Assembly: GCA_910574475.1 (NCBI GenBank) | Contig: CAJTAT010000009.1 | Location: 62,001 to 126,000 of the forward strand | Length of the DNA: 64,000 nt | Reading direction: 5' to 3' | Origin: Clostridia bacterium | GTDB lineage: Bacteria > Bacillota > Clostridia > Lachnospirales > Lachnospiraceae | In this document: piece after piece, positions 1 to 64,000 of the stretch | How positions within the stretch are numbered: position 1 is the stretch's first letter | Layout of the letters: the number at the start of each line of letters is the position of its first letter | Position numbers and translations under genes: made by a program | The notes under the pieces: model-generated | What the model was told of the DNA's origin: nothing | The model's input: the letters and a program-made list of their open reading frames with translations, nothing else | Databases searched by the model: none

Positions 1-692
1 TCGGCAAAAAACCCAAACAAAAGAGAATCCGAAATCGACCACGGCTGGCTCTTATAATAGCGCAGATTTTTTACATGGAGTCCAACCTCCTCAAAAACCT
101 CTCGCTTGACTGTTTCTTCTATCGTCTCGCCGATCTCCGCAAAACCTGCGATTAAAGCATAGTGAGTCACAGGACGGCCGGCATATTTTGACATCAGAAT
201 CTTGTCTCCATGAAGAACGCCTACAATAATCGCCGGAGAAATCTTTGGATACTCCATCAGGCCACAGTCGGGGCAGTATAGCATCCGTTCTTTATCCGAC
301 TGCATCATCGGCCGCCCACAGTGGCTGCAAAAGCTGCGGGAATCATACCAGCGGTGAAGCTGCCTGGCTGTTATGGCGGCAAAGGCCAGCCATTGAGGGT
401 TGGCGCCTCGAAGCATATAAGTATCTTCCATGAAAAAACGCTCCCTATCCCAGGATGTTAAGTGCTTGATCAGATAAAAAGTATGATTGTCAATCGAAAA
501 TAAGTAAATAAGCTGTGGGGAGAGCTTTGTGGATAGCTCTGGAAAATCCTGAAACTGAGGAAAACAAATCTCATCCCTCCTCTGGCCTATCAGGACCTTT
601 TCCCCCTCAAAATACACCAAAAAGCTTTCCTTTGTGGGAGGTACAAGCTTATATTCATTGTGGTAAATATGTGGTGCGATATCCTGTATCAT
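1..692 (-). CDS. nudC: NADH pyrophosphatase NudC (Nudix hydrolase), 3' end outside window
   Basis: About 230 codons are visible; the C-terminus lies beyond base 1. NudC-type Nudix hydrolases cleave NAD(H) to NMN(H) and AMP, and in some bacteria remove NAD caps from RNA. Visible features: a zinc ribbon with Cys122/125 and Cys140/143, a perfect Nudix box from Gly183 to Leu205 (core REVFEEVGL) and, after it, the SQPW motif (215-218) that marks the NudC subgroup. The ATG at 692 follows GGAGGG by a short spacer. It lies 11 bp downstream of the macro-domain gene, so the two are probably cotranscribed and both act on ADP-ribose-type nucleotides. Family assignment is firm; the RNA decapping role is not shown here. 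Confidence 0.9.
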   Translation of the reverse strand, partial: MIQDIAPHIYHNEYKLVPPTKESFLVYFEGEKVLIGQRRDEICFPQFQDFPELSTKLSPQLIYLFSIDNHTFYLIKHLTSWDRERFFMEDTYMLRGANPQWLAFAAITARQLHRWYDSRSFCSHCGRPMMQSDKERMLYCPDCGLMEYPKISPAIIVGVLHGDKILMSKYAGRPVTHYALIAGFAEIGETIEETVKREVFEEVGLHVKNLRYYKSQPWSISDSLLFGFFA

Positions 693-703
693 TTGTAACC
701 CTC

Positions 704-1213
704 CTAAGCAAAATTTACTTTTTTAACTGCCTCCTCGTAATAAGACTTTGTCCGTTCATCAAAACACACCATCTGAACCTTTAGTTCCTGATGTTCCCTA
801 CAAAAATCTAATATGGTCTCCACTGCAATCTCAGAAGCTTTCTCTAAAGGGAAGCGATAAATTCCTGTGCTGATAGAAGGAAAGGCAACTGTTCTTAAGT
901 CATGCTCCACTACAAGCTTCAGACAGTTTACATAACAGCTTTTTAGTAATTCTGCCTCTCCTTTACTGCCTCCGTTCCAGACAGGCCCCGGTGTGTGAAT
1001 GACAAACTTTGCAGGCAAACGGTATCCTTTTGTAAGCTTTGCCTGACCAGTTTTACATCCGTGCAGCTCCCGACATTCCTGTAAAAGTTCTGGTCCTGCC
1101 GCCCGATGAATAGCGCCATCTACACCTCCGCCTCCCAGCAGACTAGTATTGGCCGCATTTACAATTGCATCCGCGTGAACCTTTGTAATATCTCCCAAAA
1201 CGATCTCCAGCAT
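704..1213 (-). CDS. macro domain protein, O-acetyl-ADP-ribose deacetylase type
   Basis: A 169-aa protein that is essentially one macro domain. Bacterial YmdB/MacroD-type enzymes bind ADP-ribose and hydrolyse O-acetyl-ADP-ribose or mono-ADP-ribosyl groups. Visible motifs are NAAN at about residues 19-22, the glycine-rich [14 protein letters not shown] loop at 27-40 that contacts the distal ribose, and the [10 protein letters not shown] loop that binds the diphosphate. I place the start at 1213, where AAAAAGGAGG stands at good distance from ATG; an upstream in-frame TTG at 1249 would overlap hydE. The gene sits between hydE and nudC, which suggests a small ADP-ribose/NAD clean-up pair, but substrate preference cannot be read from sequence. 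Confidence 0.9.
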
Positions 1214-1226
1214 AATTTCCTCCTTT

Positions 1227-2261
1227 TTAGATGCTCTCAGTTGGAACAAAGTCCCCCCTATCGACTGTCAATCGGTATCCAATTGCTTCCACTCGCCGGG
1301 CCAGGCTTTCCATACTCTCTACCGCTTCCTCACCATCATATAGCTCATACTTTTTCTGATAGATAGCTGGGGACAACTTCGGCATCACTACATTGCCGCC
1401 TGCTGCCAGTCCCTTTTCTCTCCCCTCTGGATCCAGGGTCCCAAGAGCCGTGGTGGCAGGAATCAAAGCCTGGGGTAACAAAATTCGAACAATGGATAAA
1501 AGTCTGAGAGTCAGTTTCACACTTCCTGGTGGCTCTTCTGCAAATCTTGTACTGTGATGAGGGATAAAAGGTCCGATTCCTACCATTTGAGGCTGAAGTT
1601 CCTGAAGGAAAACCAGATCTTGTGCAAGTTCCCTGTAAGTCTGTCCGGGAGAGCCTACCATAAATCCAGCTCCCACCTGATATCCAAGGGTTTTCAGATG
1701 GTACAGACACTGTTTGCGCACAGCAAGGCTCATTTCCTTAGGGTGAATCTTCCTGTAATGGACCTGATCAGCAGTCTCATGGCGAAGCAGATACCGATCA
1801 GCTCCTGCCTCCCGGAATCTACGGTAACTGTCATAAGTCTTTTCCCCAATAGACAGCGTCAAGGCGCAGTCCGGGTATCTTTCTTTGACAGAGTATATGA
1901 TTTTTACCATTCGTTCATCTGTAAAATAGGGATCTTCTCCTCCCTGAAGGACAAACGTGCGAAAGCCCAATTCATATCCACGCTGACAACAGCTCAAAAT
2001 TTCCTGAAGGCTCAGCCGGTATCGGCTTACAGTTTGATTGTCTCTACGAATTCCACAGTAAAAGCAATTATTTCTACAATAATTGGTAAATTCGATAAGT
2101 CCCCTTGTATAAACCTTATTTCCATAATACTTTTTACGAAGGAGCACTGCCTCATCTGTGATGCGTACTGCCATTTCATCCTTCTCAATACAGTTCAGCA
2201 GTTCCACATAGCCATCTTTGGTAAGCTTTCTGTTTTTTATCAATTTATCTATGGGATTCAT
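1227..2261 (-). CDS. hydE: [FeFe] hydrogenase H-cluster radical SAM maturase HydE
   Basis: A 344-aa radical SAM enzyme. The cluster-binding CX3CX2C motif is Cys62, Cys66, Cys69 in the context [15 protein letters not shown], the characteristic HydE signature; a BATS-like C-terminal region follows. HydE works with HydF and HydG to build the 2Fe subcluster of [FeFe] hydrogenase, central to H2 metabolism in fermenting anaerobes. HydF and HydG are not in the window. No convincing Shine-Dalgarno precedes the ATG at 2261 (AATAAAATGAC), so initiation may be weak or leaderless. PylB and biotin synthase are related families, but the motif context fits HydE best. Confidence 0.9.
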
Positions 2262-2287
2262 GTCATTTTATTATCGTATACATACAC

Positions 2288-2326
2288 AAAAGGAACCTCT
2301 GTGTATCTACACTTCTGGTTCCCTTT
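2288..2326 (-). terminator. probable hairpin terminator after the VOC gene
   Basis: An imperfect inverted repeat (outer arms AAAGGGAACC and GGTTCCTTTT on the minus strand) encloses a second pair, GTGTA/TACAC. Read on the minus strand it ends in a short T-rich stretch, TTTTGTGT. It lies between the VOC gene and hydE and may separate the two transcripts. The T-run is short, so partial read-through is possible. Confidence 0.5.
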
Positions 2327-2348
2327 GCAGTATCTTGCTCTTTTTCTT

Positions 2349-2762
2349 CTACAAGAACTGATTAAACTCTACTTTCTCACCGCTGGGGCCTAATACTGTA
2401 AACCATGAGACACCTCTTACAAAGAAAGGCAATGTATGAATCTCTGTATCCAACATGGTACATCCTGATTCTTTCATTTTTTCAAAAGCTTCCTGTACAT
2501 CCTGTACGTTCAGTGCCAGATGATCAATATGGCCATGTGTTCTTGTCGCTACTTCTTTCACTGCTGCCTCGTCTTCCTGATAAATCTCAACGACAAGATT
2601 TCCTTTTTTCACAAATGCTGCATGGCAGTGATCTTCAGGCAGGTCTTTCTCTTCGATCAGCTCAAAGCCTAAAAGTTCTGTGTACCATTTAATGCTTTTT
2701 TCCATGTCTACGGCTGGAATTCCAAGATGCTGCAATCCTGTTACATTGTCCTTAAGTGTCAT
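2349..2762 (-). CDS. VOC (glyoxalase/bleomycin resistance) family protein
   Basis: A 137-aa single-domain VOC protein. The N-terminal half starts GLQHLGIPAVDMEKSIKWYTELLG, with the usual metal-ligand His in the first strand; the second half has HIDHLALNV and ends with a strand containing VEFNQFL, where the Glu is another expected ligand. These paired modules fit the glyoxalase I fold. VOC enzymes catalyse varied metal-dependent reactions (isomerisation, epimerisation, dioxygenation, drug sequestration), so the function is open. Start chosen at 2762 because AGGAGG stands at good spacing; a longer upstream reading frame would run into thrS. Probably read with thrS, 50 bp upstream. Confidence 0.82.
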   Translation of the reverse strand: MTLKDNVTGLQHLGIPAVDMEKSIKWYTELLGFELIEEKDLPEDHCHAAFVKKGNLVVEIYQEDEAAVKEVATRTHGHIDHLALNVQDVQEAFEKMKESGCTMLDTEIHTLPFFVRGVSWFTVLGPSGEKVEFNQFL

Positions 2763-2811
2763 CTTACTTATCCTCCTATTTAAAATACCATTGATTTTTA
2801 AGTTCTTTGTT

Positions 2812-4725
2812 TTATTTATGGTTCGCTTTCGTACGAACTTCCTCACAGATATGACTGATAAATGCATCCAGAGGCTTCTGGCCTTCGTCGCCATTGACTC
2901 TGCTGCGGACGGAGACTACGCCTTCCTCTGCTTCCTTCTGACCGACTACCAGCATATAGGGAATCTTCTGAAGCTGTGCGCTGCGGATCTTGTAGCCAAT
3001 TTTTTCATCCTGGCTATCCAGCTCTGCGCGAATTCCATTCTCTTCCAGAGCCGCCATAACTTTTTGGGCATAGTCCAAATGTTTTTCAGAAATTGGTAAT
3101 ACCTTTACCTGTACGGGAGCAAGCCAGGTGGGGAATGCACCTGCAAAATGCTCAATCAAAATGCCGATGAACCTCTCAATGGATCCGAAAGCCACACGGT
3201 GAATCATGATAGGACGATGCTTTTCTCCATCTGCCCCAATGTATTCCAGTTCAAACCGCTGAGGAAGCTGGAAGTCAAGCTGGATCGTACCGCATTGCCA
3301 GGTCCTTCCAATAGCGTCTACCAGATGGAAGTCAATCTTTGGCCCGTAAAATGCACCGTCGCCCTCGTTGACCACGTAATCAAGCCCTAACTCTTCCAGA
3401 GCGCTCCGCAATCCTTCTGTAGCCATTTCCCAGTCTTCTTCACTTCCCATACTGTCCTCCGGTCTAGTAGAGAGTTCTACCTGATACTGGAAGCCAAACA
3501 GGGTGTAAACTTCATGGATCAGCTTTGCCACGCCTTTAATCTCATCTTTTATCTGATCTGGTGTCATAAATATATGTGCATCATCCTGGGTAAAGCAGCG
3601 CACTCTCATAAGGCCGTGGAGCTGGCCAGATTTCTCGTGGCGGTGTACAAGTCCAAGCTCACCGATCCGCAGAGGAAGATCCCGATAAGAGCGTGGTTCC
3701 GATGCATATACTAGAATACCACCCGGGCAGTTCATAGGCTTCACTGCAAAGTCCTGCTCGTCGATGATAGTAGTGTACATATTATTTTTATAGTGATCCC
3801 AGTGGCCGGAAGTCTCCCAAAGGCTCCGGTTCAGAATAACCGGAGTGGAAATCTCCACATAACCAGCTTTTTTGTGAATCTCTCTCCAGTAATCCAAAAG
3901 CGTATTTTTCAGCGTCATGCCCTTGGGCAGGAAAAATGGGAATCCAGGCCCGGCCTCATGCATCATAAACAGACCCAGCTCTTTGCCAAGCTTACGATGA
4001 TCACGCTTCTTGGCTTCCTCCAGCATTGTCAAATAAGCTTCCAGCTCATCCTTCTTTGCAAATGCAGTGGCATAGATACGTGTCAGCATTTTATTGTGCT
4101 CATTGCCCCGCCAGTAAGCCCCTGCAATACTCGTCAGCTTATATGCCTTTCCTATATCCTTAGTGCTTCTAAGATGGGGACCTGCACACAGATCTGTAAA
4201 TTCCCCCTGCTTGTAAAAGCTGATTTCTGCATCTTCTGGCAGATCCTCAATCAACTCTACCTTATAGGGTTCCTCTTTTTCCTTCATAAGTGCGATAGCT
4301 TTCTCTCTGGGCAGAGTAAAGCGTTCAATCGGAAGGGCCTCCTTGATGATTTTTTTCATCTCAGACTCAATTTTTTCCAAGTCTTCTGATGTAACAGGCT
4401 CTTCAAAATCAAAATCATAGTAGAATCCGTCTGCCACAGAGGGTCCTATGGCCAGCTTTGCCCTGGGGTACAGGCGCTTGATAGCCTGAGCCATCACATG
4501 ACTGGCAGAATGGCGCAAAGTAGACAGTCCCTTCTCATCTCTGGCAGTCAGGATATTTAATTCACAGTCCCTGTCCACCATAGTTCTTAAATCGACAGTC
4601 TCTCCATCCACTTCTCCGGCACAGGCAGCCCTTGCCAGGCCTTCGCTGATATCCAGTGCAATGTCATAGACTGATTTGCTCTCTGCGTACTCTTTTACAG
4701 AGCCGTCTTTCAAAGTTATTTTCAT
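2812..4725 (-). CDS. thrS: threonine--tRNA ligase
   Basis: A full-length 637-aa class II aminoacyl-tRNA synthetase. Order of domains: TGS (about 1-60), the editing/SAD domain with the HSASH zinc motif (about 72-76), the catalytic core with MNCPGG and RVRCFTQDDAHIF, and a C-terminal anticodon-binding domain with VLPISEKH. It charges tRNA-Thr and edits mischarged Ser-tRNA-Thr. It is followed by the VOC gene and preceded, 42 bp away, by the DUF218 gene. I saw no T-box leader immediately upstream, which is unusual for a Firmicute thrS, so control would have to come from further upstream in the operon. Confidence 0.97.
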   Translation of the reverse strand: MKITLKDGSVKEYAESKSVYDIALDISEGLARAACAGEVDGETVDLRTMVDRDCELNILTARDEKGLSTLRHSASHVMAQAIKRLYPRAKLAIGPSVADGFYYDFDFEEPVTSEDLEKIESEMKKIIKEALPIERFTLPREKAIALMKEKEEPYKVELIEDLPEDAEISFYKQGEFTDLCAGPHLRSTKDIGKAYKLTSIAGAYWRGNEHNKMLTRIYATAFAKKDELEAYLTMLEEAKKRDHRKLGKELGLFMMHEAGPGFPFFLPKGMTLKNTLLDYWREIHKKAGYVEISTPVILNRSLWETSGHWDHYKNNMYTTIIDEQDFAVKPMNCPGGILVYASEPRSYRDLPLRIGELGLVHRHEKSGQLHGLMRVRCFTQDDAHIFMTPDQIKDEIKGVAKLIHEVYTLFGFQYQVELSTRPEDSMGSEEDWEMATEGLRSALEELGLDYVVNEGDGAFYGPKIDFHLVDAIGRTWQCGTIQLDFQLPQRFELEYIGADGEKHRPIMIHRVAFGSIERFIGILIEHFAGAFPTWLAPVQVKVLPISEKHLDYAQKVMAALEENGIRAELDSQDEKIGYKIRSAQLQKIPYMLVVGQKEAEEGVVSVRSRVNGDEGQKPLDAFISHICEEVRTKANHK

Positions 4726-4767
4726 TTTCTTTCTCTCCTAATCTCTAAGCAAGTATTTATTACCTGG

Positions 4768-5523
4768 TTAAAATACCATATTTCCAAATGCCAGATCTTT
4801 TGTCACTGCAAATGCTTCTCTCACCATATAGTGGGGATACATCCCCAGTGATGAGGGAGCCGGCACTCCCCTGGCATTGATCCCCTGAGCCTTTGCAATG
4901 TGAACAGCTCTAAAAATATGAAAATCGTTAGAGACAATTCCCACAGAGGCATCCTCTTCTTCTATCAGTTCACGACTATAGCTGATATTCTGCATAGTGT
5001 TCACGGATTTGTCCTCTCTGCGAATCCTCTCTTTTACAATCCCTGCCTTCACCAGATAAGTCTCCATCGCTTCTGCCTCAGACACGTCCTCTCCCTGGCC
5101 CTGGCCTCCCGATACAATCACAATCGTATCTTCATGTTCTCTCAAATATAAAACTGCCTGATCCAGCCGTTGCCTCAGTGCACGACTTACACGTGTTCCC
5201 TTTACCTGAGCGCCCAGTACAATCAGATAATCCATGGCCTCATCCTGAGAGGAAACCATTTCTCCTATAATACAAACCTCTAAAAACAGGAACCAGGCCG
5301 CTCCCAGAGCTAATCCAATACTGATAATCAGTTTTACGATCCCCGGTATTTTCTGAAAAGCCGACTGCATAGGCGGAAATACACAGGCTGCTGCCACCAG
5401 GCAGAATATCGCTCCCAGAGCCAGCCAAAATCCGGCAAAGGAAGCACGTAGACCTGCATAAGCAATAATTCCAACATAGTAAAGCAGGCAGAGGCCACCA
5501 AGAATCAGGAATACTCTTCCCAT
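4768..5523 (-). CDS. YdcF/SanA-like DUF218 membrane protein
   Basis: About 251 aa. Three hydrophobic segments fill the first 90 residues, then a DUF218 domain begins at YLIVLGAQVKG and continues through VSGGQGQGEDVSEAEAM and VSNDFHIFRAVHIAKAQG. DUF218 proteins (SanA, ElyC, YdcF) are membrane-linked and connected with envelope integrity and lipid carrier use; their reaction is mostly unknown. Two starts are possible: ATG at 5523 (GGAAG 9 nt upstream, chosen) or ATG at 5544, which would overlap the SEC-C gene by 16 bp. The order SEC-C, DUF218, thrS suggests a single transcript. Confidence 0.82.
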   Translation of the reverse strand: MGRVFLILGGLCLLYYVGIIAYAGLRASFAGFWLALGAIFCLVAAACVFPPMQSAFQKIPGIVKLIISIGLALGAAWFLFLEVCIIGEMVSSQDEAMDYLIVLGAQVKGTRVSRALRQRLDQAVLYLREHEDTIVIVSGGQGQGEDVSEAEAMETYLVKAGIVKERIRREDKSVNTMQNISYSRELIEEEDASVGIVSNDFHIFRAVHIAKAQGINARGVPAPSSLGMYPHYMVREAFAVTKDLAFGNMVF

Positions 5524-5528
5524 TCTAC

Positions 5529-6029
5529 TTATCTTCCGCAGCATTTCTTATATTTCTTTCCACTTCCGCAGGGACAAGGATCATTTCTTCCAATCTTCGG
5601 CCCCTTCACAATCGTCCCAGACTTTTTCTGTTCCAGATACAGTTCTTTTCTTTTCTCTTCTGAAAATATTCCTTCCCACTGAGGAAGGTTGTAGAGCCAG
5701 TCTGCCTTGGCTGCCACCATATTTTTATACAGTTTTTCCTTATCAAACTTCAGAGATACAAGAGTGTCCTCCTCCATTTCCTCAATGGGATTCTCCTCCA
5801 CCAAGCTCTCATTGATGCCATCCAAAAATCCTGTCATGGTCATAATGTCCTGACCATATTTTTCTGCCAATTCTTTAACGGTGCCCTTCACTTCTGTATC
5901 TGGCGTCTCCAAAAGCTGCTCATAAATACCTTTTTCTATCTCAAAATAATTTGCCCAAAGTCTCTGAATATCTCCCTTATTTGCCTTTTCATCATAGGCC
6001 ATGTCACGCCACTGTTTCAGTAATGCCAT
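5529..6029 (-). CDS. SEC-C metal-binding motif protein
   Basis: A 166-aa soluble protein whose last 20 residues form a SEC-C zinc motif ([17 protein letters not shown]), the same module found at the SecA C-terminus. In SecA it binds zinc and assists SecB or ribosome contacts; in stand-alone proteins its role is unclear. The rest is acidic and helical with no domain I recognise. The start at 6029 has GGAGAAG close upstream; an in-frame extension to 6113 has no ribosome binding site and runs towards the toxin-antitoxin region. It is the first gene of the SEC-C/DUF218/thrS/VOC set. Confidence 0.8.
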
Positions 6030-6143
6030 TGTTCTTCTCCATCCTTTTCCATCTAGGTTTCTGCGCAGAAAATTCTTTACGCTTTTAATAGTATATACCA
6101 CTTTTTCAGGCATTTCAACTATACTTTTAAGCTAGTTTCACTA

Positions 6144-6172
6144 TTGACGGATGAAAATGAAAATGCTATTAT
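6144..6172 (+). promoter_or_regulatory. promoter of the antitoxin RNA
   Basis: TTGACG (6144-6149) and TATTAT (6167-6172) are separated by exactly 17 bp, an excellent sigma-A promoter on the plus strand. It points toward the small toxin gene from the opposite side and has no open reading frame downstream, as expected for an antisense antitoxin RNA promoter. A near-copy lies at 6534-6562. Confidence 0.75.
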
Positions 6173-6179
6173 AATTACA

Positions 6180-6266
6180 TAAGTAGTGCCACCGGAATAG
6201 ACGGTTGCCCTTTAAACTTTAGATCAAAAAATGACCGTTAGTTTGCAGACGTGGCGGTCATTTTTT
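6180..6266 (+). ncRNA. predicted type I antitoxin RNA
   Basis: Predicted transcript of about 85 nt from the promoter at 6144-6172 to the shared terminator at 6226-6266. It overlaps the 3' end of the toxin mRNA, including the last toxin codons, and so could base pair with it. Its first ~28 nt resemble, in the same sense, the start of the toxin mRNA (GTAGTGC...GGTTGCCC), making the locus a pair of convergent transcripts with related 5' ends. The layout resembles the TxpA/RatA and Fst/RNAII families. Ends are inferred, not measured. Confidence 0.6.
6226..6266. terminator. bidirectional terminator of the toxin-antitoxin locus
   Basis: Arms AAAAAATGACCG (6226-6237) and CGGTCATTTTTT (6255-6266) are perfectly complementary, so each strand reads stem plus six T residues. 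It can end both the antitoxin RNA (plus) and the toxin mRNA (minus). The toxin stop codon lies inside the right arm. Confidence 0.85.
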
Positions 6267-6344
6267 ATGTGTAATCTTGTAAACAAGACCAACAATAGCA
6301 ACAATAAGTAACCCGAACTGGAATAATCCATCGTATGTAACCAT
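6258..6344 (-). CDS. holin-like type I toxin, 28 aa
   Basis: A tiny hydrophobic protein: a short polar start (MVTYDGLFQFG), one membrane helix (LLIVAIVGLVYKI), and a basic tail (THKK). This matches the putative holin-like toxin family common in Firmicutes, whose best studied relatives (TxpA, BsrG) insert in the membrane and are controlled by antisense RNAs. AAAGGAGGG lies 8 nt before the ATG. The mRNA has its own promoter (6437-6465), a long 5' UTR with a hairpin near the ribosome binding site, and an antitoxin RNA on the other strand. Short length and composition fit a toxin; toxicity itself is inference. Confidence 0.75.
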   Translation of the reverse strand: MVTYDGLFQFGLLIVAIVGLVYKITHKK

Positions 6345-6367
6345 CGGCTATCCCTCCTTTCATTTGA

Positions 6368-6388
6368 TTGGAGGGCATAACCCTCCAA
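6368..6388 (-). promoter_or_regulatory. hairpin in the toxin 5' UTR near the ribosome binding site
   Basis: TTGGAGGG and CCCTCCAA form a perfect 8-bp stem with a 5-nt loop, 7 nt upstream of the Shine-Dalgarno GGAGGG. Because the CCCTCC arm is complementary to the real Shine-Dalgarno, the RNA could switch between two pairings, one hiding and one exposing the start site. Translation control by such structures is known in type I toxins; here it is inferred. Confidence 0.5.
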
Positions 6389-6436
6389 AATAGAACGAGG
6401 GCAACCGCCTACCGTATTTGGTAGCACTACAGCTAT

Positions 6437-6465
6437 AGTTTAACATAATGCCCGCCCTAAGACAA
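6437..6465 (-). promoter_or_regulatory. toxin promoter
   Basis: On the minus strand TTGTCT (6465-6460) and TAAACT (6442-6437) are separated by 17 bp. Transcription would start near 6430 and give a 5' UTR of roughly 85 nt, long for this region, consistent with translational control of the toxin. Confidence 0.55.
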
Positions 6466-6483
6466 CTGCTATGTTTCTATATT

Positions 6484-6536
6484 CAATACCCTCAGTGTAC
6501 AAAGGAGTACACGCCCGTTGTACACTGAGGGTATTG
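6484..6536. repeat. dispersed palindromic element, copy A
   Basis: Perfect 19-bp inverted repeat (6484-6502 with 6518-6536), loop AGGAGTACACGCCCG. The core ends TACCCTC/GAGGGTA and the loop GTACACGCCC recur in two other elements (25065-25110, 33407-33468). The right arm supplies the TTG of the promoter-like sequence at 6534. The gap 6345-6758 contains, besides this, only the toxin leader and promoter, the duplicated promoter and an orphan hairpin. Confidence 0.8.
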
Positions 6537-6562
6537 ACGGATGAAAGCGAAAATGCTATTAT
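6534..6562 (+). promoter_or_regulatory. second copy of the antitoxin-type promoter
   Basis: TTGACG (6534-6539), 17-bp spacer, TATTAT (6557-6562). It matches the antitoxin promoter at 6144 over about 30 bp with two differences, in the same orientation. No toxin gene is recognisable downstream, so it may be the remnant of a second toxin-antitoxin unit. Confidence 0.5.
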
Positions 6563-6587
6563 TTTTTCACAAAAATATCTAAAGAAC

Positions 6588-6622
6588 AAAAAATCCCCAC
6601 CACGTCGTTGTGGTGAGGATTT
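6588..6622 (-). terminator. orphan hairpin terminator
   Basis: Arms 6591-6603 and 6610-6622 form a 13-bp stem; read on the minus strand it is fully paired with one G-U wobble and is followed by TTTTTTG. It is a good minus-strand terminator, but no gene lies upstream of it on that strand before the divergent 65-aa gene at 6759. It may belong to the decayed toxin-antitoxin unit. Confidence 0.6.
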
Positions 6623-6758
6623 CACTAAAGGGGAGGATATAAGTAATTCGTTTCTCTTTTGTCTAATCCTAGTATGACCCATCATTCAGGTTTTATACAA
6701 AAAAGTTAAAAATTTTTATACTTCTTTTTAAAATAACATCAGGAACAGGAGGATTCCC

Positions 6759-6956
6759 ATGTTTCAAAAGCTCAAGCGTATTTTTGCCCTTGCAGGCGCT
6801 ATTCTTCTGGCCTGCCTCTATCTCGTAACTCTAGTTTTGGCCTTTGTGGATCCTACAGCCTCCAAGGACTGGCTAAAAGCATCCTTAGTGTGTACCGTTG
6901 TAATCCCTTGTTTTTTATATGCTTATATCCTGATTTACCGCTATTTAAAAAAGTAA
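6759..6956 (+). CDS. small two-helix membrane protein of unknown function
   Basis: A 65-aa protein with two hydrophobic segments (about residues 8-30 and 43-60) joined by a short polar loop (DPTASKDWLK), and basic ends (KLKR, RYLKK), giving an N-in/C-in prediction. AGGAGG stands 6 nt before the ATG, so it is very likely translated. It is on the plus strand, convergent with the SEDS-like gene and separated from it by only 6 bp. I do not recognise a family with a known function. Confidence 0.75.
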   Translation: MFQKLKRIFALAGAILLACLYLVTLVLAFVDPTASKDWLKASLVCTVVIPCFLYAYILIYRYLKK

Positions 6957-6962
6957 AATTCC

Positions 6963-8432
6963 CTACTCCTTTTCTGTCACGACTGTATCAAAGCGATAAG
7001 CAGAGAGTACTAGTCCTGCCATCAAAGCGCTACCTGTAATGCTGACCAATCCCTCTGATACAAAAGGCAGATTGCCAAACATTCCAAACTGGTATCCAAA
7101 ATTCCCCATCAAATAAAATAGAAACTGAATTCCAAGGGCCAGGCTCCCTGCCAGGGCTGTCAGACTTCCCAGGCGGTTTCGAATTCTGAAGGCTGTCATA
7201 AGCAGAATTCCATAAGCTACTATCAATAAAAGTGTCAGGGATATCCCCGGAATCCATCCATATTTTAAAATCCACCAGGCAATCCGGTAATTATTGAGAA
7301 AATGTTGTGGTAAAATATCAGACAGCTTGGGTTCTTCCAAAAACTGCATCCTGTATGTTATATGATGTTCTAAAGAGCGGCCATTCACATCCCACTCTCC
7401 AGGGCCATCCTCATAATACCACTGAGATGTCCCGTAGCGAATCATCTCTTCCTCACTTAAGTCTACCTCCCCGAACCATTCTGCCCTTCCTAATAGATGA
7501 CGAATCAGAACATTATTGTATCCGTCCATCCACGCGTTATCTGCCTGGGTCTCAGGATGCAAAAAAAGTTCCAGATTGTGGGACAAGCGCTCTCCTTCTC
7601 CAAATGACCAGACACAAAAAACTACCAAGAAACTTGCCGCCGCCACTAAAATTCCCTTTTTCTTTTCTATATTTAGATACTTCTTTTCCACCACATAAAG
7701 CTCCAGGCCAAAACTAGTAAACAGCACTGTCATAAATGGGATGCATGCATAATCCAGCAAAAAAGCATACCTGCTAAACCATATGAAAAGAAATTGCAAT
7801 CCAGTAAGCAAAAGAAGGGCTCCGAGCCCCTTCTGGCGTCTACGATAAAGAAGAATTGCAACGGTGGGGACAGCAAGCTGCAAAATTCCAAAAAAAGTGC
7901 TCGGACTATAGATCACACTCATGTCAAATGGAAGGTGGTTCACTCCCATAGACCGCGCCACCATGCGGCTGACCACAAAAAATGCACTCATAATCAAAAA
8001 TAGCAAGGTCAGCTTTCCCGCATATTTTAACAGACAAGGGTAGCCATACATCATAGTAAGGAAAAGAACGAAAAAGCCCCAGATGAAATAGCCATTGTAA
8101 AAAAGTTCTCCCACAGAAAAACCTCTGACCACTAAATTTCCAAGCATGCCAAGCACTATAAGTATAAGTAGCAAAAGCAGCAGAGGCTTCGCCGTTCGTA
8201 AATGATGGGCTTCATGCATCTCAATCCCAAGGGCTGAGGCGTCTCCCATATCTCTCACTGCCTTCTCATAGGCCTCCTCCTCTTCCACTCCATATTCCAT
8301 ATAGACGTGCGCCTTATCCTCTATGTGAGCCCGCAATTCTTCGTTAATAGCCGCATGCATGGGCTGATATCCTATCTGTTCATCCACTTCTTCCAAAAAG
8401 TGATTTAACACCTTATGTACATCAGAACGCAA
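6963..8432 (-). CDS. permease-prefix/SEDS-like polytopic membrane protein
   Basis: 489 aa. The first ~80 residues form the helical 'permease prefix' module common beside PadR regulators (HKVLNHFLEEVDEQIGYQ and AYEKAVRDMGDASALG). About ten membrane segments follow. The C-terminal part resembles FtsW/RodA (SEDS): LPQHFLNNYRIAWWILKYG aligns with the catalytic loop, and LPFVSEGLVS with the family's LPFxSYGG. At the position of the catalytic Asp (Asp284 in the FtsW of this window) this protein has Asn381, so classic glycan polymerase activity is doubtful. TTG start at 8432 with GGGGGAGGG 8 nt upstream; it overlaps padR by 11 bp, so translation is coupled. Confidence 0.75.
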   Translation of the reverse strand: MRSDVHKVLNHFLEEVDEQIGYQPMHAAINEELRAHIEDKAHVYMEYGVEEEEAYEKAVRDMGDASALGIEMHEAHHLRTAKPLLLLLLILIVLGMLGNLVVRGFSVGELFYNGYFIWGFFVLFLTMMYGYPCLLKYAGKLTLLFLIMSAFFVVSRMVARSMGVNHLPFDMSVIYSPSTFFGILQLAVPTVAILLYRRRQKGLGALLLLTGLQFLFIWFSRYAFLLDYACIPFMTVLFTSFGLELYVVEKKYLNIEKKKGILVAAASFLVVFCVWSFGEGERLSHNLELFLHPETQADNAWMDGYNNVLIRHLLGRAEWFGEVDLSEEEMIRYGTSQWYYEDGPGEWDVNGRSLEHHITYRMQFLEEPKLSDILPQHFLNNYRIAWWILKYGWIPGISLTLLLIVAYGILLMTAFRIRNRLGSLTALAGSLALGIQFLFYLMGNFGYQFGMFGNLPFVSEGLVSITGSALMAGLVLSAYRFDTVVTEKE

Positions 8433-8760
8433 AAGACATCCCTCCCCCTATCACACGGCGCACAGCTTTCTCGTAAGTCTCCCATTCCTTTTGCTTTTCT
8501 TTTAAAAGTTTATTTCCTTTTTTAGTCAAATGATAATACTTACGCATCCGACCAGTCTTGGCGCATTTCTCATAACTCTCCACAGCTCCCTGCTCTTCCA
8601 GGGAATGAAGAATCGGGTAAAGAGTCCCCTCCTTTAAAGCAAATATGTGATTACTTTTTTCTTCTAGCGTTTGGATCATCTGGTAGCCATACATATCCTC
8701 CTCTTCCAGGAGTTTCAAAAGCAGCATAGAAGTGCTAAACGCCATCATCTTTTTATCCAT
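8422..8760 (-). CDS. PadR family transcriptional regulator
   Basis: About 112 aa, a short PadR: winged helix (LLLKLLEEEDMYGYQMIQTLEE, then LKEGTLYPILHSLEEQGAVES and RKYYHLTKKG) plus a short C-terminal dimer helix. PadR proteins bind palindromic operators and often repress themselves and the membrane protein next door, responding to small molecules. Here it overlaps the SEDS-like gene and faces a nested palindrome at 8794-8840. Start is uncertain: ATG 8760, or GTG 8772 where GGAG is almost adjacent. Confidence 0.9.
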   Translation of the reverse strand: MDKKMMAFSTSMLLLKLLEEEDMYGYQMIQTLEEKSNHIFALKEGTLYPILHSLEEQGAVESYEKCAKTGRMRKYYHLTKKGNKLLKEKQKEWETYEKAVRRVIGGGMSFAF

Positions 8761-8793
8761 GGGATTGTTCACTCTCCTTTTTAACGATCTATT

Positions 8794-8840
8794 ATACCTA
8801 GATATTCTATGTATATAATATACATCGAGTATCTAGGTAT
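8794..8840. promoter_or_regulatory. nested palindromic operator of padR
   Basis: ATACCTAGATA (8794-8804) and TATCTAGGTAT (8830-8840) are perfectly complementary; inside them ATGTATAT (8809-8816) and ATATACAT (8818-8825) form a second perfect palindrome. Both share one centre at 8817. The site is 34 bp upstream of the padR start and covers the likely promoter, as expected for autorepression. The rest of the gap 8761-8971 holds only the terminator at 8912-8956. Confidence 0.75.
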
Positions 8841-8911
8841 GTCAAGTATCTTTCTTCTTCTCAATTTCTATGCTATTTCTTACATATTTGTGTTGCACAA
8901 AACTGTCAGCC

Positions 8912-8956
8912 AAAAAGAAAAGGCTCTCAATGGTATGAAAAACCATCAAAAGCCTT
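8912..8956 (-). terminator. terminator of the purA operon
   Basis: On the minus strand AAGGCTTTTGATGGT and ACCATTGAGAGCCTT pair around TTTTCAT, followed by TTCTTTTT. It lies just after the small anchored protein, the last gene of purA-HAD-DUF4430-like. Confidence 0.65.
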
Positions 8957-8971
8957 CCTCTGAGTCCATTT

Positions 8972-9310
8972 TCAATTGCCTTCTATCTGCGAAGCAGCAT
9001 ACACGAATTCAAAGAGATCCCCATCCTCCACAGCCAGTTCCTTAAGTGGCGTCTCTGTTCTCACTCCATTTACATAGACTTCCACTACCGAAGTGAAGTC
9101 TTGTCCATCAGGAACTTCCAAAAGCGCATCTGCCAAATTCTTCTCTGGTGTATTCAGTTCGTAAGCCTTTTCTACCTGGTGATCATAGAGCACTTTTACC
9201 GTAATCACCCGGGTATCTCCAGTTCCCTTTCGTACTAATCCCAGCCCGGCCAAAGCCAGAATTACCAAGACAACTGGCAGAGCACAGATCGCCCATTTTC
9301 TCTTATCCAT
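8972..9310 (-). CDS. small membrane-anchored protein, DUF4430-like
   Basis: 112 aa. A basic start (MDKRKW) and one hydrophobic segment (ICALPVVLVILALAGLGLV) form a signal anchor; the remaining ~80 residues lie outside. That part (ITVKVLYDHQVEKAYELNTPEKNLADALLE, then EVYVNGVRTETPLKELAVEDGDLFEFVY) resembles the beta-grasp DUF4430/transcobalamin C-terminal-like domain often found in anaerobe surface proteins. No catalytic motif is visible. It follows the HAD hydrolase by 17 bp and shares its terminator. The family match is from pattern, so moderate. Confidence 0.6.
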   Translation of the reverse strand: MDKRKWAICALPVVLVILALAGLGLVRKGTGDTRVITVKVLYDHQVEKAYELNTPEKNLADALLEVPDGQDFTSVVEVYVNGVRTETPLKELAVEDGDLFEFVYAASQIEGN

Positions 9311-9327
9311 GTCAACACCTCTTGATT

Positions 9328-9939
9328 TTAAGTACGTACTCCTAAGGCCTTAAGTTCCTCTATGGCCTGCGCCTGAGAAGTGAACAGAATTCCATGAATC
9401 CCTAGCTGTCGGGCCGCTTCAATGTTCTCTTTTGTATCATCCAGGAACACTGCCTCCTCTGGTTGGATCCCATATTTTTCCATCAATCGCTGAAAAGCCT
9501 TCTTATCTGGTTTAATCAGATGTTCCTGAAAAGAAAGAAAATAACCGTCCATATGATCCAAAAAGTCCAACTTATGTCCTCTCTGATCGTAGATGTGCTT
9601 TGGCCAGTTGGAGAGAGCATATACCCGATAGCCTTTTGCTTTCAGCTCCTGTACCCAGGAAACGGCATAGTCTAAAACCCAGGTACATTCTCCCAGATTT
9701 TCATAGACTGCCCGTATTTCTCTCTCATACTTGGGAGCCGCCGCTACAAAATCCTGAATCTCCTCTTCTTCGCTCAGAAGGCCCTTATCGTGTTCCACCC
9801 AGACAGGATTCTTAAAGATAGCCCTTTCCACTGCTTCAAATGCTTCCTCATCGGAAACAATACTGTGCAGGTACGCATCCCACCCATAACCGTTTAATAC
9901 ATTTCCTATGTCAAAAATTATTGTCGTTATCTTCTGCAT
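9328..9939 (-). CDS. HAD family sugar-phosphatase-like hydrolase
   Basis: 203 aa. HAD motif I is FDIGNVL (nucleophile Asp10), the variant typical of the YihX alpha-glucose-1-phosphatase group, motif II is ALSNW, motif III is the Lys of LIKPDKKAF, and motif IV is FLDDTKENIEAA. The cap inserted after motif I is of the small C1 type. YihX-like enzymes dephosphorylate sugar phosphates and other small metabolites; a substrate cannot be named. Its ATG overlaps the end of purA by 13 bp, so expression is coupled to purine synthesis. Confidence 0.82.
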   Translation of the reverse strand: MQKITTIIFDIGNVLNGYGWDAYLHSIVSDEEAFEAVERAIFKNPVWVEHDKGLLSEEEEIQDFVAAAPKYEREIRAVYENLGECTWVLDYAVSWVQELKAKGYRVYALSNWPKHIYDQRGHKLDFLDHMDGYFLSFQEHLIKPDKKAFQRLMEKYGIQPEEAVFLDDTKENIEAARQLGIHGILFTSQAQAIEELKALGVRT

Positions 9940-11219
9940 GATTTTCTGTAAATAATATCCTCACGCCCCGGACCATTAGATACCATGGTGATAGGGCAGT
10001 CAATCTGCTGCTCTACAAATTCTATATATTTCCTGCAATTCTCCGGCAAATCCTCATAGTTTCGGATTCCCTTAATTTCACATTTCCAGCCTGGAAGATT
10101 CGTCAGAACTGGCTTCGCTTTCTCAAGCAAATGGGTAGTCGGGAAATCCGTCGTTACCTTTCCGTCAATCTCATAGCCTACACAGACAGGAATCTCATCC
10201 AAATATCCCAGCACGTCCAGCACAGTAAATGCCACATCTGTGGCTCCCTGGATACGACAGCCATATTTTGAAGCAACACAGTCAAACCATCCCATCCTTC
10301 TGGGACGTCCTGTAGTAGCACCAAATTCGCCGCCGTCACCCCCACGCTTGCGCAGCTCATCTGCCTCATCCCCGAAAATCTCACTGACAAAGGCGCCTGC
10401 CCCTACAGCACTGGAATAAGCCTTGCATACGGTAATGATTTGCTTAATCTCATAGGGTGGAATCCCCGCACCGATGGCGCCATAAGCCGCCAGAGTAGAA
10501 GAGGAAGTCACCATAGGATAAATGCCATGATCCGGATCCTTCATAGAACCAAGCTGTCCCTCCAGCAAGATATTCTTGCCAGCCTTCACAGCCTCCCAGA
10601 GATATTTGGACACATCGCATACGTAAGGCTCTACCATCCTTTTATATTCCATTAATTCCTGATAAAGCTTCTCCTGATCAAGTTCCGGCTTCTGATAGAG
10701 ATTTTTAAGAATCGTATTTTTCTGAATACATACATTGGCAATCTTCTCTCTCAGGTAGCTCTCCTCAGCAAAGAGCTCACTAACCTGAAAACCAATCTTC
10801 GCATATTTGTCTGAGTAGAAAGGAGCAATTCCAGACTTGGTGGAACCAAAGGACTTTCCTCCCAGCCGCTCTTCCTCACACTGGTCAAACAAAATATGAT
10901 AAGACATGACAACCTGAGCACGATCCGATACGAGAATCTTTGGAGCAGGCACGCCCCGATCAATAATTCCCTGAATTTCATTAAAAAGTACAGGAATATT
11001 CAAAGCCACACCATTTCCAATAATACTGGTGGTGTGATTGTAGAATACACCTGAGGGAAGACTGTGCAATGCAAACTTCCCATAATTATTTACAATCGTA
11101 TGTCCTGCATTTGCCCCGCCCTGAAAACGAACAATAATATCTGACTCCTGTGCAAGCGTATCGGTAATCTTTCCCTTACCTTCATCTCCCCAGTTCGCTC
11201 CAACGATCGCTTTTACCAT
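9927..11219 (-). CDS. purA: adenylosuccinate synthase
   Basis: 430 aa, full length. PurA joins IMP and aspartate using GTP to make adenylosuccinate, the first step from IMP to AMP. Visible: the N-terminal phosphate loop GANWGDEGKGK, the ligand-binding RFQGGANAGHTI segment with the catalytic His, GSTKSGIAP, GATTGRPRRMGWFD, and the C-terminal VSNGPGRED that binds guanine. Start at 11219 (GGAGG 10 nt upstream). It has its own promoter at 11277-11305 and heads a small operon with the HAD hydrolase and the anchored protein. Confidence 0.97.
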   Translation of the reverse strand: MVKAIVGANWGDEGKGKITDTLAQESDIIVRFQGGANAGHTIVNNYGKFALHSLPSGVFYNHTTSIIGNGVALNIPVLFNEIQGIIDRGVPAPKILVSDRAQVVMSYHILFDQCEEERLGGKSFGSTKSGIAPFYSDKYAKIGFQVSELFAEESYLREKIANVCIQKNTILKNLYQKPELDQEKLYQELMEYKRMVEPYVCDVSKYLWEAVKAGKNILLEGQLGSMKDPDHGIYPMVTSSSTLAAYGAIGAGIPPYEIKQIITVCKAYSSAVGAGAFVSEIFGDEADELRKRGGDGGEFGATTGRPRRMGWFDCVASKYGCRIQGATDVAFTVLDVLGYLDEIPVCVGYEIDGKVTTDFPTTHLLEKAKPVLTNLPGWKCEIKGIRNYEDLPENCRKYIEFVEQQIDCPITMVSNGPGREDIIYRKSCRR

Positions 11220-11276
11220 AATTTGTATTCCTCCATTCAGGCTTTTGCATGTACTGATCAATTTGTGACCAGTAAC

Positions 11277-11305
11277 AGTATACATACTTTTATTCAAAAT
11301 GTAAA
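11277..11305 (-). promoter_or_regulatory. purA promoter
   Basis: TTTACA (11305-11300), 17-bp spacer, TATACT (11282-11277) on the minus strand, immediately after the livF stop. The leader then contains GTTACTGGTCAC/GATCAGTAC, which can form a short hairpin before the purA ribosome binding site. Confidence 0.7.
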
Positions 11306-11306
11306 T

Positions 11307-12026
11307 CTATTTTTCTTTTGCCTTTCCTAAATAAGCCGCTTTCACTTCCTCATTTTCAAGAAGCTCCATGCCAGTTCCCGTCATGGTTATCCGTCCGGTC
11401 TCCATGACATAGCCCAAATTGGCAGCCTTCAATGCCATATTTGCATTTTGCTCTACCAAAAGAATGGTCACACCCTGCTTGTTGATCTCCCGAATAATAT
11501 CAAACACGCCCTGAACAATAATGGGCGCCAATCCCAAGGACGGTTCGTCCATCATAATCAACTCAGGTTTCGACATAAGCGCCCGGCCGATAGCTAACAT
11601 CTGCTGCTCGCCGCCCGAAAGGGTACCTGCAAGCTGCCAGGAACGCTCCTTCAGGCGTGGGAACAGATCGTGTACCCACTTCAAATCCTCCTCCAGATCA
11701 TCCTTTCTCATATAAGCGCCAATCTTTAAGTTTTCCAGAACGGTCATATCAGGAAATACCCGGCGTCCCTCTGGAACCAGAGTAATTCCCCTGGATACAA
11801 TCTGATCTGTGGGAAGTCCGGCCAGTTCCCCTTCTTTGAACTGAATATTTCCACTCTCCGGCTTTACTAGACCGACAATGGAACGCAAAGTAGAACTTTT
11901 TCCCGCACCGTTGGCGCCAATTAAAGTTACTACCTCTCCTTTTGGAACCACAAAACTAATATCCTTAACTGCTTTGATTCCCCCATAGGATACATTCAGA
12001 TTCTTTACTTCCAAAATATTACTCAT
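11307..12026 (-). CDS. livF: branched-chain amino acid ABC transporter ATP-binding protein LivF
   Basis: 239 aa. Second ATPase of the Liv importer. Walker A is GANGAGKSS, signature LSGGEQQ, Walker B LIMMDEPSLGLAP, switch His absent in favour of the usual LivF form VEQN. It pairs with LivG on the inner face of the membrane to power uptake of leucine, isoleucine and valine. The ATG at 12026 follows GGAGG by 8 nt and overlaps the livG stop by 8 bp. Last gene of livJHMGF. Confidence 0.95.
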   Translation of the reverse strand: MSNILEVKNLNVSYGGIKAVKDISFVVPKGEVVTLIGANGAGKSSTLRSIVGLVKPESGNIQFKEGELAGLPTDQIVSRGITLVPEGRRVFPDMTVLENLKIGAYMRKDDLEEDLKWVHDLFPRLKERSWQLAGTLSGGEQQMLAIGRALMSKPELIMMDEPSLGLAPIIVQGVFDIIREINKQGVTILLVEQNANMALKAANLGYVMETGRITMTGTGMELLENEEVKAAYLGKAKEK

Positions 12027-12870
12027 CCTGTACACCTCCCAGATAAGCCTCAATGACCCGCTGATTATTGCGGATTTCCTCTGGCACGCCCTCAGCTATG
12101 GTTTTGCCAAAGTCTAACACATGGATTCTGTCAGATATTTCCATAACCAAATCCATATGGTGCTCAATCATAAAGATGGTCAGGCCAAATTCATCCCGTA
12201 TCCGCCCGATAAACTGTGTCAATTCCAATGTCTCCTGGGGGTTCATCCCGGCAGCCGGCTCATCCAGAAGCAAAAGTTCTGGTTTTGTAGCAAGAGCCCG
12301 GGCAATCTCCAGATGACGCTGCTTGCCATAGGGGAGGGAGGTAGCCAGTTCATTGCGCACATCCTCCAGATCCATTATCTTCAAGAGTTCCTCAGACTCT
12401 GCACGCATCTGGGCTTCCTCTTTGGCGTTCAGTCGAAAAGTAGCTGTGAAAATATTGCTGGTCCGCCGCATATGTTTGGCAATAAGAATATTTTCAAAAA
12501 CAGTTTGGCTCTTAAACAGACGAATATTCTGAAAAGTTCTGGCAATCCCCAGCTTTGTGATCTTATCTGGTGTGGGCGCCAGTACTTGCTGCCCCTCATA
12601 CATGACGGGATTCTCTCCCTGATAGAGCTTCTTCATCTTTCCCTGAGGATGGTTTTGAATAATTTTCTCCCCTTTAAAGTAGACAGCTCCATTGCTGGGG
12701 GCATAGACGCCAGTGATGACATTGAAAGCTGTAGTCTTTCCGGCGCCATTGGGGCCGATCAAAGACATAATCTCTCCTTTGTCAACCTCCAGACTCACAT
12801 TATCTACTGCAACTACACCGCCAAACTGCATGGTTATATTTTCAACCTTTAATACATTTTCTTTACTCAT
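12019..12870 (-). CDS. livG: branched-chain amino acid ABC transporter ATP-binding protein LivG
   Basis: 283 aa. Walker A GPNGAGKTT, signature region LPYGKQRHLEIARALA (Liv-type, Gly conserved), Walker B LLLLDEPAAGMNP, switch IEHHMD. LivG-specific insertion with KITKLGIARTFQNIRLF. The region near residues 80-110 (GKMKKLYQGENP) is longer than in E. coli LivG, a feature often seen in clostridia. ATG at 12870 after AGGGAGG; overlaps livM by 8 bp and livF by 8 bp. Confidence 0.95.
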   Translation of the reverse strand: MSKENVLKVENITMQFGGVVAVDNVSLEVDKGEIMSLIGPNGAGKTTAFNVITGVYAPSNGAVYFKGEKIIQNHPQGKMKKLYQGENPVMYEGQQVLAPTPDKITKLGIARTFQNIRLFKSQTVFENILIAKHMRRTSNIFTATFRLNAKEEAQMRAESEELLKIMDLEDVRNELATSLPYGKQRHLEIARALATKPELLLLDEPAAGMNPQETLELTQFIGRIRDEFGLTIFMIEHHMDLVMEISDRIHVLDFGKTIAEGVPEEIRNNQRVIEAYLGGVQDE

Positions 12871-13951
12871 GGGAGCCACCTCCCTCTTCTACCTTCTTTT
12901 TTCCAAACTTCTTTTTAAAGAAACCAGAAAAAGCTTCTATTGAAAATTCTTTTGTTCCCATAATTCCCTGCCGGTAAAACAGTACCATGGCCATAATCAC
13001 AACGGCAAATACTACCTTTCGAAAGCCGGGACGCAAAAAGGGTACATGGAACCCGCCTATGTAGAGATTTTCATTGTCCAGGAACCGCAGCCACCACTCG
13101 GAGCACGCGATGAACAGGAAGGAACTGATACAGCTTCCTGTCACAGATCCGATGCCTCCGATGACTACAATCAGCAAGATCTCATAAGTCATAGCTGATT
13201 TAAACATGGACGCCTGAATGGTGGTCTGGTACATGGCCAAAAGTCCACCGGACACTCCTGCAAAAAAGGAACTGATGACAAAAGCCAGTCGCTTGTGGTG
13301 GGCCAGGTTGATTCCCATAGCCTCTGCAGCAATCTCATCGTCCCGAATAGCCTTGAACGCCCGTCCGTAAGTAGAATTGATGAGCATCACAATCAAAGCA
13401 ATGCAGATTCCTGATACGATAAAGGGATACAGTACCGACTTAAAAGACGGAAAATTTCGCAACAAGTTTGAACCATTCGTAATGGGCCCCAACTTATCCC
13501 ATTGGAATACCGCACGGATAATCTCCGCAAAGCCTAAAGTAGCAATAGCCAGATAATCGCTCTTCAAACGCAGTACCGGAAGACCGATGAGATAGGCGAA
13601 GATAGCGGCCACAATACCGCCTGCAATCAGAGCAACAGGAACCGGAAGGGCAAACTGAACGATCCCTCCATCAAAGTATTGGTAGACGCTCGCTCTGGAT
13701 TCTGTAGGAATGGTGAGGATAGCATAGGTATACGCCCCCAGGAGCATAAAGCCCGCCTGCCCCAAGGAAAATAATCCCGTAAATCCATTCAGCAAATTCA
13801 TGGACACAGCCACCAGCGCATAGATGGCACCTTTTTTTAATACTGTAAAAAGCATGGAGCCAGAGGGCATTACTTGCTCCAGGATAAAGAGCAGTCCCAA
13901 CAGGGCAGCAATAAGACCAACGTTCCATGCAGCTTTTGTTTTTGTACTCAT
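12863..13951 (-). CDS. livM: branched-chain amino acid ABC transporter permease LivM
   Basis: 362 aa, about ten membrane helices. The family signature GLPVLRLKSDYLAIATLGFAEIIR is present, as is the C-terminal GGIGSVTGS. LivM forms the membrane channel with LivH. Start at 13951 has AAGGAGG upstream. It lies 14 bp after livH and overlaps livG. Confidence 0.94.
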   Translation of the reverse strand: MSTKTKAAWNVGLIAALLGLLFILEQVMPSGSMLFTVLKKGAIYALVAVSMNLLNGFTGLFSLGQAGFMLLGAYTYAILTIPTESRASVYQYFDGGIVQFALPVPVALIAGGIVAAIFAYLIGLPVLRLKSDYLAIATLGFAEIIRAVFQWDKLGPITNGSNLLRNFPSFKSVLYPFIVSGICIALIVMLINSTYGRAFKAIRDDEIAAEAMGINLAHHKRLAFVISSFFAGVSGGLLAMYQTTIQASMFKSAMTYEILLIVVIGGIGSVTGSCISSFLFIACSEWWLRFLDNENLYIGGFHVPFLRPGFRKVVFAVVIMAMVLFYRQGIMGTKEFSIEAFSGFFKKKFGKKKVEEGGGSHE

Positions 13952-13964
13952 TTCGAACGCCTCC

Positions 13965-14849
13965 TTATACTTTATCCGTAGATTTTTCGCCGAAAAGCCC
14001 TGTAGGCTTGGCGATTAAAATGACAATCAAAAGGGCAAAGGTAAATGCATCAGAAAAGGTGGTCCACCCCAGTCCTTTGATGATATTTTCACAGATACCA
14101 ATAATAAATGCACCAATCACAGCTCCCGGAATGGATCCGATTCCTCCAAATACGGCTGCCACGAACGCTTTCAGTCCTGGCATTGCTCCCACTGTAGGAG
14201 TGACGCCTGTGTAGTTCGTAAAGAACAAAAGGCTTCCAATAGCTGCAAGAAACGTTCCGATAATGAAGGTCATGCTGACCACATTATTAATTTTAATTCC
14301 CATAAGCTGAGAAGTCTCAAAATCACGGGATGCAGCGCGCATAGCCATACCGATCTTCGTATGCTTGATCAACATTACCAGCCCTACCACCAGAACGATG
14401 GTCAGGATTGGTGTAATGAGCGTAACGCGCTTTGTGGTAGCTCCCATCACTGTCACTGTATCGCTGATCCAGGGGATTGCAGGATACTGCTGGGAGAGTC
14501 CGCCTGTCACGTACAGAGCCAGGTTCTGCAGAAGATATGAGACACCAATAGCAGAAATCATTATCGACATACGGGGAGCGCTCCGCAGAGGTTTATAAGC
14601 CACCCGCTCCACCATAAATCCCAAGAACACTGTCACTATAATCATCAGTGGAATAGCTATGTAAATGGGCATCACAGTGGCTGCATACACCACCACAAGA
14701 CCAGCCACCATAAAAATATCCCCATGGGCAAAGTTAATCAGACGCAGAATACCATAGACCATTGTATAGCCAATTGCAATCAGAGCGTACTGACCGCCTA
14801 CTGATATCCCTGCCATCAGATATGGCAGATTTTTTGTAATCCAATCCAT
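13965..14849 (-). CDS. livH: branched-chain amino acid ABC transporter permease LivH
   Basis: 294 aa, about eight membrane helices. Starts with LPYLMAGISVGGQYALIAIGYTMVYG, the standard LivH N-terminus, and has FGGIGSIPGAVIGAF near the end. Start at 14849 (AGGAGG 6 nt upstream); an in-frame extension to 14942 would run through a strong hairpin and is unlikely. GCGGAACTT lies just before the ribosome binding site, a motif shared with other genes in the window. Confidence 0.94.
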   Translation of the reverse strand: MDWITKNLPYLMAGISVGGQYALIAIGYTMVYGILRLINFAHGDIFMVAGLVVVYAATVMPIYIAIPLMIIVTVFLGFMVERVAYKPLRSAPRMSIMISAIGVSYLLQNLALYVTGGLSQQYPAIPWISDTVTVMGATTKRVTLITPILTIVLVVGLVMLIKHTKIGMAMRAASRDFETSQLMGIKINNVVSMTFIIGTFLAAIGSLLFFTNYTGVTPTVGAMPGLKAFVAAVFGGIGSIPGAVIGAFIIGICENIIKGLGWTTFSDAFTFALLIVILIAKPTGLFGEKSTDKV

Positions 14850-14905
14850 AAACAACCTCCTATTGTAAGTTCCGCATCTCCCCTGCCAGTACAGGGAACA
14901 AGGGT

Positions 14906-14935
14906 ATGGCGGGAGTACAAAATACCTCCCGCCAT
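14906..14935 (-). terminator. intercistronic hairpin between livJ and livH
   Basis: Perfect 10-bp arms ATGGCGGGAG/CTCCCGCCAT around about 10 nt, without a T-run. Such hairpins after binding-protein genes usually protect the upstream mRNA and give more binding protein than permease. It lies 26 bp after the livJ stop, within the operon, so full termination is not expected. Confidence 0.6.
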
Positions 14936-14960
14936 CACTCATTTCATGCTAAAACTGTTT

Positions 14961-16187
14961 TTAATTTACACCCTGCTCTGTCACGAAATCCCATGCGCCG
15001 GTTTCCGTATTTGCACATTTTACATAAGCAGTATCACGCATTGCATCTCCGTTGGTATCATCAAATGCGATGTTGCCGGACACGCCTGTATAAGTTACGC
15101 CCCAAAGAGCCTCATTTACTGCGGCTGCATCTGTGGAGCCTGCTGCCTTCAATGCTTCCAGAGCCACATAATAAGCATCATATCCCATAGCAGTTACGGC
15201 TGAAATGGTATCGTCTCCACCATTGTTTGCCTTTGCTGTGGAATCGCTGTTGATCCACTCCTTGATACCGCTGTCGAACTCTTCATTACCGCCCTCCTGA
15301 TAGAAGGTGGTTACATAAATCTGTACATCTTTTCCTTTTGCTGCATTGAGAATAACGTTAGAATCCCATGTATCGCCTGCCATCAGCGGAACAGTCAATC
15401 CCTGTGCCGCAGCCTGCTCAATAATCAGGGCTGCCGCCTCTGTAGATACAGGAGCAAAAAATACCTCTGCGCCCTCATTCTTAGCTTTTGTCACATAAGA
15501 AGTAAAGTCGCTGTTTCCCTCCTGAAAAGCCTCCTCTACAACCTCTCCGCCTAAAGCTTCAAAGGCCTGCTTGAAGTAATGGCCAAGGCCAGTAGAATAA
15601 TCATCCCCCAGCTTTGTCAAGATATAAGCTTTCTTTGCACTGAATTCTGCATTTGCAAAGTTAGCCAGTACAGTTCCCTGGAAGGGATCCAAAAAGCAGA
15701 TACGGAAATAGTGCTTATTTCCCTCTGTTACCTGAGGATTGGTACAGGTAACGCCAATAGCCGGAATTCCTGCATCCTTAAACACATCAGACGCTGCGAT
15801 AGACACGCCAGAGCCATAAGAACCAAGTACCACAGATACGCCTGCGCTTACAAGAGAAGATGCTGCAGACGGTCCCTTATCATTTGAGGACTCATTGTCT
15901 ACAATCTCCAACTGAACGGTATACTCTTCGCCGCCGATCTCTACAGTAGGAGTCATCTTGTTTGCATACTGCATACCAAGAACTTCCTGCTTGCCACCTG
16001 CACCGTTATCTCCTGATGCTGGCTCATAAACTCCGATTTTCACTACCTTTGCTCCATCGGCTGCCGGTGCTTCTGTGCCTGCGCCATCCTTGTTACTTTC
16101 GGTGTTTCCATTGCCGCCGCTGCAACCTGCAAGCATGGATACTGCCATAACTCCTGCAAGCGCAACTGCTAAAACGCGCTTTTTCAT
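14961..16187 (-). CDS. livJ: branched-chain amino acid ABC transporter substrate-binding lipoprotein
   Basis: 408 aa. Lipoprotein signal (MKKRVLAVALAGVMAVSMLAGC, lipobox LAGC), a Gly/Asn-rich linker, then a periplasmic-binding-protein type I fold of the Leu/Ile/Val family (KIGVYEPASGDNGAGGKQEVLGMQYA). It is anchored to the outside of the membrane and delivers substrate to LivHM. Start at 16187 with GGAGG. Its promoter is at 16404-16432, giving a leader of about 210 nt that contains the hairpin repeat at 16209-16303. Confidence 0.94.
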   Translation of the reverse strand: MKKRVLAVALAGVMAVSMLAGCSGGNGNTESNKDGAGTEAPAADGAKVVKIGVYEPASGDNGAGGKQEVLGMQYANKMTPTVEIGGEEYTVQLEIVDNESSNDKGPSAASSLVSAGVSVVLGSYGSGVSIAASDVFKDAGIPAIGVTCTNPQVTEGNKHYFRICFLDPFQGTVLANFANAEFSAKKAYILTKLGDDYSTGLGHYFKQAFEALGGEVVEEAFQEGNSDFTSYVTKAKNEGAEVFFAPVSTEAAALIIEQAAAQGLTVPLMAGDTWDSNVILNAAKGKDVQIYVTTFYQEGGNEEFDSGIKEWINSDSTAKANNGGDDTISAVTAMGYDAYYVALEALKAAGSTDAAAVNEALWGVTYTGVSGNIAFDDTNGDAMRDTAYVKCANTETGAWDFVTEQGVN

Positions 16188-16208
16188 AATTCATTTCCTC
16201 CAAATTAT

Positions 16209-16303
16209 AAGTTCCGCTTCAGCACACGGTACATATAGAACGAATTTCCGGTCGCTTTTCTCCGCTCCCGTAAATTGTTCTGTGCACTTTGTGGCCTCCG
16301 CTG
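16209..16303 (-). repeat. structured leader repeat before livJ
   Basis: In the minus-strand RNA, GTGCACAGAACAATTTACGG pairs with CCGGAAATTCGTTCT...GTGTGC to make a long interrupted hairpin. It is followed by GCGGAACTT and the livJ ribosome binding site. The same arms occur before aspS (55774-55896). Sequence and structure are shared but the loop differs, which suggests a conserved RNA or repeat element. Confidence 0.65.
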
Positions 16304-16403
16304 TTTTACGTATGTCACAGACTACGTATTGTATGGATGCGAAACCCCACCCAGTATGTACGTCTGTCAAAGACATTTGTACGCATTTTTTAATACGGGC
16401 TTA

Positions 16404-16432
16404 AGTATACCATGTTTAGAAAAATTTTTCAA
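16404..16432 (-). promoter_or_regulatory. livJHMGF promoter
   Basis: TTGAAA (16432-16427), 17-bp spacer, TATACT (16409-16404). Transcription would start near 16397 and give a leader of about 210 nt. The first half of the leader contains further short inverted repeats (ACGTA pairs), then the hairpin repeat. This fits control by attenuation, but no leader peptide is obvious. Confidence 0.75.
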
Positions 16433-16455
16433 GAAAAAATATAAGGAAAAGCCAG

Positions 16456-16490
16456 AAAAAAAGCCAGGAATTCCTAAGAAATCTGGCTTT
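16456..16490 (-). terminator. terminator of the ftsW-ispG-polC-kinase operon
   Basis: AAAGCCAG and CTGGCTTT form an 8-bp stem, followed on the minus strand by TTTTTTT. The stem overlaps the last codons of the kinase gene. Confidence 0.75.
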
Positions 16491-18144
16491 GTGCAGTAAG
16501 TTGTTCTATGGTATCTAAAAGCTCAGAAAAGTTTACGGGTTTGGTAAGGTGAACATCCATTCCACTTTTTCTGGATTTTAATTGATCGCTCTCAAAAGCA
16601 TTGGCAGACAAGGCAATAATGGGGATCTGTGCCAACATTGGATTGGGCAACTTGCGAATAGCAGCGGCAGCCTCCCAGCCGTTCATTACCGGCATCTGGA
16701 TATCCATAATGATCACATCATAATCACCCGGCTCTGTACGCTTCATGATCTCCACGGCAATCTGGCCATTCTCAGCAGAATCCACAAGGAATCCCATATT
16801 CTCTAAAAGCTCTGTCTCAAGCTCCCGATTAATTTCATTGTCCTCTACCAACAAAAGTCTCTGATTTACCTTATGAGAAGTAGCTGTGTTCTCACTGGCA
16901 TCGCCAGACAGGGGTTGAGCCCGAAAGCGGAAGGTAACAGTGAACGTGGTCCCCTCACCCACCGTGCTCTTCACATCAATGGTTCCACCCATCATATCTA
17001 CAATGCTCTTCGCAATGGTAAGCCCCAGGCCAATGCTGTGAATACCACTCAATGTAGAGTTCTTCTCCCTGACAAAAGGCTCAAAGACACTCTCTAAAAA
17101 TTCCGGGCTGATACCAATCCCATTGTCTTCTACCACAAAGCTGTATACTGCTTCATGGTGGGGCAATTCTCTCCCTTCGCTGAGGGAAATCCTTACATTT
17201 CCTCCAGGCTTCGTATAAGTCACTGCATTATTGATCAGGTTGAGAACGAGCTGCTTCAATTGTTCCTGATCCGCATAGATACCTGTATGCCGAACCTCTT
17301 CACAGTTCAGCAAAAATGAAATATCCTTTTCCTGAGCCTGGGGAAGTAAAAAATCATAAACCTCCTGAACAATTCCGCACAGGTCACACTCTACTTCCTT
17401 TGGCCCAGCCGCGTTGGATAAAGCCGAAACCTGGAGAACTTTTTCAATCATATCTAAAAGTTTCTTGCTGGCTACTTCTATCTGTTCCAGATATTTTTTT
17501 GTGGTATCTATATCAGACATATTCATTTTAGCCAGAGAAGTATATCCAAAAATGGCATTTAAAGGCGTTCTCATATCATGAGAAATATTGGCCAGAAACG
17601 TATTCTTGGCCGAGACAGCCAGATTCGCCTTCCCCATAGTTTCCTCCAGCACCTTCTCTGTCTCCTGCTGAATTTTTTTGTCTGTGGCATCTCCCAGAAA
17701 TACGTAAAAAATATCTCCAATCACCTCATCATGAACAAAGTGACCATAGTCTTCAATCCAGCGAATGGAACCATCCTTACAAAAAATACGATATTCTACA
17801 TAATCCAAATCATACTGACTGGCAGCAATCTGCATCTGGATACTTTCTTCCACTGTATCCAAATCTTCAGGGTGTACCATTCCCCGAAAAGAATTGCCTG
17901 TAAGTTCCCGAAACTCCTCCAGGGTTTCACATCCAAAGATTCGAACTAACCCCTTATTGGCATAGATGATTTCCTCACCCTTATCTGCATAGTAAATAAG
18001 AAAGCCGCCCGGCATCTCTTCCATAAATTGGATGATTTCATCCGTTTTCCTAATGTCATTTATTCCCTTTTCCTTACCATTCTCCTGCTGGAACTGTAAA
18101 ATATGTTCGATTAGATGGCGTCCACGATTTTTCAGCTCATTCAT
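16474..18144 (-). CDS. soluble PAS hybrid histidine kinase with receiver domain
   Basis: 556 aa, no membrane segment. Order: PAS domain (about 45-160, with the PAC-type RIFCKDGSIRWIEDYG), HisKA with phospho-acceptor His189 in ISHDMRTPLN, HATPase_c (NLINNAV about 302-308, VEDNGIGI, IGLGL), and a C-terminal receiver with LLVEDNEINR and phospho-acceptor Asp481 in DIQMPVMNG. It senses an intracellular signal and relays phosphate inside one chain. No partner regulator is nearby. Start at 18144 is chosen for its position after AAAGGGG. It follows polC by 68 bp; its link to replication genes is unexplained. Confidence 0.88.
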   Translation of the reverse strand: MNELKNRGRHLIEHILQFQQENGKEKGINDIRKTDEIIQFMEEMPGGFLIYYADKGEEIIYANKGLVRIFGCETLEEFRELTGNSFRGMVHPEDLDTVEESIQMQIAASQYDLDYVEYRIFCKDGSIRWIEDYGHFVHDEVIGDIFYVFLGDATDKKIQQETEKVLEETMGKANLAVSAKNTFLANISHDMRTPLNAIFGYTSLAKMNMSDIDTTKKYLEQIEVASKKLLDMIEKVLQVSALSNAAGPKEVECDLCGIVQEVYDFLLPQAQEKDISFLLNCEEVRHTGIYADQEQLKQLVLNLINNAVTYTKPGGNVRISLSEGRELPHHEAVYSFVVEDNGIGISPEFLESVFEPFVREKNSTLSGIHSIGLGLTIAKSIVDMMGGTIDVKSTVGEGTTFTVTFRFRAQPLSGDASENTATSHKVNQRLLLVEDNEINRELETELLENMGFLVDSAENGQIAVEIMKRTEPGDYDVIIMDIQMPVMNGWEAAAAIRKLPNPMLAQIPIIALSANAFESDQLKSRKSGMDVHLTKPVNFSELLDTIEQLTAQSQIS

Positions 18145-18212
18145 AGCGCTGTCCCCTTTCCTTCTACAGAAGTTTACCACAAAAGAAGATTTTTGTCATT
18201 AATTCTGTATCA

Positions 18213-21200
18213 TTACACGAAATCAAATAGTGATAGCTGATTAGACTCCGGCATATCACCTAATAATCCCAGGTCTCCCATCAAGTCAACCAACGACTTA
18301 GAAATCTTACTTCGTTCCCTTAAATCATCTTTTGAGAGAAACAGACCATCCCGGGCCGCTATCTCCAATTGTTCTGCTGCCTTTTCGCCCATCCCCTCGA
18401 TGGTGTCTAAGGCCGGCATCAGTTTCCCATCTATAATCTGGAAATGATGGGCTTTCGCTTTGTATATATCAAGAGGCCAAAACTCAAAGCCTCTGGCATA
18501 CATCTCCTGTACAATCCGCATATCCCGCAGAGAGGCCTGCTCCTTTTGAGATAATTGATCCCCACGCCGCTTATAGTCTGCCAGATAATAATTTAAGCGT
18601 TCTTTTCCCTGACACATCAGTTCATAACTAAAGGCGGATGCACGGATACTGAAAAAGGCGGCATAATAAGCCAAGGGATAATTTATTTTACAGTAAGCAA
18701 TTCTCCAGGCCATCATAACATAAGCCACTGCATGAGCTTTCGGGAACATATACTTAATCAGGGTACAGGATTCAATATACCAGTCTTCTACGCCTGCTGC
18801 TTTCATGGCGTCTATCCACTCCGGCTTAAGCCCTTTTCCTTTTCTTACACTCTCCATTATGGTAAAGGAGAGACTTGGCTCCACTCCCATCTGAATCAAA
18901 TATAACATAATATCATCACGGGTACAGATCGCTGTAGAAATAGTGGCCTTCCCTTCCTGGATAAAGCGCTGAGCATTGTTCAGCCATACATCCGTACCGT
19001 GAGCCAGGCCTGCAATTCTTGCCAAATCCGAGAAGGATTGAGGCTTCGCCTCCTCCACCATCTGCATAGCAAAATCTGTTCCAAACTCCGGGATTCCCAG
19101 ACATCCCAAATGGCAGCCGCCGATATCCTCCGGTGTAAGTCCCAATGCCTCTGTATTTTTAAATAGAGACATGACCATCTGATCGTCCAAGGGGATCGAT
19201 CTGGCATCGATTCCTATCAAATCTTCCAGCATACGAATCATAGTCGGATCATCGTGTCCGAGAATGTCCAGCTTCAATAGGTTGTGGTCAATGGAGTGGT
19301 AATCAAAGTGGGTCGTAACAATATCAGTAGTCATATCATTGGCCGGATGCTGAACTGGGGTAAAAGAGTAAATTTCCTCCCCATGGGGCAGTACGACGAT
19401 TCCCCCCGGGTGCTGGCCTGTGGAACGCCGCACGCCTACGCAGCCCTGGACGATACGGTCGATCTCACAAGTTCGCTTGGGCTGTCCGTGTTCTTCATAA
19501 TAATTTTTCACGTATCCAAAAGCTGTCTTGTCTGCCAGTGTTCCAATCGTTCCTGCCCGGAAAGTCTGCCCGGTTCCAAAAATGACCTCTGTATATTTAT
19601 GAGCCTTAGGCTGATAATCACCAGAAAAATTCAGATCAATATCAGGCTCTTTGTCTCCTTTAAATCCGAGAAACGTCTCAAAAGGAATATCGAAACCATC
19701 TTTCTTTAAAAGTTCCCCACAGACTGGGCAATTTTTATCTGGCATATCACAGCCTGCAGCTCCTGCATACTTGCGCACATCCTCTGAATCAAAATCTGCA
19801 TAGTGGCATTTGGAACAGTAGTAATGAGGTGACAAAGGATTTACCTCTGTAATACCAGCCATGGTAGCCACAAAGGAGGAGCCTACAGAACCACGAGAGC
19901 CTACCAGATATCCATCATCGTTGGACTTCCACACTAATTTTTGGGCAATGATATACATCACAGCAAATCCATTAGATATAATGGAGTTTAGTTCTCTCTC
20001 TAACCGTGCCGTCACCACCTGTGGCAGCTCCTTCCCATAGATGGACCAGGCTTTCTCATAGCAAATATCACGCAAGGTTTGGTCAGAATTCTCAATCACC
20101 GGCGGACACTTATCTGGCCGCACAGGGGAAATGTACTCAATCATATCCGCGATTTTATTCGTATTAGTAACAACCACCTCTTGGGCTTTGTCACTTCCCA
20201 GGTATTCAAATTCTGCAAGCATTTCCTCTGTCGTGCGCAAGTACAAAGGCGCCTGATCATCTGCGTCTTTAAAGTGCTTGCCCGCCATGATAATTCTACG
20301 GTATACTTCATCTTCAGGATCCAGAAAATGGACATCGCAGGTAGCCACTACAGGCTTCCCAAACTGATCTCCCAGGCTCACAATACGTTTGTTCAGGCGA
20401 ATTATATCTTCCTTTGACTCAAATATAGGGCGCTCTCCCCGCAGCATAAATTCATTGTTGCCCAGAGGTTGGATCTCCAGATAGTCATAAAAGCTTACCA
20501 GCTTTGCAATCTCTTCCTGAGGGGCTGAGCGCACAAGGGCCTGGTAGAGTTCGCCCGCTTCACAGGCAGATCCTATGATTAATCCCTCTCTGTGCTTTTG
20601 CAGTACACTTTTAGGGATTCTGGGGCGTTTTGCATAGTAGTCAATATGAGACCAGGAAACCATCCGATACAGATTTACCCGCCCAATCTCGTTCTTCGCC
20701 AAAAGAATCACATGATAGGTTGGAAGCTTTTTGATGGCATCAGCGTTCAGATTACTCATCTCGTTCACTTCATCCAGATTTTCAATGTCGCGTTCTTTTA
20801 GCATCTCAATAAATCTCACAAAAATTTCTGCTGTACACCCGGCATCGTCCACTGCTCTGTGGTGATTTTCCAGAGAAATATCCAGAGCTTTCGCTACGGT
20901 GTCCAGCTTATATCGCTTAAGACTGGGCAACAGAACCCGGGCCAGAGCCACTGTATCTACTACAGTATATTCGCATGGAAGCCCCTGCCGTTCACAATTT
21001 TTATGAATAAAGCTCATATCAAAACCTGCATTGTGGGCTACCATTACAGCTCCTTGGCAAAAAGCCAAAAACTCAGGCAATACTTTCTCAATGACAGGCT
21101 CCTTCACCACCATATCATCGGTGATACCTGTCAATTTCTCAATCTCAAAAGGAATAGGGATCTGGGGATTGACAAAGGCGCTAAATTTATCCGTGATCAC

Positions 21201-22706
21201 AGATCCTTCTACCTTTACCGCTCCAATCTCTATGATCCTATCATTTTCTGCGCTAAAGCCTGTGGTCTCTATATCAAAGACTACATATGTATCTTCCAGG
21301 CTCTGACCTTTTGCATCCGTAATGATATCCTTCATGTCATCTACCAGGTATCCCTCCATGCCATAGATGACCTTGAAAGGATCTCCTTTGTCCAGACAAT
21401 GACTGGCGTCCGGGTAGGCCTGTACTACCCCATGGTCTGTCACCGCGAGAGCCTTATGTCCCCAGGACTTGGCCCGCTTAATGATATCTTTTACGTCTGA
21501 GACTCCGTCTGTATCACTCATTTTTGTATGGCAATGGAGCTCCACCCGTTTGATCTCGCTTTTGTCAAGACGCTGCTTTCGAAAATCTCCAGATTTTTTA
21601 ATGCCTGTCACAGCGCTAATCGTCAGCTCATTGTCAAAGCGATCGATTGTAGTCATACCTTTTAGTTTAATAAATGCGCCTTTTTTTACATTTACACGGA
21701 AATCCTCCATCTGCTCGTTTTTGGCAAACAGCTTCACCCGTATGGTATCCGTATAGTCTGTGACTGTAATTGTAACTATGGTCTTCTCTCCACGGATCTC
21801 TCTCTCATCCAGACCTATCACATGTCCGTGGACGACTACCTCTCCCATTTCTCCTACAATCTGGCACAGGGACACCATCTCCCCATCCTCAAAATCGCGT
21901 CCATAGATCACATCAGGATTATTACTTTTACCTCTGCCGACATTGCTTCTGGGGGCTCTCCGATAGGGATAATCTTCATTTCCAGAGAATGGACGGCCTG
22001 CCTTCTTCCCTCCGTTCTCTTTCTTCGGTGCTGCCTTTTTGTCCGTTTTCCCGGACTCCACTTTTTTCTCTGATTTCCCGGCAGCTCCCGCGTCATCTTC
22101 CTGAAGAGAATGTTCCTCCTGGGCTTTCATCATATTCTCGATCAGTGTCACTGCTTCCCGTTCAACATTGAGCTGACCTTTTCCCTTTTTCTTGCTGACG
22201 CTCTTTTCTATGAACTCTGTCTGAATTTGCAGCTTAAGGCCGCAACGCTCCGTAAAAATCTTATAGAGAATTCGTATGAGTTCGTCAGCGGCTTCTTCTC
22301 CCAGGGTAGTCTTCTCCAGCACTAAGTTCATGCAGTGTTCCTCTGGAAAAGAAATTTTAGCTCCCCGAAATAGGTTATATTCCAAAATATTATAGTTTTT
22401 TAGCTCAAAGAGAATACTGTCCCGGTAAAGCTCCATCAGCTTTTGTGGCGTATACTGGCTGGACAGCTCAAAACGTTCCAGTATCTTTAGCTCCACTGGA
22501 TTTGTCCCGAAAAGCTGCTTTTTTAAAGTTCGTTCCAGGTGAAAAAGCTGTTCCTTGTGGATCAGCTTTCCGCTCACCAGATAGACACGAATAAAATTTC
22601 TTGCCCTGTTTGTCGTAACTTTCTCTACCCGAACCTGTCCCAAAAGATCTGTCAGGCTTTGATCCATATGTAAGGGCGGAAAGACCTCTTCGAACATTTT
22701 CTCCAT
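18213..22706 (-). CDS. polC: DNA polymerase III subunit alpha, PolC type
   Basis: 1497 aa. The replicative polymerase of low-GC Firmicutes. Order: N-terminal domain, OB fold (about residues 270-390), PHP domain split around the proofreading exonuclease (ELHCHTKMSDTDGVSD before, VVFDIETTGFSAENDRIIEIGAV for the exonuclease, AVDDAGCTAEIF for a later exo motif), then the polymerase with PDIDLNFSGDYQ and the zinc-binding CSKCHYADF...CPVCGELL. A lysine/glutamate-rich linker at about 205-245 joins the N-terminal part to the OB fold. It starts 7 bp after ispG. No frameshift seen. Confidence 0.97.
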   Translation of the reverse strand: MEKMFEEVFPPLHMDQSLTDLLGQVRVEKVTTNRARNFIRVYLVSGKLIHKEQLFHLERTLKKQLFGTNPVELKILERFELSSQYTPQKLMELYRDSILFELKNYNILEYNLFRGAKISFPEEHCMNLVLEKTTLGEEAADELIRILYKIFTERCGLKLQIQTEFIEKSVSKKKGKGQLNVEREAVTLIENMMKAQEEHSLQEDDAGAAGKSEKKVESGKTDKKAAPKKENGGKKAGRPFSGNEDYPYRRAPRSNVGRGKSNNPDVIYGRDFEDGEMVSLCQIVGEMGEVVVHGHVIGLDEREIRGEKTIVTITVTDYTDTIRVKLFAKNEQMEDFRVNVKKGAFIKLKGMTTIDRFDNELTISAVTGIKKSGDFRKQRLDKSEIKRVELHCHTKMSDTDGVSDVKDIIKRAKSWGHKALAVTDHGVVQAYPDASHCLDKGDPFKVIYGMEGYLVDDMKDIITDAKGQSLEDTYVVFDIETTGFSAENDRIIEIGAVKVEGSVITDKFSAFVNPQIPIPFEIEKLTGITDDMVVKEPVIEKVLPEFLAFCQGAVMVAHNAGFDMSFIHKNCERQGLPCEYTVVDTVALARVLLPSLKRYKLDTVAKALDISLENHHRAVDDAGCTAEIFVRFIEMLKERDIENLDEVNEMSNLNADAIKKLPTYHVILLAKNEIGRVNLYRMVSWSHIDYYAKRPRIPKSVLQKHREGLIIGSACEAGELYQALVRSAPQEEIAKLVSFYDYLEIQPLGNNEFMLRGERPIFESKEDIIRLNKRIVSLGDQFGKPVVATCDVHFLDPEDEVYRRIIMAGKHFKDADDQAPLYLRTTEEMLAEFEYLGSDKAQEVVVTNTNKIADMIEYISPVRPDKCPPVIENSDQTLRDICYEKAWSIYGKELPQVVTARLERELNSIISNGFAVMYIIAQKLVWKSNDDGYLVGSRGSVGSSFVATMAGITEVNPLSPHYYCSKCHYADFDSEDVRKYAGAAGCDMPDKNCPVCGELLKKDGFDIPFETFLGFKGDKEPDIDLNFSGDYQPKAHKYTEVIFGTGQTFRAGTIGTLADKTAFGYVKNYYEEHGQPKRTCEIDRIVQGCVGVRRSTGQHPGGIVVLPHGEEIYSFTPVQHPANDMTTDIVTTHFDYHSIDHNLLKLDILGHDDPTMIRMLEDLIGIDARSIPLDDQMVMSLFKNTEALGLTPEDIGGCHLGCLGIPEFGTDFAMQMVEEAKPQSFSDLARIAGLAHGTDVWLNNAQRFIQEGKATISTAICTRDDIMLYLIQMGVEPSLSFTIMESVRKGKGLKPEWIDAMKAAGVEDWYIESCTLIKYMFPKAHAVAYVMMAWRIAYCKINYPLAYYAAFFSIRASAFSYELMCQGKERLNYYLADYKRRGDQLSQKEQASLRDMRIVQEMYARGFEFWPLDIYKAKAHHFQIIDGKLMPALDTIEGMGEKAAEQLEIAARDGLFLSKDDLRERSKISKSLVDLMGDLGLLGDMPESNQLSLFDFV

Positions 22707-22713
22707 CTATAAC

Positions 22714-23775
22714 TCACTCCACCGGTCCCTTATAATCTGATAATTCCTGCCGCAAGGCTTCCAGAAGTTCACTTTCTGGCAATTTCTTTACAATCTCACC
22801 CTTCTTAAACAGGAGACCCTCTCCAATGCCTCCCGCAATCCCAATATCTGCTTCTTTTGCCTCCCCCGGGCCGTTCACCACACAGCCCATAACTGCCACT
22901 TTCAGATCCAGAGGCAGCTCAGCAACCATTTCTTCCACCTGGTTTGCCAGCCCTATGAGATCAATCTTTGTTCTTCCGCAGGTAGGGCAGGATACGACTT
23001 CCACGCCGCCTTTGCGAAGCCCCAGGGTCCTTAAAATAAGCTTCGCCGATTTCACCTCTTCTACAGGATCCCCTGTAAGAGATACGCGGATGGTATCGCC
23101 GATTCCCTGGTAGAGAATAATACCCAGTCCCAGGGCAGATTTAATATTTCCAGAGAGAAGCGTGCCAGATTCTGTAATTCCCACATGCAGGGGGTAGCTT
23201 GTCCTCTCACTGATGAGCTCATGGGCCCTGGCGCACATTAAGACATCTGAGGATTTAATACTGATTACAAGCTGATCATACCCCATATCCTCAATCATGT
23301 GTACTTTATCAAGAGCGCTCTCCACAATTCCTTCCGCTGTCACCCCATGGTATTTTTGAACCAGCTCTTTTTCCAGAGAGCCGCTGTTGACGCCCACTCG
23401 GATAGGAATCTTGCGGTCCTTTGCCACATCCACCACTGCCTTTACCCGGTCGGGGCTTCCAATATTTCCAGGGTTAATGCGAATCTTATCTGCACCGTTT
23501 TCCATGGCGGCTATAGCCAGACGATAGTCAAAGTGAATGTCTGCCACCAGAGGAATCGTAATTTCTTTCTTAATCTCGGCGAAAGCCAAAGCTGCTTTCA
23601 TGGTGGGAACTGCGCAGCGGATAATATCACAGCCGGCCTTAGTCAGGCGCTGAATCTGATCTACAGTCGCTTTTACATCTTCCGTCCTTGTATTTGTCAT
23701 GGATTGGATTAGAATGGGATTACCCCCACCGACAACCCGATCTCCAATCTGAATCGTCTTTGTATGCTCTCTCAC
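22714..23775 (-). CDS. ispG: 4-hydroxy-3-methylbut-2-enyl diphosphate synthase IspG
   Basis: 353 aa, full length for the bacterial short form. IspG reduces MEcPP to HMBPP in the MEP isoprenoid pathway, using a 4Fe-4S cluster held by CPTCGR and GCVVNGPGEAKEADIGIAGG, both visible. The N-terminal TIM barrel has VADIHFDYRLAI and KIRINPGNIG. It overlaps ftsW by 4 bp and precedes polC, so isoprenoid (bactoprenol) supply, wall synthesis and replication are cotranscribed. Confidence 0.96.
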   Translation of the reverse strand: MREHTKTIQIGDRVVGGGNPILIQSMTNTRTEDVKATVDQIQRLTKAGCDIIRCAVPTMKAALAFAEIKKEITIPLVADIHFDYRLAIAAMENGADKIRINPGNIGSPDRVKAVVDVAKDRKIPIRVGVNSGSLEKELVQKYHGVTAEGIVESALDKVHMIEDMGYDQLVISIKSSDVLMCARAHELISERTSYPLHVGITESGTLLSGNIKSALGLGIILYQGIGDTIRVSLTGDPVEEVKSAKLILRTLGLRKGGVEVVSCPTCGRTKIDLIGLANQVEEMVAELPLDLKVAVMGCVVNGPGEAKEADIGIAGGIGEGLLFKKGEIVKKLPESELLEALRQELSDYKGPVE

Positions 23776-24971
23776 AGCAATCTCTCCTTTCTTGCCTCCT
23801 GTTCCCGCTTAAAACGCCCCCATTTTTCCACATTCAAAATCATTCCCAACTCTATGAGCAGAAAAACGGTAGCCGTTCCACCATAACTAAAGAAGGGCAG
23901 TGTCACACCCGTAGTTGGAAATAATCTTGTCACAACCATCAAGTTCAAAAGCACCTGTAAAGCCACGTGAGAAAAAACGCCAATGGCCAGAAGACGACCG
24001 AACAAATCTTCTGCCATCTGAGCAATGATATACAAGCGATACAACAGGTAGATAAATAACAGGATCACAAGCCCGGCCCCAAATATTCCCAATTCCTCAC
24101 AGACAATAGAAAATATCATATCATTGAAGGGCTCTGGAATACGCCCCAGTTTTTGGATACTGTTCCCCAGGCCTTTGCCCATAAGCCCGCCAGACCCGAT
24201 AGCATAGAGACCTTGTAGGGACTGGTAAGCTGTATCCGACTCATAGGAATAGGGATCCAGCCATGCCTGTATGCGGGCAATACGGAAAGCAGAGTCCGAG
24301 TCCGCAAAATTCATAGTATAGTAAATAATTCCTGCACCAGCAAGAGCGCCCACCCCCGCCAGAATGACAAAGGGGTAATATTGAGGGTGGACCATGAACA
24401 CCATTAGAAAGCTAATGCCCAGTACAATCACCGCAGTACTCATGTTATTACTAATCTTCAGAATTAAACCAGAGACTATAATCGTGGGCAGCATAACTCT
24501 CGCAAAAACTTTCAGGTTCTTCAGGCTGTTGGCATATTTACAGATCAGGGCTGCTGAAAAGACGATCATTCCGACTTTCACCGGTTCAGCCACCTGGAAC
24601 TGGCCCAAGCCTGGTACTTTCAGCCATCGGGTAGCGCCTTTTACTTTTACCCCTAAGCCTGGTACTGTTAACAGCAGAATCAACACAATAGAACCTATCA
24701 GAGCCAACATTGCAAAATAACGCCAGTTATGATAATCAATGTTCGCAACAATCAACATCATCAGTATACCAATCAAACTATATTTTGCCTGACTTTTCAA
24801 AAGGTATGTAGGATCGTAGTTATAAGCTTCACTTATACTTGCCGTATAGTAGCTGGCACTGTATATCATAATCAGGCCAAATACAATCAGAAAGATGACT
24901 GCTACGATCAGATTCATGTCGTAACTTAACAAGTAGGAACGCACGCGTCCCCGCTTCCGTCTGTCTGTCAT
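23772..24971 (-). CDS. ftsW: FtsW/RodA-family SEDS peptidoglycan glycosyltransferase
   Basis: 399 aa, about ten membrane helices. The SEDS catalytic loop IPEPFNDMIFSIVCEELG carries the essential Asp at residue 284, and LPFFSYGGTA is the family's C-terminal motif. SEDS proteins polymerise lipid II with a partner class B PBP. FtsW (division) and RodA (elongation) cannot be separated with certainty; the charged N-terminus (TDRRKRGRVRSYL) and context favour FtsW. TTTGGAGG precedes the ATG. First gene of the ftsW-ispG-polC-kinase set. Confidence 0.88.
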   Translation of the reverse strand: MTDRRKRGRVRSYLLSYDMNLIVAVIFLIVFGLIMIYSASYYTASISEAYNYDPTYLLKSQAKYSLIGILMMLIVANIDYHNWRYFAMLALIGSIVLILLLTVPGLGVKVKGATRWLKVPGLGQFQVAEPVKVGMIVFSAALICKYANSLKNLKVFARVMLPTIIVSGLILKISNNMSTAVIVLGISFLMVFMVHPQYYPFVILAGVGALAGAGIIYYTMNFADSDSAFRIARIQAWLDPYSYESDTAYQSLQGLYAIGSGGLMGKGLGNSIQKLGRIPEPFNDMIFSIVCEELGIFGAGLVILLFIYLLYRLYIIAQMAEDLFGRLLAIGVFSHVALQVLLNLMVVTRLFPTTGVTLPFFSYGGTATVFLLIELGMILNVEKWGRFKREQEARKERLL

Positions 24972-25064
24972 GAAACTCCTCCAAATATATAATCTGGGTA
25001 ACAGTATAACACAAAATTGGAAGCTGTGTATTAAAATTATTAAAAATATATGCTCAAAAATAAA

Positions 25065-25110
25065 TACCCTCTCTTGACAAGGGCATACACGCCCTTGTCA
25101 AGAGAGGGTA
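25065..25110. repeat. dispersed palindromic element, copy B
   Basis: Perfect 20-bp arms (25065-25084 and 25091-25110) and a 6-nt loop ATACAC: a very stable hairpin in the gap between ilvE and ftsW. Ends are TACCCTC and GAGGGTA, the centre reads CATACACGCCC, as in copy A. The 262-bp gap also holds the ilvE terminator hairpin; nothing else recognised. Confidence 0.85.
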
Positions 25111-25126
25111 CGGGGAAACAACAATA

Positions 25127-25194
25127 GAAAAGCTGCCACAGAATAGCTTGAGCCTTTAGAGCCATATGCTCAGGTCTTCCATTCTGTGACAGCT
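25127..25194 (-). terminator. hairpin terminator after ilvE
   Basis: Arms 25131-25144 and 25181-25194 give a 14-bp stem; on the minus strand it is fully paired with one G-U wobble and is followed by TTTTCT. The wobble pairs only on the minus strand, indicating the RNA is read from ilvE. Confidence 0.6.
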
Positions 25195-25233
25195 TGTCAT
25201 TACTTAAAAACAAATTATCGATTGTTGCGCAAC

Positions 25234-26259
25234 TTATACAACCACACGAATCCACCCTTCAGGCGCTTCCAGCCTTCCCATTTGGATTCCTGTCAGGGTA
25301 TCATATAGCTTCTGGGTAGTGGGACCCATTTTCTCCATGCCGCTGGGCAGGCAGATCTCTTTGCCGTGATCCACGATTTTTCCAACTGGAGAGATGACAG
25401 CCGCTGTCCCGCAGAGGCCACATTCTGCAAAGTCTTTTACTTCTTCCAGGGCAACTTCCCTCTCTTCCACTTCCAGACCCAGATATTCTTTTGCCACATG
25501 CAGCAAGGAACGACGGGTGATAGAAGGGAGAATACTGGAAGACTTCGGTGTCACCACTTTATTGTCCTTTGTCACGAACAGGAAGTTGGCTCCGCCTGTC
25601 TCCTCTACGTTTGTTCTGGTAGCTGCATCCAGATACATGTTCTCATCATAGCCTTCCTGATGAGCAGTTACAATGGCGTGCATGCTCATGGCATAGTTCA
25701 GTCCGGCCTTGATGTGGCCAGTTCCCCGGGGAGCCGCACGGTCAAAATCACACACGCGGATAGTCAGAGGCTTTACGCCGCCCTTGAAATATGGACCAAC
25801 TGGCGTCACAAAAATACGGAACTGATATTCATCTGCAGGCTTTACGCCAATCACTGGATTTGTACCAAACAGATATGGACGAATGTAGAGTGTAGCCCCT
25901 GTTCCAAAAGGCGGAACATAAGCTGCATTTGCCTTTACTACTTCTATCACTGCATCAATAAAACGCTCTTTGGGAAATACAGGCATCTCCAGGCGACGCG
26001 CAGACTGCTCCATACGCTCTGCGTTGAGATCCGGTCGGAAGGTTACAATATGGCCATCCGCTGTAGTATATGCCTTTAATCCCTCGAATACAGTCTGTGC
26101 ATACTGTAATACTCCCGCGCACTCATTGATGGCCACAGTAGCATCCTCTGTCAGGATACCCTCATCCCATGCTCCATTCTGAAAGTTGGAGACATATCTC
26201 TTATCAGTCGCTATATACCCAAAGTCAAGATTTCCCCAGTCAATATTTTTCTTTTCCAT
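25234..26259 (-). CDS. ilvE: branched-chain amino acid aminotransferase
   Basis: 341 aa, class IV PLP enzyme of the longer BCAT type. It transfers amino groups between glutamate and the keto acids of leucine, isoleucine and valine. Visible: QTVFEGLKAY, YIRPYLFGT, the PLP lysine in HIKAGLNYAMS, ATRTNVEETGGAN and TLPSI-like region SSSILPSITRRSLL. AAAGGGTGAAAG precedes ATG 26259. It lies 52 bp after the chemoreceptor gene and ends in its own terminator. With livJHMGF the cell can both import and interconvert these amino acids. Confidence 0.95.
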   Translation of the reverse strand: MEKKNIDWGNLDFGYIATDKRYVSNFQNGAWDEGILTEDATVAINECAGVLQYAQTVFEGLKAYTTADGHIVTFRPDLNAERMEQSARRLEMPVFPKERFIDAVIEVVKANAAYVPPFGTGATLYIRPYLFGTNPVIGVKPADEYQFRIFVTPVGPYFKGGVKPLTIRVCDFDRAAPRGTGHIKAGLNYAMSMHAIVTAHQEGYDENMYLDAATRTNVEETGGANFLFVTKDNKVVTPKSSSILPSITRRSLLHVAKEYLGLEVEEREVALEEVKDFAECGLCGTAAVISPVGKIVDHGKEICLPSGMEKMGPTTQKLYDTLTGIQMGRLEAPEGWIRVVV

Positions 26260-26311
26260 TTTTCTTTCACCCTTTCCTCTTGTCTACCGCTCCCAAGCAG
26301 CAGAAAATGTA

Positions 26312-28285
26312 TTAAGCTCTGGCAAGTGTAAACTGATCTACCAATTGTTTTAAGCTGGAGGCTTCAGCAGATAGCTCTTCGCTGGCAGCAGCGCTCTGCT
26401 GGGCTGTGGCGCTATTGCTCTGCACAACCGAGGCAATCTGACTAATTCCCTCATTGACCTGAGAAACTCCCTCCGACTGCTCATTGGACACAGAGGCAAT
26501 TTTATCAATAGAACTTACCATGGACTGGATACTGTCTACTACTTTCATTAAGGCTTCTGCTGTGTGCTGTGCAATATCAGTGCCCATTTGTACTGCCTCT
26601 GTAGAATGGGTAATAAGTACAGATGTATTTTTAGATGCCTCTGCGGATTTGCTGGCCAAGTTGCGAACTTCATCAGCTACTACAGCAAAGCCTTTTCCTG
26701 CATTGCCAGCCCGGGCTGCTTCCACTGCTGCATTTAATGCCAGGATATTCGTCTGGAAAGCAATATCTTCAATGGTCTTAATGATTTTTCCAATCTCACC
26801 AGAGCTGGAATGAATTCTCTCCATGGCGCCCATAAGCTCCTGCATCTGCTGGTTACAGGTAGCAATCGCCGCACCTACATGGTGGGTCTGATCGCGAACC
26901 TCCATTGCGCTTTGAGCCGTATCCTTTACCTGACCAGAAATTTCACCCATCCGCGCTGCCAACTCCTGCACAGAACTGGCCTGCTCCACCGCCCCCTGAC
27001 TTAGATTCTGGGCGCTGGAAGATACTTGACCGCTGGCATTGGAAACCTGATCTGCAGATACGTTGATCTGGCTTATGATCTGGCTTAATCCTACTTTCAA
27101 ATTACGCATGGAGCCCAGAATACTCTGAAAGTCTCCAACATAGGCCTCCCTATTCTGGGACTGAATATCCAAATTTTGATTAGCCATCTCTTTTAATAAA
27201 TAGTCAATATCATGGATAATAGCAGACAAACCTGCTACCAGTTCCCCGGTAGATTTCATCAACATACTCGTTTCATCTCTGCCGACAACCTCTGGCACTG
27301 ACGATTCCAGATCCCCTTCCACCAGCAGCTTCATGCGCTCTGCGCAGGCTTTCATGGGCTGACTGATATTATTAGCCAGTTTCAGAGCCACTACGATGGA
27401 GAGCAGAATAGCAAGGACAATCACGATAAGGTTGATTGCAATTCCAAAATAGGTGGTAGCCAGATAATCTGACTGAGGGGCAACTACAGCCACACTCCAC
27501 CCATCTGTACCGTCTACTGGCGCATAGGCCGCAAACATACTTTCTTGAGCGCTCCGATAGCTTCCAAAACCAGTCTTGCCCTGACGCATAGCCTCATGGA
27601 TTGCTGCCAGTCCTTTTAAGGAAGAGTCCGTCTTGGCCTCAGCCTCAATATTTTGGACAGTGATAGTATCCAGTGTCGTATCTGCAATCGTATCACCAGT
27701 ATGATTAATCATATAGGCCCGGCTGTTCTCACTGACATGGATTGAGGAAACAATATCATTCAGGAATGTTTCATGGGGAACAAAATAGACTACCCCCACA
27801 ATTTTCGCCCCCTTGATTCCCCCTTCATAAATTGGGGCTGCCACCATAATAGACAATTCTCCTGTCACCTTACTGATCAGTGGTTCAGATACATAGACAT
27901 TTCCCTGCATGGCTTGTTTCACATATTCACGGTCAGAATAGTCATTCCCATCAAAGATACTGATACCGTCTGCGCCGACGATATTTCCCCTCTGGAAATC
28001 ATGCATACTGGCGCGTTCATCTATGATGGAACGCTTTTCTTCAAGTGAAACTTCCGGGTCAAGGAGCTGTGAAATACACCCTGTATCCATGGCAACATTC
28101 TTGTAGGCAGTCAGCTCCTGTTCAATGCGCTCCGCCGCAAGAGTTGCCGTCTCACTCATCATTTGATCCACCGTCGCGATTGTACTGTTGTAATTGAGAG
28201 TAATGCTGGATGCACCTACTGCAATCAGCGCAATCAGAACTGTCACCATAAGACATAGGGTGATTTTGGTCCGAATGCTTTTCAT
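26312..28285 (-). CDS. methyl-accepting chemotaxis protein with dCache sensor
   Basis: 657 aa. One membrane helix at about 8-30, an extracellular dCache-like sensor (about 35-275, with [25 protein letters not shown] and [19 protein letters not shown]), a second helix at about 280-300, HAMP, then the long cytoplasmic coil with the hairpin tip ([36 protein letters not shown]). It senses an external ligand and signals to CheA/CheW, which are not in the window. No CheR-binding pentapeptide at the C-terminus. It has a promoter at 28347-28376. Confidence 0.94.
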
Positions 28286-28346
28286 CTCTATATGTACCTC
28301 CTATTTTTATAATGTGAACCACAAACATGTTTCACCACTTAAAAAT

Positions 28347-28376
28347 ATTATATGGATTCGCCCTATGGTTTGTCAA
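28347..28376 (-). promoter_or_regulatory. chemoreceptor promoter
   Basis: TTGACA (28376-28371), 18-bp spacer, TATAAT (28352-28347) on the minus strand. The -35 box lies within the last codons of folA. Confidence 0.75.
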
Positions 28377-28860
28377 CTCTTTCATATTTCAGAAATTCAA
28401 ATTCCAGATCATAGTAGGTCTTTTCTCCGCTGGATGCTGTCACCTTCCACTCCGGCATTTCATCAAGATTGGGGAAAAGGGTGTCAGCTTCGTAGGCATA
28501 GTCTATCTTTGTCACATGAGCTTTATTGCAGTAAGGAAGGAATTGCCTGTAAATACTGCCTCCTCCTATAATATAGACATCCTCTGAAGAGTACTTCTCT
28601 AATTCTTCCAAAACTTCCTCGATCGTGTGAAATACAAGGGCTCCCTTCACATCATAAGACTTGTTCGTAGTTAAAACAATATTCGTCCTGTTCTTTAAAG
28701 GCATCCCGTTTGGAAAAGTTTCCAGGGTCTTCCTGCCCATAACAACTACTTTCCCAGTAGTCTCCGTCCGAAAGAACTTCATATCCTCGGGAATACTGAC
28801 CAGCAACTTATTATTCAGGCCAATGGCCCAATTTTTGTCTACTGCTACAATCAAATTCAT
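28363..28860 (-). CDS. folA: dihydrofolate reductase
   Basis: 165 aa, usual size. Reduces dihydrofolate to tetrahydrofolate with NADPH. Visible: the N-terminal MNLIVAVDKNWAIGLNNKLL with the Trp of the active loop, ipEDMKFFRTETTGKVVVMGRKT with the catalytic acid in the family's helix, and YIIGGGSIYRQFL. It follows thyA by 45 bp; thyA produces the dihydrofolate that FolA reduces. Confidence 0.96.
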   Translation of the reverse strand: MNLIVAVDKNWAIGLNNKLLVSIPEDMKFFRTETTGKVVVMGRKTLETFPNGMPLKNRTNIVLTTNKSYDVKGALVFHTIEEVLEELEKYSSEDVYIIGGGSIYRQFLPYCNKAHVTKIDYAYEADTLFPNLDEMPEWKVTASSGEKTYYDLEFEFLKYERVDKP

Positions 28861-28905
28861 TCTTATTATTCTCCTTTAAATTTCTATACGTCCCTTCTCC
28901 CTACT

Positions 28906-29754
28906 TTAAACGGCTATAGGGATATCTTTAATCTGAGGGCCAGTCACATAGTCCTCCACAATTAAATCTGCTGTGGTAAATGCGTAAAAATCTGTAATCT
29001 CAGAGTTCAAGGATACTTTAGGAGCTTGATAGACTGGCCGCTCAATCAGCTCTTTCACAATATTCACATGGCGGTCATAAATATGGGCGTCTGCAATCAC
29101 ATGCAGCAGTTCGCCGGGAATCATCTGACAGACCTGGGCCACCATCATTAACAGAATGGCATACTGACACACATTCCAGTTATTGGCCGCCAGCACATCC
29201 TGGGAGCGCTGATTCAGAACCATGTTTAAAGTTAGCTTTTCTTCCCCCGGCTTTTTTGTCACATTGTAGGTGACACTGTAAGCGCAAGGGTAGAGATTCA
29301 TTTCGCTCAAATCTGCGAACACATACGTATTTGTCATAATTCTTCTACTGTAAGGATTCTGCTTCAAATCATATAAGACACGATCCATCTGATCCATCAT
29401 GCCCTCTTTGTACCGGCTTTTTACTCCAATCTGGTAGCCATAAGCCTTTCCAATGGAACCTGACTCATCGGCCCACTCATCCCAAATATGGCTGTTCAGG
29501 TCACGAATATTGCTGGATTTTTTTTGATAAATCCACAAAATCTCATCCATACAGCTCTTTAAGGCGGTCCTCCTCAATGTCAGAGCCGGAAATTCTTTTG
29601 ACAAATCATAACGGTTCACCACCCCGAATCGCTTGATAGTGTAAGCCGAGCTTCCATCCTCCCATTTAGGGCGAACCTTTTCCCCCTCTGTACTTGTTCC
29701 ATTCTCAATTATATCCCTGCACATTTGTATAAATACCTGGTCTGCATAACTCAC
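28906..29754 (-). CDS. thyA: thymidylate synthase
   Basis: 282 aa. Methylates dUMP with methylene-tetrahydrofolate. The nucleophile Cys is in NLYPCAYSVTYNV (most ThyA have PCHxx, so Ala replaces the usual His after Cys), and NQRSQDVLAANNWNVCQYAIL and ADAHIYDRHV carry the dUMP-binding residues. This variant is the longer clostridial type with extra N-terminal sequence. Start is GTG at 29754, 8 nt after AGGAGG. The leader contains GCGGAACTT just before the ribosome binding site (29775-29783). Confidence 0.92.
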   Translation of the reverse strand: MSYADQVFIQMCRDIIENGTSTEGEKVRPKWEDGSSAYTIKRFGVVNRYDLSKEFPALTLRRTALKSCMDEILWIYQKKSSNIRDLNSHIWDEWADESGSIGKAYGYQIGVKSRYKEGMMDQMDRVLYDLKQNPYSRRIMTNTYVFADLSEMNLYPCAYSVTYNVTKKPGEEKLTLNMVLNQRSQDVLAANNWNVCQYAILLMMVAQVCQMIPGELLHVIADAHIYDRHVNIVKELIERPVYQAPKVSLNSEITDFYAFTTADLIVEDYVTGPQIKDIPIAV

Positions 29755-29818
29755 GGCTCCATCCTCCTAATTTAAAGTTCCGCTTTGGCCCAAGTACGGT
29801 CCAGGCCTTAGCTGTTTT

Positions 29819-31198
29819 TTAACGCAAAAACATGCGGATCAGCTTTTCATAAGCTCCTCGGTAAGGCTGATACCGCATGGGGAGATCCAGCCAGGTCTTT
29901 TTATCCACAATGCTTTTCTTATGGGAAAATGTCTCAAATCCTGCCTTTCCATGATATGCTCCCATGCCGCTCTCTCCAAAACCGCCAAAGCCCATCTCAC
30001 TGGTGGCCAGATGAATAATCGTATCATTGATACACCCGCCCCCAAAGCCACACCGGGACATTACGAACCGGGCAGCTTCTCTGTCTTTTGTGAAAAAATA
30101 TAAGGCCAGAGGGTGGGGCAAATGGTTCACTTTTTCCACTGCTGCATCCAAGGAGTCGTACGTGACAATGGGAAGCACTGGCCCGAAAATTTCCTCCTGC
30201 ATCACTGCATCCTCAAAGCTCACTCCATCCATGACGGTAGGCTCGATTTTTTGCTCATCTCTGATAGATTTCCCACCAAATACAATCTTCTCCCTGTCCA
30301 TTAGCTTCTGTATTCTGAGAAAATGCTTTTCATTAATGATTTTCCCATAATTTTCATTGGTCAAGGGATTCTTTCCATATTGCTTTTGAATCTGTCTCTT
30401 AATCTCAGAAAGCAGTTCTTCTTTCACTGCCTTGTGGCAATAAATATAGTCTGGCGCTACGCAAGTCTGGCCGCAGTTTAAAAATTTGCCAAATACAATC
30501 CGTTTGGCAGCCAGCTTGATATTGGCGCTTTTATCCACGATACAGGGGCTCTTCCCTCCCAGTTCCAGAGTTACAGGTGTCAAATACTTAGCAGCATGCA
30601 GCATGACCTCCTTCCCCACACTCTGGCTTCCAGTAAAGAAGATATAGTCAAACTTTTGCGTAAGCAGGCAAGTATTTTCCTCTCTTCCCCCAGTAATCAC
30701 AGACACATGTTCTTTTGGAAAACACTCTTCTATAATTTTCTGTATCACTTCACTTGTATGAGGTGAGTATGCACTGGGCTTTAAGATAACTGTGTTGCCT
30801 GCGGCAATGGCGTCCACCAGGGGTTCCACAGATAAAAGAAATGGATAGTTCCATGGACTCATAATCAATACCTGACCGTAGGGATAGGGCTTTTGATAGC
30901 TCCTGGAATGAAATTGGGCCAGAGGCGTATAGACGGTTCTCTCTCTTACAAAGGATCGGACATGCTTTTCCATATAAGTGATCTCGCTTAAAACCATCCC
31001 TGTCTCACACATATAGCTCTCAAAATTGCTCTTACCCAAATCCTTTTTTAGAGCTTCATGGATAGCCGACTCTCCTTTTTGTATCCCTGCCTTTAATCGT
31101 CTCAGAGCTTTTATCCGATAATCTGCATCCAGTGTGACTCCTGTCCTGAAAAATCTGCCCTGCTTTTCTATGATATCTTTTATTTCTGTCTCTTTCAT
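29819..31198 (-). CDS. aldehyde dehydrogenase, class 3 type
   Basis: 459 aa NAD(P)-dependent aldehyde dehydrogenase. Visible: SPWNYPFLLSVEPLVDAIAAGNTVILKPS, the FFTGSQSVGKEV loop, catalytic Glu in TLELGGKSPCIV, catalytic Cys in NCGQTCVAPDY, and the C-terminal EIFGPVLPIV. The short form without a long N-terminus, plus a hydrophobic/basic tail (YRGAYEKLIRMFLR), places it with class 3/fatty aldehyde dehydrogenases, which may sit on membranes. ATG 31198 follows GGGAG. It directly follows the alcohol dehydrogenase (18 bp), so together they could convert alcohol to acid or the reverse. Confidence 0.92.
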   Translation of the reverse strand: MKETEIKDIIEKQGRFFRTGVTLDADYRIKALRRLKAGIQKGESAIHEALKKDLGKSNFESYMCETGMVLSEITYMEKHVRSFVRERTVYTPLAQFHSRSYQKPYPYGQVLIMSPWNYPFLLSVEPLVDAIAAGNTVILKPSAYSPHTSEVIQKIIEECFPKEHVSVITGGREENTCLLTQKFDYIFFTGSQSVGKEVMLHAAKYLTPVTLELGGKSPCIVDKSANIKLAAKRIVFGKFLNCGQTCVAPDYIYCHKAVKEELLSEIKRQIQKQYGKNPLTNENYGKIINEKHFLRIQKLMDREKIVFGGKSIRDEQKIEPTVMDGVSFEDAVMQEEIFGPVLPIVTYDSLDAAVEKVNHLPHPLALYFFTKDREAARFVMSRCGFGGGCINDTIIHLATSEMGFGGFGESGMGAYHGKAGFETFSHKKSIVDKKTWLDLPMRYQPYRGAYEKLIRMFLR

Positions 31199-31216
31199 AG
31201 CTTGCTTCTCCCTCAC

Positions 31217-32425
31217 CTACTTCATTAACAAGTAGTAAAACTTTTCAAGCTCTTTGGCGTTCATCAGGATGGGAACAGGATAGAGAGGGTTTGCCTCCTT
31301 ATCTGCATAGCGTGAAAGCTTGGGGATATCTTCCTCCTTGATCTCCTCAATCTTATCCCCGATCCCAAAGCGGCCTTTCATTTCCTGAATTCCACGGATA
31401 AACGTTTCCGCCGCCACATCATAAGGTGTATCTTTTTCTACAAGTCCTGCCTCCAAAGCCAGTTGGTACAGCTTTTTATGAATCTTAGTTCCATACGCTT
31501 CCAGAACAAAGGGAAGCAATACTGCGTTTGCATAGCCATGAGGCACATTATACTCGCCTCCAAGGGAGTGAGCCACTGCATGGACATAGCCTACATAGGA
31601 TTTTGTAAATGCACAGCCTGCATAAAAGGAAGCCTTTAGCATCTCTTTTCTGGCTACCAGGTTTGTGCCATCCTCATAAACTTTATCGATATTTTCAAAG
31701 ATAAGCTTTACAGCCAACAGGGCATCTTTTTTCGTTCCATATGTAGTAGAATTTCCAATATAAGCTTCAACGGCATGAGTCAGGGCATCCATTCCTGTAG
31801 TGGCTGTGATAAAAGGAGGAAGGCTTAGTGTTACCTTGGGGTCCAATACCGCATACCTGGGAATCAGCGGAAAATCATTGATGGCATATTTATGCCGGGT
31901 CTCGGCGTCTGTTATCACAGCGGCCAGAGTTGTCTCGCTTCCTGTCCCGGCAGTCGTTGGCACAGCAATGAGAAGGGGAAGCTTTTTATGGACTTTTAAG
32001 ATACCCTTCATTTTGGCAAGAGGCTGTTTTGGTTTTGCAAGACAGGCTCCTGTCGCCTTGGCACAGTCGATGCTAGAGCCTCCTCCGAATCCAATAATCC
32101 CGCTACAACCATTTTCAAGGTACAGTTCTATAGCCTCCTGTACATTTGCCGTGGTGGGGTTGGCCACCGTCTTATCATACACCACATACCAGATTCCACT
32201 GTCAGAAAGAGTCCGTTCCAACTGTCTTGTAAGTCCGTGACTCCTGATCCCGCTGTCAGTGATGATTAGTACGCTGTTACATTTTCGTTTATTCAGTATT
32301 TCTGGAAGTCTTTTCACACTTCCCACAATTTTAGGCTTCCGATAAGGAAGAAACGGAAGAGCTATTTTCAGCGCTGTCTGAAATGACCTGCAATACACTC
32401 TTTTTCCTAAGTTCACATTTGCCAC
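31217..32425 (-). CDS. iron-containing alcohol dehydrogenase
   Basis: 402 aa. Family III metal-dependent ADH. NAD site GFGGGSSIDCAKATG, then PTTAGTGSETT; metal ligands in the DPKVTLSLPP / ATTGMDALTHAVEAYIG / YVHAVAHSLGGEYNVPHGYANA segments (Asp and three His). Start is GTG at 32425 with AAAGGA close; GTG at 32416 is possible. First gene of the ADH-ALDH pair, with a strong promoter. Likely a fermentative redox enzyme; substrate unknown. Confidence 0.9.
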   Translation of the reverse strand: MANVNLGKRVYCRSFQTALKIALPFLPYRKPKIVGSVKRLPEILNKRKCNSVLIITDSGIRSHGLTRQLERTLSDSGIWYVVYDKTVANPTTANVQEAIELYLENGCSGIIGFGGGSSIDCAKATGACLAKPKQPLAKMKGILKVHKKLPLLIAVPTTAGTGSETTLAAVITDAETRHKYAINDFPLIPRYAVLDPKVTLSLPPFITATTGMDALTHAVEAYIGNSTTYGTKKDALLAVKLIFENIDKVYEDGTNLVARKEMLKASFYAGCAFTKSYVGYVHAVAHSLGGEYNVPHGYANAVLLPFVLEAYGTKIHKKLYQLALEAGLVEKDTPYDVAAETFIRGIQEMKGRFGIGDKIEEIKEEDIPKLSRYADKEANPLYPVPILMNAKELEKFYYLLMK

Positions 32426-32494
32426 TATCCTTTCTCTATTGAATCTAACTCTCTTGCCCTCGCCTGACCTGGGGCAGAGTTAATTCTCGATAGA

Positions 32495-32523
32495 AATATA
32501 GCAGCAAATCCGCCATTTGTCAA
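32495..32523 (-). promoter_or_regulatory. promoter of the ADH-ALDH operon
   Basis: TTGACA (32523-32518), 17-bp spacer, TATATT (32500-32495). The leader of about 63 nt contains AACTCTGCCC/GGGCAAGAGAGTT, an inverted repeat that could be an operator or RNA hairpin. Confidence 0.75.
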
Positions 32524-32605
32524 TCATACCCTCCATGGAAAAAGGTACATATGCAGGGTCGGTATATAATCGCAATAACTCCTCCTGTGTGCTGTCTTCC
32601 AACAG

Positions 32606-32636
32606 AAAAGGATGTCTCAAATCATTTGAAACATCC
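32606..32636 (-). terminator. ferredoxin gene terminator
   Basis: GGATGTTTCAAAT and ATTTGAGACATCC (minus strand) form a 13-bp stem with one G-U pair, followed by TTTTCT. It ends the ferredoxin transcript. Otherwise the gap 32426-32682 holds only the ADH promoter. Confidence 0.7.
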
Positions 32637-32682
32637 CCCCAACTTTTATTATATTTCTTATGTACTCAGTCAAAAAGCCTTC

Positions 32683-33066
32683 TCAGCTCTCCACTACCTC
32701 CAGCACATCCATAGGACAGGCCTTTGCACAAATTCCACAGGCAATACATTTGGATGCTGTAGGAGAAGTCTCTGCCTTAACCATCAAGCCAAAGGGACAG
32801 GCTTCCACACATTTGCCACAGCCAGTACACAGCTTTTTATTCACCATATACACGCCTTTTGCATTTTGGGTGATTGCTCCTGCCTCGCAGGCCTCTGCAC
32901 ATTTTCCACACTGAGGACAGGCCATTGGACGAACTGTCTTTTTCTCCACAATCTGAATGCAGGACTTGTCGGGATCAAACTCCTTATAGAAGCTTTCGGA
33001 ACATGCTCTGACACACTCTAAGCATGCCATACATTCAGCCCCTTTTTTCATCATCAGTTTTTTCAT
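32683..33066 (-). CDS. polyferredoxin with several 4Fe-4S motifs
   Basis: 127 aa with three ferredoxin-like cysteine groups: MACLECVRACSES (N-term), MACPQCGKCAEACEAG, CTGCGKCVEACPFG and IACGICAKACPMDV. The last two are the complete CxxCxxCxxxC modules of a bacterial 2[4Fe-4S] ferredoxin; the first two supply another pair. It is likely an electron carrier for a reductase not in the window. ATG 33066 has GGAGG 9 nt upstream. Single gene with its own terminator. Confidence 0.88.
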   Translation of the reverse strand: MKKLMMKKGAECMACLECVRACSESFYKEFDPDKSCIQIVEKKTVRPMACPQCGKCAEACEAGAITQNAKGVYMVNKKLCTGCGKCVEACPFGLMVKAETSPTASKCIACGICAKACPMDVLEVVES

Positions 33067-33217
33067 ATCTTGTTTCCTCCAACCTTTGCTATGAACTATC
33101 ATTCTATGCCTCTAAGTTTACCATCATTGAGATAATTTCTCAACCTAAAATTTTAACCAATGTTTTTTCCGTTCTCTGTATATTTACCAATTTGCCGAAA
33201 TTTTTTCCAAAAAAGTG

Positions 33218-33246
33218 TTGACAAATAATTCTTTTTATAGTATTAT
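33218..33246 (+). promoter_or_regulatory. tRNA-Gly promoter
   Basis: TTGACA (33218-33223), 17-bp spacer, TATTAT (33241-33246): a consensus plus-strand promoter 33 bp before the tRNA. Confidence 0.8.
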
Positions 33247-33278
33247 CAATCATGTCGCTGGAACACAGTACAGCACAT

Positions 33279-33351
33279 GCGATAGTGGCGTAGTTGGTAA
33301 CGCGCGACCTTGCCAAGGTCGAGACCGCGGGTTCGAGCCCCGTCTATCGCT
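33279..33351 (+). tRNA. tRNA-Gly (anticodon GCC)
   Basis: GCGATAG pairs with CTATCGC (acceptor stem). The anticodon arm is CGACC-TTGCCAA-GGTCG, giving anticodon GCC, and the T arm contains GGTTCGAGCCC. The discriminator base is T, as expected for bacterial glycine tRNA; CCA is not encoded. It is a single transcript with consensus promoter and terminator. Confidence 0.96.
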
Positions 33352-33360
33352 TTTATTTTC

Positions 33361-33388
33361 AGAAGCCTATAGAGAGGCTTCTTTTTTA
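33361..33388 (+). terminator. tRNA-Gly terminator
   Basis: AGAAGCCT, 6-nt loop, AGGCTTCT, then TTTTTT. A textbook terminator right after the tRNA. Confidence 0.9.
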
Positions 33389-33406
33389 TTTTCTGAATTG
33401 TCATCA

Positions 33407-33468
33407 TTTACCCTCAGTGGACAAAAGACAGTACTTGGGTGTGTATTCCTTTGTTCACTGAGGGTAAA
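33407..33468. repeat. dispersed palindromic element, copy C
   Basis: Arms 33409-33425 and 33450-33466, 17 bp with one mismatch, ends TACCCTC/GAGGGTA. The 24-nt loop, read on the minus strand, contains GGAATACACACCC, similar to GGAGTACACGCCC of copy A, so this copy is inverted. It follows the tRNA terminator. Confidence 0.75.
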
Positions 33469-33529
33469 AAATCTGTATAAATTTTATTCTTTCACACATA
33501 CTACTCCCAATACTATTTTTGAATCAAAC

Positions 33530-33543
33530 ATTGAATGTTCAAT
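33530..33543. promoter_or_regulatory. palindrome before the rubrerythrin genes
   Basis: ATTGAATGTTCAAT is a perfect 14-bp palindrome, 20 bp before the small-protein start and just after a possible -10 box (TACTAT, 33511-33516). Position and AT-rich dyad fit a repressor site, possibly Fur/PerR-type; the sequence is not the classical box. Confidence 0.4.
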
Positions 33544-33563
33544 CAACGAAAGGAGAAATCATC

Positions 33564-33782
33564 ATGTGCCACAAACCCAAAAAGGAATCTGCCCTGGAAT
33601 TGCCGCCCTCTTGCCGTGCCGCAGCCGACAAAATGGAGCAAGCCCTGCGGGAGGAAGATACCGCCTCTTATCCCATTGCAAAATTGTCAGCTTCTTCCAT
33701 CTCAGTCATTTCCAAGGCAGAGGACCAGCTTCGGAAGGAGCTCGGCAAGGATATTGTTCTTATCGCCCATGAAGCCAGATAA
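33564..33782 (+). CDS. small conserved-looking protein of unknown function
   Basis: 72 aa, soluble, no membrane segment; two Cys (residues 2 and 17) and a helical, charged sequence (AADKMEQALREED, AEDQLRKELGKDI). AAAGGAG precedes ATG 33564 well, and codon use resembles the neighbours, so it is probably real. It lies 51 bp before rubrerythrin on the same strand and is probably cotranscribed; an oxidative-stress link is only suggested by this. I do not recognise the family. Confidence 0.65.
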   Translation: MCHKPKKESALELPPSCRAAADKMEQALREEDTASYPIAKLSASSISVISKAEDQLRKELGKDIVLIAHEAR

Positions 33783-33833
33783 GAATCGTGCAGTAGGAGA
33801 ACTTTTAATCAAACTATCAATAGGAGAACTAAT

Positions 33834-34442
33834 ATGTCAGTTGAATTCCAGAAAAGTGAAACCAGAGAGAATTTAATGCGCGCCTTTGCAGGCGAAAGCC
33901 AGGCCAGAAACCGCTACACTTTTGCCGCAGAAGAAGCTCGCAGACAAAAGCTTCCCGTTCTTGCAGATTTGTTTACCTTTACTGCGAATCAGGAAAAAGA
34001 ACACGCTGAGATCTACTACAATCATCTACAGTCTCTTTCCGGTACAACCGTCCATATAGATGGAGGGTACCCCATCGATCTCTACCCAAACATGACTCAA
34101 ATTCTGCGTGCAGCCCAGCACAATGAATATGAGGAGCATGATTCTGTCTACAAAACTTTTGGCGACAAGGCTATGGAAGAGGGATTCCCGTCTGTGGCCT
34201 CTTCCTTTTATGGTATTGCGAAGATCGAAAAAGTCCATGGAGATCGCTTTGGCAATTTTGCCACACTGATGGAAGAGAACCGCCTTTTTTCTTCTGAAGG
34301 CCAGGAAGTGTGGATGTGCCTGAATTGCGGTCATATTCATACAGGCCCTACAGTTCCTGTTTCCTGTCCCATTTGCCATAAGGAGCAAGGGTATTTTATC
34401 CGGCTATCTTATATTCCTCTGTCTCTTAATCAGAGGCAATAA
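33834..34442 (+). CDS. rubrerythrin
   Basis: 202 aa. A ferritin-like diiron domain ([33 protein letters not shown], then KIEKVHGDRF with the E..H ligands) followed by a rubredoxin-like 1Fe site (CLNCGHIHTG and CPICH). Rubrerythrins reduce hydrogen peroxide in anaerobes. A ~20-residue tail after the rubredoxin part is atypical. AGGAG precedes ATG 33834. A strong terminator follows. A second, more standard rubrerythrin is at 63073-63615. Confidence 0.94.
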   Translation: MSVEFQKSETRENLMRAFAGESQARNRYTFAAEEARRQKLPVLADLFTFTANQEKEHAEIYYNHLQSLSGTTVHIDGGYPIDLYPNMTQILRAAQHNEYEEHDSVYKTFGDKAMEEGFPSVASSFYGIAKIEKVHGDRFGNFATLMEENRLFSSEGQEVWMCLNCGHIHTGPTVPVSCPICHKEQGYFIRLSYIPLSLNQRQ

Positions 34443-34465
34443 TGAGCGTTGTAACTATCTGAAAG

Positions 34466-34501
34466 CAGAGCTGTCCACATTTGTGGCAGCCCTGTTTTTT
34501 T
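34466..34501 (+). terminator. rubrerythrin terminator
   Basis: Stem CAGAGCTGTCCACA / TGTGGCAGCCCTG with two G-U/mismatch positions, followed by seven T residues. Confidence 0.85.
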
Positions 34502-34607
34502 GTTAGCTACGTTCACATCCATATCCTTCCTTGAAAATTCCAGAAAATCCCTTTATAATAACCTTAAGATGCCAGATCGATACTTAATTAAACGAGGAGG
34601 ATACTAC

Positions 34608-35243
34608 ATGACACCCAAAAAACAATACTTTGAGAATGTTGCAAAAACAATCATCGCCAATTTGGAAAAACGTCAGATGGAGGGATATTACTGTGAAGAC
34701 AGCGAAGCGGCTGTGAAAAAAGTTCTAGAAATGATTCCTGAAGGCGCTTCCATTTCCTGGGGCGGAACTATGACCATGACCGAGACTGGTATGATGGCAG
34801 CCTTGGAAAAAGGTTCGTACACTTTGATTGACCGAATGTTAGCAAAAACTCCTCAGGAGAGAAAGGAGCTCTATGCAAAGGCTGTGTGTGCTGATTATTA
34901 CTTTATGAGTACCAATGCCATTACTCTGGACGGAGAGCTGGTAAATATAGACGGTTTTGGCAACCGGGTAGCCTGCCTCTGTGCCGGACCAGATTATGTG
35001 ATGATTCTGGCCGGTATGAATAAACTAGTAAGTACTGTGGAGGAAGGCCACGACCGGGTCAGAAATATTGCTGCTCCCATGAACTCTGTACGTCTGAACA
35101 AAAATACTCCCTGCTTTACGAAAGGTAGATGCTTTGAATGTCTGTCCCCAGAATGTCTTTGCAGTCAGATTGTGGTGACAAGGCGTTCCCATGTTCCCGG
35201 AAGAATTAAAGTGTTCTTAATTGGAGAAGAGCTTGGGTATTAA
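34608..35243 (+). CDS. LUD domain protein (LutC/YkgG-like)
   Basis: 211 aa. LUD fold: EGASISWGGTMTMTETGMMAAL (glycine-rich nucleotide-like loop), DYYFMSTNAITLDGELVNIDGFGNRVA and VNKLVSTVEEGHDRVRN-like C-terminal region (here MNKLVSTVEEGHDRVRNIAAP). The end carries a Cys cluster, CFTKGRCFECLSPECLC, that may bind metal or a cluster. LutC-like proteins work in lactate oxidation with LutA/LutB, absent here, so this orphan likely belongs to the stand-alone LUD group of anaerobes with unknown role. ATG 34608 follows GAGGAGG. Confidence 0.85.
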   Translation: MTPKKQYFENVAKTIIANLEKRQMEGYYCEDSEAAVKKVLEMIPEGASISWGGTMTMTETGMMAALEKGSYTLIDRMLAKTPQERKELYAKAVCADYYFMSTNAITLDGELVNIDGFGNRVACLCAGPDYVMILAGMNKLVSTVEEGHDRVRNIAAPMNSVRLNKNTPCFTKGRCFECLSPECLCSQIVVTRRSHVPGRIKVFLIGEELGY

Positions 35244-36511
35244 TCTGTCTCTGTCCTCAGCTCATAATTATTGTACACACGAAAGATAAGATCCTCTTCC
35301 CCTGTTAGCATCATGGTAAACTGTATGGTTTCTCCCTCATCCCAAAGCTTTAACTCACTGTATGTCTGTCCCCCGTTCAGGCTATAGTCATAATACATCA
35401 CTTGACTTTCCTGGTCTGTCCCATGAAGAGTAATAAGCCACTGGGCGTTTCCCTGGAACTCTTTTTTGTACCACACCTCTTCTGGAGGTGTGGTGTCCGG
35501 GAGAACGGTTGTGGACGGAATGAATTCATCTAATTCTGGAAGTTCTGACAATGTGTTTCCTTTTTCTAAGCCAAAATAAGCGGCAAGTCCGGCTGCATCC
35601 CTCTGTCCCAGAGATCTCAGGGCTTCTGTGGTACACATGAGAGACCAGTCACTGTCCTCATCCATATATCCGTGTTCAACGATCAGGGCCGGGATTTCCA
35701 GGCTTTTACACTCTCGTATAATTCCATAATAATCAGCCCCCTTACTTCCCAACCTGGTTTTTACTCCCTTTGAGACAAAGCCGTAATCTGTAAGCTGATT
35801 TAAAATACTTCCTCCTACGCCTGCACCTCTCGCATAAAATCGGTCAAATGCTGACACAAAGACTTCTGAACCGTAAAAATTATGTTCTGCCGAAGCATTT
35901 AAATGAAGGCTGACCAAAAGATCCCCATTTACAGACTTGGCATAAGAGGCACGCTCCTTCAAGGTTAAAGATCGATCTGAGTCTCTGGTGAGAAAAACCT
36001 CTACATTTCCGTACTTAGATAGCTCTTCCTCCATAGCCTTAGCGATCTCCAGGGTCAGATACTTTTCATAGGTGTCCCGGTAAATGGCTCCAAGTTCCTG
36101 TTCATCGTCTGTTCCCGGCCCCCCATGGCCTGGATCCAGTACAATCCGAAGTTTTGGGGCTATATTTGTATCAGGGTCCTCTACCTCTTCCATCTCTCTG
36201 TCTGAAGTCTGCTCTGTTTCTGGCTCCTGGCTCTCTTTCGGCATTTCTATCTCTTCAGCTTCCTGGGGCTGTATTTTCTCCCCATCTAAAATGCCTTGTG
36301 CTTCTGCCAGAGCGAGGTCCTTTGCCTGAATACACTCTTCTAACGCTTCTTCTATCTGCGCCAAAATGACAGGCCCGGTAATCTTACCAGACCTGCCTTC
36401 TGTATGAAACTTTATCCAGATTGTCACTGCCGCCCCTGCAATCGTGAGTATCAACAAGGGAATAAATAGGAACAGGAGCCTTTTTGCCATCCTTTTCCGT
36501 CGTCGTCTCAT
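35240..36511 (-). CDS. N-acetylmuramoyl-L-alanine amidase (Amidase_3) with signal anchor
   Basis: 423 aa. Basic start and membrane anchor (about 8-33), an acidic linker (about 75-115), then a zinc amidase domain: metal ligands in LDPGHGG, the Glu in YRDTYEK, His in SLHLNAS, and catalytic Glu in IVEHGYMDED. A beta-rich C-terminal extension (about 320-423) follows, probably for wall binding. It cuts the amide link between glycan and stem peptide in peptidoglycan. It is 4 bp after the MacB-type permease and may be the last gene of that operon. Confidence 0.9.
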   Translation of the reverse strand: MRRRRKRMAKRLLFLFIPLLILTIAGAAVTIWIKFHTEGRSGKITGPVILAQIEEALEECIQAKDLALAEAQGILDGEKIQPQEAEEIEMPKESQEPETEQTSDREMEEVEDPDTNIAPKLRIVLDPGHGGPGTDDEQELGAIYRDTYEKYLTLEIAKAMEEELSKYGNVEVFLTRDSDRSLTLKERASYAKSVNGDLLVSLHLNASAEHNFYGSEVFVSAFDRFYARGAGVGGSILNQLTDYGFVSKGVKTRLGSKGADYYGIIRECKSLEIPALIVEHGYMDEDSDWSLMCTTEALRSLGQRDAAGLAAYFGLEKGNTLSELPELDEFIPSTTVLPDTTPPEEVWYKKEFQGNAQWLITLHGTDQESQVMYYDYSLNGGQTYSELKLWDEGETIQFTMMLTGEEDLIFRVYNNYELRTETD

Positions 36512-36515
36512 ACCA

Positions 36516-37925
36516 TCACTCGTTTCGAATAGCTGCCAGCGGGCTTAAACGCATAGCTCGCAGTGCCGGAAACAGTCCTGCCAGCATACCAATAATCACT
36601 GCAAATACAAGTGCCATCATTACTAAATAGGCCGGAATATAGGAAATACCGGAAGCATACGTCTTACTGGCCACAACATTGATAACTGCCGAAATTCCAA
36701 AACTCAGCATCAGCCCCACGGCTCCGCCAATGAGACCGATAAAGCCAGCCTCCGCCAGGAACATATTACGAATAGCTGACATATCACAGCCTAAGACCTT
36801 GATTACGCCGATTTCCTTGGTTCTCTCATAGATAGACATCATCATGGTATTTGCAATGCCGATAGCTGCCACAAACAAAGATACAGCTCCGATGCCGCCC
36901 AGCGCCGCCTGAATAGACTTTGATTGCTCCTGGACCTGATTCATCCACTCTACATTGCTCTCTGCCTGAAAGCCGAGAGCTTTTATTTGATCCTGGACCT
37001 CTGTCACATAATTCATATCGTCCACGCGGATATATGCCTGATTATAGTATATCTCTTTATAGGGCTTACCAGACTTATTGGTAGGCTGGCCTGGTATCGC
37101 CTTTCCCTTGAATATTTTTTTCAACTGAGCTTTCAAGGCTTCTACATCACAGAGTATACTGTTGGCATTTTCTCCCCATTCTGCTGGACTGCCAGCCATA
37201 AGGCCGCAGGCAGGCACCATGTATTTCTTCGGCGCTGGTATAGGCGCCCCGTTCTCATCTGTTCCGCCATATTGAGAATTGTAATAGGCGTCTGTATCAA
37301 AGATGACAAACATAGGTGTATTCATCAAATCCACATCTGCTGTCTGAATTGTCTCTGGGTTCTCCCAGTCATAACTGTTATAAAAAGGATTCTCACCCGT
37401 CTTTGAATTGTAAAATTCTGTAATCACAGCATTTCCATAGAAAAACTGTAGTTCTCCACCTTCTTCTGGCAGACTTCCCTCTGCAACCTTAATGTCCATT
37501 TTTTCCAAAGCTTCCCGGCTCATTCCCCTCAGGGAAGCACTGTTCTCCCACACTCCCTGTTTTAAGAGAATCCAGGTACTCAGCACAGGAGATGCCACCT
37601 CCACATGCTCTATTTTGGAAAACTGTTCTATAGCTGCATCGTCAATACGAACTGGTTCACTACTATCACTTTCACTGTCTGATGAGACTGCAACTCCGCC
37701 ACCATAGTACATATAACCACCTTCATTGGCATAAACCGTAATGGTTGTCAGACCGCCATACTGCTCTATCTGATCCATACTGGCTTTCTTCAGGCCAAGG
37801 CCCAAAGATATCATAACCACAATTGAGGCAGTTCCAATGATTACACCCAGGATAGTCAAAACTGTACGAAGTTTTCGACGCCACAGGCTGCTGAGGCTCA
37901 TTTTGAGTAAATCCTGTACACTCAT
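36516..37925 (-). CDS. MacB-type ABC transporter permease
   Basis: 469 aa, MacB/FtsX architecture: helix at about 20-42 (LRTVLTILGVIIGTASIVVM), a large extracellular domain (about 50-340) and three C-terminal helices with ASKTYASGISYIPAYLVMMA and LFPALRAMRLSPLAAIRNE. Such permeases use ATP hydrolysis to drive outside events rather than direct membrane passage (mechanotransmission). The ectodomain has a Ser/Asp-rich patch (SSDSESDSSEP). Starts 3 bp after the CARDB-like gene. Confidence 0.9.
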   Translation of the reverse strand: MSVQDLLKMSLSSLWRRKLRTVLTILGVIIGTASIVVMISLGLGLKKASMDQIEQYGGLTTITVYANEGGYMYYGGGVAVSSDSESDSSEPVRIDDAAIEQFSKIEHVEVASPVLSTWILLKQGVWENSASLRGMSREALEKMDIKVAEGSLPEEGGELQFFYGNAVITEFYNSKTGENPFYNSYDWENPETIQTADVDLMNTPMFVIFDTDAYYNSQYGGTDENGAPIPAPKKYMVPACGLMAGSPAEWGENANSILCDVEALKAQLKKIFKGKAIPGQPTNKSGKPYKEIYYNQAYIRVDDMNYVTEVQDQIKALGFQAESNVEWMNQVQEQSKSIQAALGGIGAVSLFVAAIGIANTMMMSIYERTKEIGVIKVLGCDMSAIRNMFLAEAGFIGLIGGAVGLMLSFGISAVINVVASKTYASGISYIPAYLVMMALVFAVIIGMLAGLFPALRAMRLSPLAAIRNE

Positions 37926-37928
37926 AAA

Positions 37929-39848
37929 CTATTCCTCTTTACTTTCTTCCTCTTCCTTCGGCTCTGGCTCTACTGTTTTTATCAAATTCGCTTCTGTCAC
38001 ATCTACTTCACTCAGATCCTCCAGCTCACTTTCCAATTCCAAAAGCTCCTGAGCTTTTTTCTTCTTTTTTCTGCGAATGACAAAGAATACCACTGCGCCA
38101 ATCACAACGATCACTACAGGAACAATGACGTACCAAATCTTAAAACCGCCCTGCGGCTCCATCATATCCTCGCCATACATGTCATCCATATTCATATCAT
38201 CTGAGAAATACATCTCACTGACAAAAAGCGTCATTTCTTTTTCAATGGTAGTCTTTTCGCCAGCCTCGTCCTCAAAGGAAATCTCAATCTTCACAATACC
38301 GTCATCCATCGTAGCCGCCGCCCCTGACAGGTAGGCATCCACGTTTGCTGTTGCCCCTGGATCAATATTTCCAAGATAGGTATCTCCACCGCTGACAGAA
38401 TCAGAGATAAACTTCACACTCGTATTAAAGAGCTTTGTCTTTCCGATATTGTACACGCTGAACATTACGTTAGCTTCATTTCCAACTTCGATGGACTCTG
38501 GCATAACTTCAATACTGCTGATATCCACACGTGCCTCCTGACGGACAGGGATAGACACACTGGCAGTATTCTCATATGCTTTGACATTCTCATCCTCATA
38601 GTTCATCTGTACATTGACTACATAGGGTTTCTGAGACAAATCAGAACGGGCTTCCATCTCCATTGAAATATCTTTTGTGGCGCCTGCTCCAATCCGATCC
38701 ACGAAGATCGTGCTGGATCCGGCTGTGGGAAGAAATGCCGCCGCCACATATGTGGTATCAGTGCTCTCACTGGCTGCCTGAATATCAAAAAGCATGTTCT
38801 GGACTGCCGTAGACTTAGAGGTATTCTGCATATGTAGAGTCAAAGTAAAGGTCTCCCCCGCCCGAACCACTTCTGGATCTGTGGAGAATCCCGTGACGAT
38901 TACACGTGGAGTAGAGGCTGTTCCGTCTGCAGACATGCCTGTGGTTCCCTTTACATTTACATAGGTAGTCAACACTACGGTAGTCAGTGTATGATCATCA
39001 TTTTCAAAAATTACATCAAAGGAAATAGGTGTGTATCCACCAGGGGCGTCTTTTCTGGTTCTTAAGATCCAGGTCAACTCCCTGCGGCGTTCCATGTCAT
39101 CTCCACCGTCGTCTGTACCTGGAAGACGGTCAATGGTCTGGGTATAATTTGAAGTCTCTATCTCAAAAGGCCATTTGCTGGCATCATCACTTATCTGAGG
39201 CGTCACCACTACATTTTTTACCCGCGTACGGCCCATATTGACCACGGGAAGCACTACACTCACCTGCTGACCTCCGTTGGCCACAGGCGTCACCCAGTTG
39301 CCGCCTACCATAATATTGTTGTTGGTTGTTTCAGGTTCGGGTTCAGGTTCCTCCGGTTCATCGGGAACAGGTATGTAGGAATCAATTTTAGCTTTTCCCT
39401 CGGCCAGACGATCACTCACTCCCTGTGGGCTTTTGCAGCTGTCAATCGCTGCTTTGGAAACTTTTACCGCGTTAACAACCTCTAGTTGTTTATCATCTGG
39501 GATGTCCGACTTTTTTAGCTCTAAGTAATCGTCCAGTTCGTTTTGAGCCGATATTTTTAAATCCTTTAGTGACTGTTCCGGATCTACTGTGTTTCCATCT
39601 CCCGGCTCATTATCAGAATCACTGTCTGGATTCTTTGAATCTGGTGTTCCTGTCTCGCCACCCTGATTACCTGTATTATTATTGGAAGTACCGGCCTTTG
39701 CCGGATCTGAAGCTTGATCCTCAGAAGCTGGCGTAGTTTCCGTTGCCTCCGCCACCATAGGCTCCCACCACATACCAACTGCCGGCACAGCCAGCATACC
39801 GCAAAGCACAAGCATCAAACCTCTTTTTATCAGTCCCATTCTTCTCAT
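37929..39848 (-). CDS. secreted CARDB/S-layer-like protein with C-terminal anchor
   Basis: 639 aa. Signal peptide (about 7-34), an acidic/Thr-Asn-rich disordered stretch (about 35-90), then several Ig-like modules resembling CARDB/COG1361 repeats (VSVVLPVVNMGRTRVKNVVVTPQ, RAGETFTLTLHMQNTSKSTAVQN, EVGNEANVMFSVYNIGKTKLFN), a membrane helix at about 585-605 (IVVIGAVVFFVI) and a charged tail rich in Glu/Lys. The protein is thus outside with a single anchor. It sits between ATPase and permease with 4-bp overlap, so it is likely the outer subunit of this transporter. Confidence 0.8.
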   Translation of the reverse strand: MRRMGLIKRGLMLVLCGMLAVPAVGMWWEPMVAEATETTPASEDQASDPAKAGTSNNNTGNQGGETGTPDSKNPDSDSDNEPGDGNTVDPEQSLKDLKISAQNELDDYLELKKSDIPDDKQLEVVNAVKVSKAAIDSCKSPQGVSDRLAEGKAKIDSYIPVPDEPEEPEPEPETTNNNIMVGGNWVTPVANGGQQVSVVLPVVNMGRTRVKNVVVTPQISDDASKWPFEIETSNYTQTIDRLPGTDDGGDDMERRRELTWILRTRKDAPGGYTPISFDVIFENDDHTLTTVVLTTYVNVKGTTGMSADGTASTPRVIVTGFSTDPEVVRAGETFTLTLHMQNTSKSTAVQNMLFDIQAASESTDTTYVAAAFLPTAGSSTIFVDRIGAGATKDISMEMEARSDLSQKPYVVNVQMNYEDENVKAYENTASVSIPVRQEARVDISSIEVMPESIEVGNEANVMFSVYNIGKTKLFNTSVKFISDSVSGGDTYLGNIDPGATANVDAYLSGAAATMDDGIVKIEISFEDEAGEKTTIEKEMTLFVSEMYFSDDMNMDDMYGEDMMEPQGGFKIWYVIVPVVIVVIGAVVFFVIRRKKKKKAQELLELESELEDLSEVDVTEANLIKTVEPEPKEEEESKEE

Positions 39849-40570
39849 GATGTTCTTACCTCCCCGTTTTTCCGGTTGTCCTCTATTTTCACGATTTTAC
39901 CATCTATAATATGAAAGATCCGATCTGCGAAGCTGGCCAAATGGTTGTCATGTGTTACCATTACCAGTGTCTGATTCTGCTCCCGCACAATCTTCTTCAT
40001 CAGCTCCATGACCTCCGCCGAAGTGTTCGAGTCCAGATTACCCGTAGGCTCGTCTGCAAAGATAATTTCTGGATCTACTACCAATGCCCTGGCCACACCT
40101 ACACGCTGCTGCTGACCGCCAGACATCTCATTGGGTCTGTGAGTCTTGTGTTTGGGGAGACCTACCAGATCCAGCATCTTATCCGCCTTATCCATCCGCA
40201 CTTTTTTCGACACCCCCCGGAAAGTCAGGGGTAACGCCACATTTTCCTTCGCGTTCATGGTTCCCAGCAAATTGAAGGACTGAAAGATAAATCCCACATG
40301 CTCCCTTCGAAACCGCACCAGTTGATTTTCATTCATCCGCTCCAAATGCTCGCCACCCACGATAATCTCGCCCTTGGTAGGCTTCTCCAGGCCAGCCAGC
40401 ATATTCAGCATGGTTGATTTCCCAGAGCCGGATGTACCCACAATGGAACAAAACTCTCCTTTATAAATCTTTAAATTCACACCGTTTAGAGCTCTGACCT
40501 TGTTCTGCCCCACACGGTAAATTTTATACAGATTCTTTACCTGAATCACAGGCTCTCTTTCCTGTGCCAT
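39845..40570 (-). CDS. MacB/LolD-type ABC transporter ATP-binding protein
   Basis: 241 aa. Walker A GTSGSGKST, Q loop FIFQSFNLLGT, signature MSGGQQQRV, Walker B IIFADEPTGNLDS, switch MVTHDNHLA. The GNLDS motif marks the MacB/LolD class that pairs with FtsX-like permeases. Start ATG 40570 after GAGGGG. First gene of the ATPase, CARDB-like, permease, amidase group. The gap to glyA (40571-40835) contains the glyA terminator and an AT-rich stretch with a TATACT-like box but no clear -35. Confidence 0.93.
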   Translation of the reverse strand: MAQEREPVIQVKNLYKIYRVGQNKVRALNGVNLKIYKGEFCSIVGTSGSGKSTMLNMLAGLEKPTKGEIIVGGEHLERMNENQLVRFRREHVGFIFQSFNLLGTMNAKENVALPLTFRGVSKKVRMDKADKMLDLVGLPKHKTHRPNEMSGGQQQRVGVARALVVDPEIIFADEPTGNLDSNTSAEVMELMKKIVREQNQTLVMVTHDNHLASFADRIFHIIDGKIVKIEDNRKNGEVRTS

Positions 40571-40780
40571 ATCATTCCCCTCTTGTTTCTGTGTTGTCAA
40601 AGTCTATTTTTAAAATAGCCTGTCTATCTATTTTGCCGACAAAACGGCAAATATACCATATGTAGTATTATACCTTCCTAGTATAGCACAAGTTTTTTTT
40701 AAATACTACTTAAGAATTCCTTAAAATATGCCATTATATGTTATAATCCTATCATAAAGAAGCATCATTTCTGCATCATA

Positions 40781-40825
40781 AAAAGGTGTGGAAAACTGGC
40801 CTTCAGCTATTTTTCCACACCTTTT
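40781..40825. terminator. glyA terminator
   Basis: AAAAGGTGTGGAAAA and TTTTCCACACCTTTT are complementary over 15 bp around a 15-nt loop, with T-runs on both sides. It follows glyA on the minus strand. Confidence 0.85.
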
Positions 40826-40835
40826 ATTTTCAATT

Positions 40836-42077
40836 TCACATATCCAGGGGATATTTCTCTGTCAAGCTCTTTACCAGAGCTTTTGCTTTCTCTGTGGCAG
40901 CTTCACCTTCTTTGATCATCATAGCTACTGCCTCCGCTACCGTCTCCATATCTGCTTCCTTTAAGCCGCGGGCTGTCACTGCCGGTGTTCCGATCCGCAC
41001 ACCGCTTGTCACAAAAGCTGATTTGGGATCATTGGGAATGGTATTCTTGTTGGCTGTGATATTGGCTGCATCCAGAAGATGCTCCACATCCTTGCCAGTC
41101 AAATCGAACGGTGTCAAGTCTACCAGCATCAGATGATTATCTGTTCCGCCAGACACAATCTTAATTCCCCGATCCATCAATCCTTTGCAAAGAGCTTGAG
41201 CATTGTTCACAATTTGCTGCTGATATGCCTTGTACTCAGGTGTCAATGCCTCCGCAAAGCAGACAGCCTTTGCAGCAATCACATGCATCAGAGGGCCGCC
41301 CTGGATTCCCGGAAATACTGCTTTATTAAAATTGAACTTCTTAGCGGTCTCTGCGTCGGACATAATCATACCGCCCCTTGGTCCCCGCAGGGTCTTATGA
41401 GTGGTCGTGGTCGTCACATGGGCATAAGGTATTGGGCTGGGATGAAGCCCTGCTGCCACAAGGCCTGCAATATGGGCAATATCCACCATCAAGTAAGCTC
41501 CCACTTCATCGGCAATCTCCCGGAAACGCTTAAAGTCAATCGTCCTGGCATAGGCGCTTGCCCCTGCGATAATAAGCTTTGGTTTACACTCCAAAGCCAA
41601 ACGACGTATCTCCTCATAATCCAATACGCCATCGTCATTGACGCCATAGGGCACAACATGAAAATATTTTCCAGAAAAATTAGCTGGGCTTCCGTGTGTC
41701 AAATGTCCGCCGTGGGCCAGATTCTGTCCCATAATCGTGTCTCCCGGCTCCAGCATGGCGAATTCCACAGCCATATTTGCCTGTGCGCCAGAATGAGGCT
41801 GCACATTTACATACTCACAGCCAAAAATCTTCTTTGCCCGGGCAATGGCTAGGTCTTCCACCATGTCTACACATTCGCAGCCTCCGTAGTAACGTTTACC
41901 AGAATAACCTTCTGCATATTTATTTGTTAAAGGGCTTCCCATAGCTGCCATCACAGCTTTTGATACCCAGTTTTCCGATGCAATTAATTCAATATGACTG
42001 TTCTGCCGTTCCATCTCTGCCTGAATAGCAGCAGCCACCTCACTGTCTACTGCTTTCACTTCCTCAAATGAATACAT
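40836..42077 (-). CDS. glyA: serine hydroxymethyltransferase
   Basis: 413 aa, full length. PLP enzyme that interconverts serine and glycine while loading a one-carbon unit on tetrahydrofolate, feeding thyA and purines. Visible: [38 protein letters not shown], and the PLP lysine in [15 protein letters not shown]. Start at 42077 with GGAGG 7 nt upstream; track through to 42134 has no ribosome site. Transcribed from a consensus promoter at 42140-42168. Confidence 0.97.
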
Positions 42078-42139
42078 GTTCGTTCCTCCTACATCTGTCT
42101 TTCTTTCACGTACATTTGTCTTTTTATCGCACATGGTTC

Positions 42140-42168
42140 ATTATATGCGAGACTATTTAAAAAAGCAA
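42140..42168 (-). promoter_or_regulatory. glyA promoter
   Basis: TTGCTT (42168-42163), 17-bp spacer, TATAAT (42145-42140). A second candidate lies upstream: TTGTCA (42226-42221), 17 bp, TATAAC (42203-42198). Two promoters in tandem would allow separate control. Confidence 0.75.
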
Positions 42169-42292
42169 GTACTTTTTTGCAAGATTCATTATTTCCTGTT
42201 ATACTGAAATTATGAATGGTTGACAAACAAATGGCCACATCCATCTAAATTACATTTCACTACATATATACTTATACTTTGGAGGTATCAAC

Positions 42293-42583
42293 ATGAAATT
42301 TTTACCTATAATAATATGCTACCTAACTTTAATCAATCTCCTGGCCTTCCTCCTCATGGCTATAGACAAATCCAAAGCACGCCACAGAAAATGGCGTATT
42401 GCCGAAAAAACTCTATTTCTCACCGCCATCCTGGGAGGAAGTATCGGATCCATCCTGGGCATGCAGCTATTTCGTCACAAGACAAAGCACACCTCCTTTG
42501 TCATCGGCATGCCCTGTATACTCATTTGCCAAATCCTTCTGGTTTTACTGTTTCTTCACTTTACAAATTCCGCACTATATTAA
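42293..42583 (+). CDS. DUF1294 family membrane protein
   Basis: 96 aa with two clear hydrophobic segments (about 4-24 and 63-90) and a basic middle, DKSKARHRKWRIAEKTL, typical of DUF1294, a family of small bacterial membrane proteins of unknown function. The motif GGSIGSILGMQLFRHKTKH is the family core. TTTGGAGG stands at good distance from ATG 42293. It is divergent from glyA and its end overlaps the end of the TauE gene by 23 bp in convergent orientation. Confidence 0.85.
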   Translation: MKFLPIIICYLTLINLLAFLLMAIDKSKARHRKWRIAEKTLFLTAILGGSIGSILGMQLFRHKTKHTSFVIGMPCILICQILLVLLFLHFTNSALY

Positions 42584-43343
42584 AAGCAGTCATTCCAAGA
42601 ACCCCTATCTGAACCATATTAAATGCCCATTCCACCTTTTTTTCCGAAAGTTTTTTATTACATACAGCTCCAAGATACCCTCCAAGTACAGCTCCGATTA
42701 CCATAACTGGCGCCATACTAAGATCAAGCTTTCCAAAATCTGATGCCACTGCCATGGTAAGGAGCTTGGATATTTGCGCAAACAGAATGGTAATCAAAGA
42801 ACACACTGCTGCAGTTTTTGTAGACATCGAATATAAATATATCAGTAAAGCCACATTAATAGGGCCGCCTCCTATCCCAAGGAAGGAGGAACAGAGCCCC
42901 AAAAAGCAGCCGACTAAGAGAGAGACGGGCGCCCCTGACAGATTCTTCCCTGGAATTTCTTCTTTTTTTCTCATGTAAAGGTACACAAGAAAAATCAAAA
43001 TTCCCAAGACCACATTTTGAATCACTAATACCTGCTTTTGAACATGAAAGGCTATCACTACTGCCTTCAAAATCTTCTGTCCCCAAAATCCTCCAAGTAC
43101 GGATCCGATAGCCAGTGGAACTCCCTGAGCAAAGGGAATTTCTGTTTTGGCAACTATTTGCTTTCCTATAGAAACAAGTGTCATGAAAAATACAGTGATT
43201 GCTGAAAGCCCTCCTATGGTCTCCACATCAAAATCATGGAGCACGTCCAGCAGGGGCTTTATGATGACGCCGCCGCCCATGCCGGTCATAGAACCGATTG
43301 TCGTCGCGCCAAAAGCAATGAAAAAATAAAGTAAATACCACAT
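42561..43343 (-). CDS. TauE/SafE family sulfite exporter-like permease
   Basis: 260 aa, about eight membrane helices, with the duplicated TauE motif: GMGGGVIIKPLLDVL near the start and GIGGGPINVALLIYL in the second half. Family members export sulfite, sulfoacetate or related anions. It lies next to the sulfatase-maturating enzyme and the sulfatase operon, so export of released sulfate or sulfite is plausible but unproven. AAGGAG precedes ATG 43343. Confidence 0.85.
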   Translation of the reverse strand: MWYLLYFFIAFGATTIGSMTGMGGGVIIKPLLDVLHDFDVETIGGLSAITVFFMTLVSIGKQIVAKTEIPFAQGVPLAIGSVLGGFWGQKILKAVVIAFHVQKQVLVIQNVVLGILIFLVYLYMRKKEEIPGKNLSGAPVSLLVGCFLGLCSSFLGIGGGPINVALLIYLYSMSTKTAAVCSLITILFAQISKLLTMAVASDFGKLDLSMAPVMVIGAVLGGYLGAVCNKKLSEKKVEWAFNMVQIGVLGMTAFNIVRNL

Positions 43344-43466
43344 ACAGAGATTTCTCCTTTTCTAAGTCTTTATAGTACCGCCACAGTCCTTTCCTTTCTC
43401 TGGGTTTCCTGTTATAATGATTTCAATAGCTTCTATGATAAAAAACATTGTAAGGAGGGAACTGAT

Positions 43467-44567
43467 TTGAAACGGCTTTCGCTCATGTTGAAACCTGCCT
43501 CTTCTTTGTGCAACATGCGCTGTCAATATTGTTTTTATTGTGATGTAAGTAGTCTGCGGGATCAGTCTGACTTTGGCATTATGACACCGGAAACGCGCAG
43601 GCTCATACTGGAGCATACTTTTTCCCAGTTAGCTCCAAAGGATTCCATTACGATTGCATTTCAAGGGGGAGAGCCTACCCTGGCTGGACTTGACTGGTTT
43701 GAACAGTTCACCGAGGAGGTTTCCCACCTGGCACAGCCTGGAATTCAAATCTCCTATGCCCTGCAGACGAATGGGACTTTGCTGGACGATGGGTGGCTTC
43801 GGTTTTTGAAAAAATATAGTTTTCTGGTGGGTCTGTCCCTGGACGGTCCCAGAGAATTTCATGATGCCAACCGTCTGGATACAGCCGGCAAGGGTACCTT
43901 CCACAGAATTATGACTGTGAAGGAAAATCTGGACCGTTTCCAGGTTCCCTACAATGTCCTGATGGTACTGACGAATTCTATGGCCCGCCATCCCCAGCAG
44001 GTGTGGAATTTTCTTGTTAAACAAAAGATTGCCTATGTTCAGTTTGTTCCCTGCCTCGCTCCTCTTGAATCTGAGAAGACGCCATTTGCTCTGACCCCAA
44101 AGCGATATGCTGACTTTTACACCCAGCTTTTTGATCTCTGGTATCCGCAAGTTTGTCAGGGGCGCTTCCGAAGTGTGAAGCTCTTTGACGATCTCCTGAA
44201 TCTTCTTGCTCTCGGAGAGGAGAGCGCCTGTGGGATTACGGGAAAATGCCGCGGCCAACTGATCGTGGAAGCAGACGGAAGTGTCTATCCCTGTGATTTC
44301 TATGCCCTGGATGAGTGGCGTCTTGGAAATCTCCGGGAAAATACCATTCGTGAAGTATATGAAGCGCCTCAAATGTCCCTTTTTTGTTCACGACCCAGAG
44401 AACTTCCCGAAGAATGTAAGTCCTGTCCTTATAACTCTGTCTGCGGCTGTGGCTGTCCCCGGATGTTCCGTGAGGTATTCCACTCGCCTCAGGACGGTTT
44501 CTGTGGACACCGTGCTTTTCTGGATTCTGCCATTACACGCTTACAAGGCCTTACCCGGCTTCTGTAA
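43467..44567 (+). CDS. anaerobic sulfatase-maturating enzyme (radical SAM, SPASM)
   Basis: 366 aa. Installs formylglycine in sulfatases without oxygen. The radical SAM motif is Cys15, Cys19, Cys22 (LCNMRCQYCFYC), AFQGGEPTL follows, and the SPASM region has the Cys clusters CGITGKC..., YPCDFY, and CKSCPYNSVCGCGCPRMF, binding two auxiliary clusters. The Asp in PCDFY is the proposed catalytic base. The start is TTG at 43467, 6 nt after AAGGAGGGA, a rare start that may limit expression. A TATAAT at 43413 lies upstream. It converges with the operon that encodes a Cys-type sulfatase, its likely client. Confidence 0.93.
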   Translation: MKRLSLMLKPASSLCNMRCQYCFYCDVSSLRDQSDFGIMTPETRRLILEHTFSQLAPKDSITIAFQGGEPTLAGLDWFEQFTEEVSHLAQPGIQISYALQTNGTLLDDGWLRFLKKYSFLVGLSLDGPREFHDANRLDTAGKGTFHRIMTVKENLDRFQVPYNVLMVLTNSMARHPQQVWNFLVKQKIAYVQFVPCLAPLESEKTPFALTPKRYADFYTQLFDLWYPQVCQGRFRSVKLFDDLLNLLALGEESACGITGKCRGQLIVEADGSVYPCDFYALDEWRLGNLRENTIREVYEAPQMSLFCSRPRELPEECKSCPYNSVCGCGCPRMFREVFHSPQDGFCGHRAFLDSAITRLQGLTRLL

Positions 44568-44580
44568 CCCATATGTGCAT

Positions 44581-44608
44581 AAAAAGGGCTGCCATAAATC
44601 TGCAGCCC
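44581..44608 (-). terminator. terminator of the sulfatase operon
   Basis: GGGCTGC (44586-44592) and GCAGCCC (44602-44608) form a stem; the minus strand continues TTTTTATG. It separates the operon from the convergent sulfatase-maturating enzyme. Confidence 0.75.
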
Positions 44609-44628
44609 CTTCCCTGTATTCGGAAAAT

Positions 44629-45984
44629 TTATGTATCCATTTCTTTCATAATCTCTTCTGTCAGCTCCTGTAAAAGCCCCAGATCCCACAGCATCTGCAG
44701 AATCGTATATCTGGCCCGTACCTCCTTGCAGTAGAGCAGTGTATCTTTTAAAAGCTGCCTGTCCACACCAATCTGCGAGGGACAGCAGGGGGCAGAAAGT
44801 TCTTCCATCAGCTTCGTAACTGTCTGGGAGGGTGGCAAACTTTCCAACAGTAACACCACTTTTTTCCAATTCTCTTCCAGCTTATTAATTCGTTTCAGGC
44901 GGCCTCCTGTCTCATTTTTCCCGGCATCCTGTTCCAGTTCAATTACACCTTGGGCTGCCGGACCGTATGCCCTTCTGATCTCTTGGCTCCACTGTGCAAA
45001 ATCATACTGTTCGGCTTCTCTGCGGGCTCTGTCAAAATCTATCTTATCCCGCTTTCTCAAGGCTTCTGTAAGCTTCAGGATTAGAATGGTTCCCACTCCC
45101 ACCTGATGGCCGTGAGGTGCAGGGCATCTACCTTGCTGCTCAAAAATCATTTCCCAGTAATGAGAAATATGATGCTCGCAGCCAGAGGCGGGCCTGGAAT
45201 TGCCCACCATGCTCATAGCCACGCCTGTGAACACAAGACCTTCCATAATATCACCCAGAACCTGAGGATCCCGCTCTTTAACGCTTCCTGCATTGTCCAG
45301 TACTTTCCTGGCACAAGTACTCACCATTTCCGTAATTGTCTCACAGTAGTATTCTCCATTGATAAGCCTGGACAGCTTCCAGTCACACAGACAGGTGAAT
45401 TTTCCAATCAGATCTCCAAGTCCTGCAGAGATCATAGAATAGGGAGCTCCTTTTAAAATCTCTGTATCTCCCACAATCAACTGAGGGGTTCGCACCTCAA
45501 AGGTTGTTTTAAGATGATTGACTGTGAGAGCGGAAATACTGGAGGCAAAGCCATCCATAGGAGCCGCAGTGGCCACAATGCAGTAGGGAAGCTGTAATTT
45601 AAAGCTAAAATAGCGGCACATATCATTAATAGATCCAGTTCCTACACCAACTACCACATCACAGTCTGAATTTTCATGAATCAGGAGTTCTCCAAGCGTG
45701 GACTCATCGTAAGATAGATGACTGATTACATGCATGTGTACCTCCAGGCCAGAGGACGTCAAAAGATCTCTCACCTTCTCCCCCGCAATTGAAACTGTCA
45801 CATTGTCACAGATGAGATAGATCTTTTTATATTGATTTTTCTTCAGCCATTCTGGCATCCGATCCAGCGCATCTTTGCTGATAAAAGCTGCTTTCAGAGC
45901 CGCCTTATGCATCTGTCCGCAGGAGCAGGAAAATGTCTGATTCAGACATTTGTCTAAAGTCAGTGTACTACTTAATTCTTGCAT
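44629..45984 (-). CDS. glycerol-1-phosphate dehydrogenase-like (AraM/EgsA family) enzyme
   Basis: 451 aa. Resembles the AraM/EgsA branch of iron/nickel polyol dehydrogenases: NAD site VVGVGTGSINDMCRY, PTAAPMDGFASS-like VATAAPMDGFASSISAL, and metal ligands in SAGLGDLIGK, SGCEHHISHYWE and PHGHQVGVGTIL. Known relatives reduce dihydroxyacetone phosphate to glycerol-1-phosphate. It has about 50-100 residues more at the C-terminus than compact members. In this operon the true substrate may be a polyol or sugar phosphate made by the adjacent kinase. ATG 45984 follows GGAGG and overlaps the kinase stop by 13 bp. Last gene of the operon. Confidence 0.8.
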   Translation of the reverse strand: MQELSSTLTLDKCLNQTFSCSCGQMHKAALKAAFISKDALDRMPEWLKKNQYKKIYLICDNVTVSIAGEKVRDLLTSSGLEVHMHVISHLSYDESTLGELLIHENSDCDVVVGVGTGSINDMCRYFSFKLQLPYCIVATAAPMDGFASSISALTVNHLKTTFEVRTPQLIVGDTEILKGAPYSMISAGLGDLIGKFTCLCDWKLSRLINGEYYCETITEMVSTCARKVLDNAGSVKERDPQVLGDIMEGLVFTGVAMSMVGNSRPASGCEHHISHYWEMIFEQQGRCPAPHGHQVGVGTILILKLTEALRKRDKIDFDRARREAEQYDFAQWSQEIRRAYGPAAQGVIELEQDAGKNETGGRLKRINKLEENWKKVVLLLESLPPSQTVTKLMEELSAPCCPSQIGVDRQLLKDTLLYCKEVRARYTILQMLWDLGLLQELTEEIMKEMDT

Positions 45985-46967
45985 TTTGAAACCTCCGTCT
46001 CTCCTTCTGTCTTTCTGTGAAGGCAGGGTACCTTTGCCAACCGGGCATAATCCTCCATAAAGCATCCCCGCAATTTATCTGAGGCCAGGATACCGCAATC
46101 CCAGAGCGCCTCCACACATCCGCCGTACACAGGCGGTGTATCTCCATAAATCATATGAGCTTGAGGAGAAGCCTTTCTCTGAATCGCTTCCACATAGTTG
46201 GGATACGCCTTCAGGATTCCCCCATTCATAACGACTGTAAAATCACTCTCAAAATATCTGGCGGCAGCAATGGTCAAATCTGCCAGGCTCTGGGCCCCTT
46301 TGTCCAGAAGTTCCATGCAGATTTCATCACCTGTACTGGCTCCTTCGAATACTACATGGGCTAAAGAGGCGATAAAGCTTCTTCCTCCCCTGTATATATC
46401 TTGAAATGCACTGTACAGATCTTTTCCCAATGCTTCGGCCATGGAGTCCGCCAGAACCGTATAGGCTCCCCGGCCGTCCAGGTAACGGTAGGCTGCCTTT
46501 AATCCATCCCGCGCCAGCTCAAATCCACTTCCACCTGTATCGATCAGGTATCCCAATCCGCCCACATCTCTGTGAGGCTTTCCCTCTCTTCGGATGAACA
46601 GTGAGGATCCTGTGCCGCAGACCATTCCACAGCCATCCACATGACCTAAAGCGCCAGAAATCATACTGAATCCATCCGCCTCAGCGCGTATCTTCCCCAG
46701 GGAAAATCGCTTGGACAGGCAGGTTTTTAGATCTACCTGAATCCTGTTCAATCCGGCAATCCCCGCATACAGCCCTGCCACTGGCCCTGGGGTCTTCTCT
46801 ATTAACTCCTCTACCACAGCGCAGACATGGGAGTAAGTATCCTCTGTCCCGTAATCCATAGGATTACATCCCCGTCTGACCGTATATTGTAAAATATGTC
46901 CGTTCTCATCGATCAGGACGGATTCTGTCTTCGTACCTCCGCCGTCTATGGCAATATAGTATTTCAT
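45972..46967 (-). CDS. BadF/BadG-type kinase, N-acetylglucosamine kinase-like
   Basis: 331 aa ASKHA-fold kinase: AIDGGGTKTESVLID (phosphate 1), CGTGSSLFIR, GYLIDTGGSGFELARDGLKAA (adenosine-type loops), VVMNGGIL near the end. Best-known relatives phosphorylate N-acetylglucosamine or glucosamine. It follows the transporter ATPases and overlaps the dehydrogenase, so it probably phosphorylates the imported and desulfated product. AAGGAG is 10 nt before ATG 46967. Confidence 0.85.
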   Translation of the reverse strand: MKYYIAIDGGGTKTESVLIDENGHILQYTVRRGCNPMDYGTEDTYSHVCAVVEELIEKTPGPVAGLYAGIAGLNRIQVDLKTCLSKRFSLGKIRAEADGFSMISGALGHVDGCGMVCGTGSSLFIRREGKPHRDVGGLGYLIDTGGSGFELARDGLKAAYRYLDGRGAYTVLADSMAEALGKDLYSAFQDIYRGGRSFIASLAHVVFEGASTGDEICMELLDKGAQSLADLTIAAARYFESDFTVVMNGGILKAYPNYVEAIQRKASPQAHMIYGDTPPVYGGCVEALWDCGILASDKLRGCFMEDYARLAKVPCLHRKTEGETEVSKCKN

Positions 46968-46996
46968 TGATGCACTACTCCTTTACTTCAAGCCCT

Positions 46997-47740
46997 TTAC
47001 CACCACTTAATCTTAGCTTCCACATAAGTTCGATACTCGATAAATTTGGAAGATGTAATATCCCGGGGCCTTGGCAGATCAAGCTCCAGACTTTCCTTCA
47101 CGCTTGCAGGCTTCTGGGACAAAATCAGCACCCGATCCGCAAGATAGCAGGCCTCCTCCACATTGTGGGTGATAAATACAATCGTACTCCCAAGCTCCTT
47201 CCAGAGGCGGATCACCTCGTCCTCCAGGTAGAATCTCGTTTTGATATCCATCTGCCCGTAGGGCTCATCCATCAAAAGCAAATCTGGCTTCAGGGCAAAT
47301 GCACGTCCAATCACAACCTTCTGTTCTGTGCTGGTAGATAGCTCATGAGGATAGGAATTGCGGTAGCGCACCAGTCCCATAAGGGACAAAATTTCCTCCG
47401 TTTTTTGGGAAATCTCTTCCTCAGGCCAATTTTTAAGTTCCATTCCAAACCGAATATTTTTCTCTACTGTCAGCCATGGCATGGCCGACGGTTCCTGAAA
47501 TACAAATGACAAGTTATGCTTTCTGGGATCCGCAGGCTCGCCGTCAATCAAAATTTCCCCAGATGTGGGCGGTATCAGGCAGGTCAATGTATTCAAAAAA
47601 GTTGTCTTCCCACAGCCAGTGGGGCCTACCACACATACAAACTCCCCACTTTTAATATCGAAAGTACAGTTTTTTAGCACCTCCAAATCCCCATAATTCT
47701 TGCAGAGGTTTTTAACCTCTACCTTTTTCTGTTCACTCAT
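46997..47740 (-). CDS. NitT/TauT-type ABC ATPase with degenerate signature motif
   Basis: 247 aa. Walker A GPTGCGKT (39-46), Q loop FVFQEPS, Walker B LLLMDEPYG with catalytic Glu159 and switch His192 (ITHNVEEA) are intact. The signature, normally LSGGQ, reads LSTST (134-138), so the composite ATP site that would use it should be defective. The other ATPase of the operon has the opposite pattern. Relatives import nitrate, sulfonates, thiamine precursors or bicarbonate. Starts 12 bp after that ATPase. Confidence 0.9.
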   Translation of the reverse strand: MSEQKKVEVKNLCKNYGDLEVLKNCTFDIKSGEFVCVVGPTGCGKTTFLNTLTCLIPPTSGEILIDGEPADPRKHNLSFVFQEPSAMPWLTVEKNIRFGMELKNWPEEEISQKTEEILSLMGLVRYRNSYPHELSTSTEQKVVIGRAFALKPDLLLMDEPYGQMDIKTRFYLEDEVIRLWKELGSTIVFITHNVEEACYLADRVLILSQKPASVKESLELDLPRPRDITSSKFIEYRTYVEAKIKWW

Positions 47741-47752
47741 GTCAAATCCCCC

Positions 47753-48523
47753 CTATTCCAAGGCCAGCTCTTCGTTGTCAGAAATCTCTGTTCGAATCCG
47801 CAAAAATTCAGGATCCACATAATTTCTGGGTCGGGACAGACAGCTCAGATCATATTCCTTTTTCACACGGGCCGGACGTTCCGTAAACTGTATAATCCGG
47901 TCTCCCAGATATACTGCCTCCTCGATATTATTCGTCACGAAGATGACCGTTCTCGTCTCCTGAGACCAGATCTTGAGAATCTCCTCCTGCATGGAATACC
48001 GGGTCTGTGCGTCCAGAGCGCCGAAGGGCTCATCCATGAGCAGAATTTCAGGGTTTGCCGCATAAGCCCTTGCAATTCCCACCCTCTGCTTCATACCTCC
48101 CGACAGAGCTTTGGGATAGGAATTTTCAAAACCTTTAAGCCCCACCAGTTCCAGATACTTTTGTGCTACTTTTCGCCGTTCCTCTTTGGGAACCCCTTTA
48201 TATTTCAAACCAATCTCTACATTTTCCATGGCTGTCTTCCACTCATACAGGCCAGTCCTTTGAAACACAAAAGCAATGGATGAGTTTGTCCCCGTAATTG
48301 GCTTTCCATCTAAAGTGATAGTACCTGAGGTGGCGTTTACCAGACCTGCAATAATGTTCAGCAGTACCGTTTTCCCGCATTGTCCGGGACCAAGAAGCAC
48401 GAGAAATTCATTCTTTCTTACATTGAGGGACACATCCTCAATGGCATCCATATCGCCTCTCGATGAGAAAAATGTCTTTGAAATGTGTGATGCTTCCAGT
48501 ATTACTTTCTTCTCCACGGACAC
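47753..48523 (-). CDS. NitT/TauT-type ABC ATPase lacking the switch histidine
   Basis: 256 aa. Walker A GPGQCGKT (45-52), Q loop FVFQRTG, perfect signature LSGGMKQRV (140-148), Walker B LLMDEPFGALD with Glu165. The switch His is replaced by Asn198 (FVTNNIEEA; usual FVTHDIDEA). Its own Walker site should hydrolyse ATP poorly, while its signature can serve the partner ATPase at 46997. Start is GTG at 48523 after GGAGAGGGG, overlapping the permease gene by 22 bp. Confidence 0.9.
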   Translation of the reverse strand: MSVEKKVILEASHISKTFFSSRGDMDAIEDVSLNVRKNEFLVLLGPGQCGKTVLLNIIAGLVNATSGTITLDGKPITGTNSSIAFVFQRTGLYEWKTAMENVEIGLKYKGVPKEERRKVAQKYLELVGLKGFENSYPKALSGGMKQRVGIARAYAANPEILLMDEPFGALDAQTRYSMQEEILKIWSQETRTVIFVTNNIEEAVYLGDRIIQFTERPARVKKEYDLSCLSRPRNYVDPEFLRIRTEISDNEELALE

Positions 48524-49302
48524 AGCCCCCTCTCCAAAAAGTCAAACCCATAGGCGAATACCGCCCCCAGCACGCCAATCATGAACATGCCCACAATGGC
48601 CAGTTCCAGGTCATTTGCATTGCTACCCTGCATGATCAAGTACCCGATTCCACTTCTGGCTGCCAGCATTTCTGAGGCAAGAACTACCATCCAGCCTCCT
48701 CCCACTGCCGTACGGATCCCTGCAAAGATTGCATTGAGAGAGCTGGGGAGCACCACGTCAAAAAGCATGTCCATACTTTTCGCTCCAAATACCTTTCCCA
48801 CATCAAAGTTAATCTCCGGCACCATAGTTACACCTGTATAGGAATTCACCACAATCGGCATAAACACGCCCATAATAATGATCATTATGCGGGAACCTTC
48901 TCCTGTTCCAAACCACAGAGTAAACAGGGGTACCCAGGCAATGGGAGGAACCGGCCGGATAACTTCAAACAAAGGCTTAAAAATTGCCCGGAAAATCTTG
49001 TTCCACCCCATAGCCACACCGAAGGGAACACCCACTCCAATGGAAATCAACAATGCTGTCAAAATACGCCTTACACTCATAAAGACATGGTAAATCATAG
49101 GTTTTTTCGCTATGGTTCCCGTCCAGATTGTAAAAAGCCTCTCCAATGCCTCATAGGGGGTCGGCAGCAATGTTCTGCCGCTGGCCGCTACTGCCTGCCA
49201 GAAAATCAAAAATGCAATCAGCAGAAGGCATGGGGATATATAATAGAAAATTTTATATGGAAGGCTGCGGTTCTCCATAAGAGGATTATTTTTTGTCTTC
49301 AT
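48502..49302 (-). CDS. NitT/TauT-type ABC transporter permease (second)
   Basis: 266 aa, about six helices, with the BPD_transp EAA loop in VFGAKSMDMLFDVVLPSSLNAIFAGIRTAVGGGW, typical of SsuC/TauC. Together with the first permease it probably forms a heterodimeric channel. ATG 49302 follows GGAGG by 8 nt and overlaps the first permease stop by 4 bp. Confidence 0.9.
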   Translation of the reverse strand: MKTKNNPLMENRSLPYKIFYYISPCLLLIAFLIFWQAVAASGRTLLPTPYEALERLFTIWTGTIAKKPMIYHVFMSVRRILTALLISIGVGVPFGVAMGWNKIFRAIFKPLFEVIRPVPPIAWVPLFTLWFGTGEGSRIMIIIMGVFMPIVVNSYTGVTMVPEINFDVGKVFGAKSMDMLFDVVLPSSLNAIFAGIRTAVGGGWMVVLASEMLAARSGIGYLIMQGSNANDLELAIVGMFMIGVLGAVFAYGFDFLERGLCPWRRK

Positions 49303-50138
49303 TTCTTCGGCCTCCATTTCAACACAATATTTTCCAGAAAAGAGATAATTCCTGAGGAAATGAATCCCATAATACCAATTACTACAATTCCGGCCATAAT
49401 AAGAGACACCTGTCCGAACATGCGGCCCATCTGAATCATATAGCCCAGTCCGCTGGCTGCAGCCAGCATTTCCGCCGCCACTACCGTTCCCCAGGCACTA
49501 CCCATTGCAACCTTTAAGCCTGCAAAAATCATTGGCATGGCTGACGGTATTCCCACTTTCAGGAAAATCTTAAAGCTTTTAGCTCCACATGTCTTAGCCA
49601 CATTGATATGTACCTGGGCTGTAGAGCGAATTCCCGTATACGTATTCAATACAATGGCCACAAAGCACCCCGAAAATATGATGACTGCCCGGGCCTCAGT
49701 CCCAATTCCCAGGAAAAGCAGTACAATAGGAATCCAGGCAAGGCTGGGGATCGGCCGCACAATCTCAAACAAAGGCCTAATAATCCTGTCGCACATTTTA
49801 TACCATCCCATAAATGCGCCAAGGGGGATCCCCACCAAAGCAGCCAAAAGAAATCCCAGCCACACTACAACAGCACTGGAATAAATGTGCTGCCAGAGAT
49901 ACCCTCCATCCGGCTGTTTGCTGGAGAATTTTTCAATAATCGTCTGCACGACTCCCAAAGGAGTGTCAAAAAACCGCGTACTCACCATTCCCAGAGTCAC
50001 CACTGTCTGCCAGATAAGCAATACCAAACACACACTACTGATACTGATGAGCAGATATTTCATTCTGGACCGTCTTATGGCACGAAGCTCCATTTCCCGT
50101 GCCTCCTGACGAATGTCTGCCAGAGATTTCTGTTCCAT
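49299..50138 (-). CDS. NitT/TauT-type ABC transporter permease (first)
   Basis: 279 aa, about six helices and a longer charged N-terminus (EQKSLADIRQEAREMELRAIRRSRMKY). EAA loop: CGAKSFKIFLKVGIPSAMPMIFAGLKVAMGSAW. Its similarity to the second permease shows duplication followed by divergence. ATG 50138 with GGGAGG upstream, 93 bp after the binding-protein gene. Confidence 0.9.
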   Translation of the reverse strand: MEQKSLADIRQEAREMELRAIRRSRMKYLLISISSVCLVLLIWQTVVTLGMVSTRFFDTPLGVVQTIIEKFSSKQPDGGYLWQHIYSSAVVVWLGFLLAALVGIPLGAFMGWYKMCDRIIRPLFEIVRPIPSLAWIPIVLLFLGIGTEARAVIIFSGCFVAIVLNTYTGIRSTAQVHINVAKTCGAKSFKIFLKVGIPSAMPMIFAGLKVAMGSAWGTVVAAEMLAAASGLGYMIQMGRMFGQVSLIMAGIVVIGIMGFISSGIISFLENIVLKWRPKK

Positions 50139-50231
50139 TCAGGCTGCCTCCCATTATCTTGATATAAATTCACTGCTCCTGGTCTCCAAGAGCAGTGATA
50201 TTTCATGTTCTTATCCGATCATTTCTTAGTT

Positions 50232-51398
50232 TTACTGAATATGATTGTTTGACTTATATAATTCAATTGCCTTTTCCAGATAAGTGGTATCCACTGCTTC
50301 CAGGACGGTGTCCTTTTGAGTTGCCTCATAGGAACCCATGGTTACATGGTAGTCAAAGAATTTTCCAAACTCTCTCTGGAGACCAGTCAGGCCGTCCTCT
50401 CCCACTTCGCACAATCCTTCATAGAAGGCCAGATCCCGAAAGCCTACAAGACCCATATTGGCTTTCGCTTCCTCCAGTGTTGTCTCTACACCAAACTCGT
50501 CCAGCATAACCTGTGAAAACCACTCGGCTGCCTGCTCCTGATTCGCCTCGTCATTCAGCCAAAGGAGAACTTCCAGGGCTCCTGCCAGGTATGTCACCAC
50601 AACATCCTCATTTTCCTCAAGGAACTCTTGATTGGCTATAATATTACCGGCCATTCCTGCATCCATTCCCTCCATAGTATGAACGCAGACATACGCATCG
50701 TCATTCTGGAGTGCTGTCGTATAAGTTGAGGATGGGAAGTATATATCTCCCTCTCCTGTAATAAATGCCTGATACCCTGTAGAAATATCCATATTAATAA
50801 TATTCACATCATCAGCCGTCAGCCCAAGCGCATCCAGAGTCAGCATCAAATCACAATAGTTCACTGTTCCAACGCCTACCAGTATATCTTTTCCCTTCCA
50901 ATTTTCAGCCGTTCCAAAGGTTCCTGGCACGCCGCAATCTCCCGCTGTGGCAATATCACTGTCCGCCCGGACAAAAGCCATATTAGAATAGTCATAGCCT
51001 GACAGGCCGATAATTTTCATATCATAATTCAAAATTCCATTGATAGCTGCTGTAGCTCCTATCCAGCCAACTTCCCAATCGCCGGATGGATTTGCCTCCA
51101 GCTGTGGCGGACCGGACACATAGTGAGTACGGGTAACATTTAATCCCATCTTTTCCCACGTGCCAAGCTGCTCACCTGCGATCAGTGTCACTGCTGTCTG
51201 AACCACATTCTGTCCGCTGGTGGGAAGATCCACAAGTTCCATAGGTGTATCCGACGTCTCCGTGTTCTCCTCCTGTTTTTCCTCTGGATTCTCCTGTACC
51301 TGTGTAACTGGTTCCTCTGAATCCTGTTTGCCTCCACATCCTGAAAGCAAACTAACTGTCATAACAACTGCCAACATTAATGCCCAATACCTTTTCAT
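50232..51398 (-). CDS. ABC transporter substrate-binding lipoprotein, SsuA/TauA-like
   Basis: 388 aa. Lipoprotein signal (lipobox LLSGC, Cys about 21), an acidic Glu/Gln/Thr linker, then a type II binding fold of the NMT1/SsuA class (GEQLGTWEKMGLNVTRTHYVSGPPQLEANPSGDWEVGWIGATAAING). This class binds small anions and ring compounds such as sulfonates, nitrate and thiamine precursors, not polysaccharides. AAGGAGG precedes ATG 51398, and a GCGGAACTT-like motif (CGGAACTT) lies just before it. Confidence 0.9.
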   Translation of the reverse strand: MKRYWALMLAVVMTVSLLSGCGGKQDSEEPVTQVQENPEEKQEENTETSDTPMELVDLPTSGQNVVQTAVTLIAGEQLGTWEKMGLNVTRTHYVSGPPQLEANPSGDWEVGWIGATAAINGILNYDMKIIGLSGYDYSNMAFVRADSDIATAGDCGVPGTFGTAENWKGKDILVGVGTVNYCDLMLTLDALGLTADDVNIINMDISTGYQAFITGEGDIYFPSSTYTTALQNDDAYVCVHTMEGMDAGMAGNIIANQEFLEENEDVVVTYLAGALEVLLWLNDEANQEQAAEWFSQVMLDEFGVETTLEEAKANMGLVGFRDLAFYEGLCEVGEDGLTGLQREFGKFFDYHVTMGSYEATQKDTVLEAVDTTYLEKAIELYKSNNHIQ

Positions 51399-51484
51399 TC
51401 CTTTTACTTCCTCCTTAAGTTCCGATGTTTCTTATTTTTGCTGTACAACCATATATGCAAAACGAAATTCCCTCTCGTTTTGTT

Positions 51485-52912
51485 TCAATCTAAATCTATC
51501 CGGTATCCCGGAGGAATTGCCGCCTTTTCCTCCTGGTGACGCATCGTGTGATCCATTCTCCCCGGATAATGAGGATGGGTCTTTGTATACTTCTCGTAAG
51601 TCTTACTTCCTTTTGCCTTGTTCCGATCCTGACTGCGGTACTCATCCACCAGTTCTTTCATCACCAAAGTGTCCGCATTTTCTGGGGAATAGGTATCCCG
51701 GACCTCGGGAATCTGTTCAAAAAAGTAGTATCTCTTCTCACAGGCTTTATATACCAGCTTCCGGGAGCCATCTGTCACCATATAGGTTCCGTCCTCTCCA
51801 CAGCCATGCTGGGAATACACATAGTCGTGCTTATCTCCTCCAAACAAATTCACTCCATCGTAGGTATCTTCCTTCCAGAAGACCCCTGCATAATTCAAAA
51901 GTGTGGGAGCCACATCCACCAGAGAGCAAACATCTTTCCTCACCCCTGGTTTTTGACCAGGACAGCGAATCATGAAGGGAATGTGACAAGAAGAATCTAC
52001 CATAGATCTTTTTCCGATGGCTTCATAGTCTCCCATCATATCCCCGTGATCGCTGGTAAATAAAACAAGAGTGTCTTCGTACATTCCTTTATCCTTCAAT
52101 GCCTGAACAATTCGTCCTACCTGGTAATCCACAAAAGATACACATGCATAGTAATAATTCTTCATTCGCAGCAGATCCTGCCTGCTAATCATAAGGCGGC
52201 TGCAGGAGCACCGTTCTCCAATGAGGTTTCGAAAGGTTTCCAGATCCTTCTCTCCTGGACAGAAGGGTCCCTCTGGATCCTCCCGATACAGTTTGTTCCA
52301 GGGCGCCGGCGGCGCAAAGGGTGGATGCGGATGAATAAAGGAGGCCATCAAAAGCATCGGTTTGTCTGAATCATACTCTTTGATATAATTTACACTGTGA
52401 TCTCCCACCCACTGTGTGGGATGTGCCTTTGGCGGAAGTTGGGATATCTGAGGAACGTAGTACATCTCACTGCGCATCCCGTGATAGTCAAAAACCCATG
52501 GATAATTCTCCTGTATAAACTTGGTATAATCATCCTCCGGGGCAGACAACTCCTCCTGTGTATATCTTTTTCCAAAGCCCATGCTTCCATACGGGTCTTT
52601 CAAATGATGCATTTTCCCTACACAGCAACTCTCATAACCCGCCTCTGTCAGTGCAGAGTAGAATCCTTCTCCCTCATAGGAGTTCTCTGCATTGTTATTA
52701 TTACAGCCTGTGCGGTTGGGATACTGGCCCGAAAACATACACAGCCTGGCCGGCACACAAACTGGCGAAGGGGTGATGCAATTGTCAAAAATGACTGACT
52801 CTTCTGCCAGGCGATCCAAATTGGGAGTCTGGATATACTCATTCCCAAAAGCGCCTATCGTGTCTTTTCTTTGTTGATCCGTAAATAAAATCAAAATATG
52901 TTTTTTATTCAT
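51485..52912 (-). CDS. cytosolic Cys-type sulfatase
   Basis: 475 aa arylsulfatase/choline-sulfatase-like enzyme. Catalytic Cys52 sits in SPVCVPARLCMFSG (motif CxPxR), which must be converted to formylglycine; metal ligands are in ILFTDQQRKDT, and VLFTSDHGDMMGD and SQHGCG supply others. There is no signal peptide, so it acts in the cytoplasm on an imported sulfate ester and needs the maturating enzyme at 43467. ATG 52912 has only a weak ribosome site (AAGAGAG). First gene of the operon, with promoter 52977-53004. Confidence 0.9.
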   Translation of the reverse strand: MNKKHILILFTDQQRKDTIGAFGNEYIQTPNLDRLAEESVIFDNCITPSPVCVPARLCMFSGQYPNRTGCNNNNAENSYEGEGFYSALTEAGYESCCVGKMHHLKDPYGSMGFGKRYTQEELSAPEDDYTKFIQENYPWVFDYHGMRSEMYYVPQISQLPPKAHPTQWVGDHSVNYIKEYDSDKPMLLMASFIHPHPPFAPPAPWNKLYREDPEGPFCPGEKDLETFRNLIGERCSCSRLMISRQDLLRMKNYYYACVSFVDYQVGRIVQALKDKGMYEDTLVLFTSDHGDMMGDYEAIGKRSMVDSSCHIPFMIRCPGQKPGVRKDVCSLVDVAPTLLNYAGVFWKEDTYDGVNLFGGDKHDYVYSQHGCGEDGTYMVTDGSRKLVYKACEKRYYFFEQIPEVRDTYSPENADTLVMKELVDEYRSQDRNKAKGSKTYEKYTKTHPHYPGRMDHTMRHQEEKAAIPPGYRIDLD

Positions 52913-52976
52913 TTCTGTCACTCTCTTACGGCTTTTATTGTTTTTCAAAACTTATTTCTTTTGTTTCGATAGTTTT

Positions 52977-53004
52977 ATTTTATCATATCTATCATTCATG
53001 TCAA
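52977..53004 (-). promoter_or_regulatory. sulfatase operon promoter
   Basis: TTGACA (53004-52999), 16-bp spacer, TAAAAT (52982-52977). The nearby sequences TTTCGATAGTTTTAT (from about 52964) and TTTCGATACTGTTTTG (from about 53066) are similar direct repeats that flank the promoter and could be DeoR operators. A dyad AAAACAG/CTGTTTT lies at 53054-53080. Confidence 0.65.
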
Positions 53005-53126
53005 TAAGGCATATCGCACAGATTTTACTTACACTTTTTGTGAAAATTCGCCTAAAACAGCTTTTTTTCGATACTGTTTTGTCAATTTCGTCCAAATATC
53101 ACCTCTGTTTTTAAAATTTAACACAT

Positions 53127-53152
53127 AAAAAAAGAGGACGCCCCGCGTCCTC
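53127..53152 (-). terminator. DeoR gene terminator
   Basis: GAGGACGC, loop of 3, GCGTCCTC; the minus strand then reads TTTTTTT. It ends the DeoR transcript before the sulfatase promoter. Confidence 0.9.
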
Positions 53153-53183
53153 TCATGCACCAAAAAGTTGTGTTTCAAAAGTT

Positions 53184-53936
53184 TTATAATATCTCTATCT
53201 TCTTTTTTGCAAGTTTTTCTACAATCTCCGACTCCAGCATATCATCCGTAACAAGCACATCCACGGCCTCCAGAGGCACTTTCTGGGGCATTAATGCATA
53301 ATTTACCTTCGAAGAATCCATCAGCATCACTACTTTATCTGAATTCCTGATAACAGTTGAAATAGCCGCTGCTGTCATTTCTGAAAAATAAGAAAAGCCA
53401 TAGTCGGGGTGAAACCCTGGTGTTCCCAGAAAAGAAATGTTAAAATGCATTTCCTCTAACTGCTTCAACACAGCCAATCCTTCAATCCGCATGGTATTCA
53501 TATCCACTTCTCCTCCCAGAACCTGAACAGTCAGATCGATTCTCTTGGGAAAGTTGATGGCTGTATACAAGCCGTCGGAAAAGACACACATAGGAATAGG
53601 AGGGAGGCGTTTGGCCAGCTCCGCACAGGTACTGCCTGCTGTGATAAAAACAGAGGTGTTTGGCTGAATCAGCTCTGCTGCCTTTGTGGCAATGATTCCC
53701 TTCTCCGTCTGATGGATGCTTGAACGGTACACAAAGTTCATGGTCTGGGGCAGTGCCTTCGCTCCTCCGTGAATACGGATGATCTGCTGTGTCTCGTCCA
53801 GATACTGCAGATCCTTACGAAGCGTAACTTCGGACACGCCCGGAAAACATTCTTTTAACTGTGTGAAATTTACAGAACCATTCTGATTCACCATATCACA
53901 GATTGCCTGACGCCGTTTTCCGATATTGCGAGCCAA
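53184..53936 (-). CDS. DeoR/GlpR family sugar-phosphate-responsive regulator
   Basis: About 250 aa. N-terminal winged helix (RRQAICDMVNQNGSVNFTQLKECF, SEVTLRKDLQYLDETQQIIRIHGGA) and a C-terminal sensor of the sugar-phosphate isomerase-like fold (FITAGSTCAELAKRL, SDGLYTAINF, LGGEVD, FLGTPGFHPDYGFSY, MDSSKVN). DeoR members usually repress sugar or polyol catabolism and respond to a phosphorylated intermediate, which fits a kinase in the adjacent operon. Start is probably TTG 53936 (GAGAGG spaced well); GTG 53945 is too close to the ribosome site. Confidence 0.9.
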   Translation of the reverse strand: MARNIGKRRQAICDMVNQNGSVNFTQLKECFPGVSEVTLRKDLQYLDETQQIIRIHGGAKALPQTMNFVYRSSIHQTEKGIIATKAAELIQPNTSVFITAGSTCAELAKRLPPIPMCVFSDGLYTAINFPKRIDLTVQVLGGEVDMNTMRIEGLAVLKQLEEMHFNISFLGTPGFHPDYGFSYFSEMTAAAISTVIRNSDKVVMLMDSSKVNYALMPQKVPLEAVDVLVTDDMLESEIVEKLAKKKIEIL

Positions 53937-53994
53937 TTTTCTCACCTCTCCATCATTTTAACTTCCATTTTTATCACTGTTACACAGATATAAC

Positions 53995-55755
53995 TTACTT
54001 TTCTTCTTCTACAACCTGAATGTGCACATCCTGTAACTGCTGTGGTTCCACTTTCGCCGGCGCCCCCATCATTACATCCTGAGCCGTCTTATTCATGGGG
54101 AATGGAATAATCTCCCGGATACTCTCTTCTCCTGCGATGAGCATTACCATGCGGTCTACTCCCGGAGCGATGCCTGCATGGGGCGGAGCTCCATAACAAA
54201 ATGCATTATACATGGCCGGGAATTTGGCTTTCACATCTTCTTCGCCCAGACCTACTGTCTCAAAGGCCTTAACCATAATCTCGGGATCGTGATTTCGCAC
54301 TGCACCGGAGGACAGTTCCACGCCGTTGCAGACCAGATCATACTGGTAGGCATAAATATCTAAAGGATCCTTTTCCAGCAGATCCTTCATACCTCCCTGA
54401 GGCATGGAGAATGGGTTATGGCAAAATTCCAGTTTGCCAGATTCCTCTCCGATCTCATACATGGGGAAATCTACAATCCAGCAGAACTCATAACATTCTT
54501 TCTTCATATGGCCTTCTACTGTGTTGCCCAGGACTTTTCTAAGAACGCCTGCCGTCTTCTGTGCCACCAGCTTTTTGCCTGCTGTCAGGCCCACAAAATC
54601 TCCTGGTTTCAGGGAGAGGGCTGCAATCACTGCCTCCTTGCGCTCTACTAAGAATTTAGAAATGCCGCCTACCAGTTCTCCTTTCTCGTCCAGACGGAAC
54701 CAGTAAGCCTTATTGCCAGACTGAACTTCTACTTCAGCGCATATTTTATCAATGACTTTTCTTGTGGCACTAAAGTCGTGGAACACAATGGCCTTAACGG
54801 TCTGTCCCTCAAAGGGGCCAAATCCACAGTCCGCCATACAGGTGGTAGCGTCCTCCACCATCAAATCAATGCGGAGATCCGGCTTGTCCGATCCATATTT
54901 TTCCATAGCATCATGGTAGGAGATCCGCCGGAAGGGAGCCAAAGAAGCTGTATCATAGACTCCATATTTTGCAAAAATAGGCGGAAGCACCTCTTCCAGT
55001 ACAGCAAATACATCTTCCTGGCTGGCAAACGCCATCTCCATATCAAGCTGGTAAAACTCTCCTGGAGAGCGATCTGCCCTGGCATCTTCATCCCGAAAGC
55101 AAGGGGCAATCTGAAAATACCGATCAAAACCAGATGTCATCAAGAGCTGTTTAAACTGCTGAGGCGCCTGAGGCAAAGCATAAAACTTTCCCGGGTGATT
55201 CCTGGAGGGAACTAAATAATCTCTGGCTCCCTCTGGGGAAGAGCATGTGAGAATGGGGGTGGTAATCTCCAGAAATCCCTGCTCTGTCATACTCTTTCGA
55301 AGCTCTGCAACCACGTTGCAGCGCAGAATAATCTTATCCTTTACTGCCGGATTGCGCAGATCCAGATAGCGGTATTTTAAGCGTATATTCTCATCTGCTT
55401 CCTTGGAGCGATTGATCTCAAAGGGAAGCTCGCTGTAACGACATTTTCCCAATACTTCCATTGATTCTGGCACCACTTCAATATCTCCTGTGGGCAGAGA
55501 GGGGTTCTTGCTGGAACGCTCTCTGACTGTGCCTGTGATGGACAACGTAGATTCTGTGTTCACACCGGAAAGCTGTGCCATCATCTCCTCTGTCTCAATA
55601 ACAATCTGGGTGGTTCCATAAAAATCCCGCAAGATCAAAAAGCCTAAATTTTTACTGACCTTGCGCAGATTTTCGTACCAACCTGTCAAAGTCACCTTTT
55701 CGCCTATATGCTCCATGCGCAAATCATTGCATGTATGTGTTCTTGACTGAAACAT
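53995..55755 (-). CDS. aspS: aspartate--tRNA ligase
   Basis: 586 aa, the bacterial AspRS form with an OB-fold N-terminus (about 1-105), class II core (FLEITTPILTCSSPEGARDYLVPS, RYFQIAPCFRDEDARADRSPGEFYQLD) and the inserted GAD domain between motifs 2 and 3, then GAPPHAGIAPGVDRMVML. GGAGGAG precedes ATG 55755. It is the last gene of the apt to aspS operon; a 147-bp leader separates it from hisS and holds the hairpin repeat. Confidence 0.97.
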   Translation of the reverse strand: MFQSRTHTCNDLRMEHIGEKVTLTGWYENLRKVSKNLGFLILRDFYGTTQIVIETEEMMAQLSGVNTESTLSITGTVRERSSKNPSLPTGDIEVVPESMEVLGKCRYSELPFEINRSKEADENIRLKYRYLDLRNPAVKDKIILRCNVVAELRKSMTEQGFLEITTPILTCSSPEGARDYLVPSRNHPGKFYALPQAPQQFKQLLMTSGFDRYFQIAPCFRDEDARADRSPGEFYQLDMEMAFASQEDVFAVLEEVLPPIFAKYGVYDTASLAPFRRISYHDAMEKYGSDKPDLRIDLMVEDATTCMADCGFGPFEGQTVKAIVFHDFSATRKVIDKICAEVEVQSGNKAYWFRLDEKGELVGGISKFLVERKEAVIAALSLKPGDFVGLTAGKKLVAQKTAGVLRKVLGNTVEGHMKKECYEFCWIVDFPMYEIGEESGKLEFCHNPFSMPQGGMKDLLEKDPLDIYAYQYDLVCNGVELSSGAVRNHDPEIMVKAFETVGLGEEDVKAKFPAMYNAFCYGAPPHAGIAPGVDRMVMLIAGEESIREIIPFPMNKTAQDVMMGAPAKVEPQQLQDVHIQVVEEEK

Positions 55756-55773
55756 CTTTCATCTCCTCCATTA

Positions 55774-55896
55774 AAGTTCCGCTTTGGCCCTTCCAGCACA
55801 CGGGGTTCTAGAACAAATTTCCAGCCACAAAAGCATGTGTCTGTAAATTGTTCTGTGCGCTGTGTGGGCCTTCGCTGATTTCGAAATAAGTTCCGC
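55774..55896 (-). repeat. structured leader repeat before aspS
   Basis: Minus-strand RNA: CAGCGCACAGAACAATTT pairs with AAATTTGTTCT...GTGTGCTG, and outer GGCCC/GGGCC can extend the stem. GCGGAACTT occurs at both ends (55888-55896 and 55774-55782), the latter just before the aspS ribosome site. Similar arms precede livJ (16209-16303). No T-box motif is seen, although this is where one would be expected for a synthetase. Confidence 0.7.
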
Positions 55897-55902
55897 TTTG
55901 GC

Positions 55903-57147
55903 TTATGTGAAGAGCCCTGCAAGCTCTGCAAGCGCCACTTCCGTCTGTTCTCCGGTAGCCATATCTTTTACTTTTACAAGGCCTTTTTCCAGCTCATCGT
56001 CACCGATGATAACGACTTTTTTCGCACCGATTTTGTTGGCATATTTCATCTGAGCCTTTACGCTGCGTTCCATGTAATCCGTCTCTACGATAAGGCCTGC
56101 CTTGCGGATCTCGTTTACTAGTTTATATGCTCTGGCTTTGACGCCTGAGCCCAGAATTCCGATATAGAGATCCGGCGTCTCCATGGCCGGCAGTTCTACT
56201 CCTTCTTTTTCCAGAAAATAAAGGATTCGCTCTATTCCCATTCCAAATCCCACAGAGGGAATGTCCTGCTTCTCGTCAATCTCATGAATGAGACCGTCGT
56301 AGCGTCCGCCCCCGCACAGTGTAAAGCCGTCTGCATTGACAAATTCAAAAACTGTCTTTGTGTAATAATCCAGTCCGCGTACAATTCCCGTATCTACTTC
56401 AAAGGGAATCCCCATTTCACTCAGCAATCTCTTTAATTCCTCAAAGTGCTCCCGGCAGTCCTCATCCAGATATTCTATCGTCCGGGGGGCATCCTTGATC
56501 ACTTCCTTACACCCTGGATCCTTACAGTCAATGACACGTAATGGATTTTTCTTCATACGTTCCCGGCAGGTAGGGCAAAGAGATTCCTCATGTTGCTTCA
56601 GATAGGAAAGCAGGGCCTCATTGTAATCTTTTTTGCAGTTTGGGCAACCTATACTGTTAATATGCAGCTTCACATCCCGAAGGCCAAGTTTTTCAATAAA
56701 AGCTGTCACCAGGGAAATGAGCTCTACCTCCGCTAGAGGGCTCTTGGCTCCCACAAACTCTACTCCAAACTGGTGGTGCTGGCGGAGACGCCCGCTCTGG
56801 GGCTTCTCATAGCGAAAAGCTTGCGTGACATAATACAGCTTCGCCGGCGCTGGGTTAGCATACATATTATGTTCCAGGTAGGCACGCATAACGCCTGCCG
56901 TGCCTTCTGGTTTTAAGGTGATGCTCCGATCGCCTTTGTCTGTAAAGGTATACATTTCCTTCTGAACCACATCAGTAGTCTCTCCCACGCCTCTCTGAAA
57001 TAGTACGGTATGTTCGAACATGGGGGTAATAATCTCCGTCATATGATAGGTACGGGCCAGTTCTCTTGCAAGTTTTTCTATATAGGCTCGCTTGTACATG
57101 CGCTCGCCATACCAGTCTTCTACGCCTCTTGGGGCTTGTGTAATCAT
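55903..57147 (-). CDS. hisS: histidine--tRNA ligase
   Basis: 414 aa class II synthetase. Motif 2 region [29 protein letters not shown], HisA motif [12 protein letters not shown], motif 3 [12 protein letters not shown] with GFGMGIERI, and a C-terminal anticodon-binding domain. Contains a [23 protein letters not shown] cysteine-rich insert (likely zinc site), typical of clostridial HisRS. ATG 57147 with AGGAGG. Followed by the aspS leader. Confidence 0.97.
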
Positions 57148-57190
57148 TTTTCATCCTCCTATTTGAATTTTGCTGGGGATCTTGCTGTTT

Positions 57191-57835
57191 TCAATCTTCC
57201 TCTGATTCTACAATTCCAACTACAACTGCCTGGTCTTCCCACAGTTCTTCCAATTCCTCCTCGTGAATCACACTCTGGAAAGCCAGGAATACTCTCATAT
57301 CAAAATTTTTTACTTCCTCGATCATGAGGGCTATCGCCGTCTTTTTATCAAACGCCTTCCGATAAGGGCGATCGGAAATGAGAGCTACATAGACATCACA
57401 AACCCTCAGAATCTTAGCGCTCAGGGAAATTTCGTCTCCTACCAAATTTTCTGGATAGCCGGAACCGTCATAATTTTCATGGTGATGCAGAATACTCTCC
57501 ACGATATAGTCGGAGTAATCATAGCGCATCAATATCTCATACCCCAGTCTGGAGTGCATGCGGACATACTTCATTTCTTCAATGGCCAAAGTGTCCTTAT
57601 CCCGTCCATACAGGTAGCCGGAGACTCTCAGCTTCCCGATGTCATGTACCATTCCCGCAACTGCCAGCTCATGGCATTGATCCTCATATAGTCCAAGTCT
57701 CTTTGCCACGTGATAGGCCAGATTACTTACGCGTATCCCATGGTTGATCTCCGAAGTTATATCTTCCTCAAATATTTTGCTTTCGTCTTTCTCGTTTTTC
57801 TTTGCTTTTTTCTGCTTTAATCGTAATGCTTCCAT
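57191..57835 (-). CDS. HD-GYP-type phosphohydrolase domain protein
   Basis: 214 aa. HD-GYP motifs: HDIGK, HSRLGYEIL, HHHENYDGSGYP and VCDVYVALISDRPYRKAF. Such domains hydrolyse cyclic di-GMP or related dinucleotides, but this protein has only a short N-terminal charged lead (KQKKAKKNEKDESK) and no sensor, so its substrate is uncertain. It overlaps hemZ by 19 bp and precedes hisS. Confidence 0.88.
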   Translation of the reverse strand: MEALRLKQKKAKKNEKDESKIFEEDITSEINHGIRVSNLAYHVAKRLGLYEDQCHELAVAGMVHDIGKLRVSGYLYGRDKDTLAIEEMKYVRMHSRLGYEILMRYDYSDYIVESILHHHENYDGSGYPENLVGDEISLSAKILRVCDVYVALISDRPYRKAFDKKTAIALMIEEVKNFDMRVFLAFQSVIHEEELEELWEDQAVVVGIVESEED

Positions 57836-59286
57836 AGTCCATTCGCCTTCATAAAACCTCGTTTTCGTTCTATCATCTCGTCAATCCGGCTGATATACTG
57901 CGCCACATCTTTTACATTTTCCACGCGCTCAATACGCTCTGGAGAAAAGACAAATTTTGTAGCGCCTCCTGCTCCTGCAGCCAGAATCGTCTGTTTCTCC
58001 TCCATCATCAATATATTGTAAATCCCTGCTTTTCCAGTCTTTGCATATCCCACATTTTCAAAGTTCCCCGCCATGTTTTTCTGGCGGTACAGGTAGTAGG
58101 GATAAATGCCCTGTTCTACACAGTAGCGGTAAGTCAGATCCATAATTTCCTCACTGTTTTTCAGGCCCATCTCCTGATATTTCTCTTTGAACATGGCCAG
58201 CCTGGCTGCCCGTTTAATAGCCAGGGAATGGATCGTAATGCTGTCTGGATCCAATGTGCGCAATTCCTCCATAGTATGACGCACCTCTTCTATCGTCTCT
58301 CCGGGAAGCCCCACAATGAGATCCATATTGATATTATCAAAGCCTGCTTTGCGCGCCATATAAAAGGCTTCTTTCGTCTCTTCCACTGTATGCTTCCGGC
58401 CAATCAAATCCAGAGTCTTCTGGTTCATGGTCTGTGGGTTTACAGACACCCGCGTCACCTTGTGGTCTCTCAATACCTGAAATTTTTCTGGCGTCACACT
58501 GTCAGGTCTGCCTGCCTCCACAGTCAGCTCCTGTACATTTCTATAGTCAAAATTGTTCCCGATACAAGTCAGCAGCCTTTCAAGCTGGCCCGCAGTCAGT
58601 GTGGTGGGGGTTCCGCCTCCCACATAGATCGTATTCAGCTTTCGATCCCTAAATGCTTTTCCTAAAAAATTCAGTTCTTGAAAAAGGGCTTCCAGATATT
58701 CGTCCACCCGTTTTTCCCATAGCTTAATTGGAGAGGAAGAAAAGGAGCAGTAAAGACAAATACTTGGGCAAAAGGGAATCCCCACATAGAGACTATAGCC
58801 CTGCTTATAATCTATGTTCTTTAAAACTTCCCGCTCCTGGTTGGCAATGGAGACGGCCAGAGCTGTCTTTTCCCTGCTGCACAGATATGTGCTGCGCATA
58901 TACTGGGCAATCTCCACATTGGACTTTCCCTGCTCCAGCATAGCCATGGGAATCTTTGTGGGCCGTATCCCTGTCAAGGTCCCCCAGGGAAGGTTTTTAC
59001 CTGTGTACTCAGAAAGCGTCTGGTAAATTAATTGTTTTAATTGATTTTTCACCAATTTCCGCTCCATATCTTCTACACAAATATGACCCTTTTTATGAAG
59101 GGTCTTATCCTGAAACAGTGCAAATTCAATTTCTGAATCCCATAATTTCACATCCATCTGCAAGGGTACATCTTCTGTAAATGTCTCTTTTTCCCGAACA
59201 CTCACTTCTTCCCCTGGATAGAAGGCTTGAATCAGGGAATGAATATCATACTCATAGCTGCCCCTGTTTACCTTTACCTCGATCAT
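57817..59286 (-). CDS. hemZ: coproporphyrinogen dehydrogenase HemZ
   Basis: 489 aa radical SAM protein of the HemN/HemZ group: cluster motif CPSICLYCSF, GGGTPTTL, VNPQTMNQKTLDLIGR, MDLIVGLPGET. HemZ has an extra N-terminal domain of about 130 residues (EDMERKLVKNQLKQLIY, PWGTLTGIRPTKI), seen here. It oxidises coproporphyrinogen III in anaerobic heme synthesis, though many clostridial HemZ have unproven roles. The -GTLTGIRPTK- signature is typical. Confidence 0.92.
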   Translation of the reverse strand: MIEVKVNRGSYEYDIHSLIQAFYPGEEVSVREKETFTEDVPLQMDVKLWDSEIEFALFQDKTLHKKGHICVEDMERKLVKNQLKQLIYQTLSEYTGKNLPWGTLTGIRPTKIPMAMLEQGKSNVEIAQYMRSTYLCSREKTALAVSIANQEREVLKNIDYKQGYSLYVGIPFCPSICLYCSFSSSPIKLWEKRVDEYLEALFQELNFLGKAFRDRKLNTIYVGGGTPTTLTAGQLERLLTCIGNNFDYRNVQELTVEAGRPDSVTPEKFQVLRDHKVTRVSVNPQTMNQKTLDLIGRKHTVEETKEAFYMARKAGFDNINMDLIVGLPGETIEEVRHTMEELRTLDPDSITIHSLAIKRAARLAMFKEKYQEMGLKNSEEIMDLTYRYCVEQGIYPYYLYRQKNMAGNFENVGYAKTGKAGIYNILMMEEKQTILAAGAGGATKFVFSPERIERVENVKDVAQYISRIDEMIERKRGFMKANGLWKHYD

Positions 59287-59312
59287 TTCTGATTTGCCTT
59301 TCCCACACTACC

Positions 59313-59939
59313 TTACAGGTAAGGATTATTGTTCTTTTCGTATTTGATACTCGTAAGCTCTCCATGTCCCGGATAGATTGTTACATCCTCTGGCAAAATC
59401 AGAAGCTTTTCCCGGATGGCCCGTGTCAGCGCTGACATACTTCCTCCTGGAAAATCTGTCCTTCCCACTGAGCCGCAAAAGAGGGTATCACCGCTCAAAA
59501 GGACTTTTGCCTCCTTCTGGTAATAGCAGCAGCCTCCCGGAGTATGGCCTGGGGTTTGGAACACTTGAAATTTCATTCCCGCCACTTCCATCTCCTGGTC
59601 ATCCCTCACAAGTATATCCGGCTTTACAGAAACTGCATACCCAAACAAATCCTGGGACAGATTTAAGCTGGGATCCAGTAATAGAGCCTCTTCAGCTTCA
59701 CAGGCATAGACAGGAATCATAAACTTCTTTTTCAAATCATTCACTGCCAGAATATGGTCTCCATGCCCGTGTGTCAGAAAAATTGCCTTCAAAATCAGGG
59801 CCTCATCCAGGACTTTCCGGCAAATGAGCTCCGTTCTGTCTGCAGGATCCACCAGAATGGTCTCCTTGGTCTCTTCATTGATTAAAAAATAACAGTTGGT
59901 AGCCACAGCCCCCAATGTCATCCACTCTATTTTCAACAT
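59313..59939 (-). CDS. metallo-beta-lactamase fold hydrolase, glyoxalase II-like
   Basis: 208 aa. Zinc ligands in THGHGDHI (HxHxDH), TPGHTPGG, SGDTLFCGSVGRTD and YPGHGE. Short YcbL-type, typical in clostridia beside relA; proposed as thiol-ester or persulfide hydrolases. AAAAGGG upstream of ATG 59939; starts 27 bp after rel. Function not assigned. Confidence 0.88.
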   Translation of the reverse strand: MLKIEWMTLGAVATNCYFLINEETKETILVDPADRTELICRKVLDEALILKAIFLTHGHGDHILAVNDLKKKFMIPVYACEAEEALLLDPSLNLSQDLFGYAVSVKPDILVRDDQEMEVAGMKFQVFQTPGHTPGGCCYYQKEAKVLLSGDTLFCGSVGRTDFPGGSMSALTRAIREKLLILPEDVTIYPGHGELTSIKYEKNNNPYL

Positions 59940-59966
59940 AACTTTTCCCTTTTAGCAGTGTAATTC

Positions 59967-62273
59967 TCAGCCCGTCGCCCGCTCAACATCCAGAACACTT
60001 TCTACCTGATACAGCTTTTCTGCAATCTTTTGCAGCTCTTCTTTTCCACCAATCTCAAAGGCAATGGAAATAGTAGCTGTTCCCTGTTTGCTAGTGCGAA
60101 CACTGATACTTGTCATATTAATCTGACGTTCTGTAAAAATCTTAGATATATCCACCAACAGTCCTGTCCGGTCATTGGCGTAAATCTTAATCTCTGTGGT
60201 ATATTTTTCTCCTGGAACAGCGGGACCCACGTCCTGCCAGTCTGCTTCAATGAGCCGCATCCTCTCTGATTCCTGGAGGTTAATAATATTGATACAATCC
60301 GTACGGTGGATGGATACGCCACGACCTCTGGTGACAAATCCCACAATCTCATCCCCGGGCACCGGACTGCAACACTTGGTAAAGCGCACAGACACATCGG
60401 TCAGGCCTTTTACCACGATCCCACTCTTGGACTTGGTAAGCTTCAGCTTGTTATCCTTATCCTCGGAAACTGCTTCTAAGACTTTCTCATCCGTAATCTC
60501 CTTCTTGTGGACCTTCTCATACTCTTCCGCCATTTTATTGACGACCTGGCCTTCTTTTAGGCCGCCGTGGCCGATGGCTGCTAAAACAGACTCCCAATCC
60601 CGAAATCCATACTTGCGCATGACAGCATTTTGGAATTCTGGCTTCATAATCTCATGGATATTGACGGGTTTGGCCTTACAGTACTGAGCAAGCATTTCCT
60701 TGCCCTTCAGGATATTTTCTTCCTTAAACTCATTTTTAAACCATTGATTGATCTTATTTTTCGCCTGGGTACTCTTGACCACATTCAGCCAGTCACGGCT
60801 GGGTCCCTTAGAGTTTTGGGAGGTTAATACCTCAATGCGATCCCCATTTTGAATCTTATAGTCAATTGTCACCAGCTTGCCATTGACCCTGGCTCCAATC
60901 ATTTTGTTCCCCACAGCACTGTGGACACTATAAGCAAAATCAATCGGCGTAGAACCACTGGGAAGTGTCTTCACATCCCCCCTTGGAGTAAAACAATATA
61001 CGCTTTCTGAGAACAGATCCAAGTCACTTTTCAGCAGGTTCATAAACTCTTTGTTGTCCGACATATCCCGCTGCCATTCCAGAATCTGACGGAGCCAGCT
61101 CATTTTCTCTGCTTCCTGCTGATCCACTGTCTTTTTGCCGTCGCTGCTCTCCTTGTACTTCCAGTGAGCGGCAATTCCATACTCTGCTGTCTTATGCATC
61201 TCAAAGGTACGGATCTGAATCTCAAAAGGCTGTCCGTTTGGTCCAATGGATGTAGTGTGCAGGGATTGGTACATATTCGGCTTTGGCATAGCAATATAGT
61301 CCTTGAACCGGCCGGGAATCGGCGTGTACATCTCGTGGATCACGCCCAGAGCCGCATAGCAATCCTTCAGGGATTCCACAATAATACGCACAGCAAATAA
61401 GTCGTAAATCTGATCCAGCGTCTTGTTTTGATTTACCATTTTTTTATAAATACTAAAGAAATGCTTGACTCTGCCGTCCACCCGGGCCACAATGCCTGCA
61501 TTTTCCATATGCTTTTTTACTTCAGCCACAATGCTTTGGACAAAGGCTTCTCTGGCGCTCTTTTTATCAGAAATCTGCTCCTTCAGCTCATAGTAAACTT
61601 CCGGCTCCAGATATTTTAAAGACAAATCATCTAATTCATTCTTTACCTTGGATATACCAAGCCTCTGAGCAATGGGAGCATATATATCCATGGTCTCTCT
61701 GGCTTTTTCCTTCTGCTTTTCAGGCTTCATGTATTGAAGGGTGCGCATATTGTGAAGGCGGTCTGCCAGCTTAATCAAAATCACTCGGATATCCTTGGCC
61801 ATAGCCAGAAACATTTTTCGCAGATTTTCTGCCTGAATCTCAATCTTATCTTTGGAATAAGACAATTGTCCCAGCTTGGTGACGCCATCTACCAGAAGGG
61901 CTACTTCCTGGCTGAATTCCTTTTCAATCTCCTCTGTGGTCATCACAGTATCTTCCACTGCGTCATGGAGCAGCCCGGCTACAATTGTCTCCTTATCAAG
62001 CTCAAGATCCGCCAGAATGATGGCAACACAAAGAGGGTGAATAATATAAGGTTCACCCGACTTCCGAAGCTGGCCTTTGTGCGCAGACGCAGCAATCTTA
62101 TAAGCTTTTTCAACCATCGTCGTATCTGTGGATGGATGATATTTCAGGACACTTTTAATCAGCTCCTGATACAGCACATCAGGGCTGGTGAAATCCTGCA
62201 TGGCCCTTACGTTCTCATCATCCTGGACCACCTCTGCGCCCCTGTCTTTTATGCCGATCTTCAACTCTGCCAT
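59967..62273 (-). CDS. rel: bifunctional (p)ppGpp synthetase/hydrolase (Rel)
   Basis: 768 aa, long RSH. N-terminal HD hydrolase (AASAHKGQLRKSGEPYIIHPL, LLHDAVEDT), synthetase with GRFKDYIAMPKPNMYQSLHTT; the RFKD motif is the form found in bifunctional enzymes rather than RelA. TGS, zinc-finger-like CCxPxxGDEI (KCCSPVPGDEIVG) and ACT domains follow. Makes and degrades (p)ppGpp in starvation. Between apt and the MBL hydrolase. Confidence 0.96.
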   Translation of the reverse strand: MAELKIGIKDRGAEVVQDDENVRAMQDFTSPDVLYQELIKSVLKYHPSTDTTMVEKAYKIAASAHKGQLRKSGEPYIIHPLCVAIILADLELDKETIVAGLLHDAVEDTVMTTEEIEKEFSQEVALLVDGVTKLGQLSYSKDKIEIQAENLRKMFLAMAKDIRVILIKLADRLHNMRTLQYMKPEKQKEKARETMDIYAPIAQRLGISKVKNELDDLSLKYLEPEVYYELKEQISDKKSAREAFVQSIVAEVKKHMENAGIVARVDGRVKHFFSIYKKMVNQNKTLDQIYDLFAVRIIVESLKDCYAALGVIHEMYTPIPGRFKDYIAMPKPNMYQSLHTTSIGPNGQPFEIQIRTFEMHKTAEYGIAAHWKYKESSDGKKTVDQQEAEKMSWLRQILEWQRDMSDNKEFMNLLKSDLDLFSESVYCFTPRGDVKTLPSGSTPIDFAYSVHSAVGNKMIGARVNGKLVTIDYKIQNGDRIEVLTSQNSKGPSRDWLNVVKSTQAKNKINQWFKNEFKEENILKGKEMLAQYCKAKPVNIHEIMKPEFQNAVMRKYGFRDWESVLAAIGHGGLKEGQVVNKMAEEYEKVHKKEITDEKVLEAVSEDKDNKLKLTKSKSGIVVKGLTDVSVRFTKCCSPVPGDEIVGFVTRGRGVSIHRTDCINIINLQESERMRLIEADWQDVGPAVPGEKYTTEIKIYANDRTGLLVDISKIFTERQINMTSISVRTSKQGTATISIAFEIGGKEELQKIAEKLYQVESVLDVERATG

Positions 62274-62310
62274 CTTTTCATCACCTGCTTTTAACTATCT
62301 CATTGCCATT

Positions 62311-62835
62311 CTACTTTCCATCATAGCTGATCACGGAAGCCACATCATACTTTGCAAGGCGCTCCCGCCCCTTAAGACCTGCCAGTTCCATCAAGAAAAT
62401 AATTTTAACGACTTCTCCTCCCAGAGACTCCACCAGTTGTGCAGCAGCCTCAATCGTTCCGCCTGTGGCAATCAAATCATCTACTAAAACCACCTTTTGA
62501 CCTGGCTTAATGGAATCTTTGTGCATCTCAATCACAGCGCTGCCATACTCCAGATCATATTCTTTGGAAATCGTCTCACAGGGAAGTTTTCCTTTCTTGC
62601 GCACAAGAACAAAGGGCTTATGCAAATTGTATGCAATTGGGGTCCCAAACACAAATCCACGGGACTCCGCCCCCACCACAACATCAAAATCTACATCTTT
62701 TAACAGATTCTGCATGGAATCAATGGCAAGCTGTAAGCCATCCGCATCCTGTAACACAGAAGTTACGTCACGGAAAATAATACCTGGCTCAGGAAAATCT
62801 GGAATACTCCTTACATATTCTTCCATTTTTTTCAT
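62311..62835 (-). CDS. apt: adenine phosphoribosyltransferase
   Basis: 174 aa. PRPP loop VVLVDDLIATGGTIEAA, and the N-terminal hood (SIPDFPEPGIIFRDVT) plus GAESRGFVFG. Salvages adenine to AMP. GGAG stands 9 nt before ATG 62835. First gene of the operon from promoter 62928-62956. Confidence 0.97.
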   Translation of the reverse strand: MKKMEEYVRSIPDFPEPGIIFRDVTSVLQDADGLQLAIDSMQNLLKDVDFDVVVGAESRGFVFGTPIAYNLHKPFVLVRKKGKLPCETISKEYDLEYGSAVIEMHKDSIKPGQKVVLVDDLIATGGTIEAAAQLVESLGGEVVKIIFLMELAGLKGRERLAKYDVASVISYDGK

Positions 62836-62927
62836 AGTTGTATGCTCCTTCTTCCCCTATTATGAAATATTTATCATGAATGTTACTTATGATTTCTGTT
62901 TGTATCTTATATTCGATCAGTATTCCT

Positions 62928-62956
62928 ATTATATCACGCTTTTTTTTATTTGACAA
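62928..62956 (-). promoter_or_regulatory. promoter of the apt-rel-hemZ-hisS-aspS operon
   Basis: TTGTCA (62956-62951), 17-bp spacer, TATAAT (62933-62928). Transcription would start near 62921, leaving an 85-nt leader. The rest of the gap 62957-63072 shows only a weak terminator hairpin. Confidence 0.8.
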
Positions 62957-63009
62957 TCCCATGGAAGCATCTGATTCACGCACCTGAGCCCGCCATCCGT
63001 GTAATCAAA

Positions 63010-63036
63010 GAGAGAGACAAATAAATTGCCCCTCTC
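63010..63036 (-). terminator. rubrerythrin transcript terminator (weak)
   Basis: On the minus strand GAGAGGGGCAA pairs with TTGTCTCTCTC (two G-U pairs), followed by TTTGATTA. The tail is short, so terminator strength is uncertain. Confidence 0.45.
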
Positions 63037-63072
63037 ATATACCCGCCTAAACTTCGTATTCTTCAAATTCTA

Positions 63073-63615
63073 TTAATAATTCTCTTCTTTTACCTCGAAG
63101 TAACTTTGTGGATGACTGCAGGTCGGACAGACTTCAGGCGCCTTAGTCCCAACTACAATATGTCCGCAGTTACGGCACTCCCATACCTTAACTTCGCTCT
63201 TTTCAAATACTGTGGCTGTCTCTACATTTTTTAGCAGGTTACGGTATCTTTCCTCGTGATGCTTCTCAATATCGCCGACAAGTCTGAATTTCGCTGCAAG
63301 CTCAGGAAAGCCTTCTTCCTCTGCTGTCTTGGCAAAGTTTTCATACATATCTGTCCATTCGAAGTTTTCGCCATCTGCGGCTGCGGCAAGATTCTGCTTT
63401 GTATCACCGATTCCACTTAACTCCTTGAACCACATTTTTGCATGCTCTTTTTCATTTTCGGCTGTTTTCAAAAACAAACCTGCGATCTGCTCATAGCCTT
63501 CCTTTTTTGCTACGGAAGCAAAGTAGGTGTACTTATTCCTTGCCTGTGACTCACCTGCAAATGCTGCCTCCAAATTCTTTTCTGTCTGCGTTCCTGCATA
63601 CTTTGTTGTTCCCAT
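63073..63615 (-). CDS. rubrerythrin
   Basis: 180 aa. Diiron domain ([50 protein letters not shown]) and rubredoxin end ([29 protein letters not shown]). Peroxide reductase of anaerobes. AAGGAGG stands 7 nt before ATG 63615. It directly follows the PerR-like gene (41 bp), the usual regulatory pairing. Confidence 0.95.
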
Positions 63616-63656
63616 GTTATTTTCCTCCTTAATGATATTTAATGACACACTTTGGT

Positions 63657-64000
63657 TTACATCTTTTCTTTTCTGCACTTGGGACATAGGTAAAATACCT
63701 TTAAATCATAAGAGATAATTCCTTCTCCAAGCTGTTTTTCCAGATTCCCCGTCAGATCTTCAAATTTCATGTCGCATAATGTACTACATTTCTTGCAGAC
63801 TAAATGATCATGCTTTTTAATTTTATCGTATCGGTCGCGGGAGCCTTCTATGGATATTTTTCGTATCCGTCCTTCCCGGCACAAGGTATTCAGATTATTA
63901 TATATCGTTGCCTGAACGACTTTAGGCTCTGTTTTTTTTAATTCTAAAAAAATCTGTTCTGCTGTCATATGCTCTTTAGACTGATTGATTAATTCTAATA
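63657..64000 (-). CDS. PerR/Fur family repressor, 5' end outside window
   Basis: The frame is open through the window edge, so the start lies beyond 64000. The visible part has the DNA-binding winged helix ([43 protein letters not shown]), the regulatory-site motif [15 protein letters not shown] and a second CPKC pair, which form the structural zinc site of PerR. PerR senses peroxide through iron-catalysed His oxidation. Its position before rubrerythrin fits. An internal ATG at 63968 is not the true start because the upstream codons continue the conserved helix. Confidence 0.88.

Follow-up and report, generated by a model that had tools for sequence, protein, structure and literature searches.

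Parallel operons of Clostridia with a predicted role in the catabolism of small sulfate esters

The sulfatase operon and its surroundings

The window, that is, the whole stretch of 64,000 nucleotides that was analysed, comes from a member of the Lachnospiraceae and carries an operon for a sulfatase, an ABC importer, a kinase and a dehydrogenase, accompanied by genes for a regulator, a maturase and an anion exporter (Table 1). The positions and families given in an initial annotation, made from the letters alone, were borne out by Pfam and NCBIfam profile matches. Two gene starts were revised: comparison with a second operon of the same genome, L034, makes the internal ATG at 45984 likelier than position 46065 for the AraM-like gene, and for the sulfatase gene the ATG at 52912 is likelier than the TTG at 52948.

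Table 1 Genes and other features of the operon region
Feature	Position	Strand	Remarks
DeoR-family regulator	53184..53945	-	domain matches
Terminator-like hairpin separating DeoR from operon	53132..53154	-	10 pairs, T-run
Promoter-like site	52977..53004	-	TTGACA-16-TAAAAT, extended -10; consensus match only
Predicted cytoplasmic Cys-type sulfatase, type B	51485..52948	-	FGly motif CVPAR; likely start ATG 52912
SsuA-like substrate-binding lipoprotein	50232..51398	-	lipobox LLSGC
Hairpin, gap between binding-protein gene and permease 1	50170..50198	-	13 bp, z -4.4
ABC permease 1	49299..50138	-	
ABC permease 2	48502..49317	-	TauC/SsuC type
ABC ATPase 1	47753..48523	-	LSGGM signature, H-loop His replaced by Asn, Walker A GPGQCGKT
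ABC ATPase 2	46997..47740	-	H-loop His present, degenerate signature LSTST
BadF/NagK-like (ASKHA) kinase	45972..46967	-	
AraM-like dehydrogenase	44629..46065	-	Fe-ADH_2/G1P dehydrogenase family; N-terminal CxCGxxH; likely start ATG 45984
Anaerobic sulfatase-maturating radical SAM enzyme	43467..44567	+	convergent
TauE/SafE-family anion exporter	42561..43343	-	

The operon had been described as headed by a promoter. Its promoter-like site is plausible and is the best match of the region, but the region as a whole is not richer in such matches than shuffled sequence (17 against 17.9). Because a terminator-like hairpin lies between the two, the DeoR gene probably forms a transcript separate from the operon, while the hairpin 5' of the first permease gene is perhaps a partial terminator or an RNA stabiliser. 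Profile matches cover both the DeoR C-terminal and the helix-turn-helix domain of the regulator. A pattern bearing TATCGAAA occurs twice upstream of the operon and, allowing up to two mismatches, four times in the whole window (1.24 expected; four of 100 shuffles reach four). As a common DeoR operator this candidate was dropped, since TATCGAAA was not found on either strand between the DeoR and binding-protein genes of L034.

Parallel operons and their modular build

L034 has the same gene set as the window operon and a different sulfatase class. The whole assembly (95% complete) encodes two PF00884 proteins, both within these matching operons; under random placement, the chance that both sulfatases fall within 8 kb of two AraM-like genes is about 5e-5 by our own arithmetic, (32 kb of 4,459 kb) squared. 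The operon is not a chance assembly. Its core consists of the binding protein, two permeases, two ATPases, sulfatase, kinase and AraM-like enzyme. A lack of conservation across genomes had been set beforehand as refuting; the outcome is the opposite, as the whole core is kept in all eight clusters counted, from five genomes and two families (the window, L034, L035, L047, L204, L205, L206 and L209; L202, L203, L181 and L210 duplicate the DNA of L035, L044, L037 and L043 and were counted once). Other proposed components are less constant. TauE and the maturase are each present in four of the eight stretches examined, which does not support them as fixed members; nor is DeoR supported as a general component, related genes being found in 5/5 clusters of types B and C and a LysR regulator instead in 3/3 of type A.

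These types were defined from the sulfatases: the window is of type B, L034 of type C, and L035 and L047 of type A, while the genome G1061 carries all three as separate operons. Sulfatases share 67-79% identity within types and 25-28% between them, binding proteins 62-77% and 22-32%. The AraM-like proteins, unlike these two, cluster by lineage (57-73% within types, 56-100% between), and the maturase likewise does not track cluster type. In a tree of 18 AraM rows, approximately unbiased (AU) tests, performed with knowledge of earlier AraM trees, reject a type C clade (p 3.8e-7) and a type A clade (p 3.3e-5); the proteins of the window (B), L034 (C) and L035 (A) form one clade with support of 100/100. 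Kept out of these trees were L206, which is incomplete and does not differ from L205 where the two align, and the long-branched L041_6116.

Two operons from rabbit metagenome-assembled genomes (MAGs), L039 and L045, combine TctCBA, an isomerase-like gene and sulfatases of types A, B and C with one AraM-like gene; at L039 an ABC set lies on the far side of the maturase gene. Neither operon holds a kinase gene, and neither genome yields a BadF match at E<=1e-15. An apparent 542-residue 'TIM-barrel fusion' in L039 turned out to be a chance reading frame that runs into the plain isomerase-like gene, the preceding gene being TctA.

Given the lineage-wise clustering of AraM and the union of three sulfatase types with one AraM in the rabbit operons, a single alcohol, which would be phosphorylated and oxidised, is probably the common product of either three sulfate esters or one compound with several sulfate groups. 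The kinases tell a somewhat different story. With 66% identity within types (5 pairs) and 45% between (16 pairs), they track cluster type more than lineage, so the alcohols of the three types may differ and AraM may be broad in specificity.

Predicted uptake and desulfation

Pfam recognises two ABC ATPases and two BPD permeases in the window operon. Together they are predicted to form a heterodimeric NitT/TauT-type system in which one ATP site matches the consensus and the other is degenerate. The lipoprotein is without any Pfam match. Its earlier label, 'SsuA-like', goes back to a subfamily-level match (SsuA_fam, TIGR01728, E 7.6e-17) whose score of 61.4 bits falls below the curated cut-off of 163.5.

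The sulfatase itself matches Pfam Sulfatase (E 3e-50), with its C-x-P-x-R motif in the form CVPAR and with C64, P66, R68, K112, H114, H208, D300 and K313 (ORF numbering) invariant in 10/10 aligned sulfatases. No signal-peptide-like N-terminus was found by inspection and hydropathy, in line with the cytoplasmic desulfation proposed at the outset. The type B enzyme resembles choline sulfatases: it matches the structures 6fny, 7pth and 6g5z at 142-147 bits and 7oz8, likewise named choline-sulfatase, at 175 bits, and has their D-H pair. Choline sulfatase BetC serves the use of choline sulfate, and the window enzyme shares with it the apparent absence of a signal peptide. The score against the choline sulfatase model TIGR03417, however, is 195.9 bits, below the cut-off of 433.45, and choline oxidation genes are absent from the window operon.

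The D-H pair also occurs in phosphonate monoester hydrolases, which likewise use formylglycine, and two of their structures (4upk, 2w8s) are among the PDB matches at 103-108 bits. One could therefore read the sulfatase-like proteins as phosphodiesterases or phosphonate monoester hydrolases acting on a polyol phosphodiester, for example from teichoic acid. We regard this as very unlikely, as the top PDB matches are named sulfatases, the importer belongs to the sulfonate/sulfate-ester type and TauE accompanies half of the clusters.

The maturase has both radical SAM and SPASM domains and matches the anaerobic sulfatase maturase model (E 7e-107) with 357.7 bits, under the equivalog cut-off of 441; a second curated score is 323.6 bits against 349.45. 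TauE/SafE is recognised at E 7e-36 (124.5 bits, gathering cut-off 32.6) and belongs to both operon clusters of the source genome. Sulfite had been considered as the exported ion, but the product of a sulfatase is sulfate.

Whether sulfate is the goal or a by-product can be asked by comparison with AtsRBC/AtsK, the uptake system of Pseudomonas putida for aliphatic sulfate esters, in which AtsK is an oxygen-dependent dioxygenase that supplies sulfur. Both systems join an SsuA-family sulfate-ester importer to intracellular desulfation; the anaerobes studied here differ in having a sulfatase of the formylglycine type together with a kinase and a dehydrogenase. Sulfur scavenging of that starvation type would agree with the SsuA-like importer and with the presence in the genome of CysD, CysNC and one further PF01507 protein, a candidate reductase (31 bits, Pfam cut-off 22.5). 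It would leave the kinase and dehydrogenase superfluous, and it fits poorly with a TauE exporter in both clusters of the source genome and with regulators of the DeoR or LysR kind, which makes it highly improbable as the main purpose.

Predicted phosphorylation and the AraM-like dehydrogenase

The BadF protein of the window is well above the Pfam gathering cut-off (E 7e-23, 81.9 bits against 31.5). Used as a query against eight genomes, it gave nine matches at E<=1e-15 in five of them, and all nine fall in sulfatase clusters or in the related G692 cluster. The type A cluster L035 has a ribulokinase-family protein in its place (PRK04123, 544 bits, above the cut-off of 428; TIGR01234, 510 bits, below that of 583), even though its binding protein and sulfatase are 70% and 71% identical to those of L047, where the kinase is of the BadF type. 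Such an exchange beside like sulfatase, binding protein and AraM supports phosphorylation followed by oxidation (the initial annotation had proposed phosphorylation with either oxidation or reduction), and the ribulokinase-family substitute favours a small polyol or ketose.

A different substrate class, that of amino sugars, is suggested by the sole NCBIfam match of BadF, GlcNAc kinase (71.6 bits, cut-off 370), and by the type C sulfatase, whose nearest structures are the mucin-desulfating sulfatase 7p24 (188 bits) and the GlcNAc-6-sulfatase 5g2v (186 bits). Since relatives live in the gut, the substrates might be sulfated sugar monomers of mucin or glycosaminoglycan origin (GlcNAc-6-sulfate or galactose sulfates, for example), handled by sugar-specific sulfatases and a BadF hexosamine or hexose kinase, with AraM in a side reaction. 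Yet AraM is a fixed enzyme of all eight clusters, and it is not obvious why three dissimilar sugars should require one and the same dehydrogenase. The window and L034 operons, in which all genes are otherwise assigned, lack NagA/NagB, glycosidase and lyase genes, and the L035 kinase is of the ribulokinase family. This reading is unlikely in our view.

The AraM-like protein belongs to Pfam Fe-ADH_2 (E 2e-31). Its nearest solved structure is the glycerol-1-phosphate (G1P) dehydrogenase 9h4x (178 bits), which we take to be Bacillus subtilis AraM, and it shares the fold family and putative metal-site residues with this and archaeal G1P dehydrogenases (9h4x, 4rgq, 5fb3). D218, H298, H302 and H318, invariant in 20/20 AraM-like sequences, are putative metal ligands; counterparts of the putative metal residues are seen in 9h4x, 3ce9 and 4rgq, and the Asp and two His of the metal site are presumably equivalent, being assigned by analogy.

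Could the enzyme be a true G1P dehydrogenase, turning glycerol sulfate into DHAP or providing G1P for ether lipids? Glycerol sulfate would require just a sulfatase, a kinase and a dehydrogenase, the full enzyme set of the operon. The score against the G1P dehydrogenase model NF002022, however, is 209.1 bits, below the cut-off of 413, and 56/57 relatives carry an N-terminal C-x-C-x-x-x-H segment beyond the region that aligns to solved structures. Some wider relatives adjoin L-arabinose genes, and ribulokinase-family kinases usually act on C5 compounds. The lipid version is rejected because PcrB was not found in the genome, its sole match being part of TrpA. Taken together, a true G1P dehydrogenase appears quite unlikely. 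A point against the pathway proposed below is that most loci of the AraM-like clade show no sulfatase: 7/21 rows have one nearby, a lower bound as some contigs are short (six rows within a six-gene limit, plus the window, whose sulfatase falls just past it).

A proposed pathway for small sulfate esters

On balance we favour the view that three parallel operon types of Clostridia, mostly known from gut MAGs, catabolise small sulfate esters. Read directly from sequence are the gene content, the intact metal and catalytic motifs of sulfatase and dehydrogenase, the lack of a signal-peptide-like N-terminus, conservation and modularity. From these we infer what each reaction is and in which sequence the reactions follow, that the alcohol is shared, what TauE does and to which class the substrate belongs. 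A small sulfate ester would be taken up by the lipoprotein and the heterodimeric importer. Inside the cell, the type-specific Cys-type sulfatase would free sulfate from the ester after activation by the anaerobic sulfatase-maturating enzyme, and TauE would export the surplus. The remaining alcohol, the same or nearly the same across types, is most likely a small polyol or ketose of C3 to C6. It would be phosphorylated by the BadF-type kinase, or by the ribulokinase-family kinase in one type A cluster, and the AraM-like enzyme, NAD(P)-dependent, would oxidise the carbinol to a ketose phosphate that enters central metabolism.

A more specific version is put forward tentatively. Here, the three importer-sulfatase-kinase modules would handle three regio- or stereoisomeric sulfate esters of one small polyol, or else the intermediates that arise as a polyol with several sulfate groups loses them step by step. 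All would feed a single dehydrogenase of polyol phosphates, AraM-type and new in its substrate, and uptake would run through the NitT/TauT-type importers with their unequal ATP sites.

Relation to known systems and to the gut

The proposed import, cytoplasmic desulfation and sulfate export resemble known sulfate-ester use. No pathway of this whole kind was found among the open-licence papers listed, judged by titles and abstract openings; within that scope, the kinase/AraM ending and the three-way modular build have no match. Related systems include bacterial L-arabinose operons with araM (L116, L140), where an AraM-like gene lies beside a ribulokinase-family or FGGY kinase; AraA and AraD are, however, absent from the window and L034 operons. 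B. subtilis AraM and the G1P dehydrogenases differ further in that the window enzyme sits in operons with a sulfatase and a kinase.

Small molecules bearing sulfate are frequent in the gut. Bacteroides loci for glycosaminoglycans also employ S1 sulfatases, which are matured by anSME. Desulfation in the gut has been described chiefly for enzymes of Bacteroides working ahead of uptake, unsulfated monomers then being imported into the cytoplasm (PMC9067506), whereas uptake would precede desulfation in the window system. If the proposed pathway is right, Clostridia would have a niche to themselves, using the carbon of such compounds by an anaerobic route in the cytoplasm and exporting the sulfate, which could feed sulfate reducers. 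The three matched operons ease substrate discovery, since the three binding proteins, the three sulfatases and the two kinase subfamilies would all be expected to point to a single alcohol. The pathway would also assign a role to a portion of the AraM-like proteins, a large family for which glycerol-1-phosphate dehydrogenases are the closest relatives with a name. At two loci (L041, L048) AraM-like genes adjoin HAD phosphatases, neighbours that would suit reduction rather than oxidation by AraM.

Organization of the cluster and its recurrence

The gene set described in the initial annotation is confirmed in the window, which lies on contig C9 of a 4.46-Mb genome (G000). On the minus strand, the regulator gene is followed by a terminator-like hairpin, a promoter-like site, and the genes for a sulfatase, an SsuA-like lipoprotein, two permeases, two ATPases, a BadF kinase and an AraM-like dehydrogenase (AraM). 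A sulfatase maturase gene on the plus strand faces this operon, and a TauE gene comes after it. For both sulfatase and AraM, the likely start codon matches relatives better than the longest ORF. A stable 13-bp hairpin separates the binding-protein gene from a permease gene.

Features and their coordinates
Locus	Feature	Position	Strand
Window	DeoR regulator gene	53184-53945	-
Window	Sulfatase, likely start (ATG)	52912	-
Window	13-bp hairpin	50170-50198	
Window	ATPase genes	46997-48523	-
Window	AraM gene	44629-46065	-
Window	AraM, likely start (ATG)	45984	-
Window	Sulfatase maturase gene	43467-44567	+
L206	Split AraM gene	6998-8354	
L168	Importer, sulfatase, maturase	7998-12155	
L169	Importer, sulfatase, maturase	5506-11824	
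L175	PAPS synthesis and neighbours	3861-13680	

This gene set is not a chance assembly, since the same genome holds a second such cluster (L034, contig C5) with DeoR, an SsuA-like protein, two permeases, two ATPases, a sulfatase, AraM, a BadF kinase and TauE, and since the only two sulfatases found by a PF00884 search of the assembly sit in these two clusters. Their sulfatases differ; their AraM enzymes are 69% identical. Altogether, eight of eight complete clusters combine the binding protein, two permeases, two ATPases, sulfatase, kinase and AraM: the window and L034; L035, the same DNA as L202 of G1051, from the window's genus; L047 in a Dysosmobacter MAG (G689); L204, L205 and L206 in G1061, of the genus of G689; and L209 in an Oscillibacter MAG (G694, the genome of L053). 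TauE and the maturase are each present in four of the eight within the stretches examined. By their sulfatases, the clusters fall into types A (for example L035), B (the window) and C (L034), which G1061 carries as separate operons, A adjoining B. The regulator is LysR in all three type A clusters and DeoR in all five of types B and C.

The initial annotation had proposed that a small sulfate ester is imported, desulfated in the cytoplasm, phosphorylated, and oxidised or reduced, with sulfate or sulfite leaving via TauE. The logic of this pathway is supported and extended here; its substrate, exported ion and regulation are not supported. PMC9067506 describes, for Bacteroides, desulfation that takes place ahead of monomer uptake, and notes that Firmicutes routes have received less study. 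A search of titles and abstract beginnings found no paper on this gene set. The cluster probably encodes a new form of sulfate-ester catabolism, whose greatest novelty lies in the dehydrogenase step.

Three cluster types share one dehydrogenase

Across the complete clusters, AraM is the only core gene that does not follow type. The maturase does not follow it either, and TauE is mixed, with 60% identity between the window (B) and L035 (A).

Mean identity (%) within and between cluster types
Protein	Within	Between
Sulfatase	73.9	26.8
Binding protein	69.0	27.1
Permeases	79	44-46
ATPases	81-84	56-60
BadF	66.1 (5 pairs)	45.2 (16 pairs)
AraM	62.5	66.5
Maturase (four clusters)	38.5 (one pair)	51.0
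TauE (four clusters)	55.8 (one pair)	39.5

In the AraM tree, the window, L034 and L035 form one clade (support 100/100), and AU tests reject grouping the three type C rows (p-AU 3.8e-7) or the three type A rows (p-AU 3.3e-5). In G1061, the AraM of the type A operon is identical to that of the type B operon over the aligned part. The natural reading of these sequence comparisons is that AraM copies can be swapped among types because they would act on one common substrate. Alternatively, a broad AraM may work on differing alcohols, for which it speaks that the kinase follows type. In L206, the AraM gene is split across two overlapping frames and identical to the nearby L205 copy over the aligned part, reflecting decay or assembly error.

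L035 and L047 share 70% identity in the binding protein and 71% in the sulfatase; the kinase is ribulokinase-family in L035 (544 bits, cut-off 428) and BadF in L047. That both kinase subfamilies can occupy this position points to a single small polyol or ketose as the substrate. Ribitol and L-arabitol are additional substrates of E. coli ribulokinase; a literature search on ribulokinase specificity found no paper on either activity. With the window BadF as query, eight genomes gave nine matches at E ≤ 1e-15, all in complete clusters or the G692 cluster, and none in G1051, G682 or G687.

Merged operons show that the sulfatases and AraM can be retained with a different transporter. Two loci from rabbit ('Lapin') MAGs (L039, L045) hold TctC, TctB, TctA (assigned by Pfam in L039), an AP_endonuclease_2-type isomerase, three sulfatases and AraM in a single operon. 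The sulfatases are types A, B and C, consecutively, with 68-80%, 57-58% and 71% identity to the single clusters. Within 16 kb, G692 (L051, L164) combines TctA, TctB, TctC, three sulfatases (one of them type B), a pair of BadF kinases, TauE, AraM and a maturase. Loci L168 and L169 have a simpler SsuA-type importer (one permease, one ATPase) beside another sulfatase and maturase, L169 also with TauE, and both without kinase or AraM labels.

Features of the enzymes and the importer

In the 14 sulfatases inspected, the likely start codon lies just ahead of the catalytic domain, with no hydrophobic leader visible; C-x-P-x-R and further catalytic residues are the same in all 10 aligned sequences. 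The nearest solved relatives are 6hr5 for type A, 7oz8 and choline sulfatases for type B, and 7p24 and 5g2v (GlcNAc-6-sulfatase) for type C.

The putative metal-site Asp and His residues of AraM are invariant (20/20). Its score lies under the G1P dehydrogenase cut-off; PMC5059525 and PMC13400652 cite B. subtilis AraM as a G1P dehydrogenase. The only PcrB (PF01884) match in G000 is short and located inside tryptophan synthase alpha. Ahead of the Fe-ADH_2 domain, 56 of 57 relatives carry an N-terminal C-x-C-x-x-x-H, a possible extra metal site.

In all eight complete clusters, ATPase 1 has the signature LSGGM and Asn in place of the H-loop His, and ATPase 2 keeps this His with the signature LS(A/T/V)S(M/T). 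Paired head to tail, they would give this NitT/TauT-type importer two unlike ATP sites, one consensus and the other degenerate; degenerate sites are reviewed for exporters in PMC7756269.

Distribution of the AraM clade

A genome-contig scan with AraM returned 19 loci, all from Clostridia by record title and mostly MAGs. The close clade is patchily distributed. Draws that supplied further genomes gave any match at E ≤ 0.001 in 127/299 from the window's family, at E ≤ 1e-60 in 93/391 from its class and at E ≤ 1e-140 in 3/350 from the family of G689; the two genera gave 3/16 (window, E ≤ 1e-100) and 11/86 (G689, E ≤ 1e-140).

Close relatives form a single clade of 21 rows, starred in the 57-row tree. 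At least seven have a sulfatase nearby, six tagged ones and the window (seven genes off), a lower bound owing to short contigs. Sulfatase-linked rows occupy two or more distinct branches, and L051 stands apart at an unresolved fork. More distant genes lie beside AraA, AraB and AraD (L116) or AraD and an FGGY kinase (L140).

Other clade members have different neighbours. Four (L036, by family searches; L040, L046 and L207, by similarity) accompany a TRAP transporter, a LacI regulator and a CehA/McbA-type PHP hydrolase, and here another ester is possibly cleaved ahead of the same dehydrogenase. Three (L038 and L052, by Pfam; L044, by similarity) accompany a ribulokinase-like kinase and a UROD-family (corrinoid methyltransferase-like) protein; their substrate is possibly O-methylated.

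On contig C6 of G000 (L175), CysD and a bifunctional CysNC (PAPS synthesis) adjoin an NKWYS capsule-type protein, a weak radical SAM match and a protein resembling cytidylyltransferases; these genes perhaps serve sulfation of a surface polymer. The genome has one other PF01507 protein (31 bits).
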